54,644 nucleotides of DNA from Prevotella sp. (GTDB taxonomy: Bacteria; Bacteroidota; Bacteroidia; Bacteroidales; Bacteroidaceae): contig JAFYYV010000043.1 in assembly GCA_017557405.1 (NCBI GenBank), forward strand, positions 1-54,644, given 5' to 3'. A program made the translations under genes and the position numbers. The notes beneath the pieces were generated by a model. That model made no database searches. It was given only the letters and a program-made list of their open reading frames with translations, and was not told where the DNA came from. Positions 1-54,644 of the stretch are shown here, piece by piece. Numbering within the stretch: the stretch's first letter is position 1; each line of letters opens with the position of its first letter.

Positions 1-38
1 AATAAAATTACTATTATTATACTCCATTAATTTTTACC

Positions 39-196
39 AATCAAATCTGCCAATTTAAAACTCAAATTCCATCTCGGAAAGTTGAAACCACCTTATTGTC
101 ACAATGTCACAAGGTCACAATGTCACAAACTCGTCAACCTATTTCAGTAAAAGACATTGAGAAGGTGGTTTCCAGATGATGTTGGCAGATTTGATT
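39..196. repeat. Long nested inverted repeat with tandem units in the loop
   Basis: Bases 39-53 (AATCAAATCTGCCAA) are a perfect 15-bp inverted match to 182-196. Inside them, 84-94 (GAAACCACCTT) are a perfect 11-bp inverted match to 162-172. Together they can form a long interrupted hairpin whose loop carries four tandem 8-bp units. Neither arm contains a gene. It could be a small non-autonomous mobile element, a transcript-end structure or a protein-binding site; the sequence alone does not decide. Confidence 0.75.
98..129. repeat. Four tandem 8-bp GTCACAAn units
   Basis: Four consecutive octamers GTCACAA followed by T, G, T and A run without gaps. They occupy the loop of the surrounding inverted repeat. 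Spacing is exactly 8 bp, unlike the 10-11 bp of helically phased protein sites. Confidence 0.8.
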
Positions 197-253
197 GTTC
201 TCAAAAAGTTTGCCCTTACATAATTGATATTGTAAAATATTTTTACCTCTAGA

Positions 254-285
254 TTTGGAGGTTTTAGATACTTTTTGTATCTTTG
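254..285 (+). promoter_or_regulatory. Orphan Bacteroidota-type promoter
   Basis: TTTG at 254-257, a 20-nt spacer and TATCTTTG at 278-285 match the Bacteroidota promoter consensus exactly. No plus-strand gene follows; the next gene is on the minus strand and ends at 399. Transcription would make a short RNA or an antisense RNA to the barrel gene. Downstream, AGTGCA (287-292) can pair with TGCACT (332-337). Confidence 0.5.
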
Positions 286-398
286 TAGTGCAATTAGAGA
301 TGTACTACGATTGCAATAGAGTTCGAGAGTACTGCACTCGGTGGACAAACTGCGTGAGCGCGCGCGCAGTGAGAGAGATGAGAAAGAGGGCTGGTGCT

Positions 399-1154
399 TT
401 AGAACGCTTTAATGGAGAATCCTGCCATGATGTTGGCGGTCTGCATGTAGGGGTTGGTGTGCAGCTCGACGAAGACGGGGAGCTTGAGGGAGCCGAAGAG
501 GTTGAGCTCCTTCTCAGCGCGCAGGGCGGCCATCACGCAGGCGAAGCCATCGGGATCGTAGTTGCGTTCTTCGTAAGCGTAGAGAGCGTACTCGTCGGTC
601 CACTTCATGTAGTATCCGCTCTCGAAGGGAACGACACCAGCCATCGCTGTGAAGTCGAGGCCTGCCAAGCGGAAGGGGACTGCCAGTTCGATGTAGGTGG
701 AGAAGGCCTGTTTGCCGTCGAGTTTGTAGTCGTTGCCCCAGAAATAGGTGTATGCCTGCAGGCTTCCGTATTTGCACTCGTATCCGATGTTTCCTTCGAA
801 CTGGTGGGCGGTCTGCTGCTTCTTGTAGCCCATGTAGATGTCTTTGTAGGCGATGCCGGAGTTCCAATAGTCGGTGATGCCGATGTTGACGCCGAAGGGA
901 GCACGATAGCCGATGCTGAGGTCAATCTCGTCGCTCTCGCTGTTGTCGAAGGGCATGCTTCCCCACGCTCCGATATAGGCTCCTTTCCACGAGACTTCGA
1001 CGTTGGGTTGGAGGGCTGCTCCACTGAGTTGCTGACCGCGCCACATATAGCGACTCACGAGGTCGACTTGCATGGTGGCTTCAGGGGAGTCTTGCGCCAA
1101 GATGGGGTGGCAGAAGCTGACTGCCAGAAGCAGAAGGGCAAAGATTCTATTCAT
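399..1154 (-). CDS. Outer-membrane beta-barrel protein (porin-like)
   Basis: A 251-residue protein with a signal peptide (about residues 1-20, cut near ILA/Q). It then shows alternating hydrophobic/polar stretches rich in Tyr, Trp and Gly, including SRYMWRGQQLS near the start of the mature protein, and ends in Phe, as beta-barrel outer-membrane proteins do. The VSRYMWRG start followed by paired strands resembles small TorF-type putative porins of Bacteroidota. Substrate is unknown. It lies 106 bp downstream of the leucine-rich repeat gene on the same strand, after alaS, with no obvious promoter of its own in the low-complexity TTTACG-rich gap, so it may be read from upstream. The family call is by pattern only. 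Confidence 0.7.
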   Translation of the reverse strand: MNRIFALLLLAVSFCHPILAQDSPEATMQVDLVSRYMWRGQQLSGAALQPNVEVSWKGAYIGAWGSMPFDNSESDEIDLSIGYRAPFGVNIGITDYWNSGIAYKDIYMGYKKQQTAHQFEGNIGYECKYGSLQAYTYFWGNDYKLDGKQAFSTYIELAVPFRLAGLDFTAMAGVVPFESGYYMKWTDEYALYAYEERNYDPDGFACVMAALRAEKELNLFGSLKLPVFVELHTNPYMQTANIMAGFSIKAF

Positions 1155-1229
1155 AATTTACGGGTTTACGGTTTTTCGTTTTAACGTTTTTACGGTATAA
1201 CGACGTTTTACGATTTAGCTATTCAACAT

Positions 1230-1262
1230 CCCTCCCTTCGGGAGGGCTTGGGAAGGCTTTTT
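1230..1262 (+). repeat. GC-rich hairpin repeat, copy A
   Basis: CCCTCCC (1230-1236), loop TTC, GGGAGGG (1240-1246) form a perfect 7-bp hairpin, followed by a G-rich tail and GGCTTTTTAA. It abuts the stop codon of the leucine-rich repeat gene and is preceded by the same AATTTAGCTATT-like lead-in as copy B at 2601. It may act as a transcript end for the minus-strand gene. Confidence 0.7.
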
Positions 1263-2526
1263 AATAACCAACTATATTCAGGAACTTCCCCCACTGCTTG
1301 TCTTGCTGATAGCTGTTGAGAGCGCTCGCTTTCACTCGGAGGGTACCTTCCTTCTCGGTTGCTTTGGCGAAGGTGGACGAGCTGATCTTGATGGGGATGG
1401 CGCTTTGGGAAGTCACCTCCATGAGGCTGTTGCACTTTTCGAAGGCTCCTCCACCGATGCTCTTCACCGAGACGGGGATGTTGATGGAGGTGATGCTCGA
1501 GCAACCTGAGAAGGCGTCGCCGCCAATCTCCTTGATGGAGATGGGGATGTCAATGGACGACAGGCTGTTGCAGTTTTTGAAGATGCTGCTGGGAATCTTA
1601 TCGACGCTGATGGGGATGTTCACACTCTGCAGGTTGGGGCAGTCTTGGAAGACGCTCGAACCGAGGTTGCGCACGGAGTTGGGGAGTGAGATGCTGTCGA
1701 GCACCACACAACCGCGGAAGGCATCGTCTTTGATGGTTTGGATGGAGTTGGGGAGCTCCACTCGTTCGAGGCTTGTGCAACCCTCGAGGAGGCTGCTGGA
1801 GATGACCTGCAGGCTGGCGGGGAACTTGATGGAGCGAAGGCTCACGCACTCCTTGAAACACTCGCTACCAATCTCCTTCACGCCTGTGGGCAGGGAGATG
1901 CTTTCGAGGTTGGAGCACTGTTGGAACGCCTCGCCGCCAATCTCCTTGATGTTGCTGGGAAGAATGACCTCCTTGAGCGAGCTGCAGCCCTCGAACGTGC
2001 TGTTGGGCACGCTGGAGAGGCTGGTGGGGAACTGGAAGTACTCCATCGACTTGCAGCCTTTGAAGATGCCGTTGCCCATCTTCTTGATGCCTGCCGGCAG
2101 GTTCACAGTCTTCAGGCTGCTGCAGTTCTCGAACGCACCGCTGGGAATCTCGGTGATCTTGTCGGGCAAGGTGATTTCCTCGATGCTGGAACATCCTTTG
2201 AAGATGTCGCTACCAATCTTGGTCACGGTGCGCGGAATGGAAACGGAGGAGAGTCCGGCGCAGTTGGAGAAGGCACCCGATGCGATTTCCTCGACGAAGA
2301 AAGTCAAGGAATCGACAGTGATTTTCTCAGGGATGACGATATCGCCCAGGTAGGGCTCAGCGTTCTTCACAACCGTTGCCGACTCTTTCTTGGCATTCAG
2401 CTGATAGCTGATGCCGTCGACAACTGCCTTGTCTCTCTTGAGCTTGATGTTGATGGCTGAGGCGCTTCCGACGCCCAACACAAAACAGCCAACACCCAGC
2501 AATGCTGTTAATATGACTTTCTTCAT
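1261..2526 (-). CDS. BspA-like leucine-rich repeat surface protein
   Basis: A 421-residue protein with a signal peptide (residues 1 to about 24, ending SASA) followed by many 23-residue units of the form F..C.sL..i.LP..i..Ig..aF. This is the LRR_5 repeat of Treponema/Bacteroidota BspA proteins. The last 45 residues (YQQDKQWGKFLNIVGY end) match the usual C-terminal cap of such repeat arrays. BspA relatives bind host proteins or other bacteria at the cell surface; that role is inferred here. No sortase motif or type IX C-terminal domain is visible, so the anchoring route is unclear. It lies 110 bp downstream of alaS, with a hairpin repeat between them. Confidence 0.88.
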   Translation of the reverse strand: MKKVILTALLGVGCFVLGVGSASAINIKLKRDKAVVDGISYQLNAKKESATVVKNAEPYLGDIVIPEKITVDSLTFFVEEIASGAFSNCAGLSSVSIPRTVTKIGSDIFKGCSSIEEITLPDKITEIPSGAFENCSSLKTVNLPAGIKKMGNGIFKGCKSMEYFQFPTSLSSVPNSTFEGCSSLKEVILPSNIKEIGGEAFQQCSNLESISLPTGVKEIGSECFKECVSLRSIKFPASLQVISSSLLEGCTSLERVELPNSIQTIKDDAFRGCVVLDSISLPNSVRNLGSSVFQDCPNLQSVNIPISVDKIPSSIFKNCNSLSSIDIPISIKEIGGDAFSGCSSITSINIPVSVKSIGGGAFEKCNSLMEVTSQSAIPIKISSSTFAKATEKEGTLRVKASALNSYQQDKQWGKFLNIVGY

Positions 2527-2600
2527 AACTCTAATTTACAATTTGACGATTGACGATTTAACGATTGATTTATCGATTTATCAATTTAGCTATTTCCTTC

Positions 2601-2640
2601 CCCTCACCCTTTTGGGGGAGGATGGGAGGGGGCCTTTTAA
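2601..2640 (+). repeat. GC-rich hairpin repeat, copy B
   Basis: CCTCACCC, loop, GGGGGAGG followed by ATGGGAGGGGGCCTTTTAA. It abuts the alaS stop codon and is preceded by a low-complexity ATTTAACGATT-rich lead-in. Copy A sits in the same way behind the next gene. Confidence 0.75.
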
Positions 2641-5300
2641 TTGGTTGCCAATTCCACCACTTTGTCCACAGCGGCAGAGATGCCATCGAGGTTCTTGCCA
2701 CCAGCGCTGGCGAAGTGGGGTTGTCCACCACCACCACCTTGGATGAGACGAGCGGCTTCGCGAACCATCTGACTGGCATTCAAACCGCGGGTGCTCACCA
2801 TATCGTCGCTGAGCATCACGCTGAGAAGTGGCTTCTGGTCGGCGGTGGAGCCGATGACGCAGACGAGATTCTCGGGCAATGCCTCACGAACCTTGAACAC
2901 CAGGTCTTTGGCAGCTCCAGCCTCGATGCCCAGGATGGCCTTCACCACACGAACGCCATTGATGAGTTCGGCGCGCTCCACGAGGGTCTGCTTCGTGCGC
3001 TCGAGGGCTTGAGCCTGGAAGCGTTCGATTTCTTTCTTCATGGAGTCGTGCTCCTGGACGTATTTCATGATGACGCCACGAAGGTCTTTGGCGTTGTTGA
3101 ACATCGACTGCAGGCCGCGCACGGTGTCTTCCATCATGTAGATGGCTTCTTCGCAGTTCTTTGCCGTGATGGCCTCGATGCGTCGGATACCTGCTGCTAC
3201 ACTGGCCTCGGAGAGGATTTTGAACATACCGATGCGACCGGTGCTCTGGGCGTGAATACCACCGCAGAACTCGCAGGAAGGACCGAAACGAACCACACGC
3301 ACGTGGTCGCCGTATTTCTCGCCGAAGAGGGCGATGGCTCCCATTTCGTGAGCCTCCTCGAGAGGCATGTTGCGATGCTCGTCGAGTGGAATGTCCTCAC
3401 GAATCATCTGGTTGACCAGACGCTCCACTTCTCTCAGCTCTTCGCTTGTGACCTTCTGGAAGTGGGAGAAGTCGAAACGAAGGGTGTCGGCGCTGACGTA
3501 AGAGCCTTTCTGCTCCACATGGTCGCCCAGCACCTGCTTCAAAGCATAGTCGAGTAGGTGGGTGGCGGTGTGGTTGGCAGCACTTGCGTTGCGCTTGTCG
3601 GTATCCACGCAAGCCATGAACTCGGCGGCAGGATCCTTGGGCAGTTCTTTCACGATGTGAATCGACTGGTTGTTCTCGCGCTTGGTATCGATGATTTCGA
3701 TGGTCTCGGTCTCGCTGACCAATACACCTTGGTCGCCCACTTGTCCACCCATCTCTCCATAGAAGGGAGTCTTGTCGAGCACCAACTCATAGAAGGTGTT
3801 CTTCTTCTGAGTCACCTTGCGATAGCGCAGAATGTGGCACGAATGCTCACTATAGTCGTAACCCACGAACTGCTGTTCACCCTCGCTCAAGATGGTCCAG
3901 TCGGAGTTCTCCACTTGTGCGGCGTTGCGGGCTCTTTCCTTCTGCTTCTGCATTTCCACGTTGAACTGCTCAACGTTCACGGTGTATCCGTTTTCGCGGC
4001 AGATGAGCTCTGTGAGGTCGAGTGGAAATCCATAGGTGTCGAAGAGGCGGAATGCCTGTGCGCCATCGAGCTCTGTCTGCTGATGAGCCTTCAACTCGTC
4101 CATAGCGCCATTGAGCAGGTTGATACCGTTGGAGAGGGTGCGCAAGAACGAATCCTCTTCTTCCTTCATCACGCGGCTGATGAGCTGCTGCTGGGCCTTC
4201 AATTCAGGGAAGGCATCGCCCATCTCCTCGACCAACACTGGCAACAACTTGTAGAGGAAGCCCTCTTTCTGTCCCAGGAAGGTATAGGCGTAGCGAACAG
4301 CGCGGCGCAGGATTCGGCGAATCACATAACCTGCCTTTGCGTTCGAGGGCAGCTGTCCATCAGCGATGGAGAAGGCAACAGCACGGAGGTGGTCGGCACA
4401 TACACGCATGGCGACGTTGATGGCCTCTTGCTCGTCAGAAATCTTCTGACCGCTGGCAACCTCTTCCTCATAGGTAGTGTATTTCAATCCCGTAATCTGC
4501 TCCTCCAACTTGATGATGGGCTGGAAGATATCGGTGTCGTAGTTGGAGTGCTTGCCTTGCAGCATGCGCACCAAACGCTCGAAGCCCATACCGGTGTCGA
4601 TGACGTTCATCGAAAGTTTCTCCAACGAGCCATCGGCCTTGCGGTTGTATTGCATGAACACGAGGTTCCAGATTTCAATGACCTGCGGGTCGTCTTGGTT
4701 GACAAGCTCGCGTCCGGGACGGTTCTTTTTTTCTTCGGCAGGACGGGAGTCGACATGAATCTCAGAGCAAGGTCCGCAGGGTCCTGTGTCGCCCATCTCC
4801 CAGAAGTTGTCGTGCTTGTTTCCGTTGATGATGTGGTCGGCAGGAACGTGTTTCGCCCAGTAGCCGGCAGCCTCGTCATCGCGTTCGAGTCCCTCGTTCG
4901 GATCGCCTTCGAAGACGGTCACATAGAGGTCTTCGGGGTTGAGTTTCAACACATCGACCAGGTATTCCCAAGCCATATCGATGGCGCCTTCCTTGAAATA
5001 GTCGCCAAACGACCAGTTGCCCAGCATCTCGAACATGGTGTGGTGGTAGGTGTCGTGTCCTACTTCCTCCAAATCGTTGTGCTTACCGCTCACGCGAAGG
5101 CATTTTTGTGTGTCGGCACGACGGCGCGGCTCAGGGTCGCGTGTGCCCAATATAATGTCTTTCCACTGGTTCATTCCTGCATTGGTGAACATCAGGGTTG
5201 GATCGTCTTTGATTACCATAGGGGCAGAGGGCACGATGGCGTGCTCTTTCTGCTCGAAGAACTTTTTATACGACTCGCGTATCTCTTTTGCTGTCATCAT
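2637..5300 (-). CDS. alaS: Alanine-tRNA ligase
   Basis: An 887-residue class II alanyl-tRNA synthetase that charges tRNA-Ala and edits mischarged Ser/Gly. The N-terminus ([18 protein letters not shown], then [13 protein letters not shown]) is the standard AlaRS start. The aminoacylation core continues through [12 protein letters not shown]. The editing site metal ligands are visible as H577xxxH581 and C679xxxH683, and the C-terminal oligomerisation domain contains the Gly-rich [14 protein letters not shown]. Length is normal and no frame break is seen. A TACCTTTG box lies 38 bp upstream of the start. The gene is probably the first of the minus run alaS, leucine-rich repeat protein, barrel protein. 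Confidence 0.98.
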
Positions 5301-5337
5301 TTTTGCTTTTACAATTGTATTTTATATAATTTGCGTG

Positions 5338-5345
5338 CAAAGGTA
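5338..5345 (-). promoter_or_regulatory. Minus-10-like box for alaS
   Basis: On the minus strand this reads TACCTTTG, a match to TAnnTTTG. I see no good TTTG partner 19-21 nt upstream. Confidence 0.5.
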
Positions 5346-5396
5346 CAAAATAATTCATAATTCTTGCTACGCAAGCAAGAAAATCTCGATGAGATG

Positions 5397-5427
5397 TTTC
5401 ATATTTCGCAAATAATTCGTATCTTTG
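5397..5427 (+). promoter_or_regulatory. Promoter for the MerR-type regulator
   Basis: TTTC at 5397-5400 (one mismatch to TTTG), a 19-nt spacer and TATCTTTG at 5420-5427. The start codon is 40 bp on, with GGAG about 8 bp before it. Confidence 0.55.
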
Positions 5428-5466
5428 CCGAAAATAATCAAAACCGTGTAATCATTTGGAGGCATT

Positions 5467-5817
5467 ATGGCACTGAACCCGAACAAGAATCTGAAAATGT
5501 ATTACTCCATCAAGGAGGTTGCCGCCATGATCGGCGTCAACGAGAGTTTGCTTCGCTATTGGGAAAAGGAATTTCCACTGTTGCGTCCGAAGACGGTGAC
5601 TTCGAACAACGTGCGTCAATACACCGAGAAGGACATCGAGCAAATCAAACTGATTTACAATCTGGTGAAGGTGCGTGGCTTCAAATTGTCGGCTGCGCGG
5701 AAATACTTGAACGAGAATCGTGCTGGCGCCGACCGTTCGAACGAGGTGCTCGACAGGTTGATTTCGGTGCGCGAGGAGCTGAAGACGCTCAAGAAACAGC
5801 TCGACGAGATTGTGTAA
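5467..5817 (+). CDS. MerR-family transcriptional regulator
   Basis: A 116-residue protein whose residues about 11-80 form a MerR winged helix-turn-helix: YYSIKEVAAMIGVNESLLRYWEKEFP followed by the wing and VRQYTEKDIEQIKLIYNLVK. The rest is a short helical tail with no effector domain and no conserved Cys for metal or redox sensing. Such short MerR proteins are common in Bacteroidota and their targets are mostly unknown. A GGAG ribosome-binding site lies just before the ATG. It converges on lpxB and the two share a bidirectional terminator. Confidence 0.9.
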   Translation: MALNPNKNLKMYYSIKEVAAMIGVNESLLRYWEKEFPLLRPKTVTSNNVRQYTEKDIEQIKLIYNLVKVRGFKLSAARKYLNENRAGADRSNEVLDRLISVREELKTLKKQLDEIV

Positions 5818-5842
5818 ACAAGGAATCGTGCCAAAAAGACAA

Positions 5843-5882
5843 ATCCTGCAAACCTATGAGTGGGTTTGCAGGATTTTTTTTA
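5843..5882. terminator. Bidirectional rho-independent terminator
   Basis: A perfect 12-bp stem (ATCCTGCAAACC at 5843-5854 with GGTTTGCAGGAT at 5863-5874) is followed by a T run on the plus strand. On the minus strand it is followed by TTGTCTTTTT. It ends the MerR gene and overlaps the lpxB stop codon. Confidence 0.9.
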
Positions 5883-7070
5883 TTTCTTCAATAGTTCCAC
5901 CATCTTCATGGCGGCATTGTCGGGTGCTACTGCCTCACCCAGTTTCTGTTGCACTTCATCGTATCCTGCCAACATGTCGGCACGGGCAGGTTGGTTGGGA
6001 AGTATCTTGTTGAGCTCGAGTCGGATGTTCTCAACTGAGAAGCGGTCGGCCAACAACTCGGGAACGATTTCGCGGTCGGCAATCAGGTTGACGAGTGAGA
6101 TGAAGCGTACGTGGATGATGTGGTTGAAAGCGAAACGGATGAGACGCGGCAGAGGTGTTTCGTAGCAAACCACCTGTGGCACACGGAAGAGTGCGGTCTC
6201 CAAAGTGGCTGTGCCGCTGGTAACAAGGGCTGCCGTAGAGTGGGAGAGCAACGCGTAGGTCTCGTTGCGAACGAGTCGCACCCGAGTGTCTTTCAAGAAT
6301 GGTTCGTAGTATTCGTCTTCGATGGAGGGCGCTCCTGCCAGCACTATCTGGTAGCCGATGAGTGTGCGGGTGGCTTGGATCATAGCGGGTAGGTTGTCCT
6401 TGATTTCCTGCTTGCGACTTCCTGCCAGCAACGCGATGATGGGACGCTGGTCGAGCGGTTGGCAAAATTGAATACCTTGCTCAGCGTTCAGTTGATTGAT
6501 CCTCTCCGAGAATTGTTGAATATTTTCATCGTAATTTCTTTGGAATTGACGCACCTCATCAGCTGTCGGGTTTCCCACATAATGGATGGGGTAGTGGTGC
6601 TTCTCTTCAAAGAAAGGAACCTCGAATGGCAGGATGGAGAATAGTTGGTCAACATCTCGCTTGATGGCCTTGACTCGCCACTCCTTCCAAGCCCAAATCT
6701 TGGGAGAGATGTAGTAGTAGACCTGTGTGGGATGTTGGCCCTTGGAACGCCATTTGTGCACGTATTTGGCTATATCGAGGTTGAAGCCGGGATAGTCGAC
6801 AAGAATGACGGCATCGGGTTGCCATTCGCGTATGTCGCGTTTGCAGAGCGCCATATTCTTGAAGATGGTGGACAGATGGAGGAGCACAGGAACGAAACCC
6901 ATGTAGGCAAGTTCGCGATAGTGTTTCACACGAGTACCCCCGACAGCACTCATCAGGTCGCCTCCGAAGAATCGGAATTCTGCCTCGCTGTCATATTTTT
7001 TCAACGAGTTCATCAAGTGGGATGCATGCAGGTCGCCCGAGGCTTCGCCGACGATGAGGTAGTATTTCAT
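5880..7070 (-). CDS. lpxB: Lipid-A-disaccharide synthase
   Basis: A 396-residue GT19 glycosyltransferase that joins UDP-2,3-diacylglucosamine to lipid X to make the lipid A disaccharide at the inner membrane. Recognised by the start MKYYLIVGEASGDLHASHLM and the series FFGGDLMSAVGG, VILVDYPGFNLDIAKY, YYISPKIWAWKEWRVKAIKR, FEVPFFEEK, IALLAGSRKQEI and VTSGTATLETALF. Length is close to the usual 380-390. It lies 14 bp after surE on the same strand, a pairing common in Bacteroidota, and is probably co-transcribed with it. Confidence 0.97.
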   Translation of the reverse strand: MKYYLIVGEASGDLHASHLMNSLKKYDSEAEFRFFGGDLMSAVGGTRVKHYRELAYMGFVPVLLHLSTIFKNMALCKRDIREWQPDAVILVDYPGFNLDIAKYVHKWRSKGQHPTQVYYYISPKIWAWKEWRVKAIKRDVDQLFSILPFEVPFFEEKHHYPIHYVGNPTADEVRQFQRNYDENIQQFSERINQLNAEQGIQFCQPLDQRPIIALLAGSRKQEIKDNLPAMIQATRTLIGYQIVLAGAPSIEDEYYEPFLKDTRVRLVRNETYALLSHSTAALVTSGTATLETALFRVPQVVCYETPLPRLIRFAFNHIIHVRFISLVNLIADREIVPELLADRFSVENIRLELNKILPNQPARADMLAGYDEVQQKLGEAVAPDNAAMKMVELLKK

Positions 7071-7084
7071 TTGGGTGTTGGGTG

Positions 7085-7876
7085 TTAGATGTTAGGTGTT
7101 GGCGGAATGAACTTCTTGAATTCCTCCATATACTCATAGGCAGTGACGTCCATCTTGGTGGGGGTGATGGCCACGAAATTGTGGTGCAAGGCCCATTGGT
7201 CGCTGTCTTCGGCTTCAGGTTCGTCGTTGTGGTATTCGCCCACCATCCAATAATAGTCGTATCCGCGTGGGTGATGTTGTTTCACCACCTCGTTGATCCA
7301 TCGTCCGAAGGTCATCCGGCAGATGCGTACACCGTCGAAATGCTCGCTGGCTGGGAAGTTCACGTTGAGACAGATGCCTTTGGGAAGTCCGTCAGCCAAC
7401 ACCTTCCGCACGATGTCTTGCACATAGGGGCGCAGCGGCTCAAGGTTGGCATCTTCGTTGTAGAAGCAACTGGAGAAGGCGATGGATGGGATGTATTTCA
7501 TGCAACCCTCCATAGCCACACCCATCGTGCCGCTATAGTGGTTGTTCACCGTGGAGTTGTCGCCGTGATTGATTCCTCCGATAACGAGGTCGGGTTGTCG
7601 GTCAACACAAAGTTGGTCGATGGCGAGTTTCACACTATCGACAGGCGTTCCCGTACACGACCACACTTCCACACCATCGCCCATGTTATCGCGTCGTGTG
7701 AGGCGCAAATATTCAACAGCCGAGAAGGCGCACGAGTATCCAGAACGTGGTCCGTCGGGTGCGCAAACCAGCACGTCGCCCAGTGGTTTCAGCATGTCGA
7801 CGAGGGCGATAATACCGCGTGATTGGTAGCCGTCATCGTTCGAAACAAGAATTAACGGTTTTCTGTTTGTCATCAT
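7085..7876 (-). CDS. surE: 5'/3'-nucleotidase SurE
   Basis: A 263-residue metal-dependent nucleoside monophosphate phosphatase. The metal site residues are in LVSNDDGYQSRGI near the N-terminus, with SGYSCAFSA, GINHGDNS and SGTMGVAMEG following in family order. Length is typical. Upstream on the minus strand is TACTTTTG (7897-7904), and the gene is probably first in a surE-lpxB operon, divergent from parA. The gap to lpxB consists of GGTGTT-type short repeats. Confidence 0.97.
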   Translation of the reverse strand: MMTNRKPLILVSNDDGYQSRGIIALVDMLKPLGDVLVCAPDGPRSGYSCAFSAVEYLRLTRRDNMGDGVEVWSCTGTPVDSVKLAIDQLCVDRQPDLVIGGINHGDNSTVNNHYSGTMGVAMEGCMKYIPSIAFSSCFYNEDANLEPLRPYVQDIVRKVLADGLPKGICLNVNFPASEHFDGVRICRMTFGRWINEVVKQHHPRGYDYYWMVGEYHNDEPEAEDSDQWALHHNFVAITPTKMDVTAYEYMEEFKKFIPPTPNI

Positions 7877-7896
7877 CTATAAACTTATTTTGTGTG

Positions 7897-7904
7897 CAAA
7901 AGTA
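7897..7904 (-). promoter_or_regulatory. Minus-10-like box for surE-lpxB
   Basis: Reads TACTTTTG on the minus strand, 20 bp from the surE start. It stands back to back with the parA box at 7947. Confidence 0.5.
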
Positions 7905-7946
7905 CGAAAAAAGGTTTATAAATACGTCTTTCTCATATAAAATATG

Positions 7947-7954
7947 TAACTTTG
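7947..7954 (+). promoter_or_regulatory. Minus-10-like box for parA-parB
   Basis: TAACTTTG matches TAnnTTTG. An inverted repeat follows in the leader at 7965-7988. Confidence 0.5.
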
Positions 7955-7964
7955 CAAACTAAAA

Positions 7965-7988
7965 TCGTGAAAAAGAATACTTTCACGA
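7965..7988 (+). repeat. Inverted repeat in the parA leader
   Basis: TCGTGAAA, an 8-nt spacer, then TTTCACGA: a perfect 8-bp inverted repeat between the promoter box and the parA start. The half-site GTGAAA resembles half of the widespread parS site, but the halves point away from each other and are spaced, so this is not a standard parS. It could be a ParA or ParB autoregulatory site or simply an RNA hairpin. Confidence 0.7.
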
Positions 7989-8009
7989 CCTGACTAAAAG
8001 ATTGAGATA

Positions 8010-8774
8010 ATGGGAAAAATCATTGCATTGGCTAATCAGAAAGGCGGTGTGGGCAAGACTACAACGACCATGAACCTGGCTGCATCGTTGGCAACTTTGG
8101 AGAAAACGGTGCTGGTGGTTGACGCTGACCCTCAGGCAAATGCCTCGAGTGGTTTGGGCGTTGACATCAAGGAAGTGGATTGTTCGCTCTATGAATGCAT
8201 TATTGACCACGCTGACGTTCGTGATGCCATCTACACCACCGACATTGAAGGACTCGACATCATTCCGAGCCATATTGATCTCGTAGGAGCTGAAATAGAA
8301 ATGCTCAACCTGGATAACCGCGAGAAAGTGATCAAGAAATTACTCGACCCTATCAGAGCCGAATACGATTACATATTGATTGACTGCTCACCTTCGCTTG
8401 GGCTTATCACAGTTAACGCGCTGACGGCTGCCGACTCGGTCATCATTCCTGTGCAGTGCGAGTATTTCGCTTTGGAGGGCATTTCGAAATTGCTGAATAC
8501 GATCAAGATCATCAAGAGCAAGTTGAATCCGAAACTCGAAATCGAGGGATTCCTGCTTACTATGTACGATTCGCGTCTGCGTCTGGCCAACCAGATCTAC
8601 GATGAAGTAAAGCGCCATTTCCAAGAACTGGTGTTCAAAACGGTCATCCAACGCAACGTGAAGCTGAGCGAAAGTCCAAGTCACGGATTGCCCGTGATTC
8701 TTTATGACGCTGACTCGTCGGGAGCGAAGAACCATTTGGCGTTGGCGAAGGAAATCATCAACAAAAACAACTAA
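8010..8774 (+). CDS. parA: Chromosome-partitioning ATPase ParA/Soj
   Basis: A 254-residue deviant-Walker ATPase. The P loop KGGVGKT spans residues 11-17 with the signature Lys at 11. VDADPQANAS and LIDCSPSLGLITVNAL carry the switch regions. It binds DNA non-specifically as an ATP dimer and is stimulated by ParB to segregate origins. parB starts 9 bp after its stop. Length and spacing are typical of chromosomal Bacteroidota parAB. Confidence 0.97.
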   Translation: MGKIIALANQKGGVGKTTTTMNLAASLATLEKTVLVVDADPQANASSGLGVDIKEVDCSLYECIIDHADVRDAIYTTDIEGLDIIPSHIDLVGAEIEMLNLDNREKVIKKLLDPIRAEYDYILIDCSPSLGLITVNALTAADSVIIPVQCEYFALEGISKLLNTIKIIKSKLNPKLEIEGFLLTMYDSRLRLANQIYDEVKRHFQELVFKTVIQRNVKLSESPSHGLPVILYDADSSGAKNHLALAKEIINKNN

Positions 8775-8783
8775 ACTTGAATT

Positions 8784-9710
8784 ATGGCTGTACGTAAAAA
8801 ATACAACAAGAATGTGCTCGGACGCGGACTCGACGAGATTGAGGGCGGCAAAGGGCTCGATGCGCTTATCGATACCACAGGCGTAAAAACGCAAGGTTCA
8901 TCGACCATCAACGAGATTCCGCTCGACCAGATTGAAGCCAACCCCAACCAACCTCGACGCGATTTCGATGAAGAGGCTTTGCGCGAATTGGCCGACAGCA
9001 TCATTCAGATTGGCATCATACAACCTATCACACTAAGACAGGTGGACGATGGTCGCTATCAGATTGTTGCTGGCGAACGTCGTTGGAGAGCCTCGCAATT
9101 GGCAGGACTTGATTCCATCCCCGCTTATATCCGTACTATCAAGGACGAGAACGTGATGGAGATGGCGTTGGTGGAGAACATCCAGCGTGAAGACCTCAAC
9201 GACATTGAGGTGGCTTTGGCCTATCAGCATCTGTTGGAGGGTGATGGAATGACTCAGGACAAGGTTGCCAAGCGAGTGGGAAAGAGCCGCACGTCGGTGA
9301 CTAACTTCCTGCGTTTGCTGAAACTGCCCGCACAGGTGCAGATGGCTTTGCAGAAGAAGGAAATCGACATGGGACATGCTCGTGCCTTGCTTGCTGTGGA
9401 TAGCCCTTCGTTGCAGATAAAACTGTTCAAGGAAATACAAAAGAACGGATATAGCGTCCGCAAGGTGGAGGAGATGGCCCAGCTGTTGAAGAATGGCGAG
9501 GACATCGAAACCGGGAAGAAGAAAATCACGGCGAAAGCAAAATTGCCTGAGGAGTTCAACTTGCTGAAGAAACGGCTCTCCGCCTTCCTGAACACAAAGG
9601 TGCAGATGGTGTACTCGGCGAATGGAAAAGGAAAAATCAGCATTCCTTTTGCCAACGAAGAGGAACTGGAGCACATCATGAACGTGTTTGACAAACTGAA
9701 AGAGCATTAA
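8784..9710 (+). CDS. parB: Chromosome-partitioning protein ParB/Spo0J
   Basis: A 308-residue CTP-dependent DNA clamp. The N-terminal GRGLDEIEGGKGLDALI resembles the usual GRGLDALI leader that contacts ParA. The CTP-binding box GERRWRA is at residues 97-103. The central helix-turn-helix reads MTQDKVAKRVGKSRTSVTNFLRLL, and a C-terminal dimerisation segment follows. I saw no canonical parS palindrome in the window by eye. It is followed 26 bp later by the DUF5683 gene. Confidence 0.97.
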   Translation: MAVRKKYNKNVLGRGLDEIEGGKGLDALIDTTGVKTQGSSTINEIPLDQIEANPNQPRRDFDEEALRELADSIIQIGIIQPITLRQVDDGRYQIVAGERRWRASQLAGLDSIPAYIRTIKDENVMEMALVENIQREDLNDIEVALAYQHLLEGDGMTQDKVAKRVGKSRTSVTNFLRLLKLPAQVQMALQKKEIDMGHARALLAVDSPSLQIKLFKEIQKNGYSVRKVEEMAQLLKNGEDIETGKKKITAKAKLPEEFNLLKKRLSAFLNTKVQMVYSANGKGKISIPFANEEELEHIMNVFDKLKEH

Positions 9711-9736
9711 GAAAAAGGAGAAAACAGATTACGACA

Positions 9737-10483
9737 GTGAAAAGATTTTCTCATAAGGCTATCGCCGTTGCCATGATGATTTGCGCATTGCATCTGACGA
9801 TATCGGTTTCGGCACAGGTGCCCGAAGACAGCGATATCATCTTCATGGAGAACGACTCTACCGACTGGAGCCCTGACGATCGAATCATCGCCGACTCATT
9901 GGTTTGGTTGGAGGACGGTGAAGGCTTGCTTCTGGCTGATACGATTGTTGTTGGTTCCAAACGCGATTGGAGCACATGGCGTCCCGATACCAAACGAGCC
10001 TTGTGGCTGGCCATCGTGTTGCCGGGAGCTGGACAGATATACAACCGAAAGTTTTGGAAACTCCCCATCGTCTATGGTGGATTCGTGGGATGCGCCTACG
10101 CCATGCGATGGAACAACATGATGTACCACGACTATTCGCAGGCTTATCTCGACCTGATGGACGATGATCCGCAAACCCAGAGCTACAACCAGTTCATGCA
10201 TCTGGGAGCACAAATTACGGATAAGAACATTTCGAGATATCAGACGCTCTTCAAAAAGCGTAAAGACAGATTCCGTCGGTGGCGCGACATGAGTTTCTTT
10301 GTGATGGTGGGCGTCTATGCCCTTTCCGTCATCGACGCTTACGTGGACGCTTCTCTCTCTGAGTTCGACATCTCCACCGATTTGAGTATGAGAATCTCGC
10401 CCACCATGATCAACGGCAACACTTGGGAGAGGAATTCTTTCAAATCTTCTGCCATTGGATTGCAGTGTAGTTTGAATTTTTAG
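9737..10483 (+). CDS. DUF5683 family envelope protein
   Basis: A 248-residue protein starting at GTG; this start keeps a complete signal peptide ending near VSA/Q. The middle carries the DUF5683 hallmark: LWLAIVLPGAGQIYNRKFWKLPIVYGGFVGCAYAM, two membrane-associated helices. A third hydrophobic segment is FFVMVGVYALSVIDAYVDA. Function is unknown. The gene is regularly found between parB and an MltD-type transglycosylase in Bacteroidota, which suggests an envelope role in the same operon. Confidence 0.88.
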   Translation: MKRFSHKAIAVAMMICALHLTISVSAQVPEDSDIIFMENDSTDWSPDDRIIADSLVWLEDGEGLLLADTIVVGSKRDWSTWRPDTKRALWLAIVLPGAGQIYNRKFWKLPIVYGGFVGCAYAMRWNNMMYHDYSQAYLDLMDDDPQTQSYNQFMHLGAQITDKNISRYQTLFKKRKDRFRRWRDMSFFVMVGVYALSVIDAYVDASLSEFDISTDLSMRISPTMINGNTWERNSFKSSAIGLQCSLNF

Positions 10484-10529
10484 AAAACAACCAAAAACAA
10501 ATATAAACAGAAAGGATTAAACAGTAGAT

Positions 10530-12101
10530 ATGAAGAAACTGAAGTATTTAATAGCAGTAATGATGTTCTTGCTTTGCCCTGGTATCATGCAGGCGCAAAT
10601 AGTGATTGACGACCAGGATGACGAGGATGATATCGAACTCATTGACGAAGACGACGAAGATGATGAGGACGATGAAGATGACATTGACGACCTTGATGAC
10701 GAAGATGACGAGGACGACGAGGATGATATGGATGAAGATGAAGAGGATGGCGATGTGGTTCACAGCGACGATGATGCCGTGTTTGTGAGAAACGCAAAGG
10801 GAGAGAACGAGGAGATTGATGTCCCCGAGGCATTGACTGTTGAACTCGACAGCATGCTTTACGACTACAGCACACGTAACTATCTCTCCATTGATAGCAC
10901 TTGCAACCTTCCCAACTATAATCCTGCGTTTGAAGAAGAGGTCTATATCAAGCGACTAAGCCAGCTGCCAACGGTTATGGAAATGGCTTATAACGATGTC
11001 GTCAGGAAATTCATCGATAGATATAGTGGACAACTACGGCGTTCGGTCAGTTTGATGTTGGGGGCGCAGAACTTTTATATGCCCATCTTTGAAGAGGCAC
11101 TCGAAAGTTACAATCTGCCTCTTGAACTGAAATATCTGCCCGTCATCGAGTCGGCACTCAATCCAAAGGCTGTCTCGCATGCTGGAGCCACAGGTTTGTG
11201 GCAGTTCATGATAGGAACAGGCAAGCAATACGGATTGGAAGTGAACTCGTTGGTCGATGAGCGACGCGATCCCATTCTTTCTTCGTATGCTGCCGCCCAT
11301 TATCTCAGCGACCTCTATCGCATCTTTGGCGATTGGAATCTCGTCATTGCCGCTTACAACTGTGGACCTGAGAACATCAACAAGGCCATCCATCGTGCAA
11401 ATGGAGCACGCGATTATTGGCAGATCTATCCTTACCTCCCACGAGAGACACGAGGATATGTTCCCGCTTTCATCGCCGCCAATTACATCATGAACTATTA
11501 TTGCGAGCACAATATCTGCCCTCTGATGACTCGTCTGCCTGAAAAGTCGGATACCGTGATGGTGGATCGCAATGTTCATTTCGAGCAAATCGCCCATGTG
11601 TTGAATCTTGACATCGAGCAGATCAAGAACCTCAATCCGCAATATCGTCGCGATATCGTGAACGGACTCACCAAACCTTCTGCCATTCGACTTCCGGCCA
11701 ACATGGTCAATCTTTTCATCGACAACCAAGACTCCATTTTTGCCTACAAAGCCGATGTCTTGTTGACAAAGCGCGCTGTGGTAGCCGTCAACGACGATGT
11801 GCCAATGTACAAGAAGCCTGTTGTGCGCAAGAGTACAAAGTCTAGGAGAGGAAAGACTGTGAGATCCAGCAAGTCGCGCCGTGGAAAGAATGTCAGGGCT
11901 ACGAGTTCAAGAAGTCGCGTGAAAGGAAGGGCAACATCCACCGCTCGTAAGAAAGCCTCTACCACACGTAAGAAGACTACGACCGCTCGCAAGAAGACGA
12001 CGACTGCTCGTAAGAAGACCACTACCGCCCGTAAACGCACGAACACGGCAGCCAAGAAAAAGGCGCCCGCTCGTAAGAGTACTGCCAAGAGAAGACGTTA
12101 A
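10530..12101 (+). CDS. mltD: MltD-type lytic transglycosylase with acidic and basic tails
   Basis: A 523-residue secreted protein. A signal peptide (1 to about 22) is followed by an almost pure Asp/Glu stretch (about residues 26-80). A lytic transglycosylase domain (about 160-320) has the catalytic Glu207 in LPVIESALNP and the supporting GATGLWQFMIGTGKQYGL and IAAYNCGPENINKAI. One LysM-like segment follows (near VDRNVHFEQIAHVLNLD). The last 95 residues are Lys/Arg-rich like histone H1, with seven-residue TTTARKK repeats. It should cleave peptidoglycan glycan strands in the periplasm. Ordinary MltD ends in LysM repeats; opposite-charge tails of this length are unusual. It is the fourth gene of the parA run. 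Confidence 0.9.
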   Translation: MKKLKYLIAVMMFLLCPGIMQAQIVIDDQDDEDDIELIDEDDEDDEDDEDDIDDLDDEDDEDDEDDMDEDEEDGDVVHSDDDAVFVRNAKGENEEIDVPEALTVELDSMLYDYSTRNYLSIDSTCNLPNYNPAFEEEVYIKRLSQLPTVMEMAYNDVVRKFIDRYSGQLRRSVSLMLGAQNFYMPIFEEALESYNLPLELKYLPVIESALNPKAVSHAGATGLWQFMIGTGKQYGLEVNSLVDERRDPILSSYAAAHYLSDLYRIFGDWNLVIAAYNCGPENINKAIHRANGARDYWQIYPYLPRETRGYVPAFIAANYIMNYYCEHNICPLMTRLPEKSDTVMVDRNVHFEQIAHVLNLDIEQIKNLNPQYRRDIVNGLTKPSAIRLPANMVNLFIDNQDSIFAYKADVLLTKRAVVAVNDDVPMYKKPVVRKSTKSRRGKTVRSSKSRRGKNVRATSSRSRVKGRATSTARKKASTTRKKTTTARKKTTTARKKTTTARKRTNTAAKKKAPARKSTAKRRR

Positions 12102-12164
12102 TCATCTCGTATAACCATATTATATATAATAAAGTGACATCTGTCGCTTAAAACTCAACACCCT

Positions 12165-14414
12165 ATGACCACTGACGAAGACAAACTTATCAACGACGCA
12201 TTTCAGCATCTGCTCGATAGCTACCTTGCGTCACGACATCGTAAAAAGGTCGACATCATCACAAAGGCCTTCAATTTCGCTCGACAGGCACACAAAGGAG
12301 TGCGCCGACTCTCGGGCGAGCCTTACATCATGCATCCCATCTCCGTTGCGCAAATAGCATGTGAGGAGATGGGACTCGGCTCTATCAGCATCTGCTCTGC
12401 ACTGCTTCACGATGTCGTTGAAGACACCGACTACACAGTCGAAGACATTTCAAACATCTTCGGGGCCAAGGTCGCCCAAATCGTTGACGGACTTACAAAA
12501 ATCAGTGGTGGTATCTTCGGAGACCAAGCTTCGGCGCAAGCCGAGAACTTCAAGAAGTTGTTGCTCACGATGAGTGATGACATACGAGTCATCCTCATCA
12601 AGATTTGCGACCGCTTGCATAACATGCGAACCCTCGATTCGCAACCAGCCAACAAGCAGTACAAGATCGCTGGTGAGACGCTCTATATCTATGCTCCATT
12701 GGCTAATCGACTCGGACTCAACAAAATCAAGACCGAACTCGAAAACCTCAGTTTCAAGTTCGAACATCCCGAGGAGTACGAGAACATCAGTCGCAAACTC
12801 TCGATGACCAAGGAGCAGCGTGACAAACTCTTCGAGCAATTTACCGAACCGATTCGCGAAGAACTCGACAAGATGAACCTCACGTATGAAATCAAGGCAC
12901 GCGTCAAAAGCCCTTATTCCATTTGGAACAAGATGCAGACAAAACATGTGCCCTTCGAAGAGGTTTACGACATCCTTGCCGCACGCATCATCTTCACACC
13001 CAACAAACGCGAAGACGAGATCAACGAATGTTTCAACATCTATGTGGCCATCAGCAAAATCTACAAGTCGCACCCCGACAGATTGCGCGATTGGCTGAAC
13101 CATCCAAAAGCCAACGGATATCAGGCGCTTCATGTCACATTGATGTCCAAGCAAGGTCGATGGATTGAGGTTCAGATACGCTCCGACCGCATGAACGAAG
13201 TGGCAGAGCAAGGTTTTGCTGCTCATTGGAAATACAAGGACGGAGACAATACCGACGAAAACGAGATTGCTGAGGATGAGGGCGAACTCAACGATTGGCT
13301 GCGCACCATCAAGGAAATCCTCGATGACCCGCAACCTGATGCAATGGACTTCCTCGATGCCATCAAACTCAATCTCTTTGCCAGCGAGATCTTCGTATTC
13401 ACGCCAAAGGGTGAGATTATAACCATGCCTGCAGGTTGTACCGCACTCGACTTCGCCTTCCAGATTCACACTTTCCTCGGATCGCATTGTATAGGAGCCA
13501 AAGTCAATCACAAACTAGTGCCACTCAGCCACAAACTGCAAAGTGGAGACCAGGTTGAGATTCTTTCCTCCAAGGCGCAACATGTGCAACCCGAATGGGT
13601 TAACTTCGTCTCTACTGCTAAGGCCAAAGGAAAAATACACGCCATTCTCCGTCGTGAGGCTCGTGAGATACAGAAGAAAGGACAAATCATGTTGCAGGAA
13701 TTCCTTGAAAAACACGAGATTCAACTCAACACGTCTGTTCTTGACAAACTCTGCGATCTCCACGAAATCCAGAATCACGACAATCTTCTTCAAGCCATCG
13801 GACAACGAAACATCATTCTTGGTGAAAAAGACATCGACCATCTGCACGGAAAGAAGAGTAGCTCGGGATGGAAGAAGTATGTGCCATTTATCAACTCACA
13901 GAAGAAGAGCGAGAAGACGGTCAAGGCTCAACGTTCGCTTCTCACGGTGGGCAAGGACTTTAACAAGAAGATTCCTTGTTACATCACAGAGGAGACCATT
14001 CAGATGTACATCTTCCCACAATGCTGCCATCCCATACCTGGCGACGACATCCTGGGATATATCGACAACAAAAACCACGTTGAGATTCACAAGCGAAACT
14101 GTCCTGTAGCATCGCGACTCAAGTCTTCCTATGGAAACAAAATCCTTGATGCCAAATGGGTGATGCATAATCAAATCTATTTCGATGCCACCATCCAATT
14201 ACGTGGCATTGACAGAAAAGGAATATTGCACGACATCGCCGACATCATCTCTGACAAGCTTGACACTAACATTCATCGAATCCTACTCACTAGCGATGAA
14301 GGCATTTTCGAAGGGAAAATCGAACTTCGCGTGCACGATCGAAACGAAATGCCTACCATCATACAACTGCTTAAAGACGTTGAAGGACTGCAAGAAGTCA
14401 AGCAAATCTTGTAA
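12165..14414 (+). CDS. spoT: Bifunctional (p)ppGpp synthetase/hydrolase Rel/SpoT
   Basis: A 749-residue stringent-response enzyme. The HD hydrolase domain comes first (HPISVAQIACEEMGLG, with the metal-binding His82-Asp83 in LLHDVVEDTDY). The synthetase domain follows (VKSPYSIWNKMQ, DILAARIIF, NGYQALHVTLMSKQGRWIEVQIRSD), then a TGS domain (FVFTPKGEIITMPAGCTALDFAFQIH) and a C-terminal ACT domain. The HD motif is intact, so both activities are expected. It closes the parA-parB-DUF5683-mltD block. Confidence 0.96.
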   Translation: MTTDEDKLINDAFQHLLDSYLASRHRKKVDIITKAFNFARQAHKGVRRLSGEPYIMHPISVAQIACEEMGLGSISICSALLHDVVEDTDYTVEDISNIFGAKVAQIVDGLTKISGGIFGDQASAQAENFKKLLLTMSDDIRVILIKICDRLHNMRTLDSQPANKQYKIAGETLYIYAPLANRLGLNKIKTELENLSFKFEHPEEYENISRKLSMTKEQRDKLFEQFTEPIREELDKMNLTYEIKARVKSPYSIWNKMQTKHVPFEEVYDILAARIIFTPNKREDEINECFNIYVAISKIYKSHPDRLRDWLNHPKANGYQALHVTLMSKQGRWIEVQIRSDRMNEVAEQGFAAHWKYKDGDNTDENEIAEDEGELNDWLRTIKEILDDPQPDAMDFLDAIKLNLFASEIFVFTPKGEIITMPAGCTALDFAFQIHTFLGSHCIGAKVNHKLVPLSHKLQSGDQVEILSSKAQHVQPEWVNFVSTAKAKGKIHAILRREAREIQKKGQIMLQEFLEKHEIQLNTSVLDKLCDLHEIQNHDNLLQAIGQRNIILGEKDIDHLHGKKSSSGWKKYVPFINSQKKSEKTVKAQRSLLTVGKDFNKKIPCYITEETIQMYIFPQCCHPIPGDDILGYIDNKNHVEIHKRNCPVASRLKSSYGNKILDAKWVMHNQIYFDATIQLRGIDRKGILHDIADIISDKLDTNIHRILLTSDEGIFEGKIELRVHDRNEMPTIIQLLKDVEGLQEVKQIL

Positions 14415-14466
14415 TCGATTGGCCGTCTCAATTCGATAAAAAACGAATCAACTTAACAAGTCAGGT

Positions 14467-15495
14467 ATGGAAAAGAACCAGAAGAACATTAAAAGGATGA
14501 GCAAGAGACGTTTTCTGCCTCTCTTTTTATCATTTCTCCTTTGTCCTCTGTCCTTTAGCGAAGCGTTTGCCGCTTCACCCTACGACAATCCTGACACGAT
14601 TTTCGTTGCTCGCGATGGAACAGGCCAATTCCGAAACATCGATGATGCCATCGAGGTGTGCCGCGCCTTCATGGATTACCACAAGGTCATCTTTGTCAAG
14701 CGAGGCGTTTATAAGGAGAAACTCATCATTCCATCTTGGGTTGATAATATCGAGATTTGTGGTGAAGACCGCGATAATACCATCATCACCTACGACGATC
14801 ATGCGAATATAAAGCTTCCAGGTACTGACCGCGGTATGGGTACTTTCCGTACCTATACTCTTAAAATCGAGGGCAACAGCATCACGCTCAAGAACATCAC
14901 TATCGAGAACAACTCCGCTCGATTGGGGCAAGCCGTAGCACTTCACACCGAGGGCGACCGACTTGTTTTCATCAACTGCCGACTTCTCGGGCATCAAGAC
15001 ACACTCTATACAGGCAAAGCTGGTACTCGCCTCTATTTCAACTCTTGCTACATCGAAGGCACTACCGATTTCATTTTCGGTCCTTCTACTGCTTGGTTTG
15101 AGAATTGCGAAATCAAAAGCAAAGCCAACTCATACATCACGGCAGCTTCAACCCCTACCGACCAACCGTATGGTTACATTTTCAACCACTGCCGACTCAC
15201 CGCCTTCGAAGGAGCTGATAAAGTATATCTTGGGCGCCCTTGGAGACCTTATGCCTACACGCTTTTCATGAATTGCGAACTCGGAGGACACATCCGCCCC
15301 GAAGGATGGGAGAATTGGCGTAATCCTGAAAACGAGAAGACTGCCCGCTACCTTGAATACAATAATACTGGTGCAGGCGCTGCAAAGGAACAACGCGTTT
15401 CGTGGAGTAGGCAGCTCACCAAGAAAGAGGCGCAAAACATCACTCTCGAAAACGTTTTCCACCAAACCAGCAACTGGATTCCAGCTTTGCCTTGA
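14467..15495 (+). CDS. Secreted pectinesterase (carbohydrate esterase family 8)
   Basis: A 342-residue protein that removes methyl esters from homogalacturonan. A signal peptide ends near FAAS. Family motifs appear in order: RGVYKEKL, QAVAL (from Gln155), GHQDTLYT (catalytic Asp178), GTTDFIFG (catalytic Asp201) and YLGRPW (Arg257). Length is normal for a single-domain enzyme. The signal-peptide code is a run of TTTC/CTTT repeats ending in TTTAGCGAAGC, shared with another gene in this window. No other pectin gene is adjacent, so it may act with a pectin locus elsewhere. Confidence 0.95.
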   Translation: MEKNQKNIKRMSKRRFLPLFLSFLLCPLSFSEAFAASPYDNPDTIFVARDGTGQFRNIDDAIEVCRAFMDYHKVIFVKRGVYKEKLIIPSWVDNIEICGEDRDNTIITYDDHANIKLPGTDRGMGTFRTYTLKIEGNSITLKNITIENNSARLGQAVALHTEGDRLVFINCRLLGHQDTLYTGKAGTRLYFNSCYIEGTTDFIFGPSTAWFENCEIKSKANSYITAASTPTDQPYGYIFNHCRLTAFEGADKVYLGRPWRPYAYTLFMNCELGGHIRPEGWENWRNPENEKTARYLEYNNTGAGAAKEQRVSWSRQLTKKEAQNITLENVFHQTSNWIPALP

Positions 15496-15499
15496 CACT

Positions 15500-15822
15500 T
15501 GTGTGACAATTAGGACAATTAGACAGTCGTTTTTTACACGCTTCAAATCATTGAACATTGAAGATTGAACATTGAACATGAATGAGGCTGTTTTCAAGTA
15601 GCAATTTCTACAGCTGAAAATAGAGATATAAACCTACAAATCAACAACTATATCTATATAAATGTATATATATCATATAATATATATGTTAATATATATA
15701 TAATTATTATTAATTATTATTAATTAATTATTGTAACTTGTTGATAATCAGTCCCATGCGCGAATAACTCAAAATTGGGGCACGCAAAAAAGGGGTGTCT
15801 AATTGTCCCAATTGTCACACGC
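15500..15822. repeat. Inverted repeat pair, about 42 bp, around an AT-rich core
   Basis: The plus strand of 15500-15541 and the minus strand of 15780-15822 align with roughly 34 of 43 positions identical, including GTGTGACAATT and GGACAATTAGACA without a mismatch, then six T residues. The arms enclose about 240 bp of AT-rich DNA. Outlines of this kind fit a miniature inverted-repeat element or two opposed copies of an intergenic repeat. Confidence 0.75.
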
Positions 15823-15966
15823 ATGGGTTTTGCGCCCGAAATTGCCCTTTCGGAAGTGGCTGAAAAGTGATGGTTTGTGCCGAAAATAGCATAAAATGAC
15901 TCAAGAACCACCATTTTCGAATGATAAAGCATCGTTTTTAGAGCACATTCGAATGCCTTGTCAGAG

Positions 15967-16076
15967 GTGGCATCTAAGCCCCTCATAGCATAGCTTTGAC
16001 CGCGTCATTCCATAGCTTTGACCACCTCATTTGTGGCTTTTGACAACGCTATTTGTGGTCTTTGATAGTCGTAATA
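15967..16076. repeat. Degenerate 22-bp tandem array, five units
   Basis: Five consecutive 22-bp blocks start at 15967, 15989, 16011, 16033 and 16055. The second and third both begin CATAGCTTTGACC, and the others keep parts of a common outline with TTTGA in the middle and an AT-rich end. The period is exact although the bases diverge, and it is not a multiple of three. The array abuts the tRNA terminator. Confidence 0.7.
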
Positions 16077-16107
16077 AAAAAAGAGAAACCAAACATCTGG
16101 TTTCTCT
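16074..16107 (-). terminator. Terminator of the tRNA-Val transcript
   Basis: On the minus strand a 10-bp perfect stem (AGAGAAACCA with TGGTTTCTCT, 16082-16107) is followed by a run of seven T residues. It lies 6 bp past the 3' end of the tRNA. Confidence 0.92.
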
Positions 16108-16113
16108 CTTTCG

Positions 16114-16188
16114 TAGGGACGCCCGGGCTCGAACCGGGGACCTCTGCAATGTGACTGCAGCGCTCTAAACCAACTGGGCTACGCCCCT
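16114..16188 (-). tRNA. tRNA-Val (CAC)
   Basis: A 75-nt cloverleaf on the minus strand: acceptor AGGGGCG pairing with CGTCCCT (one G-U), T8 A9, a D arm with GGTT, anticodon stem CTGCA/TGCAG around loop GTCACAT, T arm CCCGG TTCGAGC CCGGG and A73. By position the anticodon is CAC, which reads GUG (valine). Odd points are a D-stem C-A mismatch, an A1-U72 end pair and G32 in the anticodon loop. CCA is not encoded. It has its own promoter and terminator. Confidence 0.85.
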
Positions 16189-16206
16189 AGCTTTCAGTTG
16201 CGACTG

Positions 16207-16238
16207 CAAAGGTACAAATAAATTTCGCTCCGAACAAA
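16207..16238 (-). promoter_or_regulatory. Promoter of the tRNA-Val gene
   Basis: On the minus strand TTTG (16238-16235), a 20-nt spacer and TACCTTTG (16214-16207), 19 bp before the tRNA. Confidence 0.8.
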
Positions 16239-16364
16239 TTTTTCGCCCACTTTTTTCTGAGGGTTTTTCTTTTCCTTTTTTGTTCGATGGTCAACAGCCA
16301 ATCAGCTCTGCCCATAAACATGTGCAGATGCTATACCTTATTAATATATGATGCTGATGACTTT

Positions 16365-16835
16365 TTAGTCTTTGGGTACGCCCAACTCTTCCCTTGTCTT
16401 GTCAATCCACTCATTATCGTCCACGACAGTCTTACCGTTGGCGGTTTGAGAGGCGACTTCGCTGAGTTCACGCATCAGCTTGTCGAAGTCGGGGAATTGT
16501 TCATCGATCTTCTTGCCTTCGGCATCGATATCGAGATCGGCTGCGTTTCCTTCCTCAATCTTCTTCATGATTTCGTGTGTGGCAACCGCCATCGGCTTAT
16601 AAGCCAAAAAAGCCTGTTTTATCACATCCTTCCACTCGTCGACGCTCCAGTTTGCGCCTTCAGCCTTGGCTTTGGCAACAATGTCGGCCAGCGACATCGA
16701 TTCTTCTGCTTGTGCCTCTTCGGCTACCACTTCTGTTGAGCCTTCTCCTTCTGCAGGGGCGGCTTTCTTGTTTTCACATGCAGCAAAAGCCATCACAAAG
16801 GCTGCTGCGATGAACATGAATAATGCTTTCTTCAT
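16365..16835 (-). CDS. Small lipoprotein of unknown function
   Basis: A 156-residue protein with a lipoprotein signal (hydrophobic residues 4-18 then FAAC, lipid-attachment Cys near residue 20). A Glu/Ala-rich linker follows (GEGSTEVVAEEAQAEE), then a helical domain of about 110 residues (MSLADIVAKAKAEGANWSVDEWKDVIKQAF). I do not recognise a family. It is probably on the outer or inner membrane facing the periplasm. It is a single gene with its own promoter. Confidence 0.8.
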   Translation of the reverse strand: MKKALFMFIAAAFVMAFAACENKKAAPAEGEGSTEVVAEEAQAEESMSLADIVAKAKAEGANWSVDEWKDVIKQAFLAYKPMAVATHEIMKKIEEGNAADLDIDAEGKKIDEQFPDFDKLMRELSEVASQTANGKTVVDDNEWIDKTREELGVPKD

Positions 16836-16906
16836 CTTTTTAGGTTTTTGATGGTTATTGGTTTTGTTTTTTCTTCCCTTTCAGTCGTGTTATGGAAGGG
16901 ACGTTG

Positions 16907-16938
16907 CAAAGATATAAAATAAAGAGATAAGAGCCAAA
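16907..16938 (-). promoter_or_regulatory. Promoter of the small lipoprotein gene
   Basis: On the minus strand TTTG (16938-16935), a 20-nt spacer and TATCTTTG (16914-16907). The leader is about 70 nt. Confidence 0.8.
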
Positions 16939-17250
16939 TTTATTTAGAAAACTATGTATAAGCTTGTCTCCCTCGTAAAAACGAAAAGGCACAAAAAACC
17001 CATGAGTGTTTCGCAACAGTCATGGTGTTTGTTTCTTGTTCTCTAACTAACTTATTATCAACTATTCATTACTTCTTCTTATAATCTTCTAGTTTTTCTT
17101 CAATTTGCCTTCCCTATGAAAACAATGTTCAGTTTCAAGTGTTTCTTTCTTTTTGGAAATATAAGGTACATGTTATCATATATTTCCCTTTCTGAGTGCA
17201 AAATTAAAACCTTTATGGCAAAAATCCATCCTTTGAGTACAAAAAAAACA

Positions 17251-17264
17251 CGTAAACGTTTGCG
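17251..17264. promoter_or_regulatory. Putative LacI-family operator
   Basis: CGTAAACGTTTGCG is a near-perfect palindrome with the central CG typical of LacI/CcpA-type operators (core AAACGTTT at 17254-17261). It covers the TTTG promoter box of the downstream LacI-type gene, so bound protein would block transcription of its own gene and of the two hydrolases behind it. Confidence 0.7.
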
Positions 17265-17290
17265 CTTTTAACCTTATTTTGTTACTTTTG
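17259..17290 (+). promoter_or_regulatory. Promoter of the LacI-type regulator and hydrolase operon
   Basis: TTTG at 17259-17262, a 20-nt spacer and TACTTTTG at 17283-17290; start codon 20 bp on. The TTTG lies inside the palindromic operator. Confidence 0.8.
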
Positions 17291-17310
17291 CAACAACTAA
17301 CTTTATCAAC

Positions 17311-18324
17311 ATGAAAAAACGACGGACATCTCTTAAAGACCTTGCTGAACAGCTTGGCGTCAGCATCGCAACTGTCTCGCGTGCGCTCAGGGGCAGCCAC
17401 GAGGTGGGCGAGGAGATGAGGCAGAAGGTGAAAAATCTCGCCAAACAACTGAACTATCGACCGAACCCTTTTGCGCAAAGTCTGAGAAAGGAAGCACCGC
17501 GTATTATAGGAGTCATCATTCCCAATCAGGTGGCGCATTATTTTGCTGCTGTGCTCGACGGCATTGAGAGTTATGCCAATGAGAACGACTACTACGTGAT
17601 CAGCTCCAACACGCATGAGAGCTACGAGATGGAGAAGCGTGCCGTTGACAACTACATCTCGATGCATGTGTCGGGCATCATCGCAAGTCTCGCGCAAGAT
17701 ACCACTGATTACACGCATTTCCAAGAACTTGCAGATATGGGTATTCCTCTTGCGTTCTTCGCTCGCACCTGTCTGAACGATCAGTTCTCTCATGTTGTTG
17801 CAAATGGCGATGAAGCCGCATACGAAGCAACGAAGCATCTCATTGACACAGGTAGCCGACGCATTGCCTTCATTGGAGGTCCTAATCACCTCGATATGGT
17901 TCGCCGCAGAAAGCACGGGTATCTCGAGGCGTTGCGCGAATTCAAGATTCCTATTGACAGGACCCTCGTTGCTTGCAACAAAATCGACTTCGACATCGCA
18001 CGAACGGCCACCATCAACATGTTGAAGCGCGAAGATCGCCCTGATGCCATTCTTGCCTTCAACGATATTGTCACCTATGCGGCCTTTGACGCCATCAAAT
18101 CGCTCAATCTTCGCATTCCGCAAGATGTATCGATCATCGGATTCACTGATGGAGACTCTGCGGCTTTCGTCACCCCTCGCCTCACAGCCATCATGGATCA
18201 GGCGCACGAACAGGGTAGGAAGGTGTGCGAACTACTCATCCGCGCCATCGATGGTGACCCGAAAGTTTATCACGAAATCGTCCCAATGATTTTGAAAATC
18301 AGGGAGAGTAGCAAGAAGAAATAA
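17311..18324 (+). CDS. LacI-family transcriptional regulator
   Basis: A 337-residue repressor. Residues about 5-50 form the LacI helix-turn-helix and hinge (TSLKDLAEQLGVSIATVSRALRGSHEVGEEMRQKV). The rest is a periplasmic-binding-protein-like sugar sensor (PRIIGVIIPNQVAHYFAAVLDGIE, RRIAFIGGPNHLDMVRRRKHGYLEAL, PDAILAFNDIVTYAA, DVSIIGFTDGDSAAFVTPRLTAI). A palindromic operator overlaps its own promoter, so autoregulation is likely. The two hydrolase genes follow in line at 52 and 24 bp. The effector is probably a sugar released by them, perhaps xylose- or galactose-containing; that is inference. Confidence 0.95.
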   Translation: MKKRRTSLKDLAEQLGVSIATVSRALRGSHEVGEEMRQKVKNLAKQLNYRPNPFAQSLRKEAPRIIGVIIPNQVAHYFAAVLDGIESYANENDYYVISSNTHESYEMEKRAVDNYISMHVSGIIASLAQDTTDYTHFQELADMGIPLAFFARTCLNDQFSHVVANGDEAAYEATKHLIDTGSRRIAFIGGPNHLDMVRRRKHGYLEALREFKIPIDRTLVACNKIDFDIARTATINMLKREDRPDAILAFNDIVTYAAFDAIKSLNLRIPQDVSIIGFTDGDSAAFVTPRLTAIMDQAHEQGRKVCELLIRAIDGDPKVYHEIVPMILKIRESSKKK

Positions 18325-18376
18325 TCCGATAAAACTCCCATTTTTCCCATAATCCCCATCTTTTCTAGAAATCACA

Positions 18377-20854
18377 ATGAAAAAACTGCTTATTCTAATC
18401 TTCACGCTCCTAACTTGTATCGGAGCAAACGCCCAAAGAGAGCGCCGTTCGTTCGATGGCGATTGGCTTTTCTATCTGGGCAATGACAAAAACATGTCAC
18501 AAATTGTTTTCGACGACTCCAACTGGCGTAAACTCGATGTTCCCCACGACTGGGCCATCGAGGGCGACTTTAGTGTTTCCAATCCATCTGGCGCTGGCGG
18601 AGGAGCACTTCCTGGAGGCATCGGATGGTATCGGAAGCATTTTACTGTCACCCCCTCCACGACTGGCGATGACCGCTATTTCTTGGAGTTCGATGGTGTC
18701 TATATGAACTCTACCGTTTATCTCAACGGCCACGAAATAGGAACGCGCCCTTATGGTTACAGTTCCTTCGAATACGACATCACGCCCTATTTGAATATTG
18801 GCGGCCAAAATGTTGTGGCGGTGAAGGTTGATAATAGCGACCAACCTAATTCGCGATGGTACAGCGGTTGCGGCATCTATCGCCACGTATGGCTCACCCG
18901 CACGCGTCCCATTCACGTTGCGCATTGGGGTACATATGTGCGTACTGAAGGTTCGAAAGTGTTGATAGACATCTCGATTGACAACAACTCGCGCAGTTCT
19001 GAGAAGTACACGGTGCTTACCACTTTGTATTCTATGGATGGTTATGAGAAGGCTTCGGCGCAGACAAAACTGAAGATTGACAAGTCAAAGACCACTCTCT
19101 GCAAACAGGAGATTACAATCAAGAACCCACAATTGTGGAGTATCGAACATCCATATATCTATTGGCTGAAGACCGAGATTCTCGATGGTAGCAAAGTTAT
19201 CGACTCTTATGTTTCCTCAACAGGTTTCCGCACGTTCAAGTTTGATGCTCAGACGGGATTCTGGCTTAATGGCAAGAATATGAAAATCAATGGAGTTTGC
19301 AACCATCACGACCTTGGTTGTCTTGGTGCAGCTATCAATGAAGATGCCCTCCATCGACAGTTGAAGATGCTCAAAGACATGGGTTGCAATGCTATACGAT
19401 GCTCTCACAATCCGCCTGCCCCTGAACTCCTCAACATGTGCGACACGATGGGATTCATCGTTATGGATGAGAGTTTCGACATGTGGCGCCGCCGCAAGAC
19501 TCGCAATGACTATGCTCGATTCTTCGACAAATGGCATGAGCGCGACCTTGCTGACCTTGTCCTTCGCGATCGAAACCATCCGAGTGTTCTCATGTGGTCC
19601 ATTGGCAACGAAGTTCTTGAACAATGGTCTTCTGCCGAGGCCGACACCCTCACCCTTGAACAGGCCAACCTCATTCTCAATGCTGGACACGATGCCTCTA
19701 CATTGGCTAAGGAAGGTTCTCTCAGCGTCAACTCTCTCCTCACAAAGCATCTTTGTGAAATCGTTAGGAAATACGATACCACCCGACCCATCACAGCAGG
19801 ATGCAACGAGCCAAGTCCTAACAACCACCTATTCAAGAGCGGCACACTCGATATTATCGGATTCAACTATCACCATCAGAACATAAAAGACGTGCCTGCC
19901 AACTTCCCCGGCAAGCCTTTCCTTATGACTGAGAGCGTCTCAGCACTACAAACCACCAGCAATTACATCATGCCCAGCGACAAGATTTATGTTGCTCCCG
20001 AACGATGGGATAGATCCTACACCGACCCATCCTACATGTGTAGTGCCTATGACAATATGCACGCTCCGTGGAGTAGTACTCATGAAGAGACATGGGACGT
20101 TGTCAAGCATACACCTTGGTGCGCCGGACAGTTTATCTGGACAGGATTTGACTATCTTGGTGAGCCAACTCCCTACAGCTATCCCGCACGCTCCAGTTAC
20201 TTCGGCATCATTGATCTTGCAGGATTCCCCAAAGACTCCTACTACCTCTATCAGAGCGAGTGGACCAACAAACCTGTGCTCCATCTCTTCCCACATTGGA
20301 ATTGGATACCAGGACAGGAAATCGACCTTTGGTGCTACTACAACAATGCTGATGAAGTCGAGCTCTTCATCAACGGAGTCTCACAAGGCGTACGACGCAA
20401 AGCCGATTCCCATCAATATCACGTTTCATGGCGCGTGAAGTTCGAACCTGGAGAAGCACGGGTGGAAGCACGGCAAAACGGAGTCAAAGTGCGAGAGCAA
20501 CGACTCACTACTGCCTCTGCACCCCATCACATTCGACTTACCACCGATCGCTCAGGTATGCGAGCCAACGGACGAAGTCTCGCATTCATTACTGTTGAGG
20601 TTGTCGACCAATACGAACGCCTCTGCCCTAATGCTGAGTTTCAGATTCATTTCGATGTCAAAGGACATGCTGAGATAGCAGGAGTTGACAATGGTTGCCA
20701 AACCTCGCTCGAACGATTCAAGGACAACAAGCGGAAAACCTTCTTTGGTAAATGCCTCCTTGTTATCAAATCCACCCACCAGCCTGGAAACATCTTCGTC
20801 ACAGCTCAAAGTCCAGGACTGCAGGCAGGAAACCTCAAGATTGTCAACAAATAA
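18377..20854 (+). CDS. Glycoside hydrolase family 2 (beta-galactosidase-like), secreted
   Basis: An 825-residue protein with a signal peptide ending NAQ. Domains in order: GH2 sugar-binding jelly roll (RSFDGDWLFYLGN to about 190), immunoglobulin-like domain, and TIM barrel with acid/base Glu412 in WSIGNE and nucleophile Glu519 in FLMTESVS. A DUF4982-like domain (LHLFPHWNWIPGQEIDLWCYYNNADEVELF) and a C-terminal Ig-like domain follow. This layout is common for Bacteroidota beta-galactosidases; beta-mannosidase or beta-glucuronidase is less likely but the sugar cannot be fixed from sequence. Located in the periplasm or on the surface, and co-transcribed with the LacI regulator and the GH31. Confidence 0.92.
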   Translation: MKKLLILIFTLLTCIGANAQRERRSFDGDWLFYLGNDKNMSQIVFDDSNWRKLDVPHDWAIEGDFSVSNPSGAGGGALPGGIGWYRKHFTVTPSTTGDDRYFLEFDGVYMNSTVYLNGHEIGTRPYGYSSFEYDITPYLNIGGQNVVAVKVDNSDQPNSRWYSGCGIYRHVWLTRTRPIHVAHWGTYVRTEGSKVLIDISIDNNSRSSEKYTVLTTLYSMDGYEKASAQTKLKIDKSKTTLCKQEITIKNPQLWSIEHPYIYWLKTEILDGSKVIDSYVSSTGFRTFKFDAQTGFWLNGKNMKINGVCNHHDLGCLGAAINEDALHRQLKMLKDMGCNAIRCSHNPPAPELLNMCDTMGFIVMDESFDMWRRRKTRNDYARFFDKWHERDLADLVLRDRNHPSVLMWSIGNEVLEQWSSAEADTLTLEQANLILNAGHDASTLAKEGSLSVNSLLTKHLCEIVRKYDTTRPITAGCNEPSPNNHLFKSGTLDIIGFNYHHQNIKDVPANFPGKPFLMTESVSALQTTSNYIMPSDKIYVAPERWDRSYTDPSYMCSAYDNMHAPWSSTHEETWDVVKHTPWCAGQFIWTGFDYLGEPTPYSYPARSSYFGIIDLAGFPKDSYYLYQSEWTNKPVLHLFPHWNWIPGQEIDLWCYYNNADEVELFINGVSQGVRRKADSHQYHVSWRVKFEPGEARVEARQNGVKVREQRLTTASAPHHIRLTTDRSGMRANGRSLAFITVEVVDQYERLCPNAEFQIHFDVKGHAEIAGVDNGCQTSLERFKDNKRKTFFGKCLLVIKSTHQPGNIFVTAQSPGLQAGNLKIVNK

Positions 20855-20878
20855 TTCATACTTACATTATATAGACTT

Positions 20879-23233
20879 ATGAAAAGACTTAGTTTGGGCG
20901 TGCTCTTCATGGCGTTCGCTTTAGTTTCTCACGCACAGATACAAACCTCTGCAGGAGTGCAGTATCTCATGAATACTCCGCGCGACATGAGTGGCGACTT
21001 TTCTGACCTCTCCCATACATACTTCCTTGCCGATAGTCTCTCCTCGTTTGATATGGAGAAAGCTCAGGGCACTGTCAATTGGAAACGTTATCGATTGTCT
21101 CCCCGTCAGGCCTTCAATTTGAATGGTTATTGGCCTGTTCGCATGCAGATGCTCGACTTTCCCGATGCCGCCTACGACAACGACCCAAATCTGAAAATCA
21201 GTCTTCAGTTCGTCACTCCGCGTACCGTTCGCATACGTATGTTGACCACCCCTATTGAACCTGCTGACAACGAAAAAGACGATGTGATGTTCGCCCAAGT
21301 TCCACCTACAGACCGTTCTTCGTGGCGTGGTTCTCAGAGTGAGAATGCTATCAAGTACACTAGCCCTTATGGTACCATTGAAATCCAACAATATCCTTGG
21401 CGCATCATCGTGCGCGATTCCAAAGGGAAGATTCTTACACAGACGCGACACACCATCGACAACGACTCAACACAAGTAAAGTTGTTGCCGTTCAATTTCA
21501 TCAAACGTGGAAGCGATAACTCTCGCAGCGTGAATCCTGTGTTTCTGCTTTCTCCAGGCGAACGCATCTATGGATGTGGTGAGTCGTTTACCTCGCTTAA
21601 TAAGGTGGGGCAGAAAGTGCAACTCTACGTCACTGACCCGCAAGGTCCTGAGACCGATGGCATGTACAAGCCCGTGCCTTTCTATTTCTCCAATCGTGGT
21701 TATGGCGTCTTCATGCATACCAGCGCTCCTGTGACTTGCGACTTCGGAGCCAGCTATATCGGTGCCCAACGGCTTTTCATGGCTGATGAGGCTGTTGACT
21801 TCTTCATCTTCTTCGGCGAACCCAAGGACATCCTCAACGAATACACCAATATCACGGGTAAAAGTCCCATGTTGCCGTTGTGGACCTTTGGTACGTGGAT
21901 GAGCCGCATTACCTATTTCTCACAAGAGGAAGGGTTGGAGATCGCCCGCCAGTTACGTGCCCATAAGATTCCCTCTGATGTCATTCATTTCGACACGGGA
22001 TGGTTTGGTACTGATTGGCAATGCGATTATCAGTTCGCCACCGATCGTTTCCCTGATCCTGTCGGCATGTTGCGTAACATGAAGAACGATGGATTCCATG
22101 TCTGTTTGTGGCAGTTGCCATATTTCACGCCGAAGAATCGCTATTTCAACGAAATTGTGAAGAATGGGATGCACGTGAAGAACGCACAAGGAGGAATGCC
22201 CTACGAGGATGCTGTGCTTGACCTCTCCAACCCGAAGACGGTTGATTGGTATCAACAGAAGATAGCCGGACTCATCCGTCAAGGTGTGGCGGCCATCAAG
22301 TGCGACTTTGGTGAGGCTGCTCCTTTCAATGGCCTCTATGCCAGTGGAAAGACAGGTTTGTATGAACATAACCTCTATCCTTTGCGTTACAACAAGGCGC
22401 TCTTCGAGATTGTCGCCAAAGAGAACGCTGCTCGTGAGTCTTCCGATGCACAGGAAGGTGTCATCTGGGCACGTTCAGCTTGGGCAGGTTCCCAGCGTTA
22501 TCCGCTTCATTGGGGAGGTGATGCTGCTACCAACGACATCGGTATGTTGGGCGACCTGCGAGGCGGACTTAGCTTCGGTTTGAGCGGATTCTCATTCTGG
22601 AGCCACGACATGGGAGGTTTTGTGACAGCTTCGCCTGAAGACATCTATCGTCGTTGGCTGCCCTTCGGATTCCTTTCCAGCCACACTCGTGCTCATGGTG
22701 CTCCTCCCACCGAACCTTGGCTCATCAGCAAGAGTTTCACCGACGCTTTCCGTCAAAGTGCAGAAATGAAGTATCGGTTGATGCCTTACGTCTATGCACA
22801 AGCGAAAGACTGCTCCAACCGCGGATTACCGATGGTTCGTGCCATTTTTGTCGAGTTCCCCGACGACCCTGGTGCATGGTATGTTGAAGATGAATACCTC
22901 TTTGGTAGTCAGATACTTGTCGCTCCACTCATGGAGTCAGGCAACGAGCGCATGGTCTATCTGCCCTCTTCGAAAGGGAAAGGTGCCAAATGGATTGACT
23001 ATCAGACGGGAAAAGTTTACGATAGCGGGTGGCAGACCATCAAGGCCGACAAGATTCCTTGCGTTATCCTTGTGCGCGATGGTAGTCTGATTCCTCATGT
23101 TCCACTGGCGCAGACGACAAGCAAAATCGATTGGAGCCGAATTCAACTGAAACCTTACAAAGCCGCTGCCCAGCATTGTGAGGGATTGATATTCAAGCCA
23201 GGCGATGCCGATGTGCAGGAAGTGAGACAATGA
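20879..23233 (+). CDS. Glycoside hydrolase family 31, alpha-xylosidase-like
   Basis: A 784-residue secreted enzyme (signal peptide ending SHAQ). The catalytic barrel shows nucleophile Asp476 in IKCDFGEAAP and acid/base Asp548 in YPLHWGGD. Both motifs follow E. coli YicI (KTDFGER and HWGGD), the type alpha-xylosidase, as does the upstream YGCGESFTSLNKVGQ. It would release alpha-linked xylose from xyloglucan fragments, and the GH2 in front could take off galactose, so the pair fits xyloglucan side-chain removal under LacI control. No SusC/SusD, GH5 or GH9 is in the window, so any complete locus lies elsewhere. Confidence 0.92.
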   Translation: MKRLSLGVLFMAFALVSHAQIQTSAGVQYLMNTPRDMSGDFSDLSHTYFLADSLSSFDMEKAQGTVNWKRYRLSPRQAFNLNGYWPVRMQMLDFPDAAYDNDPNLKISLQFVTPRTVRIRMLTTPIEPADNEKDDVMFAQVPPTDRSSWRGSQSENAIKYTSPYGTIEIQQYPWRIIVRDSKGKILTQTRHTIDNDSTQVKLLPFNFIKRGSDNSRSVNPVFLLSPGERIYGCGESFTSLNKVGQKVQLYVTDPQGPETDGMYKPVPFYFSNRGYGVFMHTSAPVTCDFGASYIGAQRLFMADEAVDFFIFFGEPKDILNEYTNITGKSPMLPLWTFGTWMSRITYFSQEEGLEIARQLRAHKIPSDVIHFDTGWFGTDWQCDYQFATDRFPDPVGMLRNMKNDGFHVCLWQLPYFTPKNRYFNEIVKNGMHVKNAQGGMPYEDAVLDLSNPKTVDWYQQKIAGLIRQGVAAIKCDFGEAAPFNGLYASGKTGLYEHNLYPLRYNKALFEIVAKENAARESSDAQEGVIWARSAWAGSQRYPLHWGGDAATNDIGMLGDLRGGLSFGLSGFSFWSHDMGGFVTASPEDIYRRWLPFGFLSSHTRAHGAPPTEPWLISKSFTDAFRQSAEMKYRLMPYVYAQAKDCSNRGLPMVRAIFVEFPDDPGAWYVEDEYLFGSQILVAPLMESGNERMVYLPSSKGKGAKWIDYQTGKVYDSGWQTIKADKIPCVILVRDGSLIPHVPLAQTTSKIDWSRIQLKPYKAAAQHCEGLIFKPGDADVQEVRQ

Positions 23234-23450
23234 TGTGTGAAAGGTAGCTAATGATGTCTTGTGTCGAGATTGATTTGTGCAATCGATTGCAAAACAAAAT
23301 GTGTTGTTTTTACACGAAATATGCATGACGCTTCATAAAAACTGAGTAATTTTGCAGCGTAAAAGCATATAGATTCACTTTTGTTGATTTAGATCTCAAT
23401 AGGTAATAGCGTTTTAAAGTGAAAAGAGGTCAATAGATTGACAAAGCGAG

Positions 23451-23490
23451 AGTGTCATTTTAGCTATCTAAAATGGCACTTATTTGTTTT
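23451..23490 (+). terminator. Terminator behind the alpha-xylosidase-like gene
   Basis: AGTGTCATTTTAG pairs with CTAAAATGGCACT (23468-23480) with one wobble, loop CTAT, followed by TATTTGTTTT on the plus strand. It lies between converging genes. Confidence 0.75.
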
Positions 23491-23523
23491 ATATAGTTGG
23501 CGCTTTTATTCGAAGTCTTACAC

Positions 23524-26500
23524 TTAGTTCTCAAGAATAGAGAATTCGGCTCCAGTTGCAAAGTCCTGTCCATCTTGCGAAGAGAGTGCGGTGAAGCGTA
23601 AGTAGCGAGCTTTGACAGGTTTGTCAAAGAGCACACGTTTCTCGTTTCTGTTGTTTTCGAACTGTCCTTCGTGGATGGGTTGACTCCACGTTTTGCCGTC
23701 TTGACTCACTTGAATTCGATAGTTGCGTATGTTTCCGTTGCCGCTGTCTTGTCGTGGCAGATAAGTAAATCCTTTGATATTCTTGACAGTTTGGCAGTCA
23801 AAGTCTACCCAATGCGGATAGTTGGCTACGGTCACGCTCCACATAGTATGCCAATAGGTGTTGGGATTCCCATCCACCAAATGGTCGGCATCTCCTTCTC
23901 CACTTTCCACGCTCGATGCAAACAGAATGGTCACAGGCACACGTTCTATCTTTGGGAAGGTCTGAGTGAATGTAGCCATTGTCATTGTTTTCTCCTTTTT
24001 CTCCCATGCAATCACCTGCCCACCATCGTGAAGATTGAACGGGCCTTGATATTGCATGCGTTTGGGATTCTTGGCTTGTTTGGGCGTTGCATTCGCGGGA
24101 ATCACCATATACTCGATGTCTTTTTTATTGGTGGATGTGATGCTGACCATACCCTCCACATCTCGTGTGATAGTGAGAGGTGAGGGAGCATCGCTAAATG
24201 AAGGAAGAGTAGTGGCCAATGACAAAGGGGATTCATGGTTCGAAACAGGTATGATTGTGAAGCTGAAGGTGTGTGCCCCAACTTTGATGCGGTCGTACTC
24301 CAATGGGCCACCTTGCCCACAACTGTTGCCTCCGAGGCCAGTGATAGCCATGTCGAGATGGAGCCAATTACCAGTCGAGGCGGGTAGTTCATGTGGGTGG
24401 TTGGCCATAGCTAGTTCTTGTGCTGACCACGGCATCACACTGACAGACATAGGTTGGCGAGCCACGAAGAGCGCCCCTGTTCCGTTGTCGCTGGTAAGTG
24501 CACACCATCGCGTGTCCTGATGGTTGGCCATGTCTTGAGGTTTCGGGAAGTTCAGGAACTCCTTGGCGACCTTGTTCTGATAGATTCCAATGTGCTGCGA
24601 GGACTTGCGGTCGGGATAGTTATCAATGGGCCCGCGTCCGTAATATTGGAAATTGTCGATGTTGGTCGGTGTCTTCATGACATAGCCCAGTCGTGGCAAC
24701 ACAAGTTGTGGATTGCTGCTGTTGATGGCTGCTTCCACTTGTATGGCGCCATTGGGAGCGATGGTATAGACGATATCTTGTGTGAACATGAAATCGTTGT
24801 CTCCGAAAGGTTTGTCAGTGAGTTCCGTCAGACGTTTCCAATTGCGGTCTCCACCTTCGAGTCGTGCTCCGTTAGGTGCTTGACTTTGGATGGTATAGAT
24901 GATGGAAACATTTCCATCAGCATTCTTCATCATTTGTTTGCGCAAGGCCTTGTGCTTGAGGTTGTGCAAACCGTTTGCATACCAATTCTGATAAGCCCAG
25001 TTGTCGTTGTTCACCCATGCGCGGAAAGCATCTAGCTTAGGTCCGTAACCGTCTTGGAAGAGTTCCCTTCCATTGTAGCTGAGGCTATAGATAGAGCCTT
25101 CAGCATTATCAAATAGCACCTCAAAACCCTCTCCACTAATTCGAATCTTTCCGTTTTCTTCCTGGACATTCACACTTCCCTCCACCTTCTTAGTCTGCCG
25201 CTCAGCTGCCGATTTGATCAGCAATTGTTCATCGGCCTGTATATAACCAGCCTTGGCCCAAGGCTTGTCATTCTTCAGTCGGAACTCGATGTTGAGGAAG
25301 TACTCGCGACCATCATTCAGTTCTTGGAGTCTTAGGTTTGGAATCGCTACTGTCTTGTGGGATCGCGGAGCCACACTGCCGATATTGATGCTTCCCTCAC
25401 GCACTTGCTGACCATCAGCCAGCAGACAATAGTGGCAGTCGTAGTCGCTGAGGTCATCAGCATAGTAGTTTTTGTTGAAGATATCGATGGTGGCTGACAA
25501 GGAATCAGCCCAATTGATGCCGATATATTGATAGACTTTCTTCACCTCGTAATACTGTGGTTTGGGTTCCAAGTCCCCAAAGATGATGCCGTTCATGACG
25601 AATTGGCCATCGTTGGGTGTGTCACCGAAATCACCACCATAGGCCAGATATCGTTTCCCATCCTTCGTGTAGTTGTACATCGACTGGTCTATCCAATCCC
25701 AAATGGCGCCGCCACAGAAGAAGTTCGTCGATTCAATGGCTTCCCAATAGTCTTTCAGATTTCCCACGGCATTACCCATAGAGTGGGCGTATTCAGAGAT
25801 GTGGAAGGGATATTTGATGCCCATTTTCCCTTGCACGGCTTGCCGCACCCAATTGACGGATGGGTATTGGTTGCTACCCATATCGACGATGTTGTTGTTG
25901 CGCTCATATTGCACGGGACGTGTCGAATCGAAAGCTTTCACGGCTTCGTAAGAGGCTTTGAAGTTGTCGCCAGGTCCTGCCTCGTTGCCAAGACTCCAGA
26001 TGACAATAGAGGGGTCGTTGACACGTGAGTGGGCCAGTTCCATCATTCGTGCGATATGTGCGGCGCGCCACTCCTTGGGATGCGAAAGGGATGCTTCGCC
26101 ATAGTAGTATTCGTGGCTTTCTACGTTTGCTTCGGCTTCGAGATAGATACCGTATTTGTTGCAGAGGTAATAGAAATACGGGTCGTTGGAGTAGTGTGAA
26201 GTACGTACGTGATTGATGTTGGCACGTTTCATCATTTTTACCTCTTCTTCCATCTGTTCTCGTGTGATGGCATGACCTCGCTCAGGATTGGTCTCATGTC
26301 GGTTCACACCCTTCAGTTTGAGGGGTTTCCCATTGACATGGAAATAGCGGCCAGCCAAATGGAACTCGTCGTCCTCAGCCTTGACGTCCTTGATTTCGAC
26401 AGTCCGGAGTCCCACTTGTGAGGCTATGGCCTCGGTGACACGTCCTTTCTTGTCTTTCAGCACGGCAACAAGAGTGTAGAGATTCGGCTCTTCAGCAGCC

Positions 26501-27597
26501 CAAGGTTTCAATGGGGCAGAGAGAGATGAGGTATTTGATGAGAGTGAGGTGATTAATTCGTTTTTGTCAGAATAGAGTTCGTTGGCGTACAAAAGGTATT
26601 CTACCTTATAGCCTTTTGCATTCTTTCCACTCAGGTCTTCGATGGAACTCTCGACACTGATGTGGCCACTTGGAGAATTTGCGCCCGTTCCTTCATTCCA
26701 TCTTGCATCGACGCGTAGATCTTTAAAATGCACCTTGGGAGTGGCATAGATGCTGACAGAGCGGAAGATGCCAGGCAAGCGGAACATGTCTTGGGCTTCG
26801 AGAAAAGAACCATCGCTGTTGCGATAGACCTCCACACAGATGGAGTTTTCACCCACTTGGGCGTATTTTGTAATGTCGAAGCGGGCGGCATCACGCGAGT
26901 TCTTGGAGAATCCCACATAATGTCCGTTCACCCAGAGATAGAAGAACGAATCGACACCATCGAATTCCACGAACAGTTCTTGTCCTTTCCACGCTTTCGG
27001 AATGGTAAAGGTGCGACGATAGGAGCCCACTTCGTTGCGGAATTCGTAGGTGGTCCAGTTCTTCGGTGGCTCTCGCATCACACCATTTCGCCAGTCATCT
27101 TTCTGCACTTGATGGTAGAAGATGACAGGTTGGTTCACGTAGATGGGAACACCGTATTTTCCTTGCCATTGCCCTTTTTCCTCGTTCCATTTCCCTTGTG
27201 CGATGCCAACAATATTCCAGTTGGAAGGAACGGGTATGTCGTCCCATGCTGAACAATCAAAGTCTTGTTTGAAGAAGTCGGCCGGTCGTTCATCGGGATT
27301 CTTGGCGAAATGGAATTTCCATGTTCCATCGAGCGACATGCGCCGACTGCTGAATTCGGGCAGCAGATGTCGGGCTTCTTCTATCGTGGCAAACGACACA
27401 AACCATGCCCGTGGCTGCAGTTTGTTGTATCCCAGTTGTTCGGGCGACTGCCATTCATCGCCAGTAGGTGCTGTGGCATCACCGTATGCGAAACCTTCGA
27501 GTGGTTGGCACAAAGCGATGGGTTGTGCTTCGCTAAATGAAAAATGAAAAATGAAAAATGATAGAAAGAGGCAGGTTGTTAGGTTATGCTTGTTCAT
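23524..27597 (-). CDS. LacZ-type GH2 beta-galactosidase with C-terminal F5/8 domain
   Basis: A 1357-residue secreted enzyme. After a Phe-rich signal peptide come the LacZ five-domain core (LDGTWKFHF, SYRRTFTIP, GVNRHETNPERGHAIT), acid/base Glu539 in WSLGNEAGPG and nucleophile Glu602 in HISEYAHSMGNAVGN. The large beta-sandwich small-chain domain is near 830-1080. The last 150 residues are an F5/8-type (discoidin) carbohydrate-binding domain (VDGNPNTYWHTMWS to ARYLRFTALS). It is about 330 residues longer than E. coli LacZ because of the C-terminal addition. The signal peptide is encoded by tandem ATGAAAA repeats. It is divergent from the giant GH31, with facing promoters. Confidence 0.95.
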   Translation of the reverse strand: MNKHNLTTCLFLSFFIFHFSFSEAQPIALCQPLEGFAYGDATAPTGDEWQSPEQLGYNKLQPRAWFVSFATIEEARHLLPEFSSRRMSLDGTWKFHFAKNPDERPADFFKQDFDCSAWDDIPVPSNWNIVGIAQGKWNEEKGQWQGKYGVPIYVNQPVIFYHQVQKDDWRNGVMREPPKNWTTYEFRNEVGSYRRTFTIPKAWKGQELFVEFDGVDSFFYLWVNGHYVGFSKNSRDAARFDITKYAQVGENSICVEVYRNSDGSFLEAQDMFRLPGIFRSVSIYATPKVHFKDLRVDARWNEGTGANSPSGHISVESSIEDLSGKNAKGYKVEYLLYANELYSDKNELITSLSSNTSSLSAPLKPWAAEEPNLYTLVAVLKDKKGRVTEAIASQVGLRTVEIKDVKAEDDEFHLAGRYFHVNGKPLKLKGVNRHETNPERGHAITREQMEEEVKMMKRANINHVRTSHYSNDPYFYYLCNKYGIYLEAEANVESHEYYYGEASLSHPKEWRAAHIARMMELAHSRVNDPSIVIWSLGNEAGPGDNFKASYEAVKAFDSTRPVQYERNNNIVDMGSNQYPSVNWVRQAVQGKMGIKYPFHISEYAHSMGNAVGNLKDYWEAIESTNFFCGGAIWDWIDQSMYNYTKDGKRYLAYGGDFGDTPNDGQFVMNGIIFGDLEPKPQYYEVKKVYQYIGINWADSLSATIDIFNKNYYADDLSDYDCHYCLLADGQQVREGSINIGSVAPRSHKTVAIPNLRLQELNDGREYFLNIEFRLKNDKPWAKAGYIQADEQLLIKSAAERQTKKVEGSVNVQEENGKIRISGEGFEVLFDNAEGSIYSLSYNGRELFQDGYGPKLDAFRAWVNNDNWAYQNWYANGLHNLKHKALRKQMMKNADGNVSIIYTIQSQAPNGARLEGGDRNWKRLTELTDKPFGDNDFMFTQDIVYTIAPNGAIQVEAAINSSNPQLVLPRLGYVMKTPTNIDNFQYYGRGPIDNYPDRKSSQHIGIYQNKVAKEFLNFPKPQDMANHQDTRWCALTSDNGTGALFVARQPMSVSVMPWSAQELAMANHPHELPASTGNWLHLDMAITGLGGNSCGQGGPLEYDRIKVGAHTFSFTIIPVSNHESPLSLATTLPSFSDAPSPLTITRDVEGMVSITSTNKKDIEYMVIPANATPKQAKNPKRMQYQGPFNLHDGGQVIAWEKKEKTMTMATFTQTFPKIERVPVTILFASSVESGEGDADHLVDGNPNTYWHTMWSVTVANYPHWVDFDCQTVKNIKGFTYLPRQDSGNGNIRNYRIQVSQDGKTWSQPIHEGQFENNRNEKRVLFDKPVKARYLRFTALSSQDGQDFATGAEFSILEN

Positions 27598-27650
27598 GAT
27601 TGTTTGATTTTTTATTTCCCTTTAAGCTCTTTAAGCCTTTTGTTTGAGTG

Positions 27651-27658
27651 CAAAGATA
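27651..27658 (-). promoter_or_regulatory. Minus-10-like box for the LacZ-type gene
   Basis: TATCTTTG on the minus strand, about 54 bp from the start. No clear TTTG partner is seen. Confidence 0.55.
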
Positions 27659-27675
27659 TAAAATAAATTGAATAA

Positions 27676-27707
27676 TTTGTATGTTTATTCTTTTTTTTAT
27701 ATATTTG
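27676..27707 (+). promoter_or_regulatory. Promoter of the large GH31 gene
   Basis: TTTG at 27676-27679, a 20-nt spacer and TATATTTG at 27700-27707; start codon 37 bp on. Confidence 0.8.
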
Positions 27708-27743
27708 TACACAAATAATTGTAATCCTCAAACCTGAAAAACA

Positions 27744-30700
27744 ATGACCATGCGGAAGATGCGACTTTTATTGTGTTTGTTGATAGGAATGCCTTTGATG
27801 TGCTTGGCGCAAGATGGGCATGGAGTGAAGGAACTGCGTCGTTTGAACAAGACGGCGGTGGAAGTGGTTTACGATGACGGGAAGACGATGACCATCGACT
27901 TCTATGGTCCTAATATTTTCCGTTTGTTCCGCGATGATGCAGGTGGCATTTTGCGCAATCCTGAAGCCACGCCTCCCGCAGAGATTTTGGTCAAGGATGC
28001 TCGCAGGGAGGTGAACGTGTATGTGTCGAATTTGAATGATGATTTCATCGTGACAACACAGCCAAAGGAAATATCGTCTGCGGTGGGGCCTTTCGTGAGA
28101 ATCAATAAGACGACTGGGTTGTTTACCATTGGGTATGGAGGTGCTGTTGTGTCGCAGACGGCTCCTGTGGAATTCAATAAAAATGGCTACGACCTACATT
28201 TGTCGATGCGCCCCGATGAATATTTCTTTGGTGGAGGCGTGCAGAATGGTCGTTTTTCGCATCGTGGTCAGAAGATAGACATTGTCAACACCAATTCGTG
28301 GACGGATGGTGGAGTTTGCTCACCCGCACCCTTCTTCTGGTCAAATGCGGGTTATGGCGTGTTGTGTCATACGTTCAAGCCAGGCTGTTATGATTTCACG
28401 GGAAAGGAAACGCTCATTCACCACGATGACGACTATCTGGACGTGTTCTTCATGTTCGACAACACCCCTGTGGCCTTGCTGAACGACTATTTTCAACTCA
28501 CAGGACATCCTGTCCTATTGCCGAAGTTCGCTTTCTATGAAGGTCATCTCAATGCCTACAATCGCGACTATTGGAAAGAGACTAACGACAAAGATCGTGG
28601 CATTCTCTTCGAGGATGGCAAATACTATGTGGAAAGCCAGAAACCTGTGGAAGAAGGAATCCGCGAAACCCTCAATGGATCCTCCCCTACGGGGGGAGGA
28701 CAGGAGGGGGCTTCCTATCAGTTCTCAGCTCGAGCTGTTGTCGACCGTTATGCCGCAGCCGACATGCCATTAGGATGGGTGCTCCCCAACGATGGTTATG
28801 GAGCCGGATATGGACAGACAGAGACACTCGATGGCAATATTGAAAACCTCAAGGCGTTTGGCGACTATGCACGTAGCAAAGGCGTTGAGATAGGCCTCTG
28901 GACACAGTCAAACCTTCATCCAGTGGAAGGGGTGAGTGCTTTGTTGCAGCGCGACATTGTGAAAGAGGTGCGCGACGCGGGTGTGCGCGTGTTGAAGACC
29001 GATGTGGCATGGGTGGGAGCTGGCTATTCGTTCGGATTGAACGGTATTGCCGATGTGGCTCAAATCATGCCCTATTATGGCAACCAGGCACGTCCGTTCG
29101 TCATCTCGGTCGATGGATGGGCAGGCACCCAGCGCTATGCGGGCATCTGGACGGGCGACCAGACGGGTGGCGAATGGGAGTACATCCGCTTCCACATCCC
29201 CACCTACATCGGAGCGGGACTTTCGGGTATGCCGAACATTACGAGCGATGTGGATGGAATCTTCGGCGGTCGCAACATGGAGGTGAACGTCCGCGAATAC
29301 CAATGGAAGACCTTCACGTCCATACAAATGAACATGGACGGGTGGGGGAGCAATCCCAAGTATCCACAGGCGTTGGGCGAACCTGCCACAAGCATCAACC
29401 GAAGTTATCTGAAGTGGAAGTCGATGTTGCTGCCTTATACCTACACGTTCGCCCACGAGGCCGTTAATGGAAAACCGTTGATTCGCGCCATGTTCCTTGA
29501 GGAAGACGGTTCCAATGATTCCGAGTTGTACCATTTCCTCTATGGCAAGCGCACGCAATATCAGTTCATGTATGGCCCCTGGTTCCTTGTGGCTCCCATC
29601 TACGAGGCAGGAGATGTGCGCAACGGCATCTATCTGCCAGGTGGTAGCGTGTGGTACGACTATTTCACGGGCGACGCATACGAAGGTGGCCGAATCATTA
29701 ATTCGTTCGCGTGTCCGTTGTGGAAGATTCCTGTCTTCGTGAAAGAGGGTGCCATCATCCCGATGAACAATCCGAACAACAATCCGTCGCAGATAGACTC
29801 CAAACTTCGCATCTTCGAGGTCTATCCATCAGCGATGCTGACGAGCATAGACGTATTTGACGACGACGGCGTGACTGACAAGAGCGATGAATCGACCACC
29901 TGCGTGGAGCAATATGTGGAGAAGGGAAAGGCTCACGTGACGGTTTGGCCTGCTGTTTTGTCGAGTGGTATGCAAAGGACGAGCGACATCAAGACCACCC
30001 GTTTTGTAGTGAACTTGGCGAAGCAACCGAAGTCGGTCACGGTGAAGGTGAACGGAAAGAAACATGTTTCGAATGTCGATTATAACCCCTCGCCCGAACT
30101 CAATCGATTCTCCACGCCTGGCAGTGAGATGGCGAAACTGAGTGTGAAGAAGAATCCGCAATTGGTTGTGGAGGTGCCAGCTATCGACATCAACGAAGAC
30201 AAGGTGGAGTTGGTGATTGACGGCTTCGTGCCTATTGAAGGGAATGATTGGAAAGTCCGACAGGAGAAGGGCGAATGGAACGTGAACGTGATGGCTGCTG
30301 ACGGGAAATCTTCAGCCTACACCCTCACTCCAGCATGGTTGCCGGTCGATGGTGCCGATTATTATGAAGTCAAGTTCGAAGGCATGAACTATTCTACCAT
30401 CCGCGACACTCATCTGCTCTTCGACCAGTTGAGTCCAGAGATGGACTATGAGTTCCAGGTGCGTGCGGTGAACGAAAGCAAGCAGACACCTTGGACGACC
30501 ATTTCGATGAGAACATCTGCCGATCCGTTTGAGTTCGCCTTGCATGGTCTTTCCGCTACGTGCTCGGTCAACGAGCAGGAAGGCTTCGGTTTGGAACGTC
30601 TGTTCGACTTTGCAGAAGGTGGCGACATCTGGCATACGGATTACCAGAAGCAGGCTGTGCCGTTCACGTTGACCATCGACCTCAATGCCATTGCGACACT

Positions 30701-31556
30701 CGACCGCTTGCAGTATGTGCCTCGACAGAATGCGGGCAATGGAACTATTCTCGAAGGAGATTACTCCCTGAGCATAGATGGCAAGACCTGGACGACGCCC
30801 GAGCATTTCAATTGGACACGCGACAATCGACCGAAGGAAATCGATTTGGCGAACCACCAGACAACGCAGTATCGCTTCGTGCGCCTCAATGTGAGTAAGG
30901 CAGTGGGCAACTTCGGGTCGGGAGCCGAGTTCTACGCCTTCTACAAGCCTGGTACGAAATACACCATTCCTGGCGACATCAACGAAGACGGGAAAATCGA
31001 TGAGAACGACATGACATCCTACATGAACTACACTGGCGTGAGGCAGGGCGATGGCGATTTCGAAGGCTACATCTCGAAGGGCGACCTCAACCACAATGGC
31101 ATCATCGATGCATACGACATCTCGCATGTTGCGACAAAGCTCGATGGAGGAATATATGGTGGAAATCGTGGCACGTTGGCAGGTATCATCACAGCCGAAC
31201 CCGACAAGGCGGCCTATAACGCAGGCGATGACATTGTCATCACAGTCAGTGGGCGGCAGATGCAAGCCATCAACGCCCTCAGTTTCATCTTGCCTTACAA
31301 GGAGGCCGACATGAAGTTTGTGAGCGTCGAGCCTGTAGCAGTGAAGGAAATGCGCAACCTCACCAACGACCGCCTGCACTCGAATGGTGAGAAGGTGCTC
31401 TATCCCACGTTCGCTAACATCGGCAACCAACATGTGTTGGCGGATGACGCAGTCCTCTTCCGCTTGCATTTCAAGGCACAACGCAAGCTTTCGTTGAAAC
31501 AAGTGGGTATGAAGGGAATGATTGTGGACAAGTCGCTCAATACGATTGAGTTCTGA
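27744..31556 (+). CDS. Giant multidomain GH31 with FN3, F5/8, dockerin and cohesin-like domains
   Basis: A 1270-residue secreted protein. Signal peptide; GH31 N-terminal domain and barrel with nucleophile Asp420 in LKTDVAW and acid/base Asp472 in WTGDQTGG; GH31 C-terminal sheets; fibronectin III (about 853-923); F5/8 domain (about 933-1066); a dockerin with two calcium loops (DINEDGKIDENDM and DLNHNGIIDAYDI, about 1076-1134); and a cohesin-like beta-sandwich (about 1145-1270). Motif wording differs from YicI and is closer, from memory, to alpha-galactosidase or alpha-N-acetylgalactosaminidase branches of GH31; the substrate is open. Residues about 313-324 (SSPTGGGQEGA) come from an inserted dispersed repeat. 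Confidence 0.9.
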   Translation: MTMRKMRLLLCLLIGMPLMCLAQDGHGVKELRRLNKTAVEVVYDDGKTMTIDFYGPNIFRLFRDDAGGILRNPEATPPAEILVKDARREVNVYVSNLNDDFIVTTQPKEISSAVGPFVRINKTTGLFTIGYGGAVVSQTAPVEFNKNGYDLHLSMRPDEYFFGGGVQNGRFSHRGQKIDIVNTNSWTDGGVCSPAPFFWSNAGYGVLCHTFKPGCYDFTGKETLIHHDDDYLDVFFMFDNTPVALLNDYFQLTGHPVLLPKFAFYEGHLNAYNRDYWKETNDKDRGILFEDGKYYVESQKPVEEGIRETLNGSSPTGGGQEGASYQFSARAVVDRYAAADMPLGWVLPNDGYGAGYGQTETLDGNIENLKAFGDYARSKGVEIGLWTQSNLHPVEGVSALLQRDIVKEVRDAGVRVLKTDVAWVGAGYSFGLNGIADVAQIMPYYGNQARPFVISVDGWAGTQRYAGIWTGDQTGGEWEYIRFHIPTYIGAGLSGMPNITSDVDGIFGGRNMEVNVREYQWKTFTSIQMNMDGWGSNPKYPQALGEPATSINRSYLKWKSMLLPYTYTFAHEAVNGKPLIRAMFLEEDGSNDSELYHFLYGKRTQYQFMYGPWFLVAPIYEAGDVRNGIYLPGGSVWYDYFTGDAYEGGRIINSFACPLWKIPVFVKEGAIIPMNNPNNNPSQIDSKLRIFEVYPSAMLTSIDVFDDDGVTDKSDESTTCVEQYVEKGKAHVTVWPAVLSSGMQRTSDIKTTRFVVNLAKQPKSVTVKVNGKKHVSNVDYNPSPELNRFSTPGSEMAKLSVKKNPQLVVEVPAIDINEDKVELVIDGFVPIEGNDWKVRQEKGEWNVNVMAADGKSSAYTLTPAWLPVDGADYYEVKFEGMNYSTIRDTHLLFDQLSPEMDYEFQVRAVNESKQTPWTTISMRTSADPFEFALHGLSATCSVNEQEGFGLERLFDFAEGGDIWHTDYQKQAVPFTLTIDLNAIATLDRLQYVPRQNAGNGTILEGDYSLSIDGKTWTTPEHFNWTRDNRPKEIDLANHQTTQYRFVRLNVSKAVGNFGSGAEFYAFYKPGTKYTIPGDINEDGKIDENDMTSYMNYTGVRQGDGDFEGYISKGDLNHNGIIDAYDISHVATKLDGGIYGGNRGTLAGIITAEPDKAAYNAGDDIVITVSGRQMQAINALSFILPYKEADMKFVSVEPVAVKEMRNLTNDRLHSNGEKVLYPTFANIGNQHVLADDAVLFRLHFKAQRKLSLKQVGMKGMIVDKSLNTIEF
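28680..28714 (+). repeat. GC-rich hairpin repeat, copy C, inside the GH31 gene
   Basis: CCTCCCCTACGGGGGGAGG followed by ACAGGAGGGGGCT. It is the same element as copies A and B but in frame inside the catalytic region, where it adds SSPTGGGQEGA. Confidence 0.8.
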
Positions 31557-31599
31557 CAAAACTGTTTTTAGCCTAAACTCCACAATAGTGATGATTAAC

Positions 31600-31633
31600 A
31601 AAGCCCACCAACCTTTCTGGCTGATGGGCTTTT
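31600..31633. terminator. Bidirectional terminator between GH31 and mutS2
   Basis: AAAGCCCA pairs with TGGGCTTTT across a 17-nt loop that holds a further CCA/TGG pairing. A T run follows on the plus strand. Both flanking genes converge on it. Confidence 0.75.
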
Positions 31634-31655
31634 CGTATAGCGAACAAGAGTGTAC

Positions 31656-34220
31656 TTATAGATCCACCACCGTGATGCCTGCGCCACCGAACTGCACGTG
31701 TTCGTCGGCGTAGTGGGTTACATTGGGCACGGTAGAGAGATATTGACGGATGAGTTGGCGCAGGATACCGTTGCCCTTTCCGTGAAGAATGCGCACACGC
31801 GACATGCCTACTAGAATGGCGTCGTCGATGAAATAGGTGACTGCATTCAAGGCTTCGTCACCCCGCATGCCTCGCACGTCGAGGTCTTGGTGGAAACCCT
31901 GTCGATGGGAATCGATGGTCTCGCGTGTCTCGCGACTGATGTTGTAGGCAGACAGGTTGGCATGTTTCTCCACGGGTTTGCTGTCATCGGCAGGTTCCAA
32001 ACGTTCCACGCGCATTTTCGTGCGCATACCACCGAAGATGACCGATGCCATTTTCCCTTCGATGCTTTCAACCGTTCCCACTGATTGCAGTCCTTTGATG
32101 CGAACGGTGGAACCGACGCTGATGGCGGGGGTGAGCCCCCCTCTGTCCCCCCCGTTGGGGGAAGAATTTTGGGTATTGGGTGATGGCTGTTGGTTGTTCT
32201 CGGCCTTCTCCTTCTTGCGTTTCTCCTTCCTTTCCTTGCGTGCTTGCAGTTGCGCGATCTTCTTGGCAATCTTTTCGTCTTCGGCACGTGTGTCGATATC
32301 GTGGAGGTCTGCTCTGAAAGCCTCCAGTTCCTGGCGAATCAGTCGGGTCTCCTCCTTCTGAGCCTGATTCTCGCGAATCTCACGAATGGCGTTCTCTATC
32401 CGTTTGTTGCTCTCGCGCAACAGCTCCTCAGCCTCCTCCTTGGCCTTGCGCAGAATCTCCTTGCGGCTTTGCTCGATGTCGGTGAGGTCGGTTTCGTAGC
32501 GGGCGATAGTGCGCTCCATGTCTTTCTCGCGCTGGTGGATGGTTTGGCGCTTGTTCTCCCAATATCGTTTGTCGCGCACGATGTCTTGCAGGTATTTGTC
32601 GCTTTGTATGTAGTCGCTTCCCACTATCTCGCTGGCGTCGTTGATGACCTCTTCGGGAATGCCCGTTTTTCGTGCAATCTCGATGGCGAACGACGAGCCT
32701 GGCTGTCCGATGCTGAGCTGGAACAGGGCTTGCATCTCGTGGCGATCGTAGAGCATGGCGCCGTTGACGATTCCTTCGTGGTCGTCGGCAAAATGCTTCA
32801 GGTTCTGATAGTGCGTGGTGATGATTCCAAAGGCCTTCTTCTTCCAGAATTGGTTCAACACAGCCTCGGCAATAGCCCCTCCAATGGTAGGTTCTGTTCC
32901 ACTGCCAAACTCATCGATGAGCAGCAACGTCTCCTCGTCGGCCTTCTTCATCATCTGCTTCATGTTCAGCAGGTGGCTCGAATAGGTGGAGAGGTCGTTC
33001 TCAATGCTTTGCTCATCGCCAATGTCAATCATGATATTCTGGAAGACACCCGTCTGCGAGCGTTCGCTGACAGGGATGGACAGTCCGCATTGCAGCATGT
33101 ATTGCAACAGGCCTGCCGTCTTCAGGCAAACTGACTTGCCGCCGGCGTTAGGTCCTGAAATGATGAGGATGCGCTTTTCACGGGTCAGCATGATGTCGAG
33201 CGGAACAACTTGCTTGCCTTGCTTCTCAAGCGACATCTGCAACAAGGGATGAATAGCGCGAATCCAGTCGATATGCGCCTTTTGTTCCACATGCGGCTCG
33301 ATGGCTTGGAACTGTACGGCCAGCTCGGCTTTGGCACGAATCAGGTCGATGTTGGCTAGGAATTTGTAGGAGTCAAGGATTTCGCTGACGTGTGGGCGCA
33401 CTTGCTTGGTGAAGTCGGTCAGTATGCGGATGATTTCACGTCGTTCATCGGCTTCGAGCTCGCGAATGCGGTTATTGGCTTCCACGACCTCTGCGGGCTC
33501 GATATACACCGTGCGCCCTGATGCTGACTCATCGTGGACGATGCCTTTCATCTTGCGTTTCAGACTCGGAGCCACGGGGATGACAAGGCGACCATCACGC
33601 ATGGTGGGAGCCACGTCTTTGTCCACCAGTCCATCACTCTGTGCCGAACGCAGGATTCCATACAACGTCCGTGAGATGCTCCCTTCTGTTCGAGCGAGTT
33701 CTTGGCGTATGCGAAGCAAGTCAGGTGATGCATTGTCGCGCATGCGTCCGAACTTGTCGAGCAGTTGGTCGATGCGTTGGATGAGCAACGGGAATGTCAC
33801 CACTCCGTCAGCCAGTCGGTGCAGGGCAGGGTAGAGAGGTTGCGGTTTTTCACCTCTTGCCTCGTACTTCTTCCCTCCATCCTCCGTGCGGTTCACGAAC
33901 TTCACAATGTCGTGGATGGTCTCCAGAGAGCGTTTCAGGTCGAACAACTCGTTTTCTTCTAGATGTGTGTTCTCCAGTCGGATTCTTGCAAGCGACGTGC
34001 GCACGTCGAAGAAATATTGAAGTGGGAAATCCTCGTCTTCCTCTTGCAATCTTCGAAACTCCTTGATTTGCTCCATCCACTCGTTAATCGTGTCGGCATC
34101 GTTTGAAAACGCAATGTCGTCCACCATCTCGCTGCCCAAAGTTGACAGGCAATTGCCTCTCAACAAGCGGCGGATGTCAGTAAATCCTATCTTCGTTTCG
34201 AAATTGACTGGGTAAACCAT
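31656..34220 (-). CDS. mutS2: MutS2-type endonuclease/ribosome-rescue ATPase
   Basis: An 854-residue MutS2: core and clamp helices, Walker A GPNAGGKSVCLKTAG, Walker B LLLIDEFGSGTEP, a long coiled coil (about residues 515-665), a low-complexity linker, a KOW-like segment (VGSTVRIKGLQSVGTVESI) and a C-terminal Smr nuclease domain (LDVRGMRGDEAL to HGKGNGILR). It lacks the mismatch-recognition domain of MutS. Known roles are suppression of recombination and splitting of collided ribosomes. The linker at about 675-697 is made of two intergenic-type repeats. The start MVYPVNFETKIGF is standard, yet its TACCTTTG box ends 4 bp before the ATG, suggesting a leaderless mRNA. Confidence 0.95.
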   Translation of the reverse strand: MVYPVNFETKIGFTDIRRLLRGNCLSTLGSEMVDDIAFSNDADTINEWMEQIKEFRRLQEEDEDFPLQYFFDVRTSLARIRLENTHLEENELFDLKRSLETIHDIVKFVNRTEDGGKKYEARGEKPQPLYPALHRLADGVVTFPLLIQRIDQLLDKFGRMRDNASPDLLRIRQELARTEGSISRTLYGILRSAQSDGLVDKDVAPTMRDGRLVIPVAPSLKRKMKGIVHDESASGRTVYIEPAEVVEANNRIRELEADERREIIRILTDFTKQVRPHVSEILDSYKFLANIDLIRAKAELAVQFQAIEPHVEQKAHIDWIRAIHPLLQMSLEKQGKQVVPLDIMLTREKRILIISGPNAGGKSVCLKTAGLLQYMLQCGLSIPVSERSQTGVFQNIMIDIGDEQSIENDLSTYSSHLLNMKQMMKKADEETLLLIDEFGSGTEPTIGGAIAEAVLNQFWKKKAFGIITTHYQNLKHFADDHEGIVNGAMLYDRHEMQALFQLSIGQPGSSFAIEIARKTGIPEEVINDASEIVGSDYIQSDKYLQDIVRDKRYWENKRQTIHQREKDMERTIARYETDLTDIEQSRKEILRKAKEEAEELLRESNKRIENAIREIRENQAQKEETRLIRQELEAFRADLHDIDTRAEDEKIAKKIAQLQARKERKEKRKKEKAENNQQPSPNTQNSSPNGGDRGGLTPAISVGSTVRIKGLQSVGTVESIEGKMASVIFGGMRTKMRVERLEPADDSKPVEKHANLSAYNISRETRETIDSHRQGFHQDLDVRGMRGDEALNAVTYFIDDAILVGMSRVRILHGKGNGILRQLIRQYLSTVPNVTHYADEHVQFGGAGITVVDL
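32132..32166 (-). repeat. GC-rich hairpin repeat, copy D, inside mutS2
   Basis: Read on the minus strand it gives TTCCCCC AAC GGGGGGA and then CAGAGGGGGGCT. It is in frame and in the same sense as copy C, and encodes SSPNGGDRGGL. The next 30 bp (to about 32198) are TTGGGT-type low-complexity DNA like that between surE and lpxB. Confidence 0.8.
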
Positions 34221-34224
34221 GCTG

Positions 34225-34232
34225 CAAAGGTA
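34225..34232 (-). promoter_or_regulatory. Minus-10-like box touching the mutS2 start
   Basis: TACCTTTG on the minus strand with only 4 nt to the ATG, so transcription would begin at or next to the start codon. Confidence 0.5.
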
Positions 34233-34351
34233 CGGTTTTTTACTGAAGTAAGAAGAATGAGAAATGAAGAATTCATATTTGCATAGTGTTAATTTTGATT
34301 AATTCAGTCGTAATTCTTCCCCCTTCATTCTTCATTCTTCATTTTTTATAC

Positions 34352-34359
34352 TACCTTTG
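34352..34359 (+). promoter_or_regulatory. Minus-10-like box for tRNA-Ser
   Basis: TACCTTTG, 26 bp before the mature tRNA 5' end. Confidence 0.65.
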
Positions 34360-34385
34360 CACTCGCTTTTCAAGCAACGAACACT

Positions 34386-34470
34386 GGAGAGATGGTAGAG
34401 TGGTCGATTACAACGGTCTTGAAAACCGTCGTGCTGAGAGGCACCGGGGGTTCGAATCCCTCTCTCTCCG
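34386..34470 (+). tRNA. tRNA-Ser (TGA)
   Basis: An 85-nt class II tRNA. Acceptor GGAGAGA pairs with TCTCTCC, discriminator G73. The anticodon stem is ACGGT/ACCGT around CTTGAAA, anticodon TGA. A long variable arm (CGTGCTGAGAGGCACC) and T loop TTCGAAT follow. CCA is not encoded. Confidence 0.97.
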
Positions 34471-34482
34471 CAAAGCATTTAG

Positions 34483-34514
34483 ACTGGTTGAGTTTTCTCA
34501 ACCAGTTTTTTTTG
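34483..34514 (+). terminator. Terminator of the tRNA-Ser transcript
   Basis: ACTGGTTGAG, loop TTTT, CTCAACCAGT, then eight or more T residues. It is a strong rho-independent signal 13 bp behind the tRNA. Confidence 0.95.
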
Positions 34515-34562
34515 TGCTCCACCAAGCTTGCTTGAGTGGGAGCAAAAGAATTTCCTCTCTCC

Positions 34563-35831
34563 TCACGGCTCCATGATTTCCTTTCCACGGCAGAAGCGGT
34601 GAGCGATTTGGCGGTCGTCGCCCACGTAGATGTATCGCTCCAGACGGTGGAGCAGGGAGTATTCATCGGGGTGCAGTACTTCATCATTGATGACCAGTGC
34701 ATCGAAATCGTAGCCGGGCTCGAAACTGCCGACCTTTCCGAAGAAGCTTCCTGCCGACTTGGTGGCTATCCAGAACACTTCGGGCAGGGTCAGGAAGCCC
34801 TTGCTATGATCAAGTTCGTAGTGCATCTTGCTCACCTGAATGGCATAAGTCAACATGCGGAACATGTTCAGGTCGTGGCCACCGCTGATGTCGCTGCCGA
34901 GTCCCACGTGCAATCCCTCGTTGAGGAATGTGCGTACGGGAGCCATGCCCGACGACAGGTTGAAGTTGGAAGTAGGACAGTGGGCGACCATCACCCCGTT
35001 GCGTTTCATCATTTCAAGTTCTTCGCCCGATGTCCACACGCAGTGGGCCATGATGGTTGGTGTTTGTCCGAAGAGTCCATAGCGATTATAAGCATCGCCA
35101 TAGCAGGTGCTCTCCTTTTCCAAATCCTTCACCCATTCAATCTCCGACGTGTTCTCCGACAGATGCGACTGTACGGGCAACTGATATTTTATTGCCAGTT
35201 CGCCACAAGCCTTCAGCAACTCGGGTGTACACGACGGAACGAAGCGTGGCGTGATGATGGGACGCACCAACGCATCGGGCTGGTTGAACTCGGCTATCAG
35301 CCGTTCGTTGCCCTCTATGGCCGCCTCCACGTCTTCAGAGAGATTGTCAGGACAGTGGCGGTTCATGGCCACCTTGCCCACCAGCGCGCCCATGCCGGCC
35401 TCCTGATACAGTTTCATCAGCAGACGGGTGCTCTCGGTGTGTATGGTTCCGAAGACGCAACTACGCATGGTTCCGAAGAGCCACTGTGTATGCAGGAAAC
35501 GGCGGTACATGCGCTCTGCATAATGAATGTCGGCATACTTCGCCTCCTCAGGGAACGTGTAGTTCTCCAACCACGGCAACAGTTGCAAATCCATCGCCAC
35601 ACCTTGGTTATGCACCTGAGGTGCATGCACATGCATGTCGTTCATGGCTGGAATGAGCAGACAGTTGCCGAAATCCACGAACTCAGCGTCCTCATAGCCC
35701 GTCCGTGGCCTTTCAGCCATCACCTTCTCCACGCGCCCGTCGGCACCCACGGCGATATAGCCGTTTTCCACCACCTCAAAATGGTCTTTCTCCTTTGTAA
35801 AGAGGATGTGAGCCTTATAAACCTTCTTCAT
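34563..35831 (-). CDS. Guanine-deaminase-like amidohydrolase
   Basis: A 422-residue metal-dependent hydrolase. I take the start at [16 protein letters not shown]; the open frame continues 99 codons further upstream, but that part runs antisense to the next gene and has no family likeness. Visible family features are the metal site [10 protein letters not shown], the guanine-deaminase phrase [62 protein letters not shown] and [15 protein letters not shown]. It would convert guanine to xanthine in the cytoplasm for purine salvage. A TAATTTTG box lies 25 bp upstream. It is a single gene, divergent from the DUF3828-like lipoprotein. Confidence 0.9.
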
Positions 35832-35855
35832 ATACGATGATAGTTTGATATGGCA

Positions 35856-35863
35856 CAAAATTA
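35856..35863 (-). promoter_or_regulatory. Minus-10-like box for the guanine-deaminase-like gene
   Basis: TAATTTTG on the minus strand, 25 bp before the chosen start. It supports the shorter coding region. Confidence 0.55.
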
Positions 35864-35906
35864 CAAAAAAAATGGGACAAACGCAATATTTGTCACGATA
35901 ATTAGT

Positions 35907-35914
35907 TACTTTTG
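35907..35914 (+). promoter_or_regulatory. Minus-10-like box for the lipoprotein gene
   Basis: TACTTTTG, 36 bp before the start codon. Confidence 0.5.
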
Positions 35915-35949
35915 CAACGAAGAATGATGAATTAAAGAACCACGTAGTT

Positions 35950-36537
35950 ATGAAAAAGACCCCCTTGTTCATTACCGCCCTGCTGCTGATGCTGTCAGCC
36001 TGCGGAGGCCAGAAACCACAAGAAGAGAAAGTGGAAACCGCCGTTGCCGACACTGCCGCGACCGCTTCTGTTGCGACCGACTCGACCGCCCTCAAGGCGA
36101 AGGCCGAGATAGTCGGCATCATCAACAAACTCTATGCCGCCGCATCCAAGAACGAAGGCGACATCGACGGGCGTTTTGCCTGTCATGTCTGGCGCGACAC
36201 GGTGGATGCCGTCAATGCGAAGGACGCCCAGTTGGAGGAAATCGGATTCTTCAACGACGACTATTGGACCATGATGCAGGATTCCAACCCCGACGACCTG
36301 GAGGCCCGCGACATCCAGTTCGAGCAGTTGGACGTGGCGAAGGGTAGGGCGTTGGTCGACTTCGTTCTTCATAGCTCCATTCAGACCGTCCACATGAAGT
36401 TCCTCTTCTGCCGCGACGACGCCGACTGGCGAGTGCACGACATCATCCGGTTCTTCGACGACATCGACGGCACGGAGTCCTCCTTCAGCTTCATGAAATC
36501 GATGCAAGGATATCTGAGCAAGCCGTTGGAGGAATAA
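35950..36537 (+). CDS. Lipoprotein, DUF3828-like
   Basis: A 195-residue protein with a lipoprotein signal (MKKTPLFITALLLMLSAC, Cys18) and an Ala/Thr/Glu-rich linker. A compact domain of about 145 residues follows (IVGIINKLYAAA to DDADWRVHDIIRFFDD), resembling DUF3828/NTF2-like folds in which a helix pair precedes sheets ending in WRVHDI. Function is unknown. It is monocistronic with a strong terminator. Confidence 0.75.
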   Translation: MKKTPLFITALLLMLSACGGQKPQEEKVETAVADTAATASVATDSTALKAKAEIVGIINKLYAAASKNEGDIDGRFACHVWRDTVDAVNAKDAQLEEIGFFNDDYWTMMQDSNPDDLEARDIQFEQLDVAKGRALVDFVLHSSIQTVHMKFLFCRDDADWRVHDIIRFFDDIDGTESSFSFMKSMQGYLSKPLEE

Positions 36538-36554
36538 AAGGAAAATGCCTCAAA

Positions 36555-36587
36555 CATAAAAGGACCATCGCTGATGGCCCTTTTATG
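36555..36587 (+). terminator. Terminator behind the DUF3828-like lipoprotein
   Basis: CATAAAAGG.CCATC pairs with GATGG.CCTTTTATG, a long stem with a T run within its 3' arm. It leads straight into the GGAGTTA repeat array. Confidence 0.85.
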
Positions 36588-36589
36588 TA

Positions 36590-36617
36590 GGAGTTAATAG
36601 GGAGTTAAAAGGAGTTA
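36590..36617 (+). repeat. GGAGTTA array, left copy
   Basis: Three GGAGTTA units at 36590, 36601 and 36611 (10-11 bp apart). They are followed by a GC-rich stretch and GGACATTAGCCC near 36683. The same order is seen in inverse orientation at 40942-40990. Confidence 0.8.
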
Positions 36618-36718
36618 TCGCGGTCTTCGCCCGCTAGGGGAAAGGCTACGGGTAGGCGAACGTAGTTCGGGAATGTCTAATAGGACATTAGCCCAATTTT
36701 CAAATAAATTGTCAATTG

Positions 36719-37204
36719 TCAATTGTGAATTATGGAGAGCCATACCGCCTCCCCCTTTTCCTTCGCTTCCACAATCTTTTCCTTCAACCTATTCAGCCAA
36801 AGGCGGGATTCGAACACCTTGCCCTTTGCTTTGTTCTTCCCCACGAGGATGCAGCCAGCAGTGTCTTGCACCGTGTTTCCAGCGTGAATCCTGATGCCCT
36901 TGAACATAGGCACGCCGAGTAATATCGGCAACCATTGTTTGAACTTCGGCGAGTAGCTGATCACCACCGCGTAACGTCCTTCAGGAATCGCAAACGGCTT
37001 TAGGCTCTCACACTTCTTTGGTGAACGCAGAACGGCTTCCATAGAGACAGAAGACTTCATTTCGAGGACAGGCGGTTCGAGCGTGTCGCAGAGATAGGAG
37101 GTCTTGGTTCCCGCCAGAAACTCATCGTCCACCTGTTCGCGAACTTCCAACCTGCCTATCGTGTAGTTCATGCATTTTGCAATGCGCTTCAAAAATAGTT
37201 CCAT
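36719..37204 (-). CDS. DUF5675 family protein
   Basis: A 161-residue protein with no signal peptide. The C-terminal half carries the DUF5675 phrase FKGIRIHAGNTVQDTAGCILVG, in which a His and a GC(I/V)LVG follow one another as in small hydrolase or L,D-transpeptidase-like folds; any catalytic role is speculative. Relatives are common in Bacteroidota prophage-like and integrative modules. It starts 4 bp after the stop of the primase/helicase-like gene, so the two are surely co-transcribed. Confidence 0.8.
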   Translation of the reverse strand: MELFLKRIAKCMNYTIGRLEVREQVDDEFLAGTKTSYLCDTLEPPVLEMKSSVSMEAVLRSPKKCESLKPFAIPEGRYAVVISYSPKFKQWLPILLGVPMFKGIRIHAGNTVQDTAGCILVGKNKAKGKVFESRLWLNRLKEKIVEAKEKGEAVWLSIIHN

Positions 37205-37208
37205 AGTT

Positions 37209-39551
37209 CTACTTCTTCTTTGTAGTTTTTACTTTCGAAAAACTGTCAACTGTCATCTGTAAGAGATAACCGCGATGCACCCACTGCGAGAGCATGTTGC
37301 GTGTACCGCGAGTGTCCATGCCATTGGCTTGTCGGATGAGTTCTGCATCGTGCGTGGTAAACTCGTCGGGCAGAAGTTCTAGCAGATTACGCGGACCACG
37401 GCGTCCTGCTTGCTCATCAGCACTTCGGTTGGCATTCTCGATGGCCTCACCGAAGAAAGCCATCTTGCAATACATGTCATACTGAAGGCTCCAGCGAACA
37501 AACTCTTCAATCTCGCGACTCCACTTGTAGTCGTTGCAGATGTAGAGCACACAGGCCTTCAAGTAGGCGATGACGTTGGCTCGGAACGACAGGTTCTCAT
37601 AAACCCTCGATTGCGAGAGACGTGCAAACTCGGCACACTCATCCTTCAGCCGTTTGGCCAGGCTGAACGCCTGCGGACAGTCTATCACTCCAGCGGCACG
37701 GCAGAGGCGGTCAATGAAGGGTCTCAACTCTTCGTCGAAAGCCGCATCGTAAGTGCCATAGACGGGCATGTCGGCTCCGATTTCCCGCTCTGGGATGGTG
37801 CAGAAGTTGATGCGCGAGATGGGACCATCGGTCAAGACATTGCGAAAATAGCGCTGTCCTTTTTGGATGGTTGTGGCGGCATTCCAATTGAATCGGATGC
37901 AGACCTTTTCTGTGACCGACTGCGTACCCACACGCGTCTGTCCGTAACGGTTGTCGGGGTCGAAGGCCAGGCACATGATCTGGAACTGCTGCGAGCCACG
38001 AGCCGAACCACGAAGTGCGTCAAACTGGTCTATCTCGTTCATCTTCGTATAGAGGAAATGCTCGTCGGCCTCAGCCATACGCATCACGAAGGCAGGGTTG
38101 GTCATGTCGGGGTCAACCTCCTGAATCACAAGCCCTTCAGGTCTTTGCCTCTTGTCCTTATTCGAGCCCTTCGAATTCACTTCCCTCTTCCAGTCGGCCT
38201 CACGTTTCAGGTTCTCGGCATCACGCTTGCGGATGTCGGCCATGATGTGGTTGATGGGTTGCGAGATACAATCTTTACCAGCGCCCGTTCCGGCCATCAG
38301 CACGTTCATGAATGTTGCCTCGTGCATCACGTTGTCGATATACGGGAAGCGTACCTTCCACAGATGTGCGCCCAGCGGCGGAAAGATGGCATGGGCAACA
38401 GCAGGCTTATAGATGTCGGGAGTCTTCGAAGTGAGTATCTGCACCACCTTCGGCAGCTTTTTAGGCATCTCAGGAGCCCCTCTCAAGCCCTCCTTTGCAT
38501 TAGCCTCACCAGATTCTTCATTCTTCATTCTTCGTTCTTCACTTAAGCGTAGGCTCTTTGCCAACACCTTCCTTTGGAACTGCGACATCTTCTGATTCGG
38601 GTCATAGTATTTTGAATAGAAATCGTCCACCAACTGCTGAATGTTCTTGTCTTGCCAGTTCTGCGCCATGCGCACCTTCAACACACCCATCAGCTCAGGT
38701 TTCTTCAACAGCTGGGTGGCCCCCATAGAGAGAATGCTTTTCAAGGCCTCGTGCCGGTGACCTTCCACGATGAGCACATCGGGCGTCAGCTCAGCCTCCT
38801 TCATGCAAGCATCGAAAATGTAAAGCGTACGCGCATCCGCCTCAATCTCCTCGCTCCCTTCGGTAGCCTCACCCTTCTGGGGGAGGTTGGAGGGGGCTGC
38901 AAGTTTCCTTCCGTCCACATCCAACCCTCTCATCAGATAAGCCTCTCGGCGCTCCTCCAACTCATCGCCCTCGATGGGTTCCAGCCAATGCTCCGAGCGG
39001 AAAATCTCTTGGTCGATACCCGTCACATAGATATATCTTTCAGGAGTCCAGCACGAAGCGTCAAGCAGCCCTTCCTCTTCCGCAAAACCGATCTCCTCGC
39101 AGAAAGCACGTTGCGCCTCTTCGATGGTCATACCTTTCGGAATGCGTATGTAGATGTGGCCTTTGCCACGAGCCGAATAAGCCTCACGCAGCACCATGTC
39201 GTGCCACTCCGACAGCTCATCCTTGTTCACCTCCAACGCCTTCTCGAAAGCCCTCCTTACCAATTTTGGGTTGTCAATATCCACACACGTCATGAAGGTG
39301 AACGCCTCGGGAATGATGCAGTCCTGTGCCCGATGGTTGTCCTTGAACGCCGTGTAGTGAGGGCAGATGAATGGCAGCCAATCCTTCTTCTCCTCCTGTC
39401 CGGCACGAATGTCAGCCACATCGCGACGGAGCCACTCCTGGCGGAGCAGCTCGTCCAGCTGCTCCCCAGTTTGAGTCTCGGCATATCCCCGATTATTCTT
39501 CTGTTTGTCGGCGAAATGCTTCGTGTTCAGTGCAATCAATCTTTTTACCAT
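37209..39551 (-). CDS. Primase/helicase-like protein (BT4734-type N-terminus, DUF3987-like ATPase)
   Basis: A 780-residue protein. Residues 1 to about 200 match the BT4734/VirE-type N-terminal region often paired with helicases in Bacteroidota (FMTCVDIDNPKLVRRAFEKAL, ARGKGHIYIRIPKGM, ERYIYVTG). After a variable linker, residues about 370-720 form a DUF3987-like ATPase with P loop LMAGTGAGKDC and the sensor-like region MNEIDQFDALRGSARGSQQ. Likely a replication or plasmid-mobilisation helper in a mobile module; exact chemistry unknown. The linker holds an in-frame dispersed repeat (about residues 218-229) and a stretch coded by TTCATTC repeats (near residue 340). Confidence 0.75.
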   Translation of the reverse strand: MVKRLIALNTKHFADKQKNNRGYAETQTGEQLDELLRQEWLRRDVADIRAGQEEKKDWLPFICPHYTAFKDNHRAQDCIIPEAFTFMTCVDIDNPKLVRRAFEKALEVNKDELSEWHDMVLREAYSARGKGHIYIRIPKGMTIEEAQRAFCEEIGFAEEEGLLDASCWTPERYIYVTGIDQEIFRSEHWLEPIEGDELEERREAYLMRGLDVDGRKLAAPSNLPQKGEATEGSEEIEADARTLYIFDACMKEAELTPDVLIVEGHRHEALKSILSMGATQLLKKPELMGVLKVRMAQNWQDKNIQQLVDDFYSKYYDPNQKMSQFQRKVLAKSLRLSEERRMKNEESGEANAKEGLRGAPEMPKKLPKVVQILTSKTPDIYKPAVAHAIFPPLGAHLWKVRFPYIDNVMHEATFMNVLMAGTGAGKDCISQPINHIMADIRKRDAENLKREADWKREVNSKGSNKDKRQRPEGLVIQEVDPDMTNPAFVMRMAEADEHFLYTKMNEIDQFDALRGSARGSQQFQIMCLAFDPDNRYGQTRVGTQSVTEKVCIRFNWNAATTIQKGQRYFRNVLTDGPISRINFCTIPEREIGADMPVYGTYDAAFDEELRPFIDRLCRAAGVIDCPQAFSLAKRLKDECAEFARLSQSRVYENLSFRANVIAYLKACVLYICNDYKWSREIEEFVRWSLQYDMYCKMAFFGEAIENANRSADEQAGRRGPRNLLELLPDEFTTHDAELIRQANGMDTRGTRNMLSQWVHRGYLLQMTVDSFSKVKTTKKK
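38867..38899 (+). repeat. GC-rich hairpin repeat, copy E, inside the primase-like gene
   Basis: CCTCACCC TTCT GGGGGAGG followed by TTGGAGGGGGCT on the plus strand, antisense to the gene. The gene reads through it as APSNLPQKGEA. Confidence 0.8.
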
Positions 39552-40000
39552 ATTGTTTCCTCCTCCCGTGTATTCAAGTAAGACAAAACTTTGTCGGCTT
39601 CCTCCTGAAAGAGCGACATAATGAGATCCCTTCCGTACTTCTTCGGGAACTTGAACATGAAGTACACTTGCTCTCTGCCCAGCATCCGTTCACCCGCTTT
39701 GTGGCGTCCGCAACTTGTCTTGCGAAACCACGGACGAGTCGCCTTCACCGCTCCGTGAGGAGTCTCGTAGAGCACATCGTGCTTGGGGCCAGTTCCCTCG
39801 TTGTAGCGCTTCACCCTTGTGCGACCATCAGCATCCACCTCAATGCCACCCTTGTAGTGTACGCGCTCACCATTTGTCACTTGTTTGTCACTCTCCCAGG
39901 GACAAGGCATCACCAAAATGTTGCCGTTTGCCTGAAAATTCACACTCGCGTCCAGTACGTTCTGTACCAGTAAATCTTTCTTGAAATTTTGTTGTTTCAT
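39545..40000 (-). CDS. Hypothetical protein of the primase module
   Basis: A 151-residue protein if translation begins at MKQQNFKKDLL; the frame is open 28 codons further, but that part is Arg-rich and unlike a natural start. It is basic, with no signal peptide or membrane segment. A segment RPWFRKTSCGRHKAGERML could bind nucleic acid. Its end overlaps the start of the primase/helicase-like gene by 7 bp, so the two are translationally linked. I do not recognise a family. Confidence 0.65.
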   Translation of the reverse strand: MKQQNFKKDLLVQNVLDASVNFQANGNILVMPCPWESDKQVTNGERVHYKGGIEVDADGRTRVKRYNEGTGPKHDVLYETPHGAVKATRPWFRKTSCGRHKAGERMLGREQVYFMFKFPKKYGRDLIMSLFQEEADKVLSYLNTREEETIW

Positions 40001-40208
40001 TTTACCTTCGTTGTTTTGCGAGAGAAGTCTTTGAGAAAGGCGCCTACACCGCTTGCGGTGCTCAATTGATCCTCTCGGCTTCAACTCAGGGTTAGTAAAA
40101 AATTTAAAAGTTATAAAATTATAGAATTATAAAATTGCTTCGCCATTAGCCTCTGTGCACTCCGTCTTCTCAGTGCCCGAGGGGTGTCTTTTTTAATTTT
40201 TTCATTCT

Positions 40209-40493
40209 TTAATTTTTTAATTTTACTAGGTCCGTGCAAAGTATTTCCTGAAATACCTGCCCTTGATACTCGTGCGTAGAGAAACGAAGCGTGGCCACCA
40301 CCACATCTCCTTCGTAGAACCTGCACCCCGCTAGGTTGCCCAGCATGGAGCACACAAACTCGTTTTCGAACTTCGAGCCGCCCATCTCCTGAAGCACGAT
40401 GTTGCACTTCTGAATCTGTCCCGACTCTGCCTTCTGGCTTGGTACTGGGAATGCTTCTCCCTGACGTACCACTCTTAAAATCCTTTCTTGCAT
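40209..40493 (-). CDS. Small OB-fold-like protein
   Basis: A 94-residue protein with five predicted beta strands. It ends DVVVATLRFSTHEYQGQVFQEILCTDLVKL, a pattern seen in small Bacteroidota OB-fold proteins of the DUF3127/single-strand-binding type (a Y-Q-x-Q-x-F-x-E-I signature near the end). A single-stranded DNA-binding role fits its place at the head of a primase/helicase operon, but this is inference. It has a consensus promoter 126 bp upstream. The 208 bp to the next gene contain no further open frame I trust. Confidence 0.6.
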   Translation of the reverse strand: MQERILRVVRQGEAFPVPSQKAESGQIQKCNIVLQEMGGSKFENEFVCSMLGNLAGCRFYEGDVVVATLRFSTHEYQGQVFQEILCTDLVKLKN

Positions 40494-40618
40494 CTTTGTA
40501 AAATAAGTTTGTTAGTTTATGAGTTTATAAGTTGTTAAGATTAAAATCTGCACTCCTTATTTGATTCTTCACTCTTCATTCTTCACTCTTCACTTCGAGT
40601 TTTCCTCGATTGACATTG

Positions 40619-40650
40619 CAAAGGTAGTATGATAAAAAAGTGTTCGCAAA
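40619..40650 (-). promoter_or_regulatory. Promoter of the primase module
   Basis: On the minus strand TTTG (40650-40647), a 20-nt spacer and TACCTTTG (40626-40619). Confidence 0.8.
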
Positions 40651-40702
40651 TGATAAAAACCAAAGATACTATCACTTAACGAACACGTTGAAAATCAATA
40701 AA

Positions 40703-40742
40703 ATAAAAAAAGCGTGATAGTTAATCTTTCTAACTATCACGC
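40703..40742 (-). terminator. Strong minus-strand terminator in the gap
   Basis: GCGTGATAGTTA (40712-40723) and TAACTATCACGC (40731-40742) form a perfect 12-bp stem. On the minus strand it is followed by seven T and then TATTTTATT. It would stop transcripts arriving from the 417-residue gene or from an unannotated small RNA. Confidence 0.88.
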
Positions 40743-40770
40743 AACTATCTCGCCAACTATCTGAACTATT
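40731..40770. repeat. Iterated AACTATC motifs
   Basis: AACTATC recurs at 40732, 40743 and 40755, with a shortened AACTATT at 40764, at 9-12 bp spacing. A further ACTATC lies about 55 bp to the left. The right arm of the terminator is the first unit. Confidence 0.65.
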
Positions 40771-40808
40771 TACCGCTTGGCCTTTTTTTATTAAATGTTC
40801 TTAATTTA

Positions 40809-40916
40809 CTTGCATGTTTCAAATACTCAACTTATCTTTGCAAAGAAGAAACATGAGAATGGTTTCTTAACATGCGGGGGGTGTACCACGAACGTGGAGC
40901 CTCCCGCTCCATTTTT
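40809..40916 (+). ncRNA. Candidate small structured RNA
   Basis: CTTG (40809-40812, near TTTG), a 20-nt spacer and TATCTTTG (40833-40840) form a plus promoter. About 35 nt on, GCGGGGGG (40874-40881) pairs with CCTCCCGC (40900-40907), and inside it CCAC/GTGG closes a GAAC tetraloop. ATTTTT follows. The segment from about 40847 to 40916 could be a 70-nt RNA ending in its own terminator. No open reading frame fits. Confidence 0.4.
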
Positions 40917-40941
40917 GGGATTACCCAAGGCTATTGTCCGT

Positions 40942-40990
40942 TAACTCCACAGGCTTCGCCTGTTAACTCCTTCTAACTCCCTTTAACTCC
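40942..40990 (-). repeat. GGAGTTA array, right copy (inverted)
   Basis: On the minus strand four GGAGTTA units start at 40990, 40980, 40970 and 40948. They surround a short AGGCGAAGCCT hairpin and are followed by GGACAATAGCC. Order and spacing mirror the left copy at 36590. Confidence 0.8.
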
Positions 40991-40992
40991 TA

Positions 40993-41023
40993 CAATTTTA
41001 GCTTGCACTACAAGCTAAAATTG
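40993..41023. repeat. Perfect hairpin overlapping a stop codon
   Basis: CAATTTTAGCTTG (40993-41005), loop CACTA, CAAGCTAAAATTG (41011-41023). The last codons and the stop of the 417-residue gene lie within the stem. On the plus strand TTTT follows, so it could terminate transcription in that direction too. Confidence 0.8.
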
Positions 41024-42251
41024 TTTTATCTACGAATTCCTTCACCCTTTGGCGAAGCGACTCTTCCAATTCCAGAAGACCGTTGTTGATGTATTTCCTC
41101 ATTCCGTTGTTCTCACCCTCCAGCATCTTGGTCACATTTGCAAAGGTTTCATCCGAACGATATACGTTCCTCTTTTTCAGATAACCCACAATGCAGTAGA
41201 GCGTCTTCTTGCTAAACTCCTTGAACTTCTCGCGCACACCTGCCTGCGCAATCTCTTTGCGGAACTCCTTGAAGATATGCTTCCAGAGCGGCGTTATCTG
41301 CTGCGTCCACTCCTCCGAAACCACATCGTTCAGTTTCGCCAACAGAGCGAACACCTTCGTCTCCAACTCGTCCTCTTGGGGCGAAGCCTTCTCCTTGCGC
41401 TTCTTCGACGGCTGCAGATCGTTGCCAATCATCGTCCACAGCTCAACGAAGGTGAACAACGCCACCAACTCTTGGCTGAAAAACGGGCGCATCTCGTCGA
41501 TATACGAAACACCGAACCTATCGGTGTGAGTGAACAGGAAGCGCGACAAACCGTCGATGTCCAACGACATCTGTTCCGAATCGAACACCTGCTCAAACTC
41601 GTCGTCGTTCAGGAACTGCTGCCTGAACGCCTCCAACGCCTCACGCCTCTTGTCCTCCAGATGCTTCTTCAAAGTGCGCGAAGAAAACGAGATCTTCCAC
41701 TTCTGATAATCCTTCTTGCACGCCTTCAAATAGTGCTTCCGGTAGTTCTCCTGCCATTGCCTCCAAGAAACCTCAATCAACTCCTCAGTAGGCGAATTCA
41801 AAAACTCCGAGATCTCCATCAGCACCTCGTTCAAGTCGCGAAGCGCACATATCAAGATGGTGGGGATATCCTCCACCTTCGTGTCCTGGAACAACGATTG
41901 CGAACTCTTGTCGTAAGCCACACCCTGCTGCGCCTCCTTGAAGTCAACGAAGCATTCCGATTCATACTCATACAGGTTCACGTCCACCTTGTTCAAGTAG
42001 TAAGCCTTCCTCACCGTCTTCATCATATCCCAAATCTTCGCGCCCCACGATGGGAAGTTCACATCGCAAGCCTCGCCAAGAGGCAGACATTGCTGCCAGT
42101 TTTCCAACGTCATTTCAAAAACTTTCGTCAGTCGGCAAGCATCAACTGCCAAACTCAAACTCACCGCATGCAGCGAGAGCAAACAGTGGGTATTTTCCAA
42201 GCACACGGTCTTCTGCTCAATATTCGTCAAAAGGTTATTATCGATAGTCAT
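40998..42251 (-). CDS. Hypothetical protein, 417 residues
   Basis: A mostly helical cytoplasmic protein with no signal peptide, no membrane span and no nucleotide-binding or nuclease motif I can see. Its middle is Lys/Glu-rich and probably coiled (RTLKKHLEDKRREALEAFRQQ). The last 150 residues (VFALLAKLNDVVSEEWTQQITPLWKHIF, KTLYCIVGYLKKRNVY) look like a separate helical domain. It has its own consensus promoter at 42422 and a 170-nt leader. It sits between the repeat-bordered primase module and the defence operon and might belong functionally to either. I do not recognise a family. Confidence 0.7.
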   Translation of the reverse strand: MTIDNNLLTNIEQKTVCLENTHCLLSLHAVSLSLAVDACRLTKVFEMTLENWQQCLPLGEACDVNFPSWGAKIWDMMKTVRKAYYLNKVDVNLYEYESECFVDFKEAQQGVAYDKSSQSLFQDTKVEDIPTILICALRDLNEVLMEISEFLNSPTEELIEVSWRQWQENYRKHYLKACKKDYQKWKISFSSRTLKKHLEDKRREALEAFRQQFLNDDEFEQVFDSEQMSLDIDGLSRFLFTHTDRFGVSYIDEMRPFFSQELVALFTFVELWTMIGNDLQPSKKRKEKASPQEDELETKVFALLAKLNDVVSEEWTQQITPLWKHIFKEFRKEIAQAGVREKFKEFSKKTLYCIVGYLKKRNVYRSDETFANVTKMLEGENNGMRKYINNGLLELEESLRQRVKEFVDKTILACSAS

Positions 42252-42609
42252 TTTACTATATTTTTAAAGTTGATATATACACAAGGATATGGTGCACCCA
42301 CCGCTTCCAAAAGCCTGTAGTTGCTTCATTTTCCTCCATTCAGTAATACGTGTTTCGTGAATCGCGTTTTCCTGAAAATGGTCTTGTCAAAAGGTGTTTT
42401 TCACCTCTTCCTTTCAGGAGGCAAAGGTATAAAAAATCCTGCTAATCCCAAAAGGAAAAAGCAGGAAATTTTTGGCTTTAAATCATTTTTTATTTCTGCA
42501 CATTTTGCCCTTTTTGTGCAACCATATTCTGTTAATTCTTCACATCCAATCGATTGCCAAAAAAACGTTCGTGCGAAGGTTTATATTCGTATGGGTTCAT
42601 CTCACTACT
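42252..42609. other. Gap between the orphan gene and the defence operon
   Basis: No gene. It holds the promoter of the 417-residue gene, a small hairpin AGGTG/CACCT near 42393-42407 in its leader, and otherwise AT-rich DNA. I see no clear terminator for the defence operon. Confidence 0.6.
42422..42452 (-). promoter_or_regulatory. Promoter of the 417-residue gene
   Basis: On the minus strand TTTG (42452-42449), a 19-nt spacer and TACCTTTG (42429-42422). Confidence 0.75.
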
Positions 42610-42855
42610 TTACCATCCGCCGCCATCTAATCCATCTGTAGGAAAATCGTCAGGGTCGGTATATCCATTCCACGAGCTGTCATATCCGTCCCGACGCCGT
42701 TGTTGACTAGGGGTAGTATTGAAAGGTCTGCTTCGCAACCAATAATAGTCACAAGAATCACAGTGGTAAGTCACAGGTCTCTCAATGTACAAACTGACAT
42801 CCCATGACCCACATTTGGGACAAAATATCATTTCTTTGTTCATCGATGAATCCAT
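42610..42855 (-). CDS. Small zinc-ribbon protein
   Basis: An 81-residue protein if started at the ATG behind AAGGTG; a GTG two codons upstream is possible. Two CxxC pairs (Cys12/15 in FCPKCG and Cys32/35 in CDSCDYYW) form a classic zinc ribbon, followed by a Gly/Asp-rich disordered tail. It is the last gene of the defence operon, 13 bp after the previous stop. A role in binding nucleic acid or bridging proteins is a guess. Confidence 0.75.
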   Translation of the reverse strand: MDSSMNKEMIFCPKCGSWDVSLYIERPVTYHCDSCDYYWLRSRPFNTTPSQQRRRDGYDSSWNGYTDPDDFPTDGLDGGGW

Positions 42856-42868
42856 AGGCACCTTGTTG

Positions 42869-43339
42869 TTATTTCGTCAGTTTTTTCTCAACAATGAAAT
42901 CGCGCAGTTTCATTCTCCATTCACGATTTTGCAGAAGCACCCACAAATCATCATCGAAACGAGCAGACGACACATTCTCCTTCAGCCACCCTGTAGATGG
43001 TGTTGCTCTGCCTTCGCGCTCTTTCTTCAAATGCAAGTGCCAGAATCCATCTGAGTGCAAATGCCAGAAGGGATTATAGATACTTGAGGGATCATCGAAT
43101 TGGGAATCCTTTGTATATTTTCGCATCAGCGAAAGATAACGCACCTCCAACCAATCCGTCAAACTAAAGTTATTCCCAACGAATTCTCCATCATTCACTC
43201 CATCCAAGAGTGCAAGCATCAGAACAGGTTTGGCAACAATCACCTCACCATTTATCTTCGCTTGCCTGAGGTTAAAAATACATTGAGTATAATACTCGAA
43301 GCATTTCTCGTAATTGTAAAAACGCAATACCCTGTTCAT
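42869..43339 (-). CDS. Stand-alone McrA-N/sulfur-binding-domain-like protein
   Basis: A 156-residue protein. The pattern AKPVLMLALLDGV, then a hydrophobic helix, and YNPFWHLHSDGFWHLHLKK matches the first domain of predicted McrA-like HNH restriction enzymes (COG3440 type: KPxLLLALLD ... PFxHLxSDGFWHL). In characterised members this domain reads phosphorothioate DNA. No HNH domain follows; the protein ends after about 50 further residues. It starts 24 bp after the helicase stop. Binding of modified DNA is a hypothesis based on pattern only. Confidence 0.6.
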   Translation of the reverse strand: MNRVLRFYNYEKCFEYYTQCIFNLRQAKINGEVIVAKPVLMLALLDGVNDGEFVGNNFSLTDWLEVRYLSLMRKYTKDSQFDDPSSIYNPFWHLHSDGFWHLHLKKEREGRATPSTGWLKENVSSARFDDDLWVLLQNREWRMKLRDFIVEKKLTK

Positions 43340-43363
43340 ATTACTACTTTATTTACTCATTAT

Positions 43364-46252
43364 TTACTCCTCTCCCCATGTCCCTTTTGTATCAAACTCG
43401 TCTATGATTTCAGGAAGAATGTCAATATCGGTGCTGGATGTGGTAACTCCCATAAAGAAAGTGGCTCGTGACAGACCCACATAAAGGTATCTGCTAATCA
43501 GTTTGGAGGCCTTCACCTTGTCAATATTATGGAAGAACACGACCTCAAACTCCATTCCTTTCACCTTGTCAAGTGGGAAGATACGTAGCATATCCTGAGC
43601 GGATAGGTTATCACCTGAGCTACAGTCTTTCACATCAATACCGTTGTTTTCCAAACGTCCATCGTCCTTCAGAAGCATCTCCAGTTCTGCTGCATCCTGC
43701 TTGTCTGCAACAAATACAGCGATAGAAGGAACAAAACCATACTTCTGCTTCACTTCAAGCACACGTTTGGCAATCCATTCCGCCTTTTCCTCTTCATCAT
43801 CCGACTTAAGCAAGAGTGGGTTCGGACAACTTTCATCTTGTTCAAGTTTGCACTTGTAGGGCGACGGCTGTTTCATCTCATGCTCATAAATGGCATCAGC
43901 CAAACGCATCAGTTTGGGGCTTTGTCTATATGAAATGGTGAGATCCTTAACCTCTACATTGTCAAACATATAAGGATGTTGCAAGTCCATCCAGTCGGAG
44001 ACACCATCAAGACGCAACCCCTGCATAATATCGCCTGTCAAGGTAAATGATGAAACCTTGTAGTGGCGCAAAGAGTTGATTGCATAGTAATCAACTAGCG
44101 TGTAGTCCGTTGCTTCATCTATTCCGATGACAGGACGGCATACGTCTTTATAAGCCAATGCAAATTTATGTTTTAGAATTTCGAATCGACGAATAGACAC
44201 AGAACGTATGCTTAATACAAGGTTATTGATGAATCCTATAAGCAGAGCCTGTTCCTGCTGGCACAATGGGCGGTTTTTCTCGTCTTCCACAATCTGCCTC
44301 AGTAGTTTCCTGTTCCATCCGGCCATATTCGTCTTGAGTGCTTCTCGGCGGAAGTTTTTATAGATAGATGTTATCTTGTTGAAAAGATAGCCCTCGTAAT
44401 TGTGAATTATAGGATAGAAGAACTGCATAAAGTAAGCGTATTCAGCAAGATTCTCGTAATCGGCTACAACGATACGATTATCTACCATTTCATAGAGTTG
44501 TTTTGCCCTACCACTAAGTGTGATTTTCTTATCTATGGTGTGTAGAGCTAGTCTCTTCATCATAGTCTTCAATGTGTTCAACAACTTGTTCTCGGCACCA
44601 GCGAGGATTTCTTCCTCATCCATTTCGCCAGCTTCCTCTTCTTCCTCTTCAGTAAGATTGTTGTTCTTCCAGTTTTTGGCCATTTCCACAAGGCTGGCGT
44701 AGAACTCTTCATCCTTATGCCATTCTGCCATATAGGATGTGGATATACGCTGCATTTTTTCCTTATATGCGCCCTCGACATCCTTTGCAGAAGGAATCCC
44801 CGGTGGTGTTGGCATCTCGTGTATTGCGTCCAAATCAAGCATCAGCCTTACAAGTGAAGATGTTGCACTGATACGCTTGTTCGCATCTTTGCAGATCTCT
44901 GTGATACGCTTACCCACCTGATGCCACATGAAACGACTTGTGTCAATCTCTGCCACGACTTGCAGTTTCTTCTTCATCTCCATGATGTATTCACGGAGGA
45001 AACGATTGATGAGCGTGACGTGATTATTTGTATAGATGGGTTTTTCGTTCATCCATGCCTTTGCAAAATCAAATGGAAAATCATCACCGGCAAATTGGTA
45101 TTTATCGCGTACAAGAGTTCTTCTCAAATAGTCAGCCCACACTACTGTTTTGTTGTTGGTATCTGTCAAGCCCTCATAGTTCATGTTATCGCGCATAAAC
45201 TGTCGGAGTAGTTCAGTGGGCGAGAAGAAAATCCAGTTGCGCTCAGGGTCAGATGCAATATGGATTTGTTCGTCTGTAAGTTTGCAATCTTCATGATTAT
45301 CACGATAGTCTCTAAGATCATCTTCACTAATAAGTAATTTCAGTCGTTGAATTAGTGTTGTGGTCTTGCCTGTACCAGGGCCTCCATCAATTATCACAGT
45401 TGTACCATCAAGTACATGTGAGAATTTGATGTCTCGTTGTGTCTCATCAAGCTTTGGGTTAAGACGCAGCGATGCCTGCTTACGAATGAAGTTGGCTGCA
45501 TTGGCATATTTGTCTGATATGGCAGCCAATTCCTTTTCAATCTGTAGTCTTTCTTCTTCAGCCTGCCGCTTACGTTCCTCTTCTTCACGAACCTGTCTTT
45601 GACGTTCCTCTTCTGCTTTGCGTTTATCTTCTTCTATCCTTCGACGTTCTTCTGCATCGCGAGCTTCTTGTATAAGGCGTTGTCTTTTTTCTTCATCGCG
45701 ACGACGTTGCTCTTCCAATTCTTGCAGGTGGCGTTTTGCCTCGTCAGCTTTCTTGCTGGCTTCTTTCTGCTTTTCTGACAGGTCTGTTACTTTTTGTAGG
45801 GCAGACTGGATATCTTTGAAGAATAAGAAGCGAGGCATACCAGCGGTAGCCAAATGTATATTTGAAACAGCATTTCTTTCTGACATCCTGGGCGAATCGT
45901 AGTTGGCGGAATTTAGCAACTGTATATGAATGCGCCTACCTTCTACAACAGGGTCAAACTCACCTTCATAATTATATTGTATAATTTGCCCATACTTATG
46001 ATTCTTTGACACCGTAGGACCGTCTGTTACTAGCGTATCAGTCCACGCATCTTCAATAGTCTTGATGCTACCATCACTATAGTATGTTGCATTTCTTCGA
46101 CGTTCAACACCTTTATTTGTAAGCCATACCGCAGTCACTTTATTCCCTATTTTTACTAAGCCTCGACCAACAGCTTGATTGGGTTTGGCTTCCTTTATTT
46201 CTTTGTCCGCATGACTTTTGATGCTGACGATGATATTCTTCAGACTTTCCAT
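43364..46252 (-). CDS. Superfamily 1 helicase with long N-terminal coiled coil
   Basis: A 962-residue protein from the ATG at MESLKNIIVS; the open frame begins nine codons earlier at a TTG. Residues 1-150 are an unrecognised beta-rich domain, and about 155-245 a very Arg/Glu-rich coiled coil. UvrD/Rep-like helicase motifs follow: Walker A GGPGTGKTTTL (about 287), Walker B VIGIDEATDY, motif III TLTGDIMQGL, motif IV SYRQSPKLMRLADA, motif V DKVKGMEFEVVFF and motif VI YVGLSRATFFMGV. A DNA translocase acting with the restriction enzymes is likely. It follows hsdR by 42 bp. Confidence 0.85.
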   Translation of the reverse strand: MESLKNIIVSIKSHADKEIKEAKPNQAVGRGLVKIGNKVTAVWLTNKGVERRRNATYYSDGSIKTIEDAWTDTLVTDGPTVSKNHKYGQIIQYNYEGEFDPVVEGRRIHIQLLNSANYDSPRMSERNAVSNIHLATAGMPRFLFFKDIQSALQKVTDLSEKQKEASKKADEAKRHLQELEEQRRRDEEKRQRLIQEARDAEERRRIEEDKRKAEEERQRQVREEEERKRQAEEERLQIEKELAAISDKYANAANFIRKQASLRLNPKLDETQRDIKFSHVLDGTTVIIDGGPGTGKTTTLIQRLKLLISEDDLRDYRDNHEDCKLTDEQIHIASDPERNWIFFSPTELLRQFMRDNMNYEGLTDTNNKTVVWADYLRRTLVRDKYQFAGDDFPFDFAKAWMNEKPIYTNNHVTLINRFLREYIMEMKKKLQVVAEIDTSRFMWHQVGKRITEICKDANKRISATSSLVRLMLDLDAIHEMPTPPGIPSAKDVEGAYKEKMQRISTSYMAEWHKDEEFYASLVEMAKNWKNNNLTEEEEEEAGEMDEEEILAGAENKLLNTLKTMMKRLALHTIDKKITLSGRAKQLYEMVDNRIVVADYENLAEYAYFMQFFYPIIHNYEGYLFNKITSIYKNFRREALKTNMAGWNRKLLRQIVEDEKNRPLCQQEQALLIGFINNLVLSIRSVSIRRFEILKHKFALAYKDVCRPVIGIDEATDYTLVDYYAINSLRHYKVSSFTLTGDIMQGLRLDGVSDWMDLQHPYMFDNVEVKDLTISYRQSPKLMRLADAIYEHEMKQPSPYKCKLEQDESCPNPLLLKSDDEEEKAEWIAKRVLEVKQKYGFVPSIAVFVADKQDAAELEMLLKDDGRLENNGIDVKDCSSGDNLSAQDMLRIFPLDKVKGMEFEVVFFHNIDKVKASKLISRYLYVGLSRATFFMGVTTSSTDIDILPEIIDEFDTKGTWGEE

Positions 46253-46294
46253 AACGGGTGTCTCTAATTTATTAAACAATTTAATTATTAATTC

Positions 46295-49200
46295 TCACGC
46301 CACCCATCCATATCCTTGTACGGCCATATCGATGAAGTGGTTCAGCAGCAGCTTTGTCTTGTCCATAAAGGTAACACGGTCATAGCTCTCAGGCAAATCA
46401 GTATTCAGCGATGTTTGAATGAGCATGAAGACTTTTTCTCTGGGTTGTTCGTCTTTATACCAATCGACAACCATCAAAGTCTCTTTTGCTGCTATCAACT
46501 TCTGATACAGATTCTTGGCAGCGAGTATCACTTTCTGCTGTTCGCTCTTCGTCAGTTTCCTGCCTTGAATGAGCAAGTCGTATATCTCCAGCTCTTCCTC
46601 TTCAAGCCCCAAGTCTGTAGAGCGCGACTGCTCAGCTTTCATGTCTTCTATCAGCTGAAGCAGCTTCTCATAGTAATCCTCGTTCTCGCTTCCTCCTGCA
46701 TTGTATTGGTCGATGATGTTCTTATAACGCTGGGAGAAGGAAACACGAGTGCAATTCTTGTCAATGAGTTGTTCCAAAACCTTTTCGATGAATGCCCGAA
46801 GGTCTTCAATCTCGAGTGCTTTGTATGGTGAGGCAATCAACTCCTTGCGTATTTCTTCTATCTCTATCTTGCTCAAGTCAATCACCTTTCCCTCATGAAT
46901 CACGTAATCCACATCATCGCTCACCTTGTCTGCTGAAGAAACACTCTGGTCGAGAGTAGCAGCCATTTTTGCTCTTGCATTCTCCAGTTTCTCATCGTCA
47001 ACCCGATTGCAGAACAAACCATTTATATAGCAGATGGGCGAGAATTTCTCATTATGCCATCCGCGCTCGAAGATTTCTGGTTTGCTGGCATCATATAGGG
47101 TTATCATCAGATTGCTGAGCACCTTGAAACGATTCTTCCACTCATCCTTCTCCAAGATTCTGTCATATGCTTCTCGCAACATATCCAACTGGTCAAGTGT
47201 GTTGCTTTCGGCAATGATGTCATCCAGACTTATTCCTATCGAAAGCAAGAACGCATCGCACTCCTTAATACAGTTGTCGATATTGATGATAAGCAGGTCA
47301 ATATTCTTGGCAGGATATTCCTCTCCCTTACTGTTCGTTGCATAGTCTTTCAGCGCCTGTTGCATGTACTTGAACACGTTGACATAGTCCACGATGATTC
47401 CACATGCTTTTCCCGGGAACACACGATTCGCACGAGCAATAGCCTGCATCAACGTGTGGCTCTTCATGGGCTTGTCGAGATAAAGGGTTGAAAGTGAAGG
47501 CACATCGAAGCCTGTCAGCCACATGGCGCACACAAACACCAAACTCAATGGGTCGTCTTTATCCTTGAATCTGTCTTCTATATCTTTGCCATCGGGGGTT
47601 ATCTCGTTCAGCTTGTTCCGATGCATAGTGATGTCGAGGTTACGCTTCTTGAATTTCTCCACCTCGTCGCCTTCCTCACTAATGACAACAGCCATCTCCA
47701 CACTGTTCATGTAGCTCAGAATGTCGGTCAACTTCTTGCGCTCCTCTTCGCTTTTTGCATCATTGCGTTGCTTTACAATCTCCTTTCTCTCCTCTGCCCA
47801 GTAGTGTTGCACCTTGTCATACATCTTCACGGTGGTGTATTTGTCAACGCTAATCACCATTCCCTTTCCAAGGAAACCACGACGTGGAAAATGGTGGGCA
47901 ATGTCCTTTGCAATTTTGTCGAGGCGTTCATCTCGCTTGATGACCTCCAAGATGCGCGAAGAGCTGTTCTCTAGTAGCTCTCTTTCCCTGTCATTCAGTT
48001 CCTCCTCTTCTTCTATCTGGTCGATATCGGTATCCAGCCATTCGTTGGAAAGTCCCACTTCTGGCACTCGCCTGCTATAGAACAAAGGAACTGTCGAACC
48101 ATCTGCTATAGCCTCTGCGAAATTATATTCTGACACATAGTCGCCAAACCATTGGTTTGTCAGCCTCTTACTACCCAGTAGCGGTGTTCCCGTGAAGGCG
48201 ATGTAGTTGGCATTTGGAATTCCTGTATGCATGTTCTCTGCCAGCTGTTTGTATTGTGTTCGGTGGGCTTCATCGACCAACACAAAGATGTCATTTCGTT
48301 CCGAGAGCAAAGGATATTTCTGTGTCTTGTCGTATTGGAACTTATGAATCAGCGTAAACAACATGGGCTTGTTGCTCATCAAGTATTCGCGTAGCTGTGA
48401 TGAGTTTTTCGGCTGGCATTCTTCTTTCTCGCCTATCACTTCCGTACGCACGAACGTCTTGTGTATCTGCGTGTCCAAGTCCTCACGGTCAGTAATGATT
48501 AAGAAGGTGAAATTGCCGTGCAACTTGCGTTTTACCTTCCTGACAAACATCACCATCGAATAGCTTTTTCCTGAGCCTTGTGTGTGCCAGAATACACCCA
48601 ACTTTCCGTTCAATTCTTCTCGGTGCTCCACGTTTCTCATCAGGTTGTTCACACCCAGATACTGGTGGTTCTTGGCAATAATCTTGATGCGCTTGCTGTC
48701 AAAGAATATGAAGTTCTCAATATAGTCAAGAAGTCGTTCTTTCTTAAACAAGCCGTCCATCAGGTTCTGAATGGAAAGTCCGTGCTCAGCTATCTGCTCT
48801 CTGTCAATGACCTCCTTCTCGTTGTCCACGCGTAGCCATTCGAAGTATTGCTCATAGACCGCATCCCATGCACCCATTTTCGTCTGCAATCCATTCGAGA
48901 GCACGCATATCTGATTCAGGGCAAACACGTTAGGGATATCCTTACGATATGAGACCAAATTCTTCTGGTAGGCCTCTTCTATTTTCACCGTCGAGTTCTT
49001 CAACTCTATGAACACCACAGGCAGACCGTTCACAAACAGCAGCACGTCGGGTCTTCTGTAGCGGAAGTGGCCTTTTATCCACATTTGGTTCACACAGTGG
49101 AAGTCGTTGTTCTCTGGGTTGTCAAAGTCTATGATTTTTACTATATCGAAATCTTCGCGCTGATTGCGACGTGTAGTTACCTTTATCCCATTGCGAATCT

Positions 49201-49495
49201 GATTGTAGAATTTGTAGTTCGTATCCACTATGTCAGTTCCGCTATAGTCCTTCCGATAATCGCTCACAATACCCTCAATCGTTTCATCGTCTATCTGAGG
49301 ATTGATGCGATGCAACGCCTTACGGAACACATCGGGCAGGATGCATTCCTTCACGCTGCTGCGACCCGTGCTACTCACATCGTCTTGCTTGTCAACGCTG
49401 GGATCGCACTCTATGCGCTTCCAACCATATTCAGGCTGCGACAATCGTATGCATATCGCTTGTTCTATAGCGTCTTCGCTGATAAAGGATTTCAT
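46295..49495 (-). CDS. hsdR: Type I restriction enzyme, R subunit
   Basis: A 1066-residue motor-nuclease. The N-terminal PD-(D/E)xK site is visible in RRPDVLLFVNGLPVVFIELKN. SF2 motor motifs follow: HTQGSGKSYSM (about residues 303-314), VDEAHRTQY, AFTGTPLL, ARANRVFPGK. The C-terminal helical part binds the methylase. Size and motif order match the R subunit, with no break. The order M-S-(DUF262)-R differs from the simple M-S-R. It translocates DNA and cuts unmodified targets with HsdM2S. Confidence 0.95.
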   Translation of the reverse strand: MKSFISEDAIEQAICIRLSQPEYGWKRIECDPSVDKQDDVSSTGRSSVKECILPDVFRKALHRINPQIDDETIEGIVSDYRKDYSGTDIVDTNYKFYNQIRNGIKVTTRRNQREDFDIVKIIDFDNPENNDFHCVNQMWIKGHFRYRRPDVLLFVNGLPVVFIELKNSTVKIEEAYQKNLVSYRKDIPNVFALNQICVLSNGLQTKMGAWDAVYEQYFEWLRVDNEKEVIDREQIAEHGLSIQNLMDGLFKKERLLDYIENFIFFDSKRIKIIAKNHQYLGVNNLMRNVEHREELNGKLGVFWHTQGSGKSYSMVMFVRKVKRKLHGNFTFLIITDREDLDTQIHKTFVRTEVIGEKEECQPKNSSQLREYLMSNKPMLFTLIHKFQYDKTQKYPLLSERNDIFVLVDEAHRTQYKQLAENMHTGIPNANYIAFTGTPLLGSKRLTNQWFGDYVSEYNFAEAIADGSTVPLFYSRRVPEVGLSNEWLDTDIDQIEEEEELNDRERELLENSSSRILEVIKRDERLDKIAKDIAHHFPRRGFLGKGMVISVDKYTTVKMYDKVQHYWAEERKEIVKQRNDAKSEEERKKLTDILSYMNSVEMAVVISEEGDEVEKFKKRNLDITMHRNKLNEITPDGKDIEDRFKDKDDPLSLVFVCAMWLTGFDVPSLSTLYLDKPMKSHTLMQAIARANRVFPGKACGIIVDYVNVFKYMQQALKDYATNSKGEEYPAKNIDLLIINIDNCIKECDAFLLSIGISLDDIIAESNTLDQLDMLREAYDRILEKDEWKNRFKVLSNLMITLYDASKPEIFERGWHNEKFSPICYINGLFCNRVDDEKLENARAKMAATLDQSVSSADKVSDDVDYVIHEGKVIDLSKIEIEEIRKELIASPYKALEIEDLRAFIEKVLEQLIDKNCTRVSFSQRYKNIIDQYNAGGSENEDYYEKLLQLIEDMKAEQSRSTDLGLEEEELEIYDLLIQGRKLTKSEQQKVILAAKNLYQKLIAAKETLMVVDWYKDEQPREKVFMLIQTSLNTDLPESYDRVTFMDKTKLLLNHFIDMAVQGYGWVA

Positions 49496-49541
49496 AGGCT
49501 ACTACATTTAAATAATTAAACTCTGCCTCTACATAAACGAA

Positions 49542-51578
49542 TCATTCTGCTTCCAATAAAGCCTTCAGCTCATCGCTGATGAATGGTTCTTGTAGCGAGG
49601 CAAAGAAACCAAAATCAATCTCATTCTTTGCTTGCATGATGTCCTGAAACTCCTGCGTAGTTGTAGTAACAGGAATTGTACCCGACAATGCTTGCATAGG
49701 TGTGGGATTGGGAATGTTTCGTGTTACTGAAAGACGATAACGGGTTATTCCATTACCCACTATCTTGTCCAGTTTCACGCTTTCCTTACCTTTCTTGGCA
49801 TACAACATTTGCTCTTCGCTCTCCACTTCAGTAACGTTGCTCACAAGATTCTTCTTATAGAAGGTCATCAAACGAGTGCGTACTTCGTCTCGACGACTTT
49901 CAATGTCTTCAGGCAACCAATCGTCTGAAGTGTGAATGGTAACGAGATCTTGGACCTCTTTGATGTGAGAGGTGATATAATTGCGTTTCTTTTCACCGAA
50001 ATATCCATTTCCAGCCCTGATGTTCAGACGCTTCTCGAAAGGTATCTTGTTACCGATGCTCTCCAAGTGCTCTGCAGCGCTCTCTTTAGTCCATCCGAAA
50101 TAATTGGCTTGTTTCCAACGCTTCGGCAGAATATGTTCTATCTCCAACTTACCTGTGAACAACTTGCTATCTGTGTCGTAAAGATATGAGTTAAGAAGAA
50201 TAATGCTCTTCACCACCTTCGAACTCGTACGTGATGATTTCTCTATCAAATCTTCGAAATCAACGGGGATGATATTCTGGAACACAGTATCGCCGTTGTG
50301 GTAAATGTCAATGCAGAACTTATACGTGGGTGGTTTGATGGCATTCACCTGTGGCTTGACAATGAACTGCACATGCATGTAGGATAACAACCCACGCAGG
50401 AACTTCTCCATGTGTTTCTTGAATTCTTCCTCCCCTCTATTCTTAATGTAGAAAACACTCACCACACACCGCCAATAGTCGTTGGGGAAGTTCACCAAAC
50501 AATGAACATATTTGATGGCTTCTTCTGTGTAATAGTCGTTGTCTTCTTCATATTTACCTACAATTTCGTAGGTGGTTACCCAAAAGTTTGCCAATTCTTT
50601 GATGTCCTCAAAGAAATTCTCTTTGTGCAATTCATCGTACTTGTAGTTTTCACCAGCATAGAATTTACGCAAACCCATTTCATTGTCGGTTACGTTATCT
50701 CTTGCACGAATCACATGCATGTAGAAGCGGAACATGTCGTTGATGGTGAGTCCACTGTCCTCGACAAGTTCTTCAAGGTTCTTCCAGTCGTCAGTAAATG
50801 TCGTTTTCTCTTCGGGTGTCTTCAGTTTCTTGTATATTTCTGCTTTGAAAATGTCGGAATCCGACAACGGCATTCCTCTGTTGTTCAATGTACTGAAGAT
50901 GGTCAGAGCCGAATTAAGGTCTTCACACTCAATGGGGAATACTATGCAGTCATTGAGGATAGTCAGGCAAAGTTCCTTCCACATCATCGTATTCTCTGCT
51001 GCGAATTCTTCGCACTTGTCAAAGAAAAACGTGTAGTTTTTTGCGTATGCTGACTTGCCATCACGTTTATCACCTGAACAAAGAATGTTTTTGAAGTCAT
51101 CATTGTCGTTATCTAGGGCAACACGACTATCAATTTTCTGTTGCATCCTGTCCTCAACTTCAAGCGACATTTTGTCTATTTTCCAGATACACGGCTCTAT
51201 TTGCTTCATCAAGCCCTTTATATTCCTATCTTCAGGATAGTCCACTGCCATTTTCTCCAACTTGGAGTAAAATGCACGAAGAAGCAGTAGCAGCGATGTC
51301 ATACGCTGCTGACCATCGATGACATTTACCTCGTTCTTATTGGCTTCATCTTTGCACGTCACTATCGTGCCGATAAAGTATTCTTTGGGGGCATCCTCGC
51401 TTTTCTTCTTATCCATGAAGAAATTCTTGATGTCAGTCCAAAGTGTATCACACTCTATCTGCCCCCATCTGTACGGACGCTGATACTCGGGAATCACATA
51501 TAGCTTATCAATGTTGGAGTCATCAGATAGACTCAGCAATGATGATATTTTCTTTTTACTAACTTGTAGTTCTGCCAT
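49542..51578 (-). CDS. DUF262-DUF1524 protein (GmrSD/BrxU/SspE architecture)
   Basis: A 678-residue protein between hsdS and hsdR. N-terminal DUF262: YQRPYRW (32-38) and the nucleotide-site motif IDGQQR (Asp88-Arg92). C-terminal DUF1524 HNH-type nuclease: LEIEHILPKRW (Glu481-His482), then IGNKIPFEKRLNIRAGNGYFGEKKRNYI. The same two-domain layout occurs in GmrSD (cuts glucosylated phage DNA), BrxU and SspE (senses phosphorothioate). Both active motifs are intact. It is spaced 25 bp after hsdS and 46 bp before hsdR, so it is an operon member rather than a later insertion between transcripts. Confidence 0.9.
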   Translation of the reverse strand: MAELQVSKKKISSLLSLSDDSNIDKLYVIPEYQRPYRWGQIECDTLWTDIKNFFMDKKKSEDAPKEYFIGTIVTCKDEANKNEVNVIDGQQRMTSLLLLLRAFYSKLEKMAVDYPEDRNIKGLMKQIEPCIWKIDKMSLEVEDRMQQKIDSRVALDNDNDDFKNILCSGDKRDGKSAYAKNYTFFFDKCEEFAAENTMMWKELCLTILNDCIVFPIECEDLNSALTIFSTLNNRGMPLSDSDIFKAEIYKKLKTPEEKTTFTDDWKNLEELVEDSGLTINDMFRFYMHVIRARDNVTDNEMGLRKFYAGENYKYDELHKENFFEDIKELANFWVTTYEIVGKYEEDNDYYTEEAIKYVHCLVNFPNDYWRCVVSVFYIKNRGEEEFKKHMEKFLRGLLSYMHVQFIVKPQVNAIKPPTYKFCIDIYHNGDTVFQNIIPVDFEDLIEKSSRTSSKVVKSIILLNSYLYDTDSKLFTGKLEIEHILPKRWKQANYFGWTKESAAEHLESIGNKIPFEKRLNIRAGNGYFGEKKRNYITSHIKEVQDLVTIHTSDDWLPEDIESRRDEVRTRLMTFYKKNLVSNVTEVESEEQMLYAKKGKESVKLDKIVGNGITRYRLSVTRNIPNPTPMQALSGTIPVTTTTQEFQDIMQAKNEIDFGFFASLQEPFISDELKALLEAE

Positions 51579-51603
51579 ATTGTTATAGTTATTAGGTTTT
51601 TAT

Positions 51604-52758
51604 TTATGCTTTTACTTCAAGTTTTCCACTCATCAAGCGTGGGAGGAGGAGGTCACGCTGGCGTGAGAGAAGAGTGTTTTGCTTAAGCAGTTGGTTCTTT
51701 TCCCTTTCAAATGTTTTAACTATATTCTCAAATCTTAGTTGTATTTTTATATCTGGGACGAGAACTTTTATTGATACAAAACGCCCCCAATGTCTTTTGT
51801 ATTCCTCTGTTTGAATTAATTTATGTGTTGCATAAAATAGCCAATATTCATTTATTCGGCTCTTACTATTTGTCGTAAAAGGAATAACATTTTCACCAAG
51901 AGAGAAGTTTCTTGTCATTAATTGAAATTTACAAGAATGGTCACCAAACAACAATAGAGGATTATCATAGTTGGCATAATGTGACGGTTCGTTGTTATGA
52001 TATCCCAAACTGTCATCCGTTGATTGATCTATCACTATAACAGCACCTTGTTTCTCAAGTTCATATTCTTTATATGTTCTATTGAAAGGTAAACGTTTTA
52101 CGATACTCTTTACTTTTTCAACTTTCCAACTCTTAGGTAAGCCATTTTCAAACTCTGCCTTTTCGTGACCAGGAAAGCGGAAACGAACAAACCACTCCTT
52201 ATAGAGATTCTCTGCCATTTGTTCCAATAAGCGAATTCTACGATTGTTGTTCTCTATCAAATTGTCGTAAGCAGAAAGAATAGAGGCAATGCGACGCTGG
52301 GCAGACAAAGTATTGTATGGAACATTGAATCTTCCAAAAATCCTTGCATTCATACCAGGTTGAGCAGACCCCCCAATATAGTTATTGACAAAGCCATAAT
52401 AGGTTTTGCTCTTTAACACATATTTCAAATAAGAAGGAAGAATTTTTGACTTGTCAAGATTAAAACGAATAAGATAGGAAGCATAAACCGTATTATTAAC
52501 TCCTTTAGAAACAACATAATTATAACCCGTTGTTGCACCAGTCCTTGCAATCAACACATCACCTTCACGCACCAAATATTGTTCTACTTTGTTTTGAGGA
52601 ATCGAACAAAATGGAACAGTCTCAAAGTTAACAAAATAAGGGACAATGTCAGTAATTCGAAGATATTTGTAAACACCCTCTGTCTTACTCGTTTCATCTG
52701 CAGTATAACCATATTGCGTTGAAAGAGTGATGTCTTTCAATTTAACATACTCCATCAT
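51604..52758 (-). CDS. hsdS: Type I restriction specificity subunit
   Basis: A 384-residue S subunit with two target-recognition domains. The first (to about residue 150) ends in the central conserved helices LSAQRRIASILSAYDNLIENNNRRIRLLEQMAENLYKEWF. The second ends in RFENIVKTFEREKNQLLKQNTLLSRQRDLLLPRLMSGKLEV. The code is clearly more AT-rich than the neighbours, as often for exchanged recognition domains. Its ATG overlaps the hsdM stop by one base (TAATG). No second hsdS fragment or invertase is in the window. Confidence 0.95.
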   Translation of the reverse strand: MMEYVKLKDITLSTQYGYTADETSKTEGVYKYLRITDIVPYFVNFETVPFCSIPQNKVEQYLVREGDVLIARTGATTGYNYVVSKGVNNTVYASYLIRFNLDKSKILPSYLKYVLKSKTYYGFVNNYIGGSAQPGMNARIFGRFNVPYNTLSAQRRIASILSAYDNLIENNNRRIRLLEQMAENLYKEWFVRFRFPGHEKAEFENGLPKSWKVEKVKSIVKRLPFNRTYKEYELEKQGAVIVIDQSTDDSLGYHNNEPSHYANYDNPLLLFGDHSCKFQLMTRNFSLGENVIPFTTNSKSRINEYWLFYATHKLIQTEEYKRHWGRFVSIKVLVPDIKIQLRFENIVKTFEREKNQLLKQNTLLSRQRDLLLPRLMSGKLEVKA

Positions 52759-54440
52759 TACCCCTCCCCAAACAGTTCTTTCATGTTTTTATCTATCTCT
52801 GCCTGAAAAGCGAGGGCTTCTTTGTTGAGTTCTGAGAACTCAGCATGCAAACCCTTCATGGTATCACGGAATTCATCTTCCGTCATACCATCATCTTCAA
52901 TCACTACACCCACATAGCGACCTGCATTCAGAGAATAGTCTTGGTCTTTGATGCCATCCTCGCCATCGAGTTTGGCAACCTTGCAAAGACCTACCACATC
53001 CTGATATTTACCATCGGGCCAACGCTCCAACAGCCAATCTACTTGGTCTTGCTGGCCTGCTGCCTTGTATTCCTCTACAAGTGCCCAGAAGCTATCAGAA
53101 TCGCCTTCATACAAGCGAGTGATGATGCCTAGATTTTTTATCTGCTCGTCAGAGAATTTGCGATGGGCGCGGTCCACTTGCGTAAAAATGTTTCGGGCAT
53201 CGATGAAGAGGATTTCGTCTTTCTTCGTGCGCTGCTTGTTGAAGAACCACAGCGTGGCAGGCAGCGTAACAGTAGAGAACATATTGCTGGGCAACGTCAC
53301 CATCTGACTGATGATGCCGTCCTCAATCATCTTCTTGCGAATCTCCAGTTCTGAGCCTCCTGCATCGCTGGCTGAGTTGGCCATTACGAGGGCTGCCTTG
53401 CCATTTTCATTGAGGGCTGTGGCAAAATAGCCTATCCACAGATAGTTGGCATTGGGCACAGTCTCTTTCTTGTCGCTGGCTTTCTTCGTCGACTTCGACT
53501 TGTTGCGAGGAACACCGTAGGTATTGAAACGGGGGTCGTCCAAAACTCTTTCCAGCACCACTTCATCAACGTTGAACGGCGGATTGGCCATCACATAGTC
53601 GAATGCTTCAAAAGCATTGTAGGGGTCGCTATAGAATGAGTTGGCTTCGGTAATCTCTCCACGCACATTGTTCAGCAGCAGGTTCATCTTTGCCAGCTTA
53701 ACGGTATCGGGTTCTTTTTCCACTCCATAACAGCGGAAACGCATCATATCTTCGTTGGTGGCATTGTGCTTGTGCATATAGCGGGCTGCTTGCACAAACA
53801 TACCACCTGACCCACAAGCGGGATCAAGGAATTTCTTGTCGCCTGTGACAGGATGAAGCACCTCTACCATATACTGCACAACGCTGGCTGGCGTGTAGAA
53901 AGCTCCTCCTCCCTGACCTTCTGCCAAAGCAAAGTTTCCAAGAAAATATTCGTAAATCTGACCAAAGAGGTCGATACTGATATCCTCAGGAATGTCTTTG
54001 AACACGCGCACTATACGGCTCAGCAGTTCGGGTTCTTCTTCTGGCACCAACTGACCATAAACCTCTTTGGGTAGGACACCCTCCATATATGAATTCTCTC
54101 GCTCGATGGCTTCCATCGCTTGCTTCACCAAAATGGCTTTATGTGCATCGTCGGGAGCATTGTTGATGGTGTCGAAGTAGGCACATTCAGGGAGATAAAA
54201 CCCACATTTCTCAATCGCAATCGACTTGTAATCACGTTCCATACGAGAGCCCTTGTATTTCTCGTACTCCGCATCGATGTCTTTCTTATGCTGCTTGAAA
54301 AGGATGTCAGCATAGCGCAAGAAGATGAGTCCAAGGATGGGCTGGCCATATTTGTTAGCTGCAAGATGTGCACCAGCACGCAGCATGTCTGCTGAATGCC
54401 AGAGGTTATCTTTCAACGTCTTCAGTTCAATATCTGTCAT
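52758..54440 (-). CDS. hsdM: Type I restriction methylase subunit
   Basis: A 560-residue N6-adenine methyltransferase. I start at MTDIELKTLKDNLWHSADMLR; a frame extends 32 codons upstream through a hydrophobic stretch that covers the promoter, so it is not real. Motifs: GGGAFYTPASVVQYMVEVLHP, FLDPACGSGGMF (AdoMet binding) and DYVMANPPFN (catalytic NPPF). A consensus promoter sits 33 bp upstream. It is the first gene of the operon and overlaps hsdS by one base. Confidence 0.97.
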   Translation of the reverse strand: MTDIELKTLKDNLWHSADMLRAGAHLAANKYGQPILGLIFLRYADILFKQHKKDIDAEYEKYKGSRMERDYKSIAIEKCGFYLPECAYFDTINNAPDDAHKAILVKQAMEAIERENSYMEGVLPKEVYGQLVPEEEPELLSRIVRVFKDIPEDISIDLFGQIYEYFLGNFALAEGQGGGAFYTPASVVQYMVEVLHPVTGDKKFLDPACGSGGMFVQAARYMHKHNATNEDMMRFRCYGVEKEPDTVKLAKMNLLLNNVRGEITEANSFYSDPYNAFEAFDYVMANPPFNVDEVVLERVLDDPRFNTYGVPRNKSKSTKKASDKKETVPNANYLWIGYFATALNENGKAALVMANSASDAGGSELEIRKKMIEDGIISQMVTLPSNMFSTVTLPATLWFFNKQRTKKDEILFIDARNIFTQVDRAHRKFSDEQIKNLGIITRLYEGDSDSFWALVEEYKAAGQQDQVDWLLERWPDGKYQDVVGLCKVAKLDGEDGIKDQDYSLNAGRYVGVVIEDDGMTEDEFRDTMKGLHAEFSELNKEALAFQAEIDKNMKELFGEG

Positions 54441-54472
54441 GAATCTTATTCTAGTTTTAGGTTTATATGGCA

Positions 54473-54503
54473 CAAAGATAAAAAGAAAAAATGAGAACAC
54501 AAA
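54473..54503 (-). promoter_or_regulatory. Promoter of the defence operon
   Basis: On the minus strand TTTG (54503-54500), a 19-nt spacer and TATCTTTG (54480-54473), 33 bp before hsdM. I see no other clear promoter until the operon ends at 42610. Confidence 0.82.
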
Positions 54504-54588
54504 ACGAGTGGGCAATCTTTTCGACAAAATGTGCACCTACACCTGATAGAAATAAAGGTGGATTTCTTGGTGTGATATGGGGATGAAA

Positions 54589-54612
54589 AATGACAGATGA
54601 CAGATGACAGAT
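54589..54612. repeat. Tandem TGACAGA units at the right edge
   Basis: Three head-to-tail TGACAGA units after an ATGAAAAA lead-in, resembling other short dispersed repeats in the window. Confidence 0.7.
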
Positions 54613-54644
54613 TTTTGAAATTCCTAGAAAAAGTGTTTAGTATT

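Follow-up and report, generated by a model that had tools for sequence, protein, structure and literature searches.

The known systems closest to this locus include two groups. GmrSD-family genes inside type I restriction–modification loci have been published and tested (PMC11411939): the Vibrio cholerae VPI-2 type I system houses TgvAB, which needs two DUF262 proteins and whose action on phages with modified DNA was tested. The second group consists of proteins with a sulfur-binding domain (SBD), namely ScoMcrA, in which the SBD is fused to an HNH domain, SprMcrA and the Hga protein (PDB 8h0l). The ScoMcrA paper reports substantial loss of binding on changes at P165 or R117. The 54,644-nucleotide stretch of Prevotella sp. 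DNA analysed here (the window) carries a seven-gene run that touches both groups. Its front half, hsdM–hsdS–GmrSD–hsdR, is of an already known kind and ordinary by itself; the interesting part is the tail, made up of a helicase (HEL), a stand-alone SBD and a zinc-ribbon-like protein (ZR).

Table 1. Genes and promoter-like elements of the operon, in reading order (positions in the window)
Feature	Position	Strand	Length	Basis
Bacteroidetes-type promoter TTTG-N19-TAnnTTTG	54503-54473	-		exact match, 32 bases before hsdM start codon
hsdM, type I adenine methyltransferase subunit	54440-52758	-	560 aa	N6_Mtase 1.5e-74, HsdM_N 5.6e-17 (Pfam)
hsdS, specificity subunit	52758-51604	-	384 aa	Methylase_S 3.3e-15 (Pfam), Specificity_I 6.4e-50
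GmrSD-family (DUF262-DUF1524) nuclease	51578-49542	-	678 aa	GmrSD_N 1e-37, GmrSD_C 2.1e-13 (Pfam)
hsdR, type I restriction/translocation subunit	49495-46295	-	1066 aa	HSDR_N 1.2e-41, SWI2_SNF2 9.8e-72 (Pfam)
HEL, UvrD/HelD-like SF1 helicase	46252-43364	-	962 aa	HelD, PcrA, UvrD matches by sequence
SBD, stand-alone sulfur-binding-domain protein	43339-42869	-	156 aa	NF045808 1.1e-7 (below cut-off); 8h0l 5.3e-8
ZR, CxxC/CxxC zinc-ribbon-like protein, acidic glycine-rich tail	42855-42610	-	81 aa	two CxxC
Second promoter-like element	42452-42422	-		after zinc ribbon, before 417-aa ORF; next on minus strand

All seven open reading frames lie on the minus strand and are intact, from an ATG start to a stop codon (Table 1), and the gaps from hsdM to ZR are -1, 25, 46, 42, 24 and 13 bp, exactly the figures of the first-pass annotation. 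Its single consensus promoter ahead of the run is also there: the sequence before hsdM matches the Bacteroidetes-type promoter consensus TTTG-N19-TAnnTTTG, a pattern with 8 occurrences in the window where shuffled sequences average 0.53. The promoter-like element beyond ZR likely marks the operon end. As the scan for terminator-like sites reported none immediately after ZR, and one weak candidate close to where the GmrSD gene ends (gene 3; 49579-49565), a single transcript is likely, and layout and promoter together read as the one operon that had been proposed. A sigma-70 promoter scan was set aside, with 18 promoter-like sites in the window against 26.9 in shuffles.

By sequence, the type I restriction–modification system is intact: HsdM contains DPACGSG and NPPF, HsdR matches TIGR00348 above its cut-off and has RPD..ELK, GSGKS and DEAH motifs, and HsdS completes the set. 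Between hsdS and hsdR, the GmrSD-family protein joins, in one chain, a DUF262 domain with DGQQR and a DUF1524 His-Me finger, the combination of type IV GmrSD enzymes, with QR, FxxxN and HNH residues present. Its earlier label, SspE-like, is weak, as HEC-06 (155 bits) and Orf5 (126) lead its best PADLOC scores and SspE (66) falls below both. As in TgvAB, GmrSD-family genes sit inside an hsd operon; compared with that system (PMC11411939), the window differs in having a single fused DUF262–DUF1524 protein (DUF262 occurs in one of the seven genes) rather than two DUF262 proteins side by side, and in its extra HEL–SBD–ZR tail. The combination of HsdRMS with a GmrSD-family nuclease thus stands as annotated, but not as a novelty, since such loci are already in print there. 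In the family sample, three GmrSD relatives besides the window's, of 201, reached E <= 1e-60, at 35-39% identity; no hsd genes were seen beside them, two of the three lying within ~320 bases of a contig end with one flank missing. A second copy of the whole seven-gene operon was not found in that sample.

The 156-residue protein, which had been called McrA-N-like, is instead an SBD by its predicted fold, a member of the phosphorothioate-DNA reader family. Its model has a pLDDT of 87.6, and Foldseek ranks 1-11 in the PDB are all SBD chains, six of them with E <= 0.001. It shares with the SBDs of ScoMcrA, SprMcrA and the Hga protein the fold and the cavity proline and lysine/arginine, and differs from them in standing alone, without an HNH or SRA domain; no nuclease family match was found in its 156 residues.

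A genome scan placed this protein among its relatives. Of 30 SBD loci, 28 outside the window were kept as carrying a stand-alone SBD gene; L066 and L067 lacked such an open reading frame, and the SBD tree omits L063-L065, which are shortened or cut. The close alignment thus has 29 rows (the window and 28 loci), exclusive of six added rows (L032, L035, L036 and three Ssp-operon proteins); in one SBD search, 17 of 21 matches did not reach E 1e-60 and fell outside the close set. At nine of the 28 loci the SBD gene lies 55-239 bp behind an Ssp-type operon, and these proteins are 54-62% identical to that of the window (L063 shortened); at such gaps co-transcription is no more than possible. The Ssp-type label rests at L050 on SspC (PADLOC E=0) and a PP-loop/PAPS-reductase-like protein (NCBIfam 2.3e-9, below cut-off), together with a TIGR04095 match of 1.1e-118, likewise below cut-off; the other eight loci were typed by clustering, and seven of these show an SspC-like gene. 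At L032, an SBD of lower identity (30%) follows a PAPS reductase gene. L045 and L062 were rejected as sulfur-making systems, since each has a type III methyltransferase beside its DndD-like protein (typed at L045, by clustering at L062). The window's operon shares an SBD subfamily with Ssp-type operons of other Bacteroidales, but itself has neither SspC nor SspD, and its nuclease is only distantly SspE-like. From these kin we infer that the window SBD may bind phosphorothioate DNA.

The binding cavity gives evidence on both sides. In a correspondence drawn through an alignment to 5zmo with an E value of 0.76, ScoMcrA P165 falls on window P90, a proline in 29 of 29 close rows, and R117 on K37, a lysine in each of the 26 close rows with sequence at this position (L063-L065 have none). 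Three cavity positions differ from ScoMcrA and count against sulfur reading: H116 becomes A36, Y164 becomes N89 and A168 becomes H93. The first of these, H116, is among the most conserved SBD positions in a 2018 survey, and is alanine in 26 of 26 close rows covering the site. This replacement would fit an SBD that had been retuned beside methylating systems to read methyladenine, hemimethylated or otherwise modified DNA, or a DNA structure, and that gated the helicase by host methylation. Two further observations point the same way: the host genome gave no match to PAPS_reduct (PF01507), SspD-like proteins or DndD, and each of the three helicase-linked SBDs described below has a methylation-based system with it or close by (type I, MADS-like, BREX). 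However, of the nine SBDs that follow Ssp-type operons, eight carry this alanine too (L063 is missing the region), as does the one after the PAPS reductase gene at L032, and the cavity lysine and proline are kept. Retuning is, in our judgement, unlikely, if a serious contender.

The helicase ahead of the SBD is an SF1 enzyme by its motifs (GGPGTGKT, DEATD, GDIMQ, SYR, KGMEFE and YVGLSRA), with borderline Pfam matches (UvrD_C_2 narrowly misses its cut-off, Viral_helicase1 narrowly passes). It shares these motifs with HelD, UvrD and GajB, and differs from them in a long N-terminal run of charged residues (around 166-263), predicted to be helical, and in profile matches that are only partial. The helix is visible only in a low-confidence model (3-row alignment, mean pLDDT 37.8), which was kept out of fold searches; in one search for relatives, six of the ten hits aligned over just ~90 residues of the charged stretch, and these were not counted as helicases. 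Matches to the HelD and HelR motors by profile, and to HelD structures by sequence, would suit a tail that limits the operon's own damage, with the helicase clearing stalled HsdR, GmrSD or polymerase complexes and the SBD targeting it. These matches are partial (~90 residues by profile, ~230 positions by sequence), UvrD and PcrA match too, and a sulfur reader is left unexplained. We consider such a role very unlikely.

Judged from gene order, the helicase–SBD pair is a recurrent add-on. Besides the window (gap 24), a helicase of this family comes before the SBD, within one gene run, at two of the 28 SBD loci: inside a MADS-like operon at L052 (gap 3), and behind BREX genes at L038, where two genes (711 and 80 aa) lie between helicase and SBD. 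Whether the L038 run closes the BREX operon is doubtful, as it lies 572 bp behind BrxA and a WYL-domain gene follows it by 25 bp. MADS-like and BREX loci share the helicase family and the SBD with the window, whose associated system is, by contrast, type I restriction. AU tests rejected one origin for the three linked helicases (p 1e-75) and for the three linked SBDs (p 0.002), and with it the idea that the pairing arose only once.

Three one-strand helicase-then-SBD runs, drawn from different lineages of both proteins, argue against loose neighbours, that is, HEL, SBD and ZR each acting alone, brought together because defence genes commonly cluster, and sharing no pathway. For such neighbours speaks that helicase and SBD were found apart more often than together. 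An intact helicase was absent from the SBD's run at 26 of the 28 loci (at L044 a C-terminal piece of one remains, 1.9 kb ahead of the SBD), and helicase relatives without an SBD were also found, none lying beside the helicase in the stretches fetched at L016, L017, L033, L074 and four plasmid loci. G690 and G872 were rejected as pairs because the two genes are not adjacent (~18 kb apart in G872). Co-occurrence counted once per genus without the window is weak (Fisher tests, p 0.01 in the order sample and 0.04 in the family sample, with cut-offs chosen after the data were seen). The zinc ribbon is almost an orphan: it has sub-threshold Pfam zinc-ribbon matches only, three weak and no confident relatives besides the window in 151 genomes, and a counterpart at one of the two other helicase–SBD loci, of marginal similarity (15 of 1000 shuffles score as high). 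The first-pass annotation had taken the tail for a conserved three-gene add-on and proposed a genome search for the trio; that search upholds the pair but not a fixed trio. On balance we regard loose neighbours as unlikely.

We tentatively favour a layered defence operon, a real possibility that stops somewhat short of probable, in which HsdRMS and the GmrSD protein are joined by a sulfur-reading tail acting on incoming phosphorothioate-marked DNA. HsdRMS would cut DNA without the host methyl pattern and the GmrSD protein would attack DNA with modified bases; the SBD would dock on phosphorothioate marks of incoming DNA and recruit the helicase, which would unwind or clear the marked DNA. As no nuclease was recognised among helicase, SBD and ZR, HsdR or the GmrSD protein is the tail's probable partner. 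The host genome yielded no known gene for phosphorothioation, so the most likely target of the tail is foreign DNA that bears sulfur marks, against which it may enlist the operon's nucleases. If it does read sulfur marks, one operon would cover unmodified, base-modified and backbone-modified incoming DNA, modification readers would act as independent modules open to exchange and not as domains within a nuclease, and in Bacteroidales there would be a testable link between defence by methylation and defence by sulfur. A bolder version, which we consider doubtful, makes the pair a portable phosphorothioate-sensing cassette, a stand-alone reader plus a nuclease-less SF1 motor, assembled more than once beside type I, MADS-like and BREX systems and redirecting the resident nuclease to the sulfur-marked DNA of phosphorothioating neighbours.

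Among mobile elements, no relatives of the helicase were confirmed in viral contigs by the scan, nor any of the SBD by the SBD scan or the SBD-alignment scan; phages gave one weak SBD match (28.5%). Ten plasmid records match the helicase, none covering 80% of the query, and 12 match the SBD, ten of them annotated as HNH endonuclease and two as hypothetical.

The 156-residue protein encoded by gene 6, called McrA-N-like in the first-pass annotation, is instead a stand-alone sulfur-binding-domain (SBD) protein: a Foldseek search with its predicted structure (mean pLDDT 87.6, built with 20 relatives) returned sulfur-binding-domain chains at all of ranks 1–11, six of them at E ≤ 0.001. The sequence also matches PDB 8h0l (5.3e-8) and the NCBIfam model for phosphorothioated-DNA restriction endonucleases (1.1e-7, below the model cut-off). 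In a profile alignment with ScoMcrA (5zmo), whose E value of 0.76 is taken solely together with the fold evidence, H116-R117 correspond to A36-K37 and Y164-P165-A168 to N89-P90-H93; 8h0l, too, has a histidine at the place of A168. A fold retuned to read another mark is a serious but somewhat unlikely alternative. In passages of PMC10853773 and PMC12839542 the SBD is described as a wHTH domain joined to SRA and HNH domains, and no pairing of a stand-alone SBD with an SF1 helicase was seen there.

One scan of the species-genome collection yielded 30 loci, 28 of them with a stand-alone SBD ORF, on which the following counts are based. In nine (L042, L043, L046, L047, L048, L050, L051, L055 and L063), the SBD lies 55–239 bp behind an Ssp-type operon; L047 and L048 are close to a contig end, and in L043 the SBD end is overlapped by another same-strand ORF. 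L050 has SspC as its first large gene (PADLOC, E=0), a gene matching the TIGR04095 phosphorothioation restriction enzyme (1.1e-118, below cut-off) and a PAPS-reductase-like gene (2.3e-9, below cut-off; no Pfam match at 0.001); the other eight loci are labelled Ssp-type by clustering with L050. Elsewhere the SBD follows type III methyltransferase, DndD-like and HerA-like genes (L045, L062) or cytosine methylase, AAA, PD-(D/E)XK and Vsr genes (L041), is near a gene read by eye as Fic-like (six loci: L053, L054, L056–L059), or is linked to a helicase (L038, L052); eight loci are at a contig edge or have undefined context. The Fic-associated loci have similar downstream genes in most cases, with variable upstream genes. 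The SBD cluster also took in another protein, 203 aa long in L050, with poor alignment, and five Ssp-type loci also encode an SBD-containing protein of 626–746 aa. In genome G110, genes for a cytosine methylase and for a MutH-like protein stand in one run with a DUF6339-SBD fusion; in L032, a small SBD gene is flanked by genes for a PAPS reductase (4.1e-30) and a large ATPase, judged by eye to be BrxC-like.

The window's own genome gave no match to the PAPS reductase family (PF01507), a probe positive in 14/14 controls, to DndD (controls positive in 9/14, none above cut-off) or to the SspD-like profile A3. The last was added because PF01507 by itself misses the PAPS-reductase-like protein of L050; A3 does detect the genomes of Ssp loci, matching 12/27 SBD genomes, ten at full length (the nine Ssp-type loci and G1002). 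The host may have another route to phosphorothioation. The tail of the operon most likely responds to sulfur-marked DNA from outside.

The helicase of this tail is UvrD/HelD-like in profile searches. Counting the window, its relatives occur in 4/201 genomes of the family sample (six partial matches left out), 4/393 of the order sample and 2/395 of the phylum sample. Five of the 27 SBD genomes have a match: the helicase is beside the SBD in L038 and L052, lies elsewhere in G991 and G992 (identical to G690 and G872), and in G983 (L044) is a 75-residue C-terminal remnant 1.9 kb ahead of the SBD, with an AAA_14/DUF4143 gene in between. Within one run, the helicase precedes the SBD in the window, in G038 (the L052 contig) and in L038. 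The G038 pair follows mad2-, mad5-, mad6-, mad7- and mad8-like genes, with the mad2 and mad5 models outscored by generic methylase and specificity models. The L038 run starts 572 bp behind BrxC, PglXI, BrxH, PglZ and BrxA genes, a BREX locus that we assign to type 3 from PglXI; there the helicase is separated from the SBD by genes for another SF1 helicase and a zinc-ribbon protein, and the SBD is followed at a distance of 25 bp by a WYL-domain gene. No SBD was present in the stretches fetched beside helicase relatives L016 (a short contig), L017, L033, L074 and plasmid loci L011–L014. In the MADS-like operon of L015 and L037, two uncharacterised genes, of 214 and 182 aa, come ahead of the helicase-SBD pair. 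Distant helicase relatives on plasmids lie close to DUF262 and SNF2 genes (L012, Aeromonas) and ahead of genes for a PLD nuclease, a cysteine desulfurase and a PAPS reductase family member (L014, Sphingomonas).

By Fisher tests with cut-offs set after the data were seen, helicase and SBD co-occur in the order sample (p 1.6e-6 when the window is included, 1e-4 when it is left out, and 0.01 when, in addition, G690 and G872 are treated as one) and in the family sample (p 0.002 and 0.04). Single clades for the three SBD-linked helicases (AU p 1e-75) and the three helicase-linked SBDs (AU p 0.002) were rejected, for groups set by gene adjacency and trees with long branches. The L038 zinc ribbon has the layout of the window's, with two CxxC and an acidic glycine-rich end, at an alignment score equalled or passed by 15/1000 shuffles; 151 family genomes gave three weak zinc-ribbon matches, window aside. 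Of the conserved three-gene add-on first proposed, the helicase-SBD pair recurs, in L038 and G038/L052; the zinc ribbon, with its one marginal counterpart in L038, may be part of the module. Tail genes gathered without a shared pathway seem unlikely.

Because no nuclease was recognised in the tail, we infer that the resident effectors of the operon would be its natural partners; that the helicase instead limits damage is very unlikely. Genes 1, 2 and 4 encode HsdM, HsdS and HsdR, each with its motifs by profile search and motif check. Gene 3 belongs to the GmrSD family by Pfam, with DGQQR and HNH residues present, and the closeness to SspE once suggested is weak: in PADLOC, SspE (66 bits) ranked under HEC-06 (155) and Orf5 (126). 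The idea of complementary attack by HsdRMS and a modification-dependent nuclease is not new, since a printed passage already deals with such systems. Relatives of gene 3 at E ≤ 1e-60 occur in three other genomes among the 201 of the family sample, with no adjoining hsd gene seen (one flank is absent in two of the three).

The seven same-strand genes, their gaps (-1, 25, 46, 42, 24 and 13 bp) and the promoter match at hsdM were all recovered as first described. The window is one entire contig of a 3.56-Mb assembly (54 contigs, completeness 99.89%). An exact match to the Bacteroidetes promoter consensus lies 32 bases ahead of hsdM, and the pattern occurs 8 times in the whole window versus 0.53 in shuffles. 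A terminator scan of the window listed a weak site close to the gene 3 end and none directly 3′ of the zinc ribbon. The genes likely form a single transcription unit. The table includes minor observations on neighbouring ORFs and other records.

Coordinates of the operon, neighbouring features and SBD relatives or related operons in other records
Feature	Record	Position	Strand	Remarks
Seven intact ORFs of the operon	window	54440–42610	minus	every start ATG
Second exact promoter pattern	window	42452–42422		between zinc ribbon and following ORF
417-aa ORF	window	40998–42251	minus	preceded by the element in the row above; Pfam, PADLOC and NCBIfam searches gave no convincing hit
780-aa ORF	window	37209–39551	minus	no Pfam match; adjoins DUF5675 gene
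DUF6339-SBD fusion	L098 (G110)	8604–10268		57% identical to window SBD
Small SBD gene	L032	9392–9826		30% identical
MADS-like operon with added PP2C-like protein	L015 (also L037)	13608–15462		PP2C by eye; weak PADLOC PDC-M21C match
SBD relative	GenBank MT835963	3878–4279		human-faeces phage record; 28.5% identical
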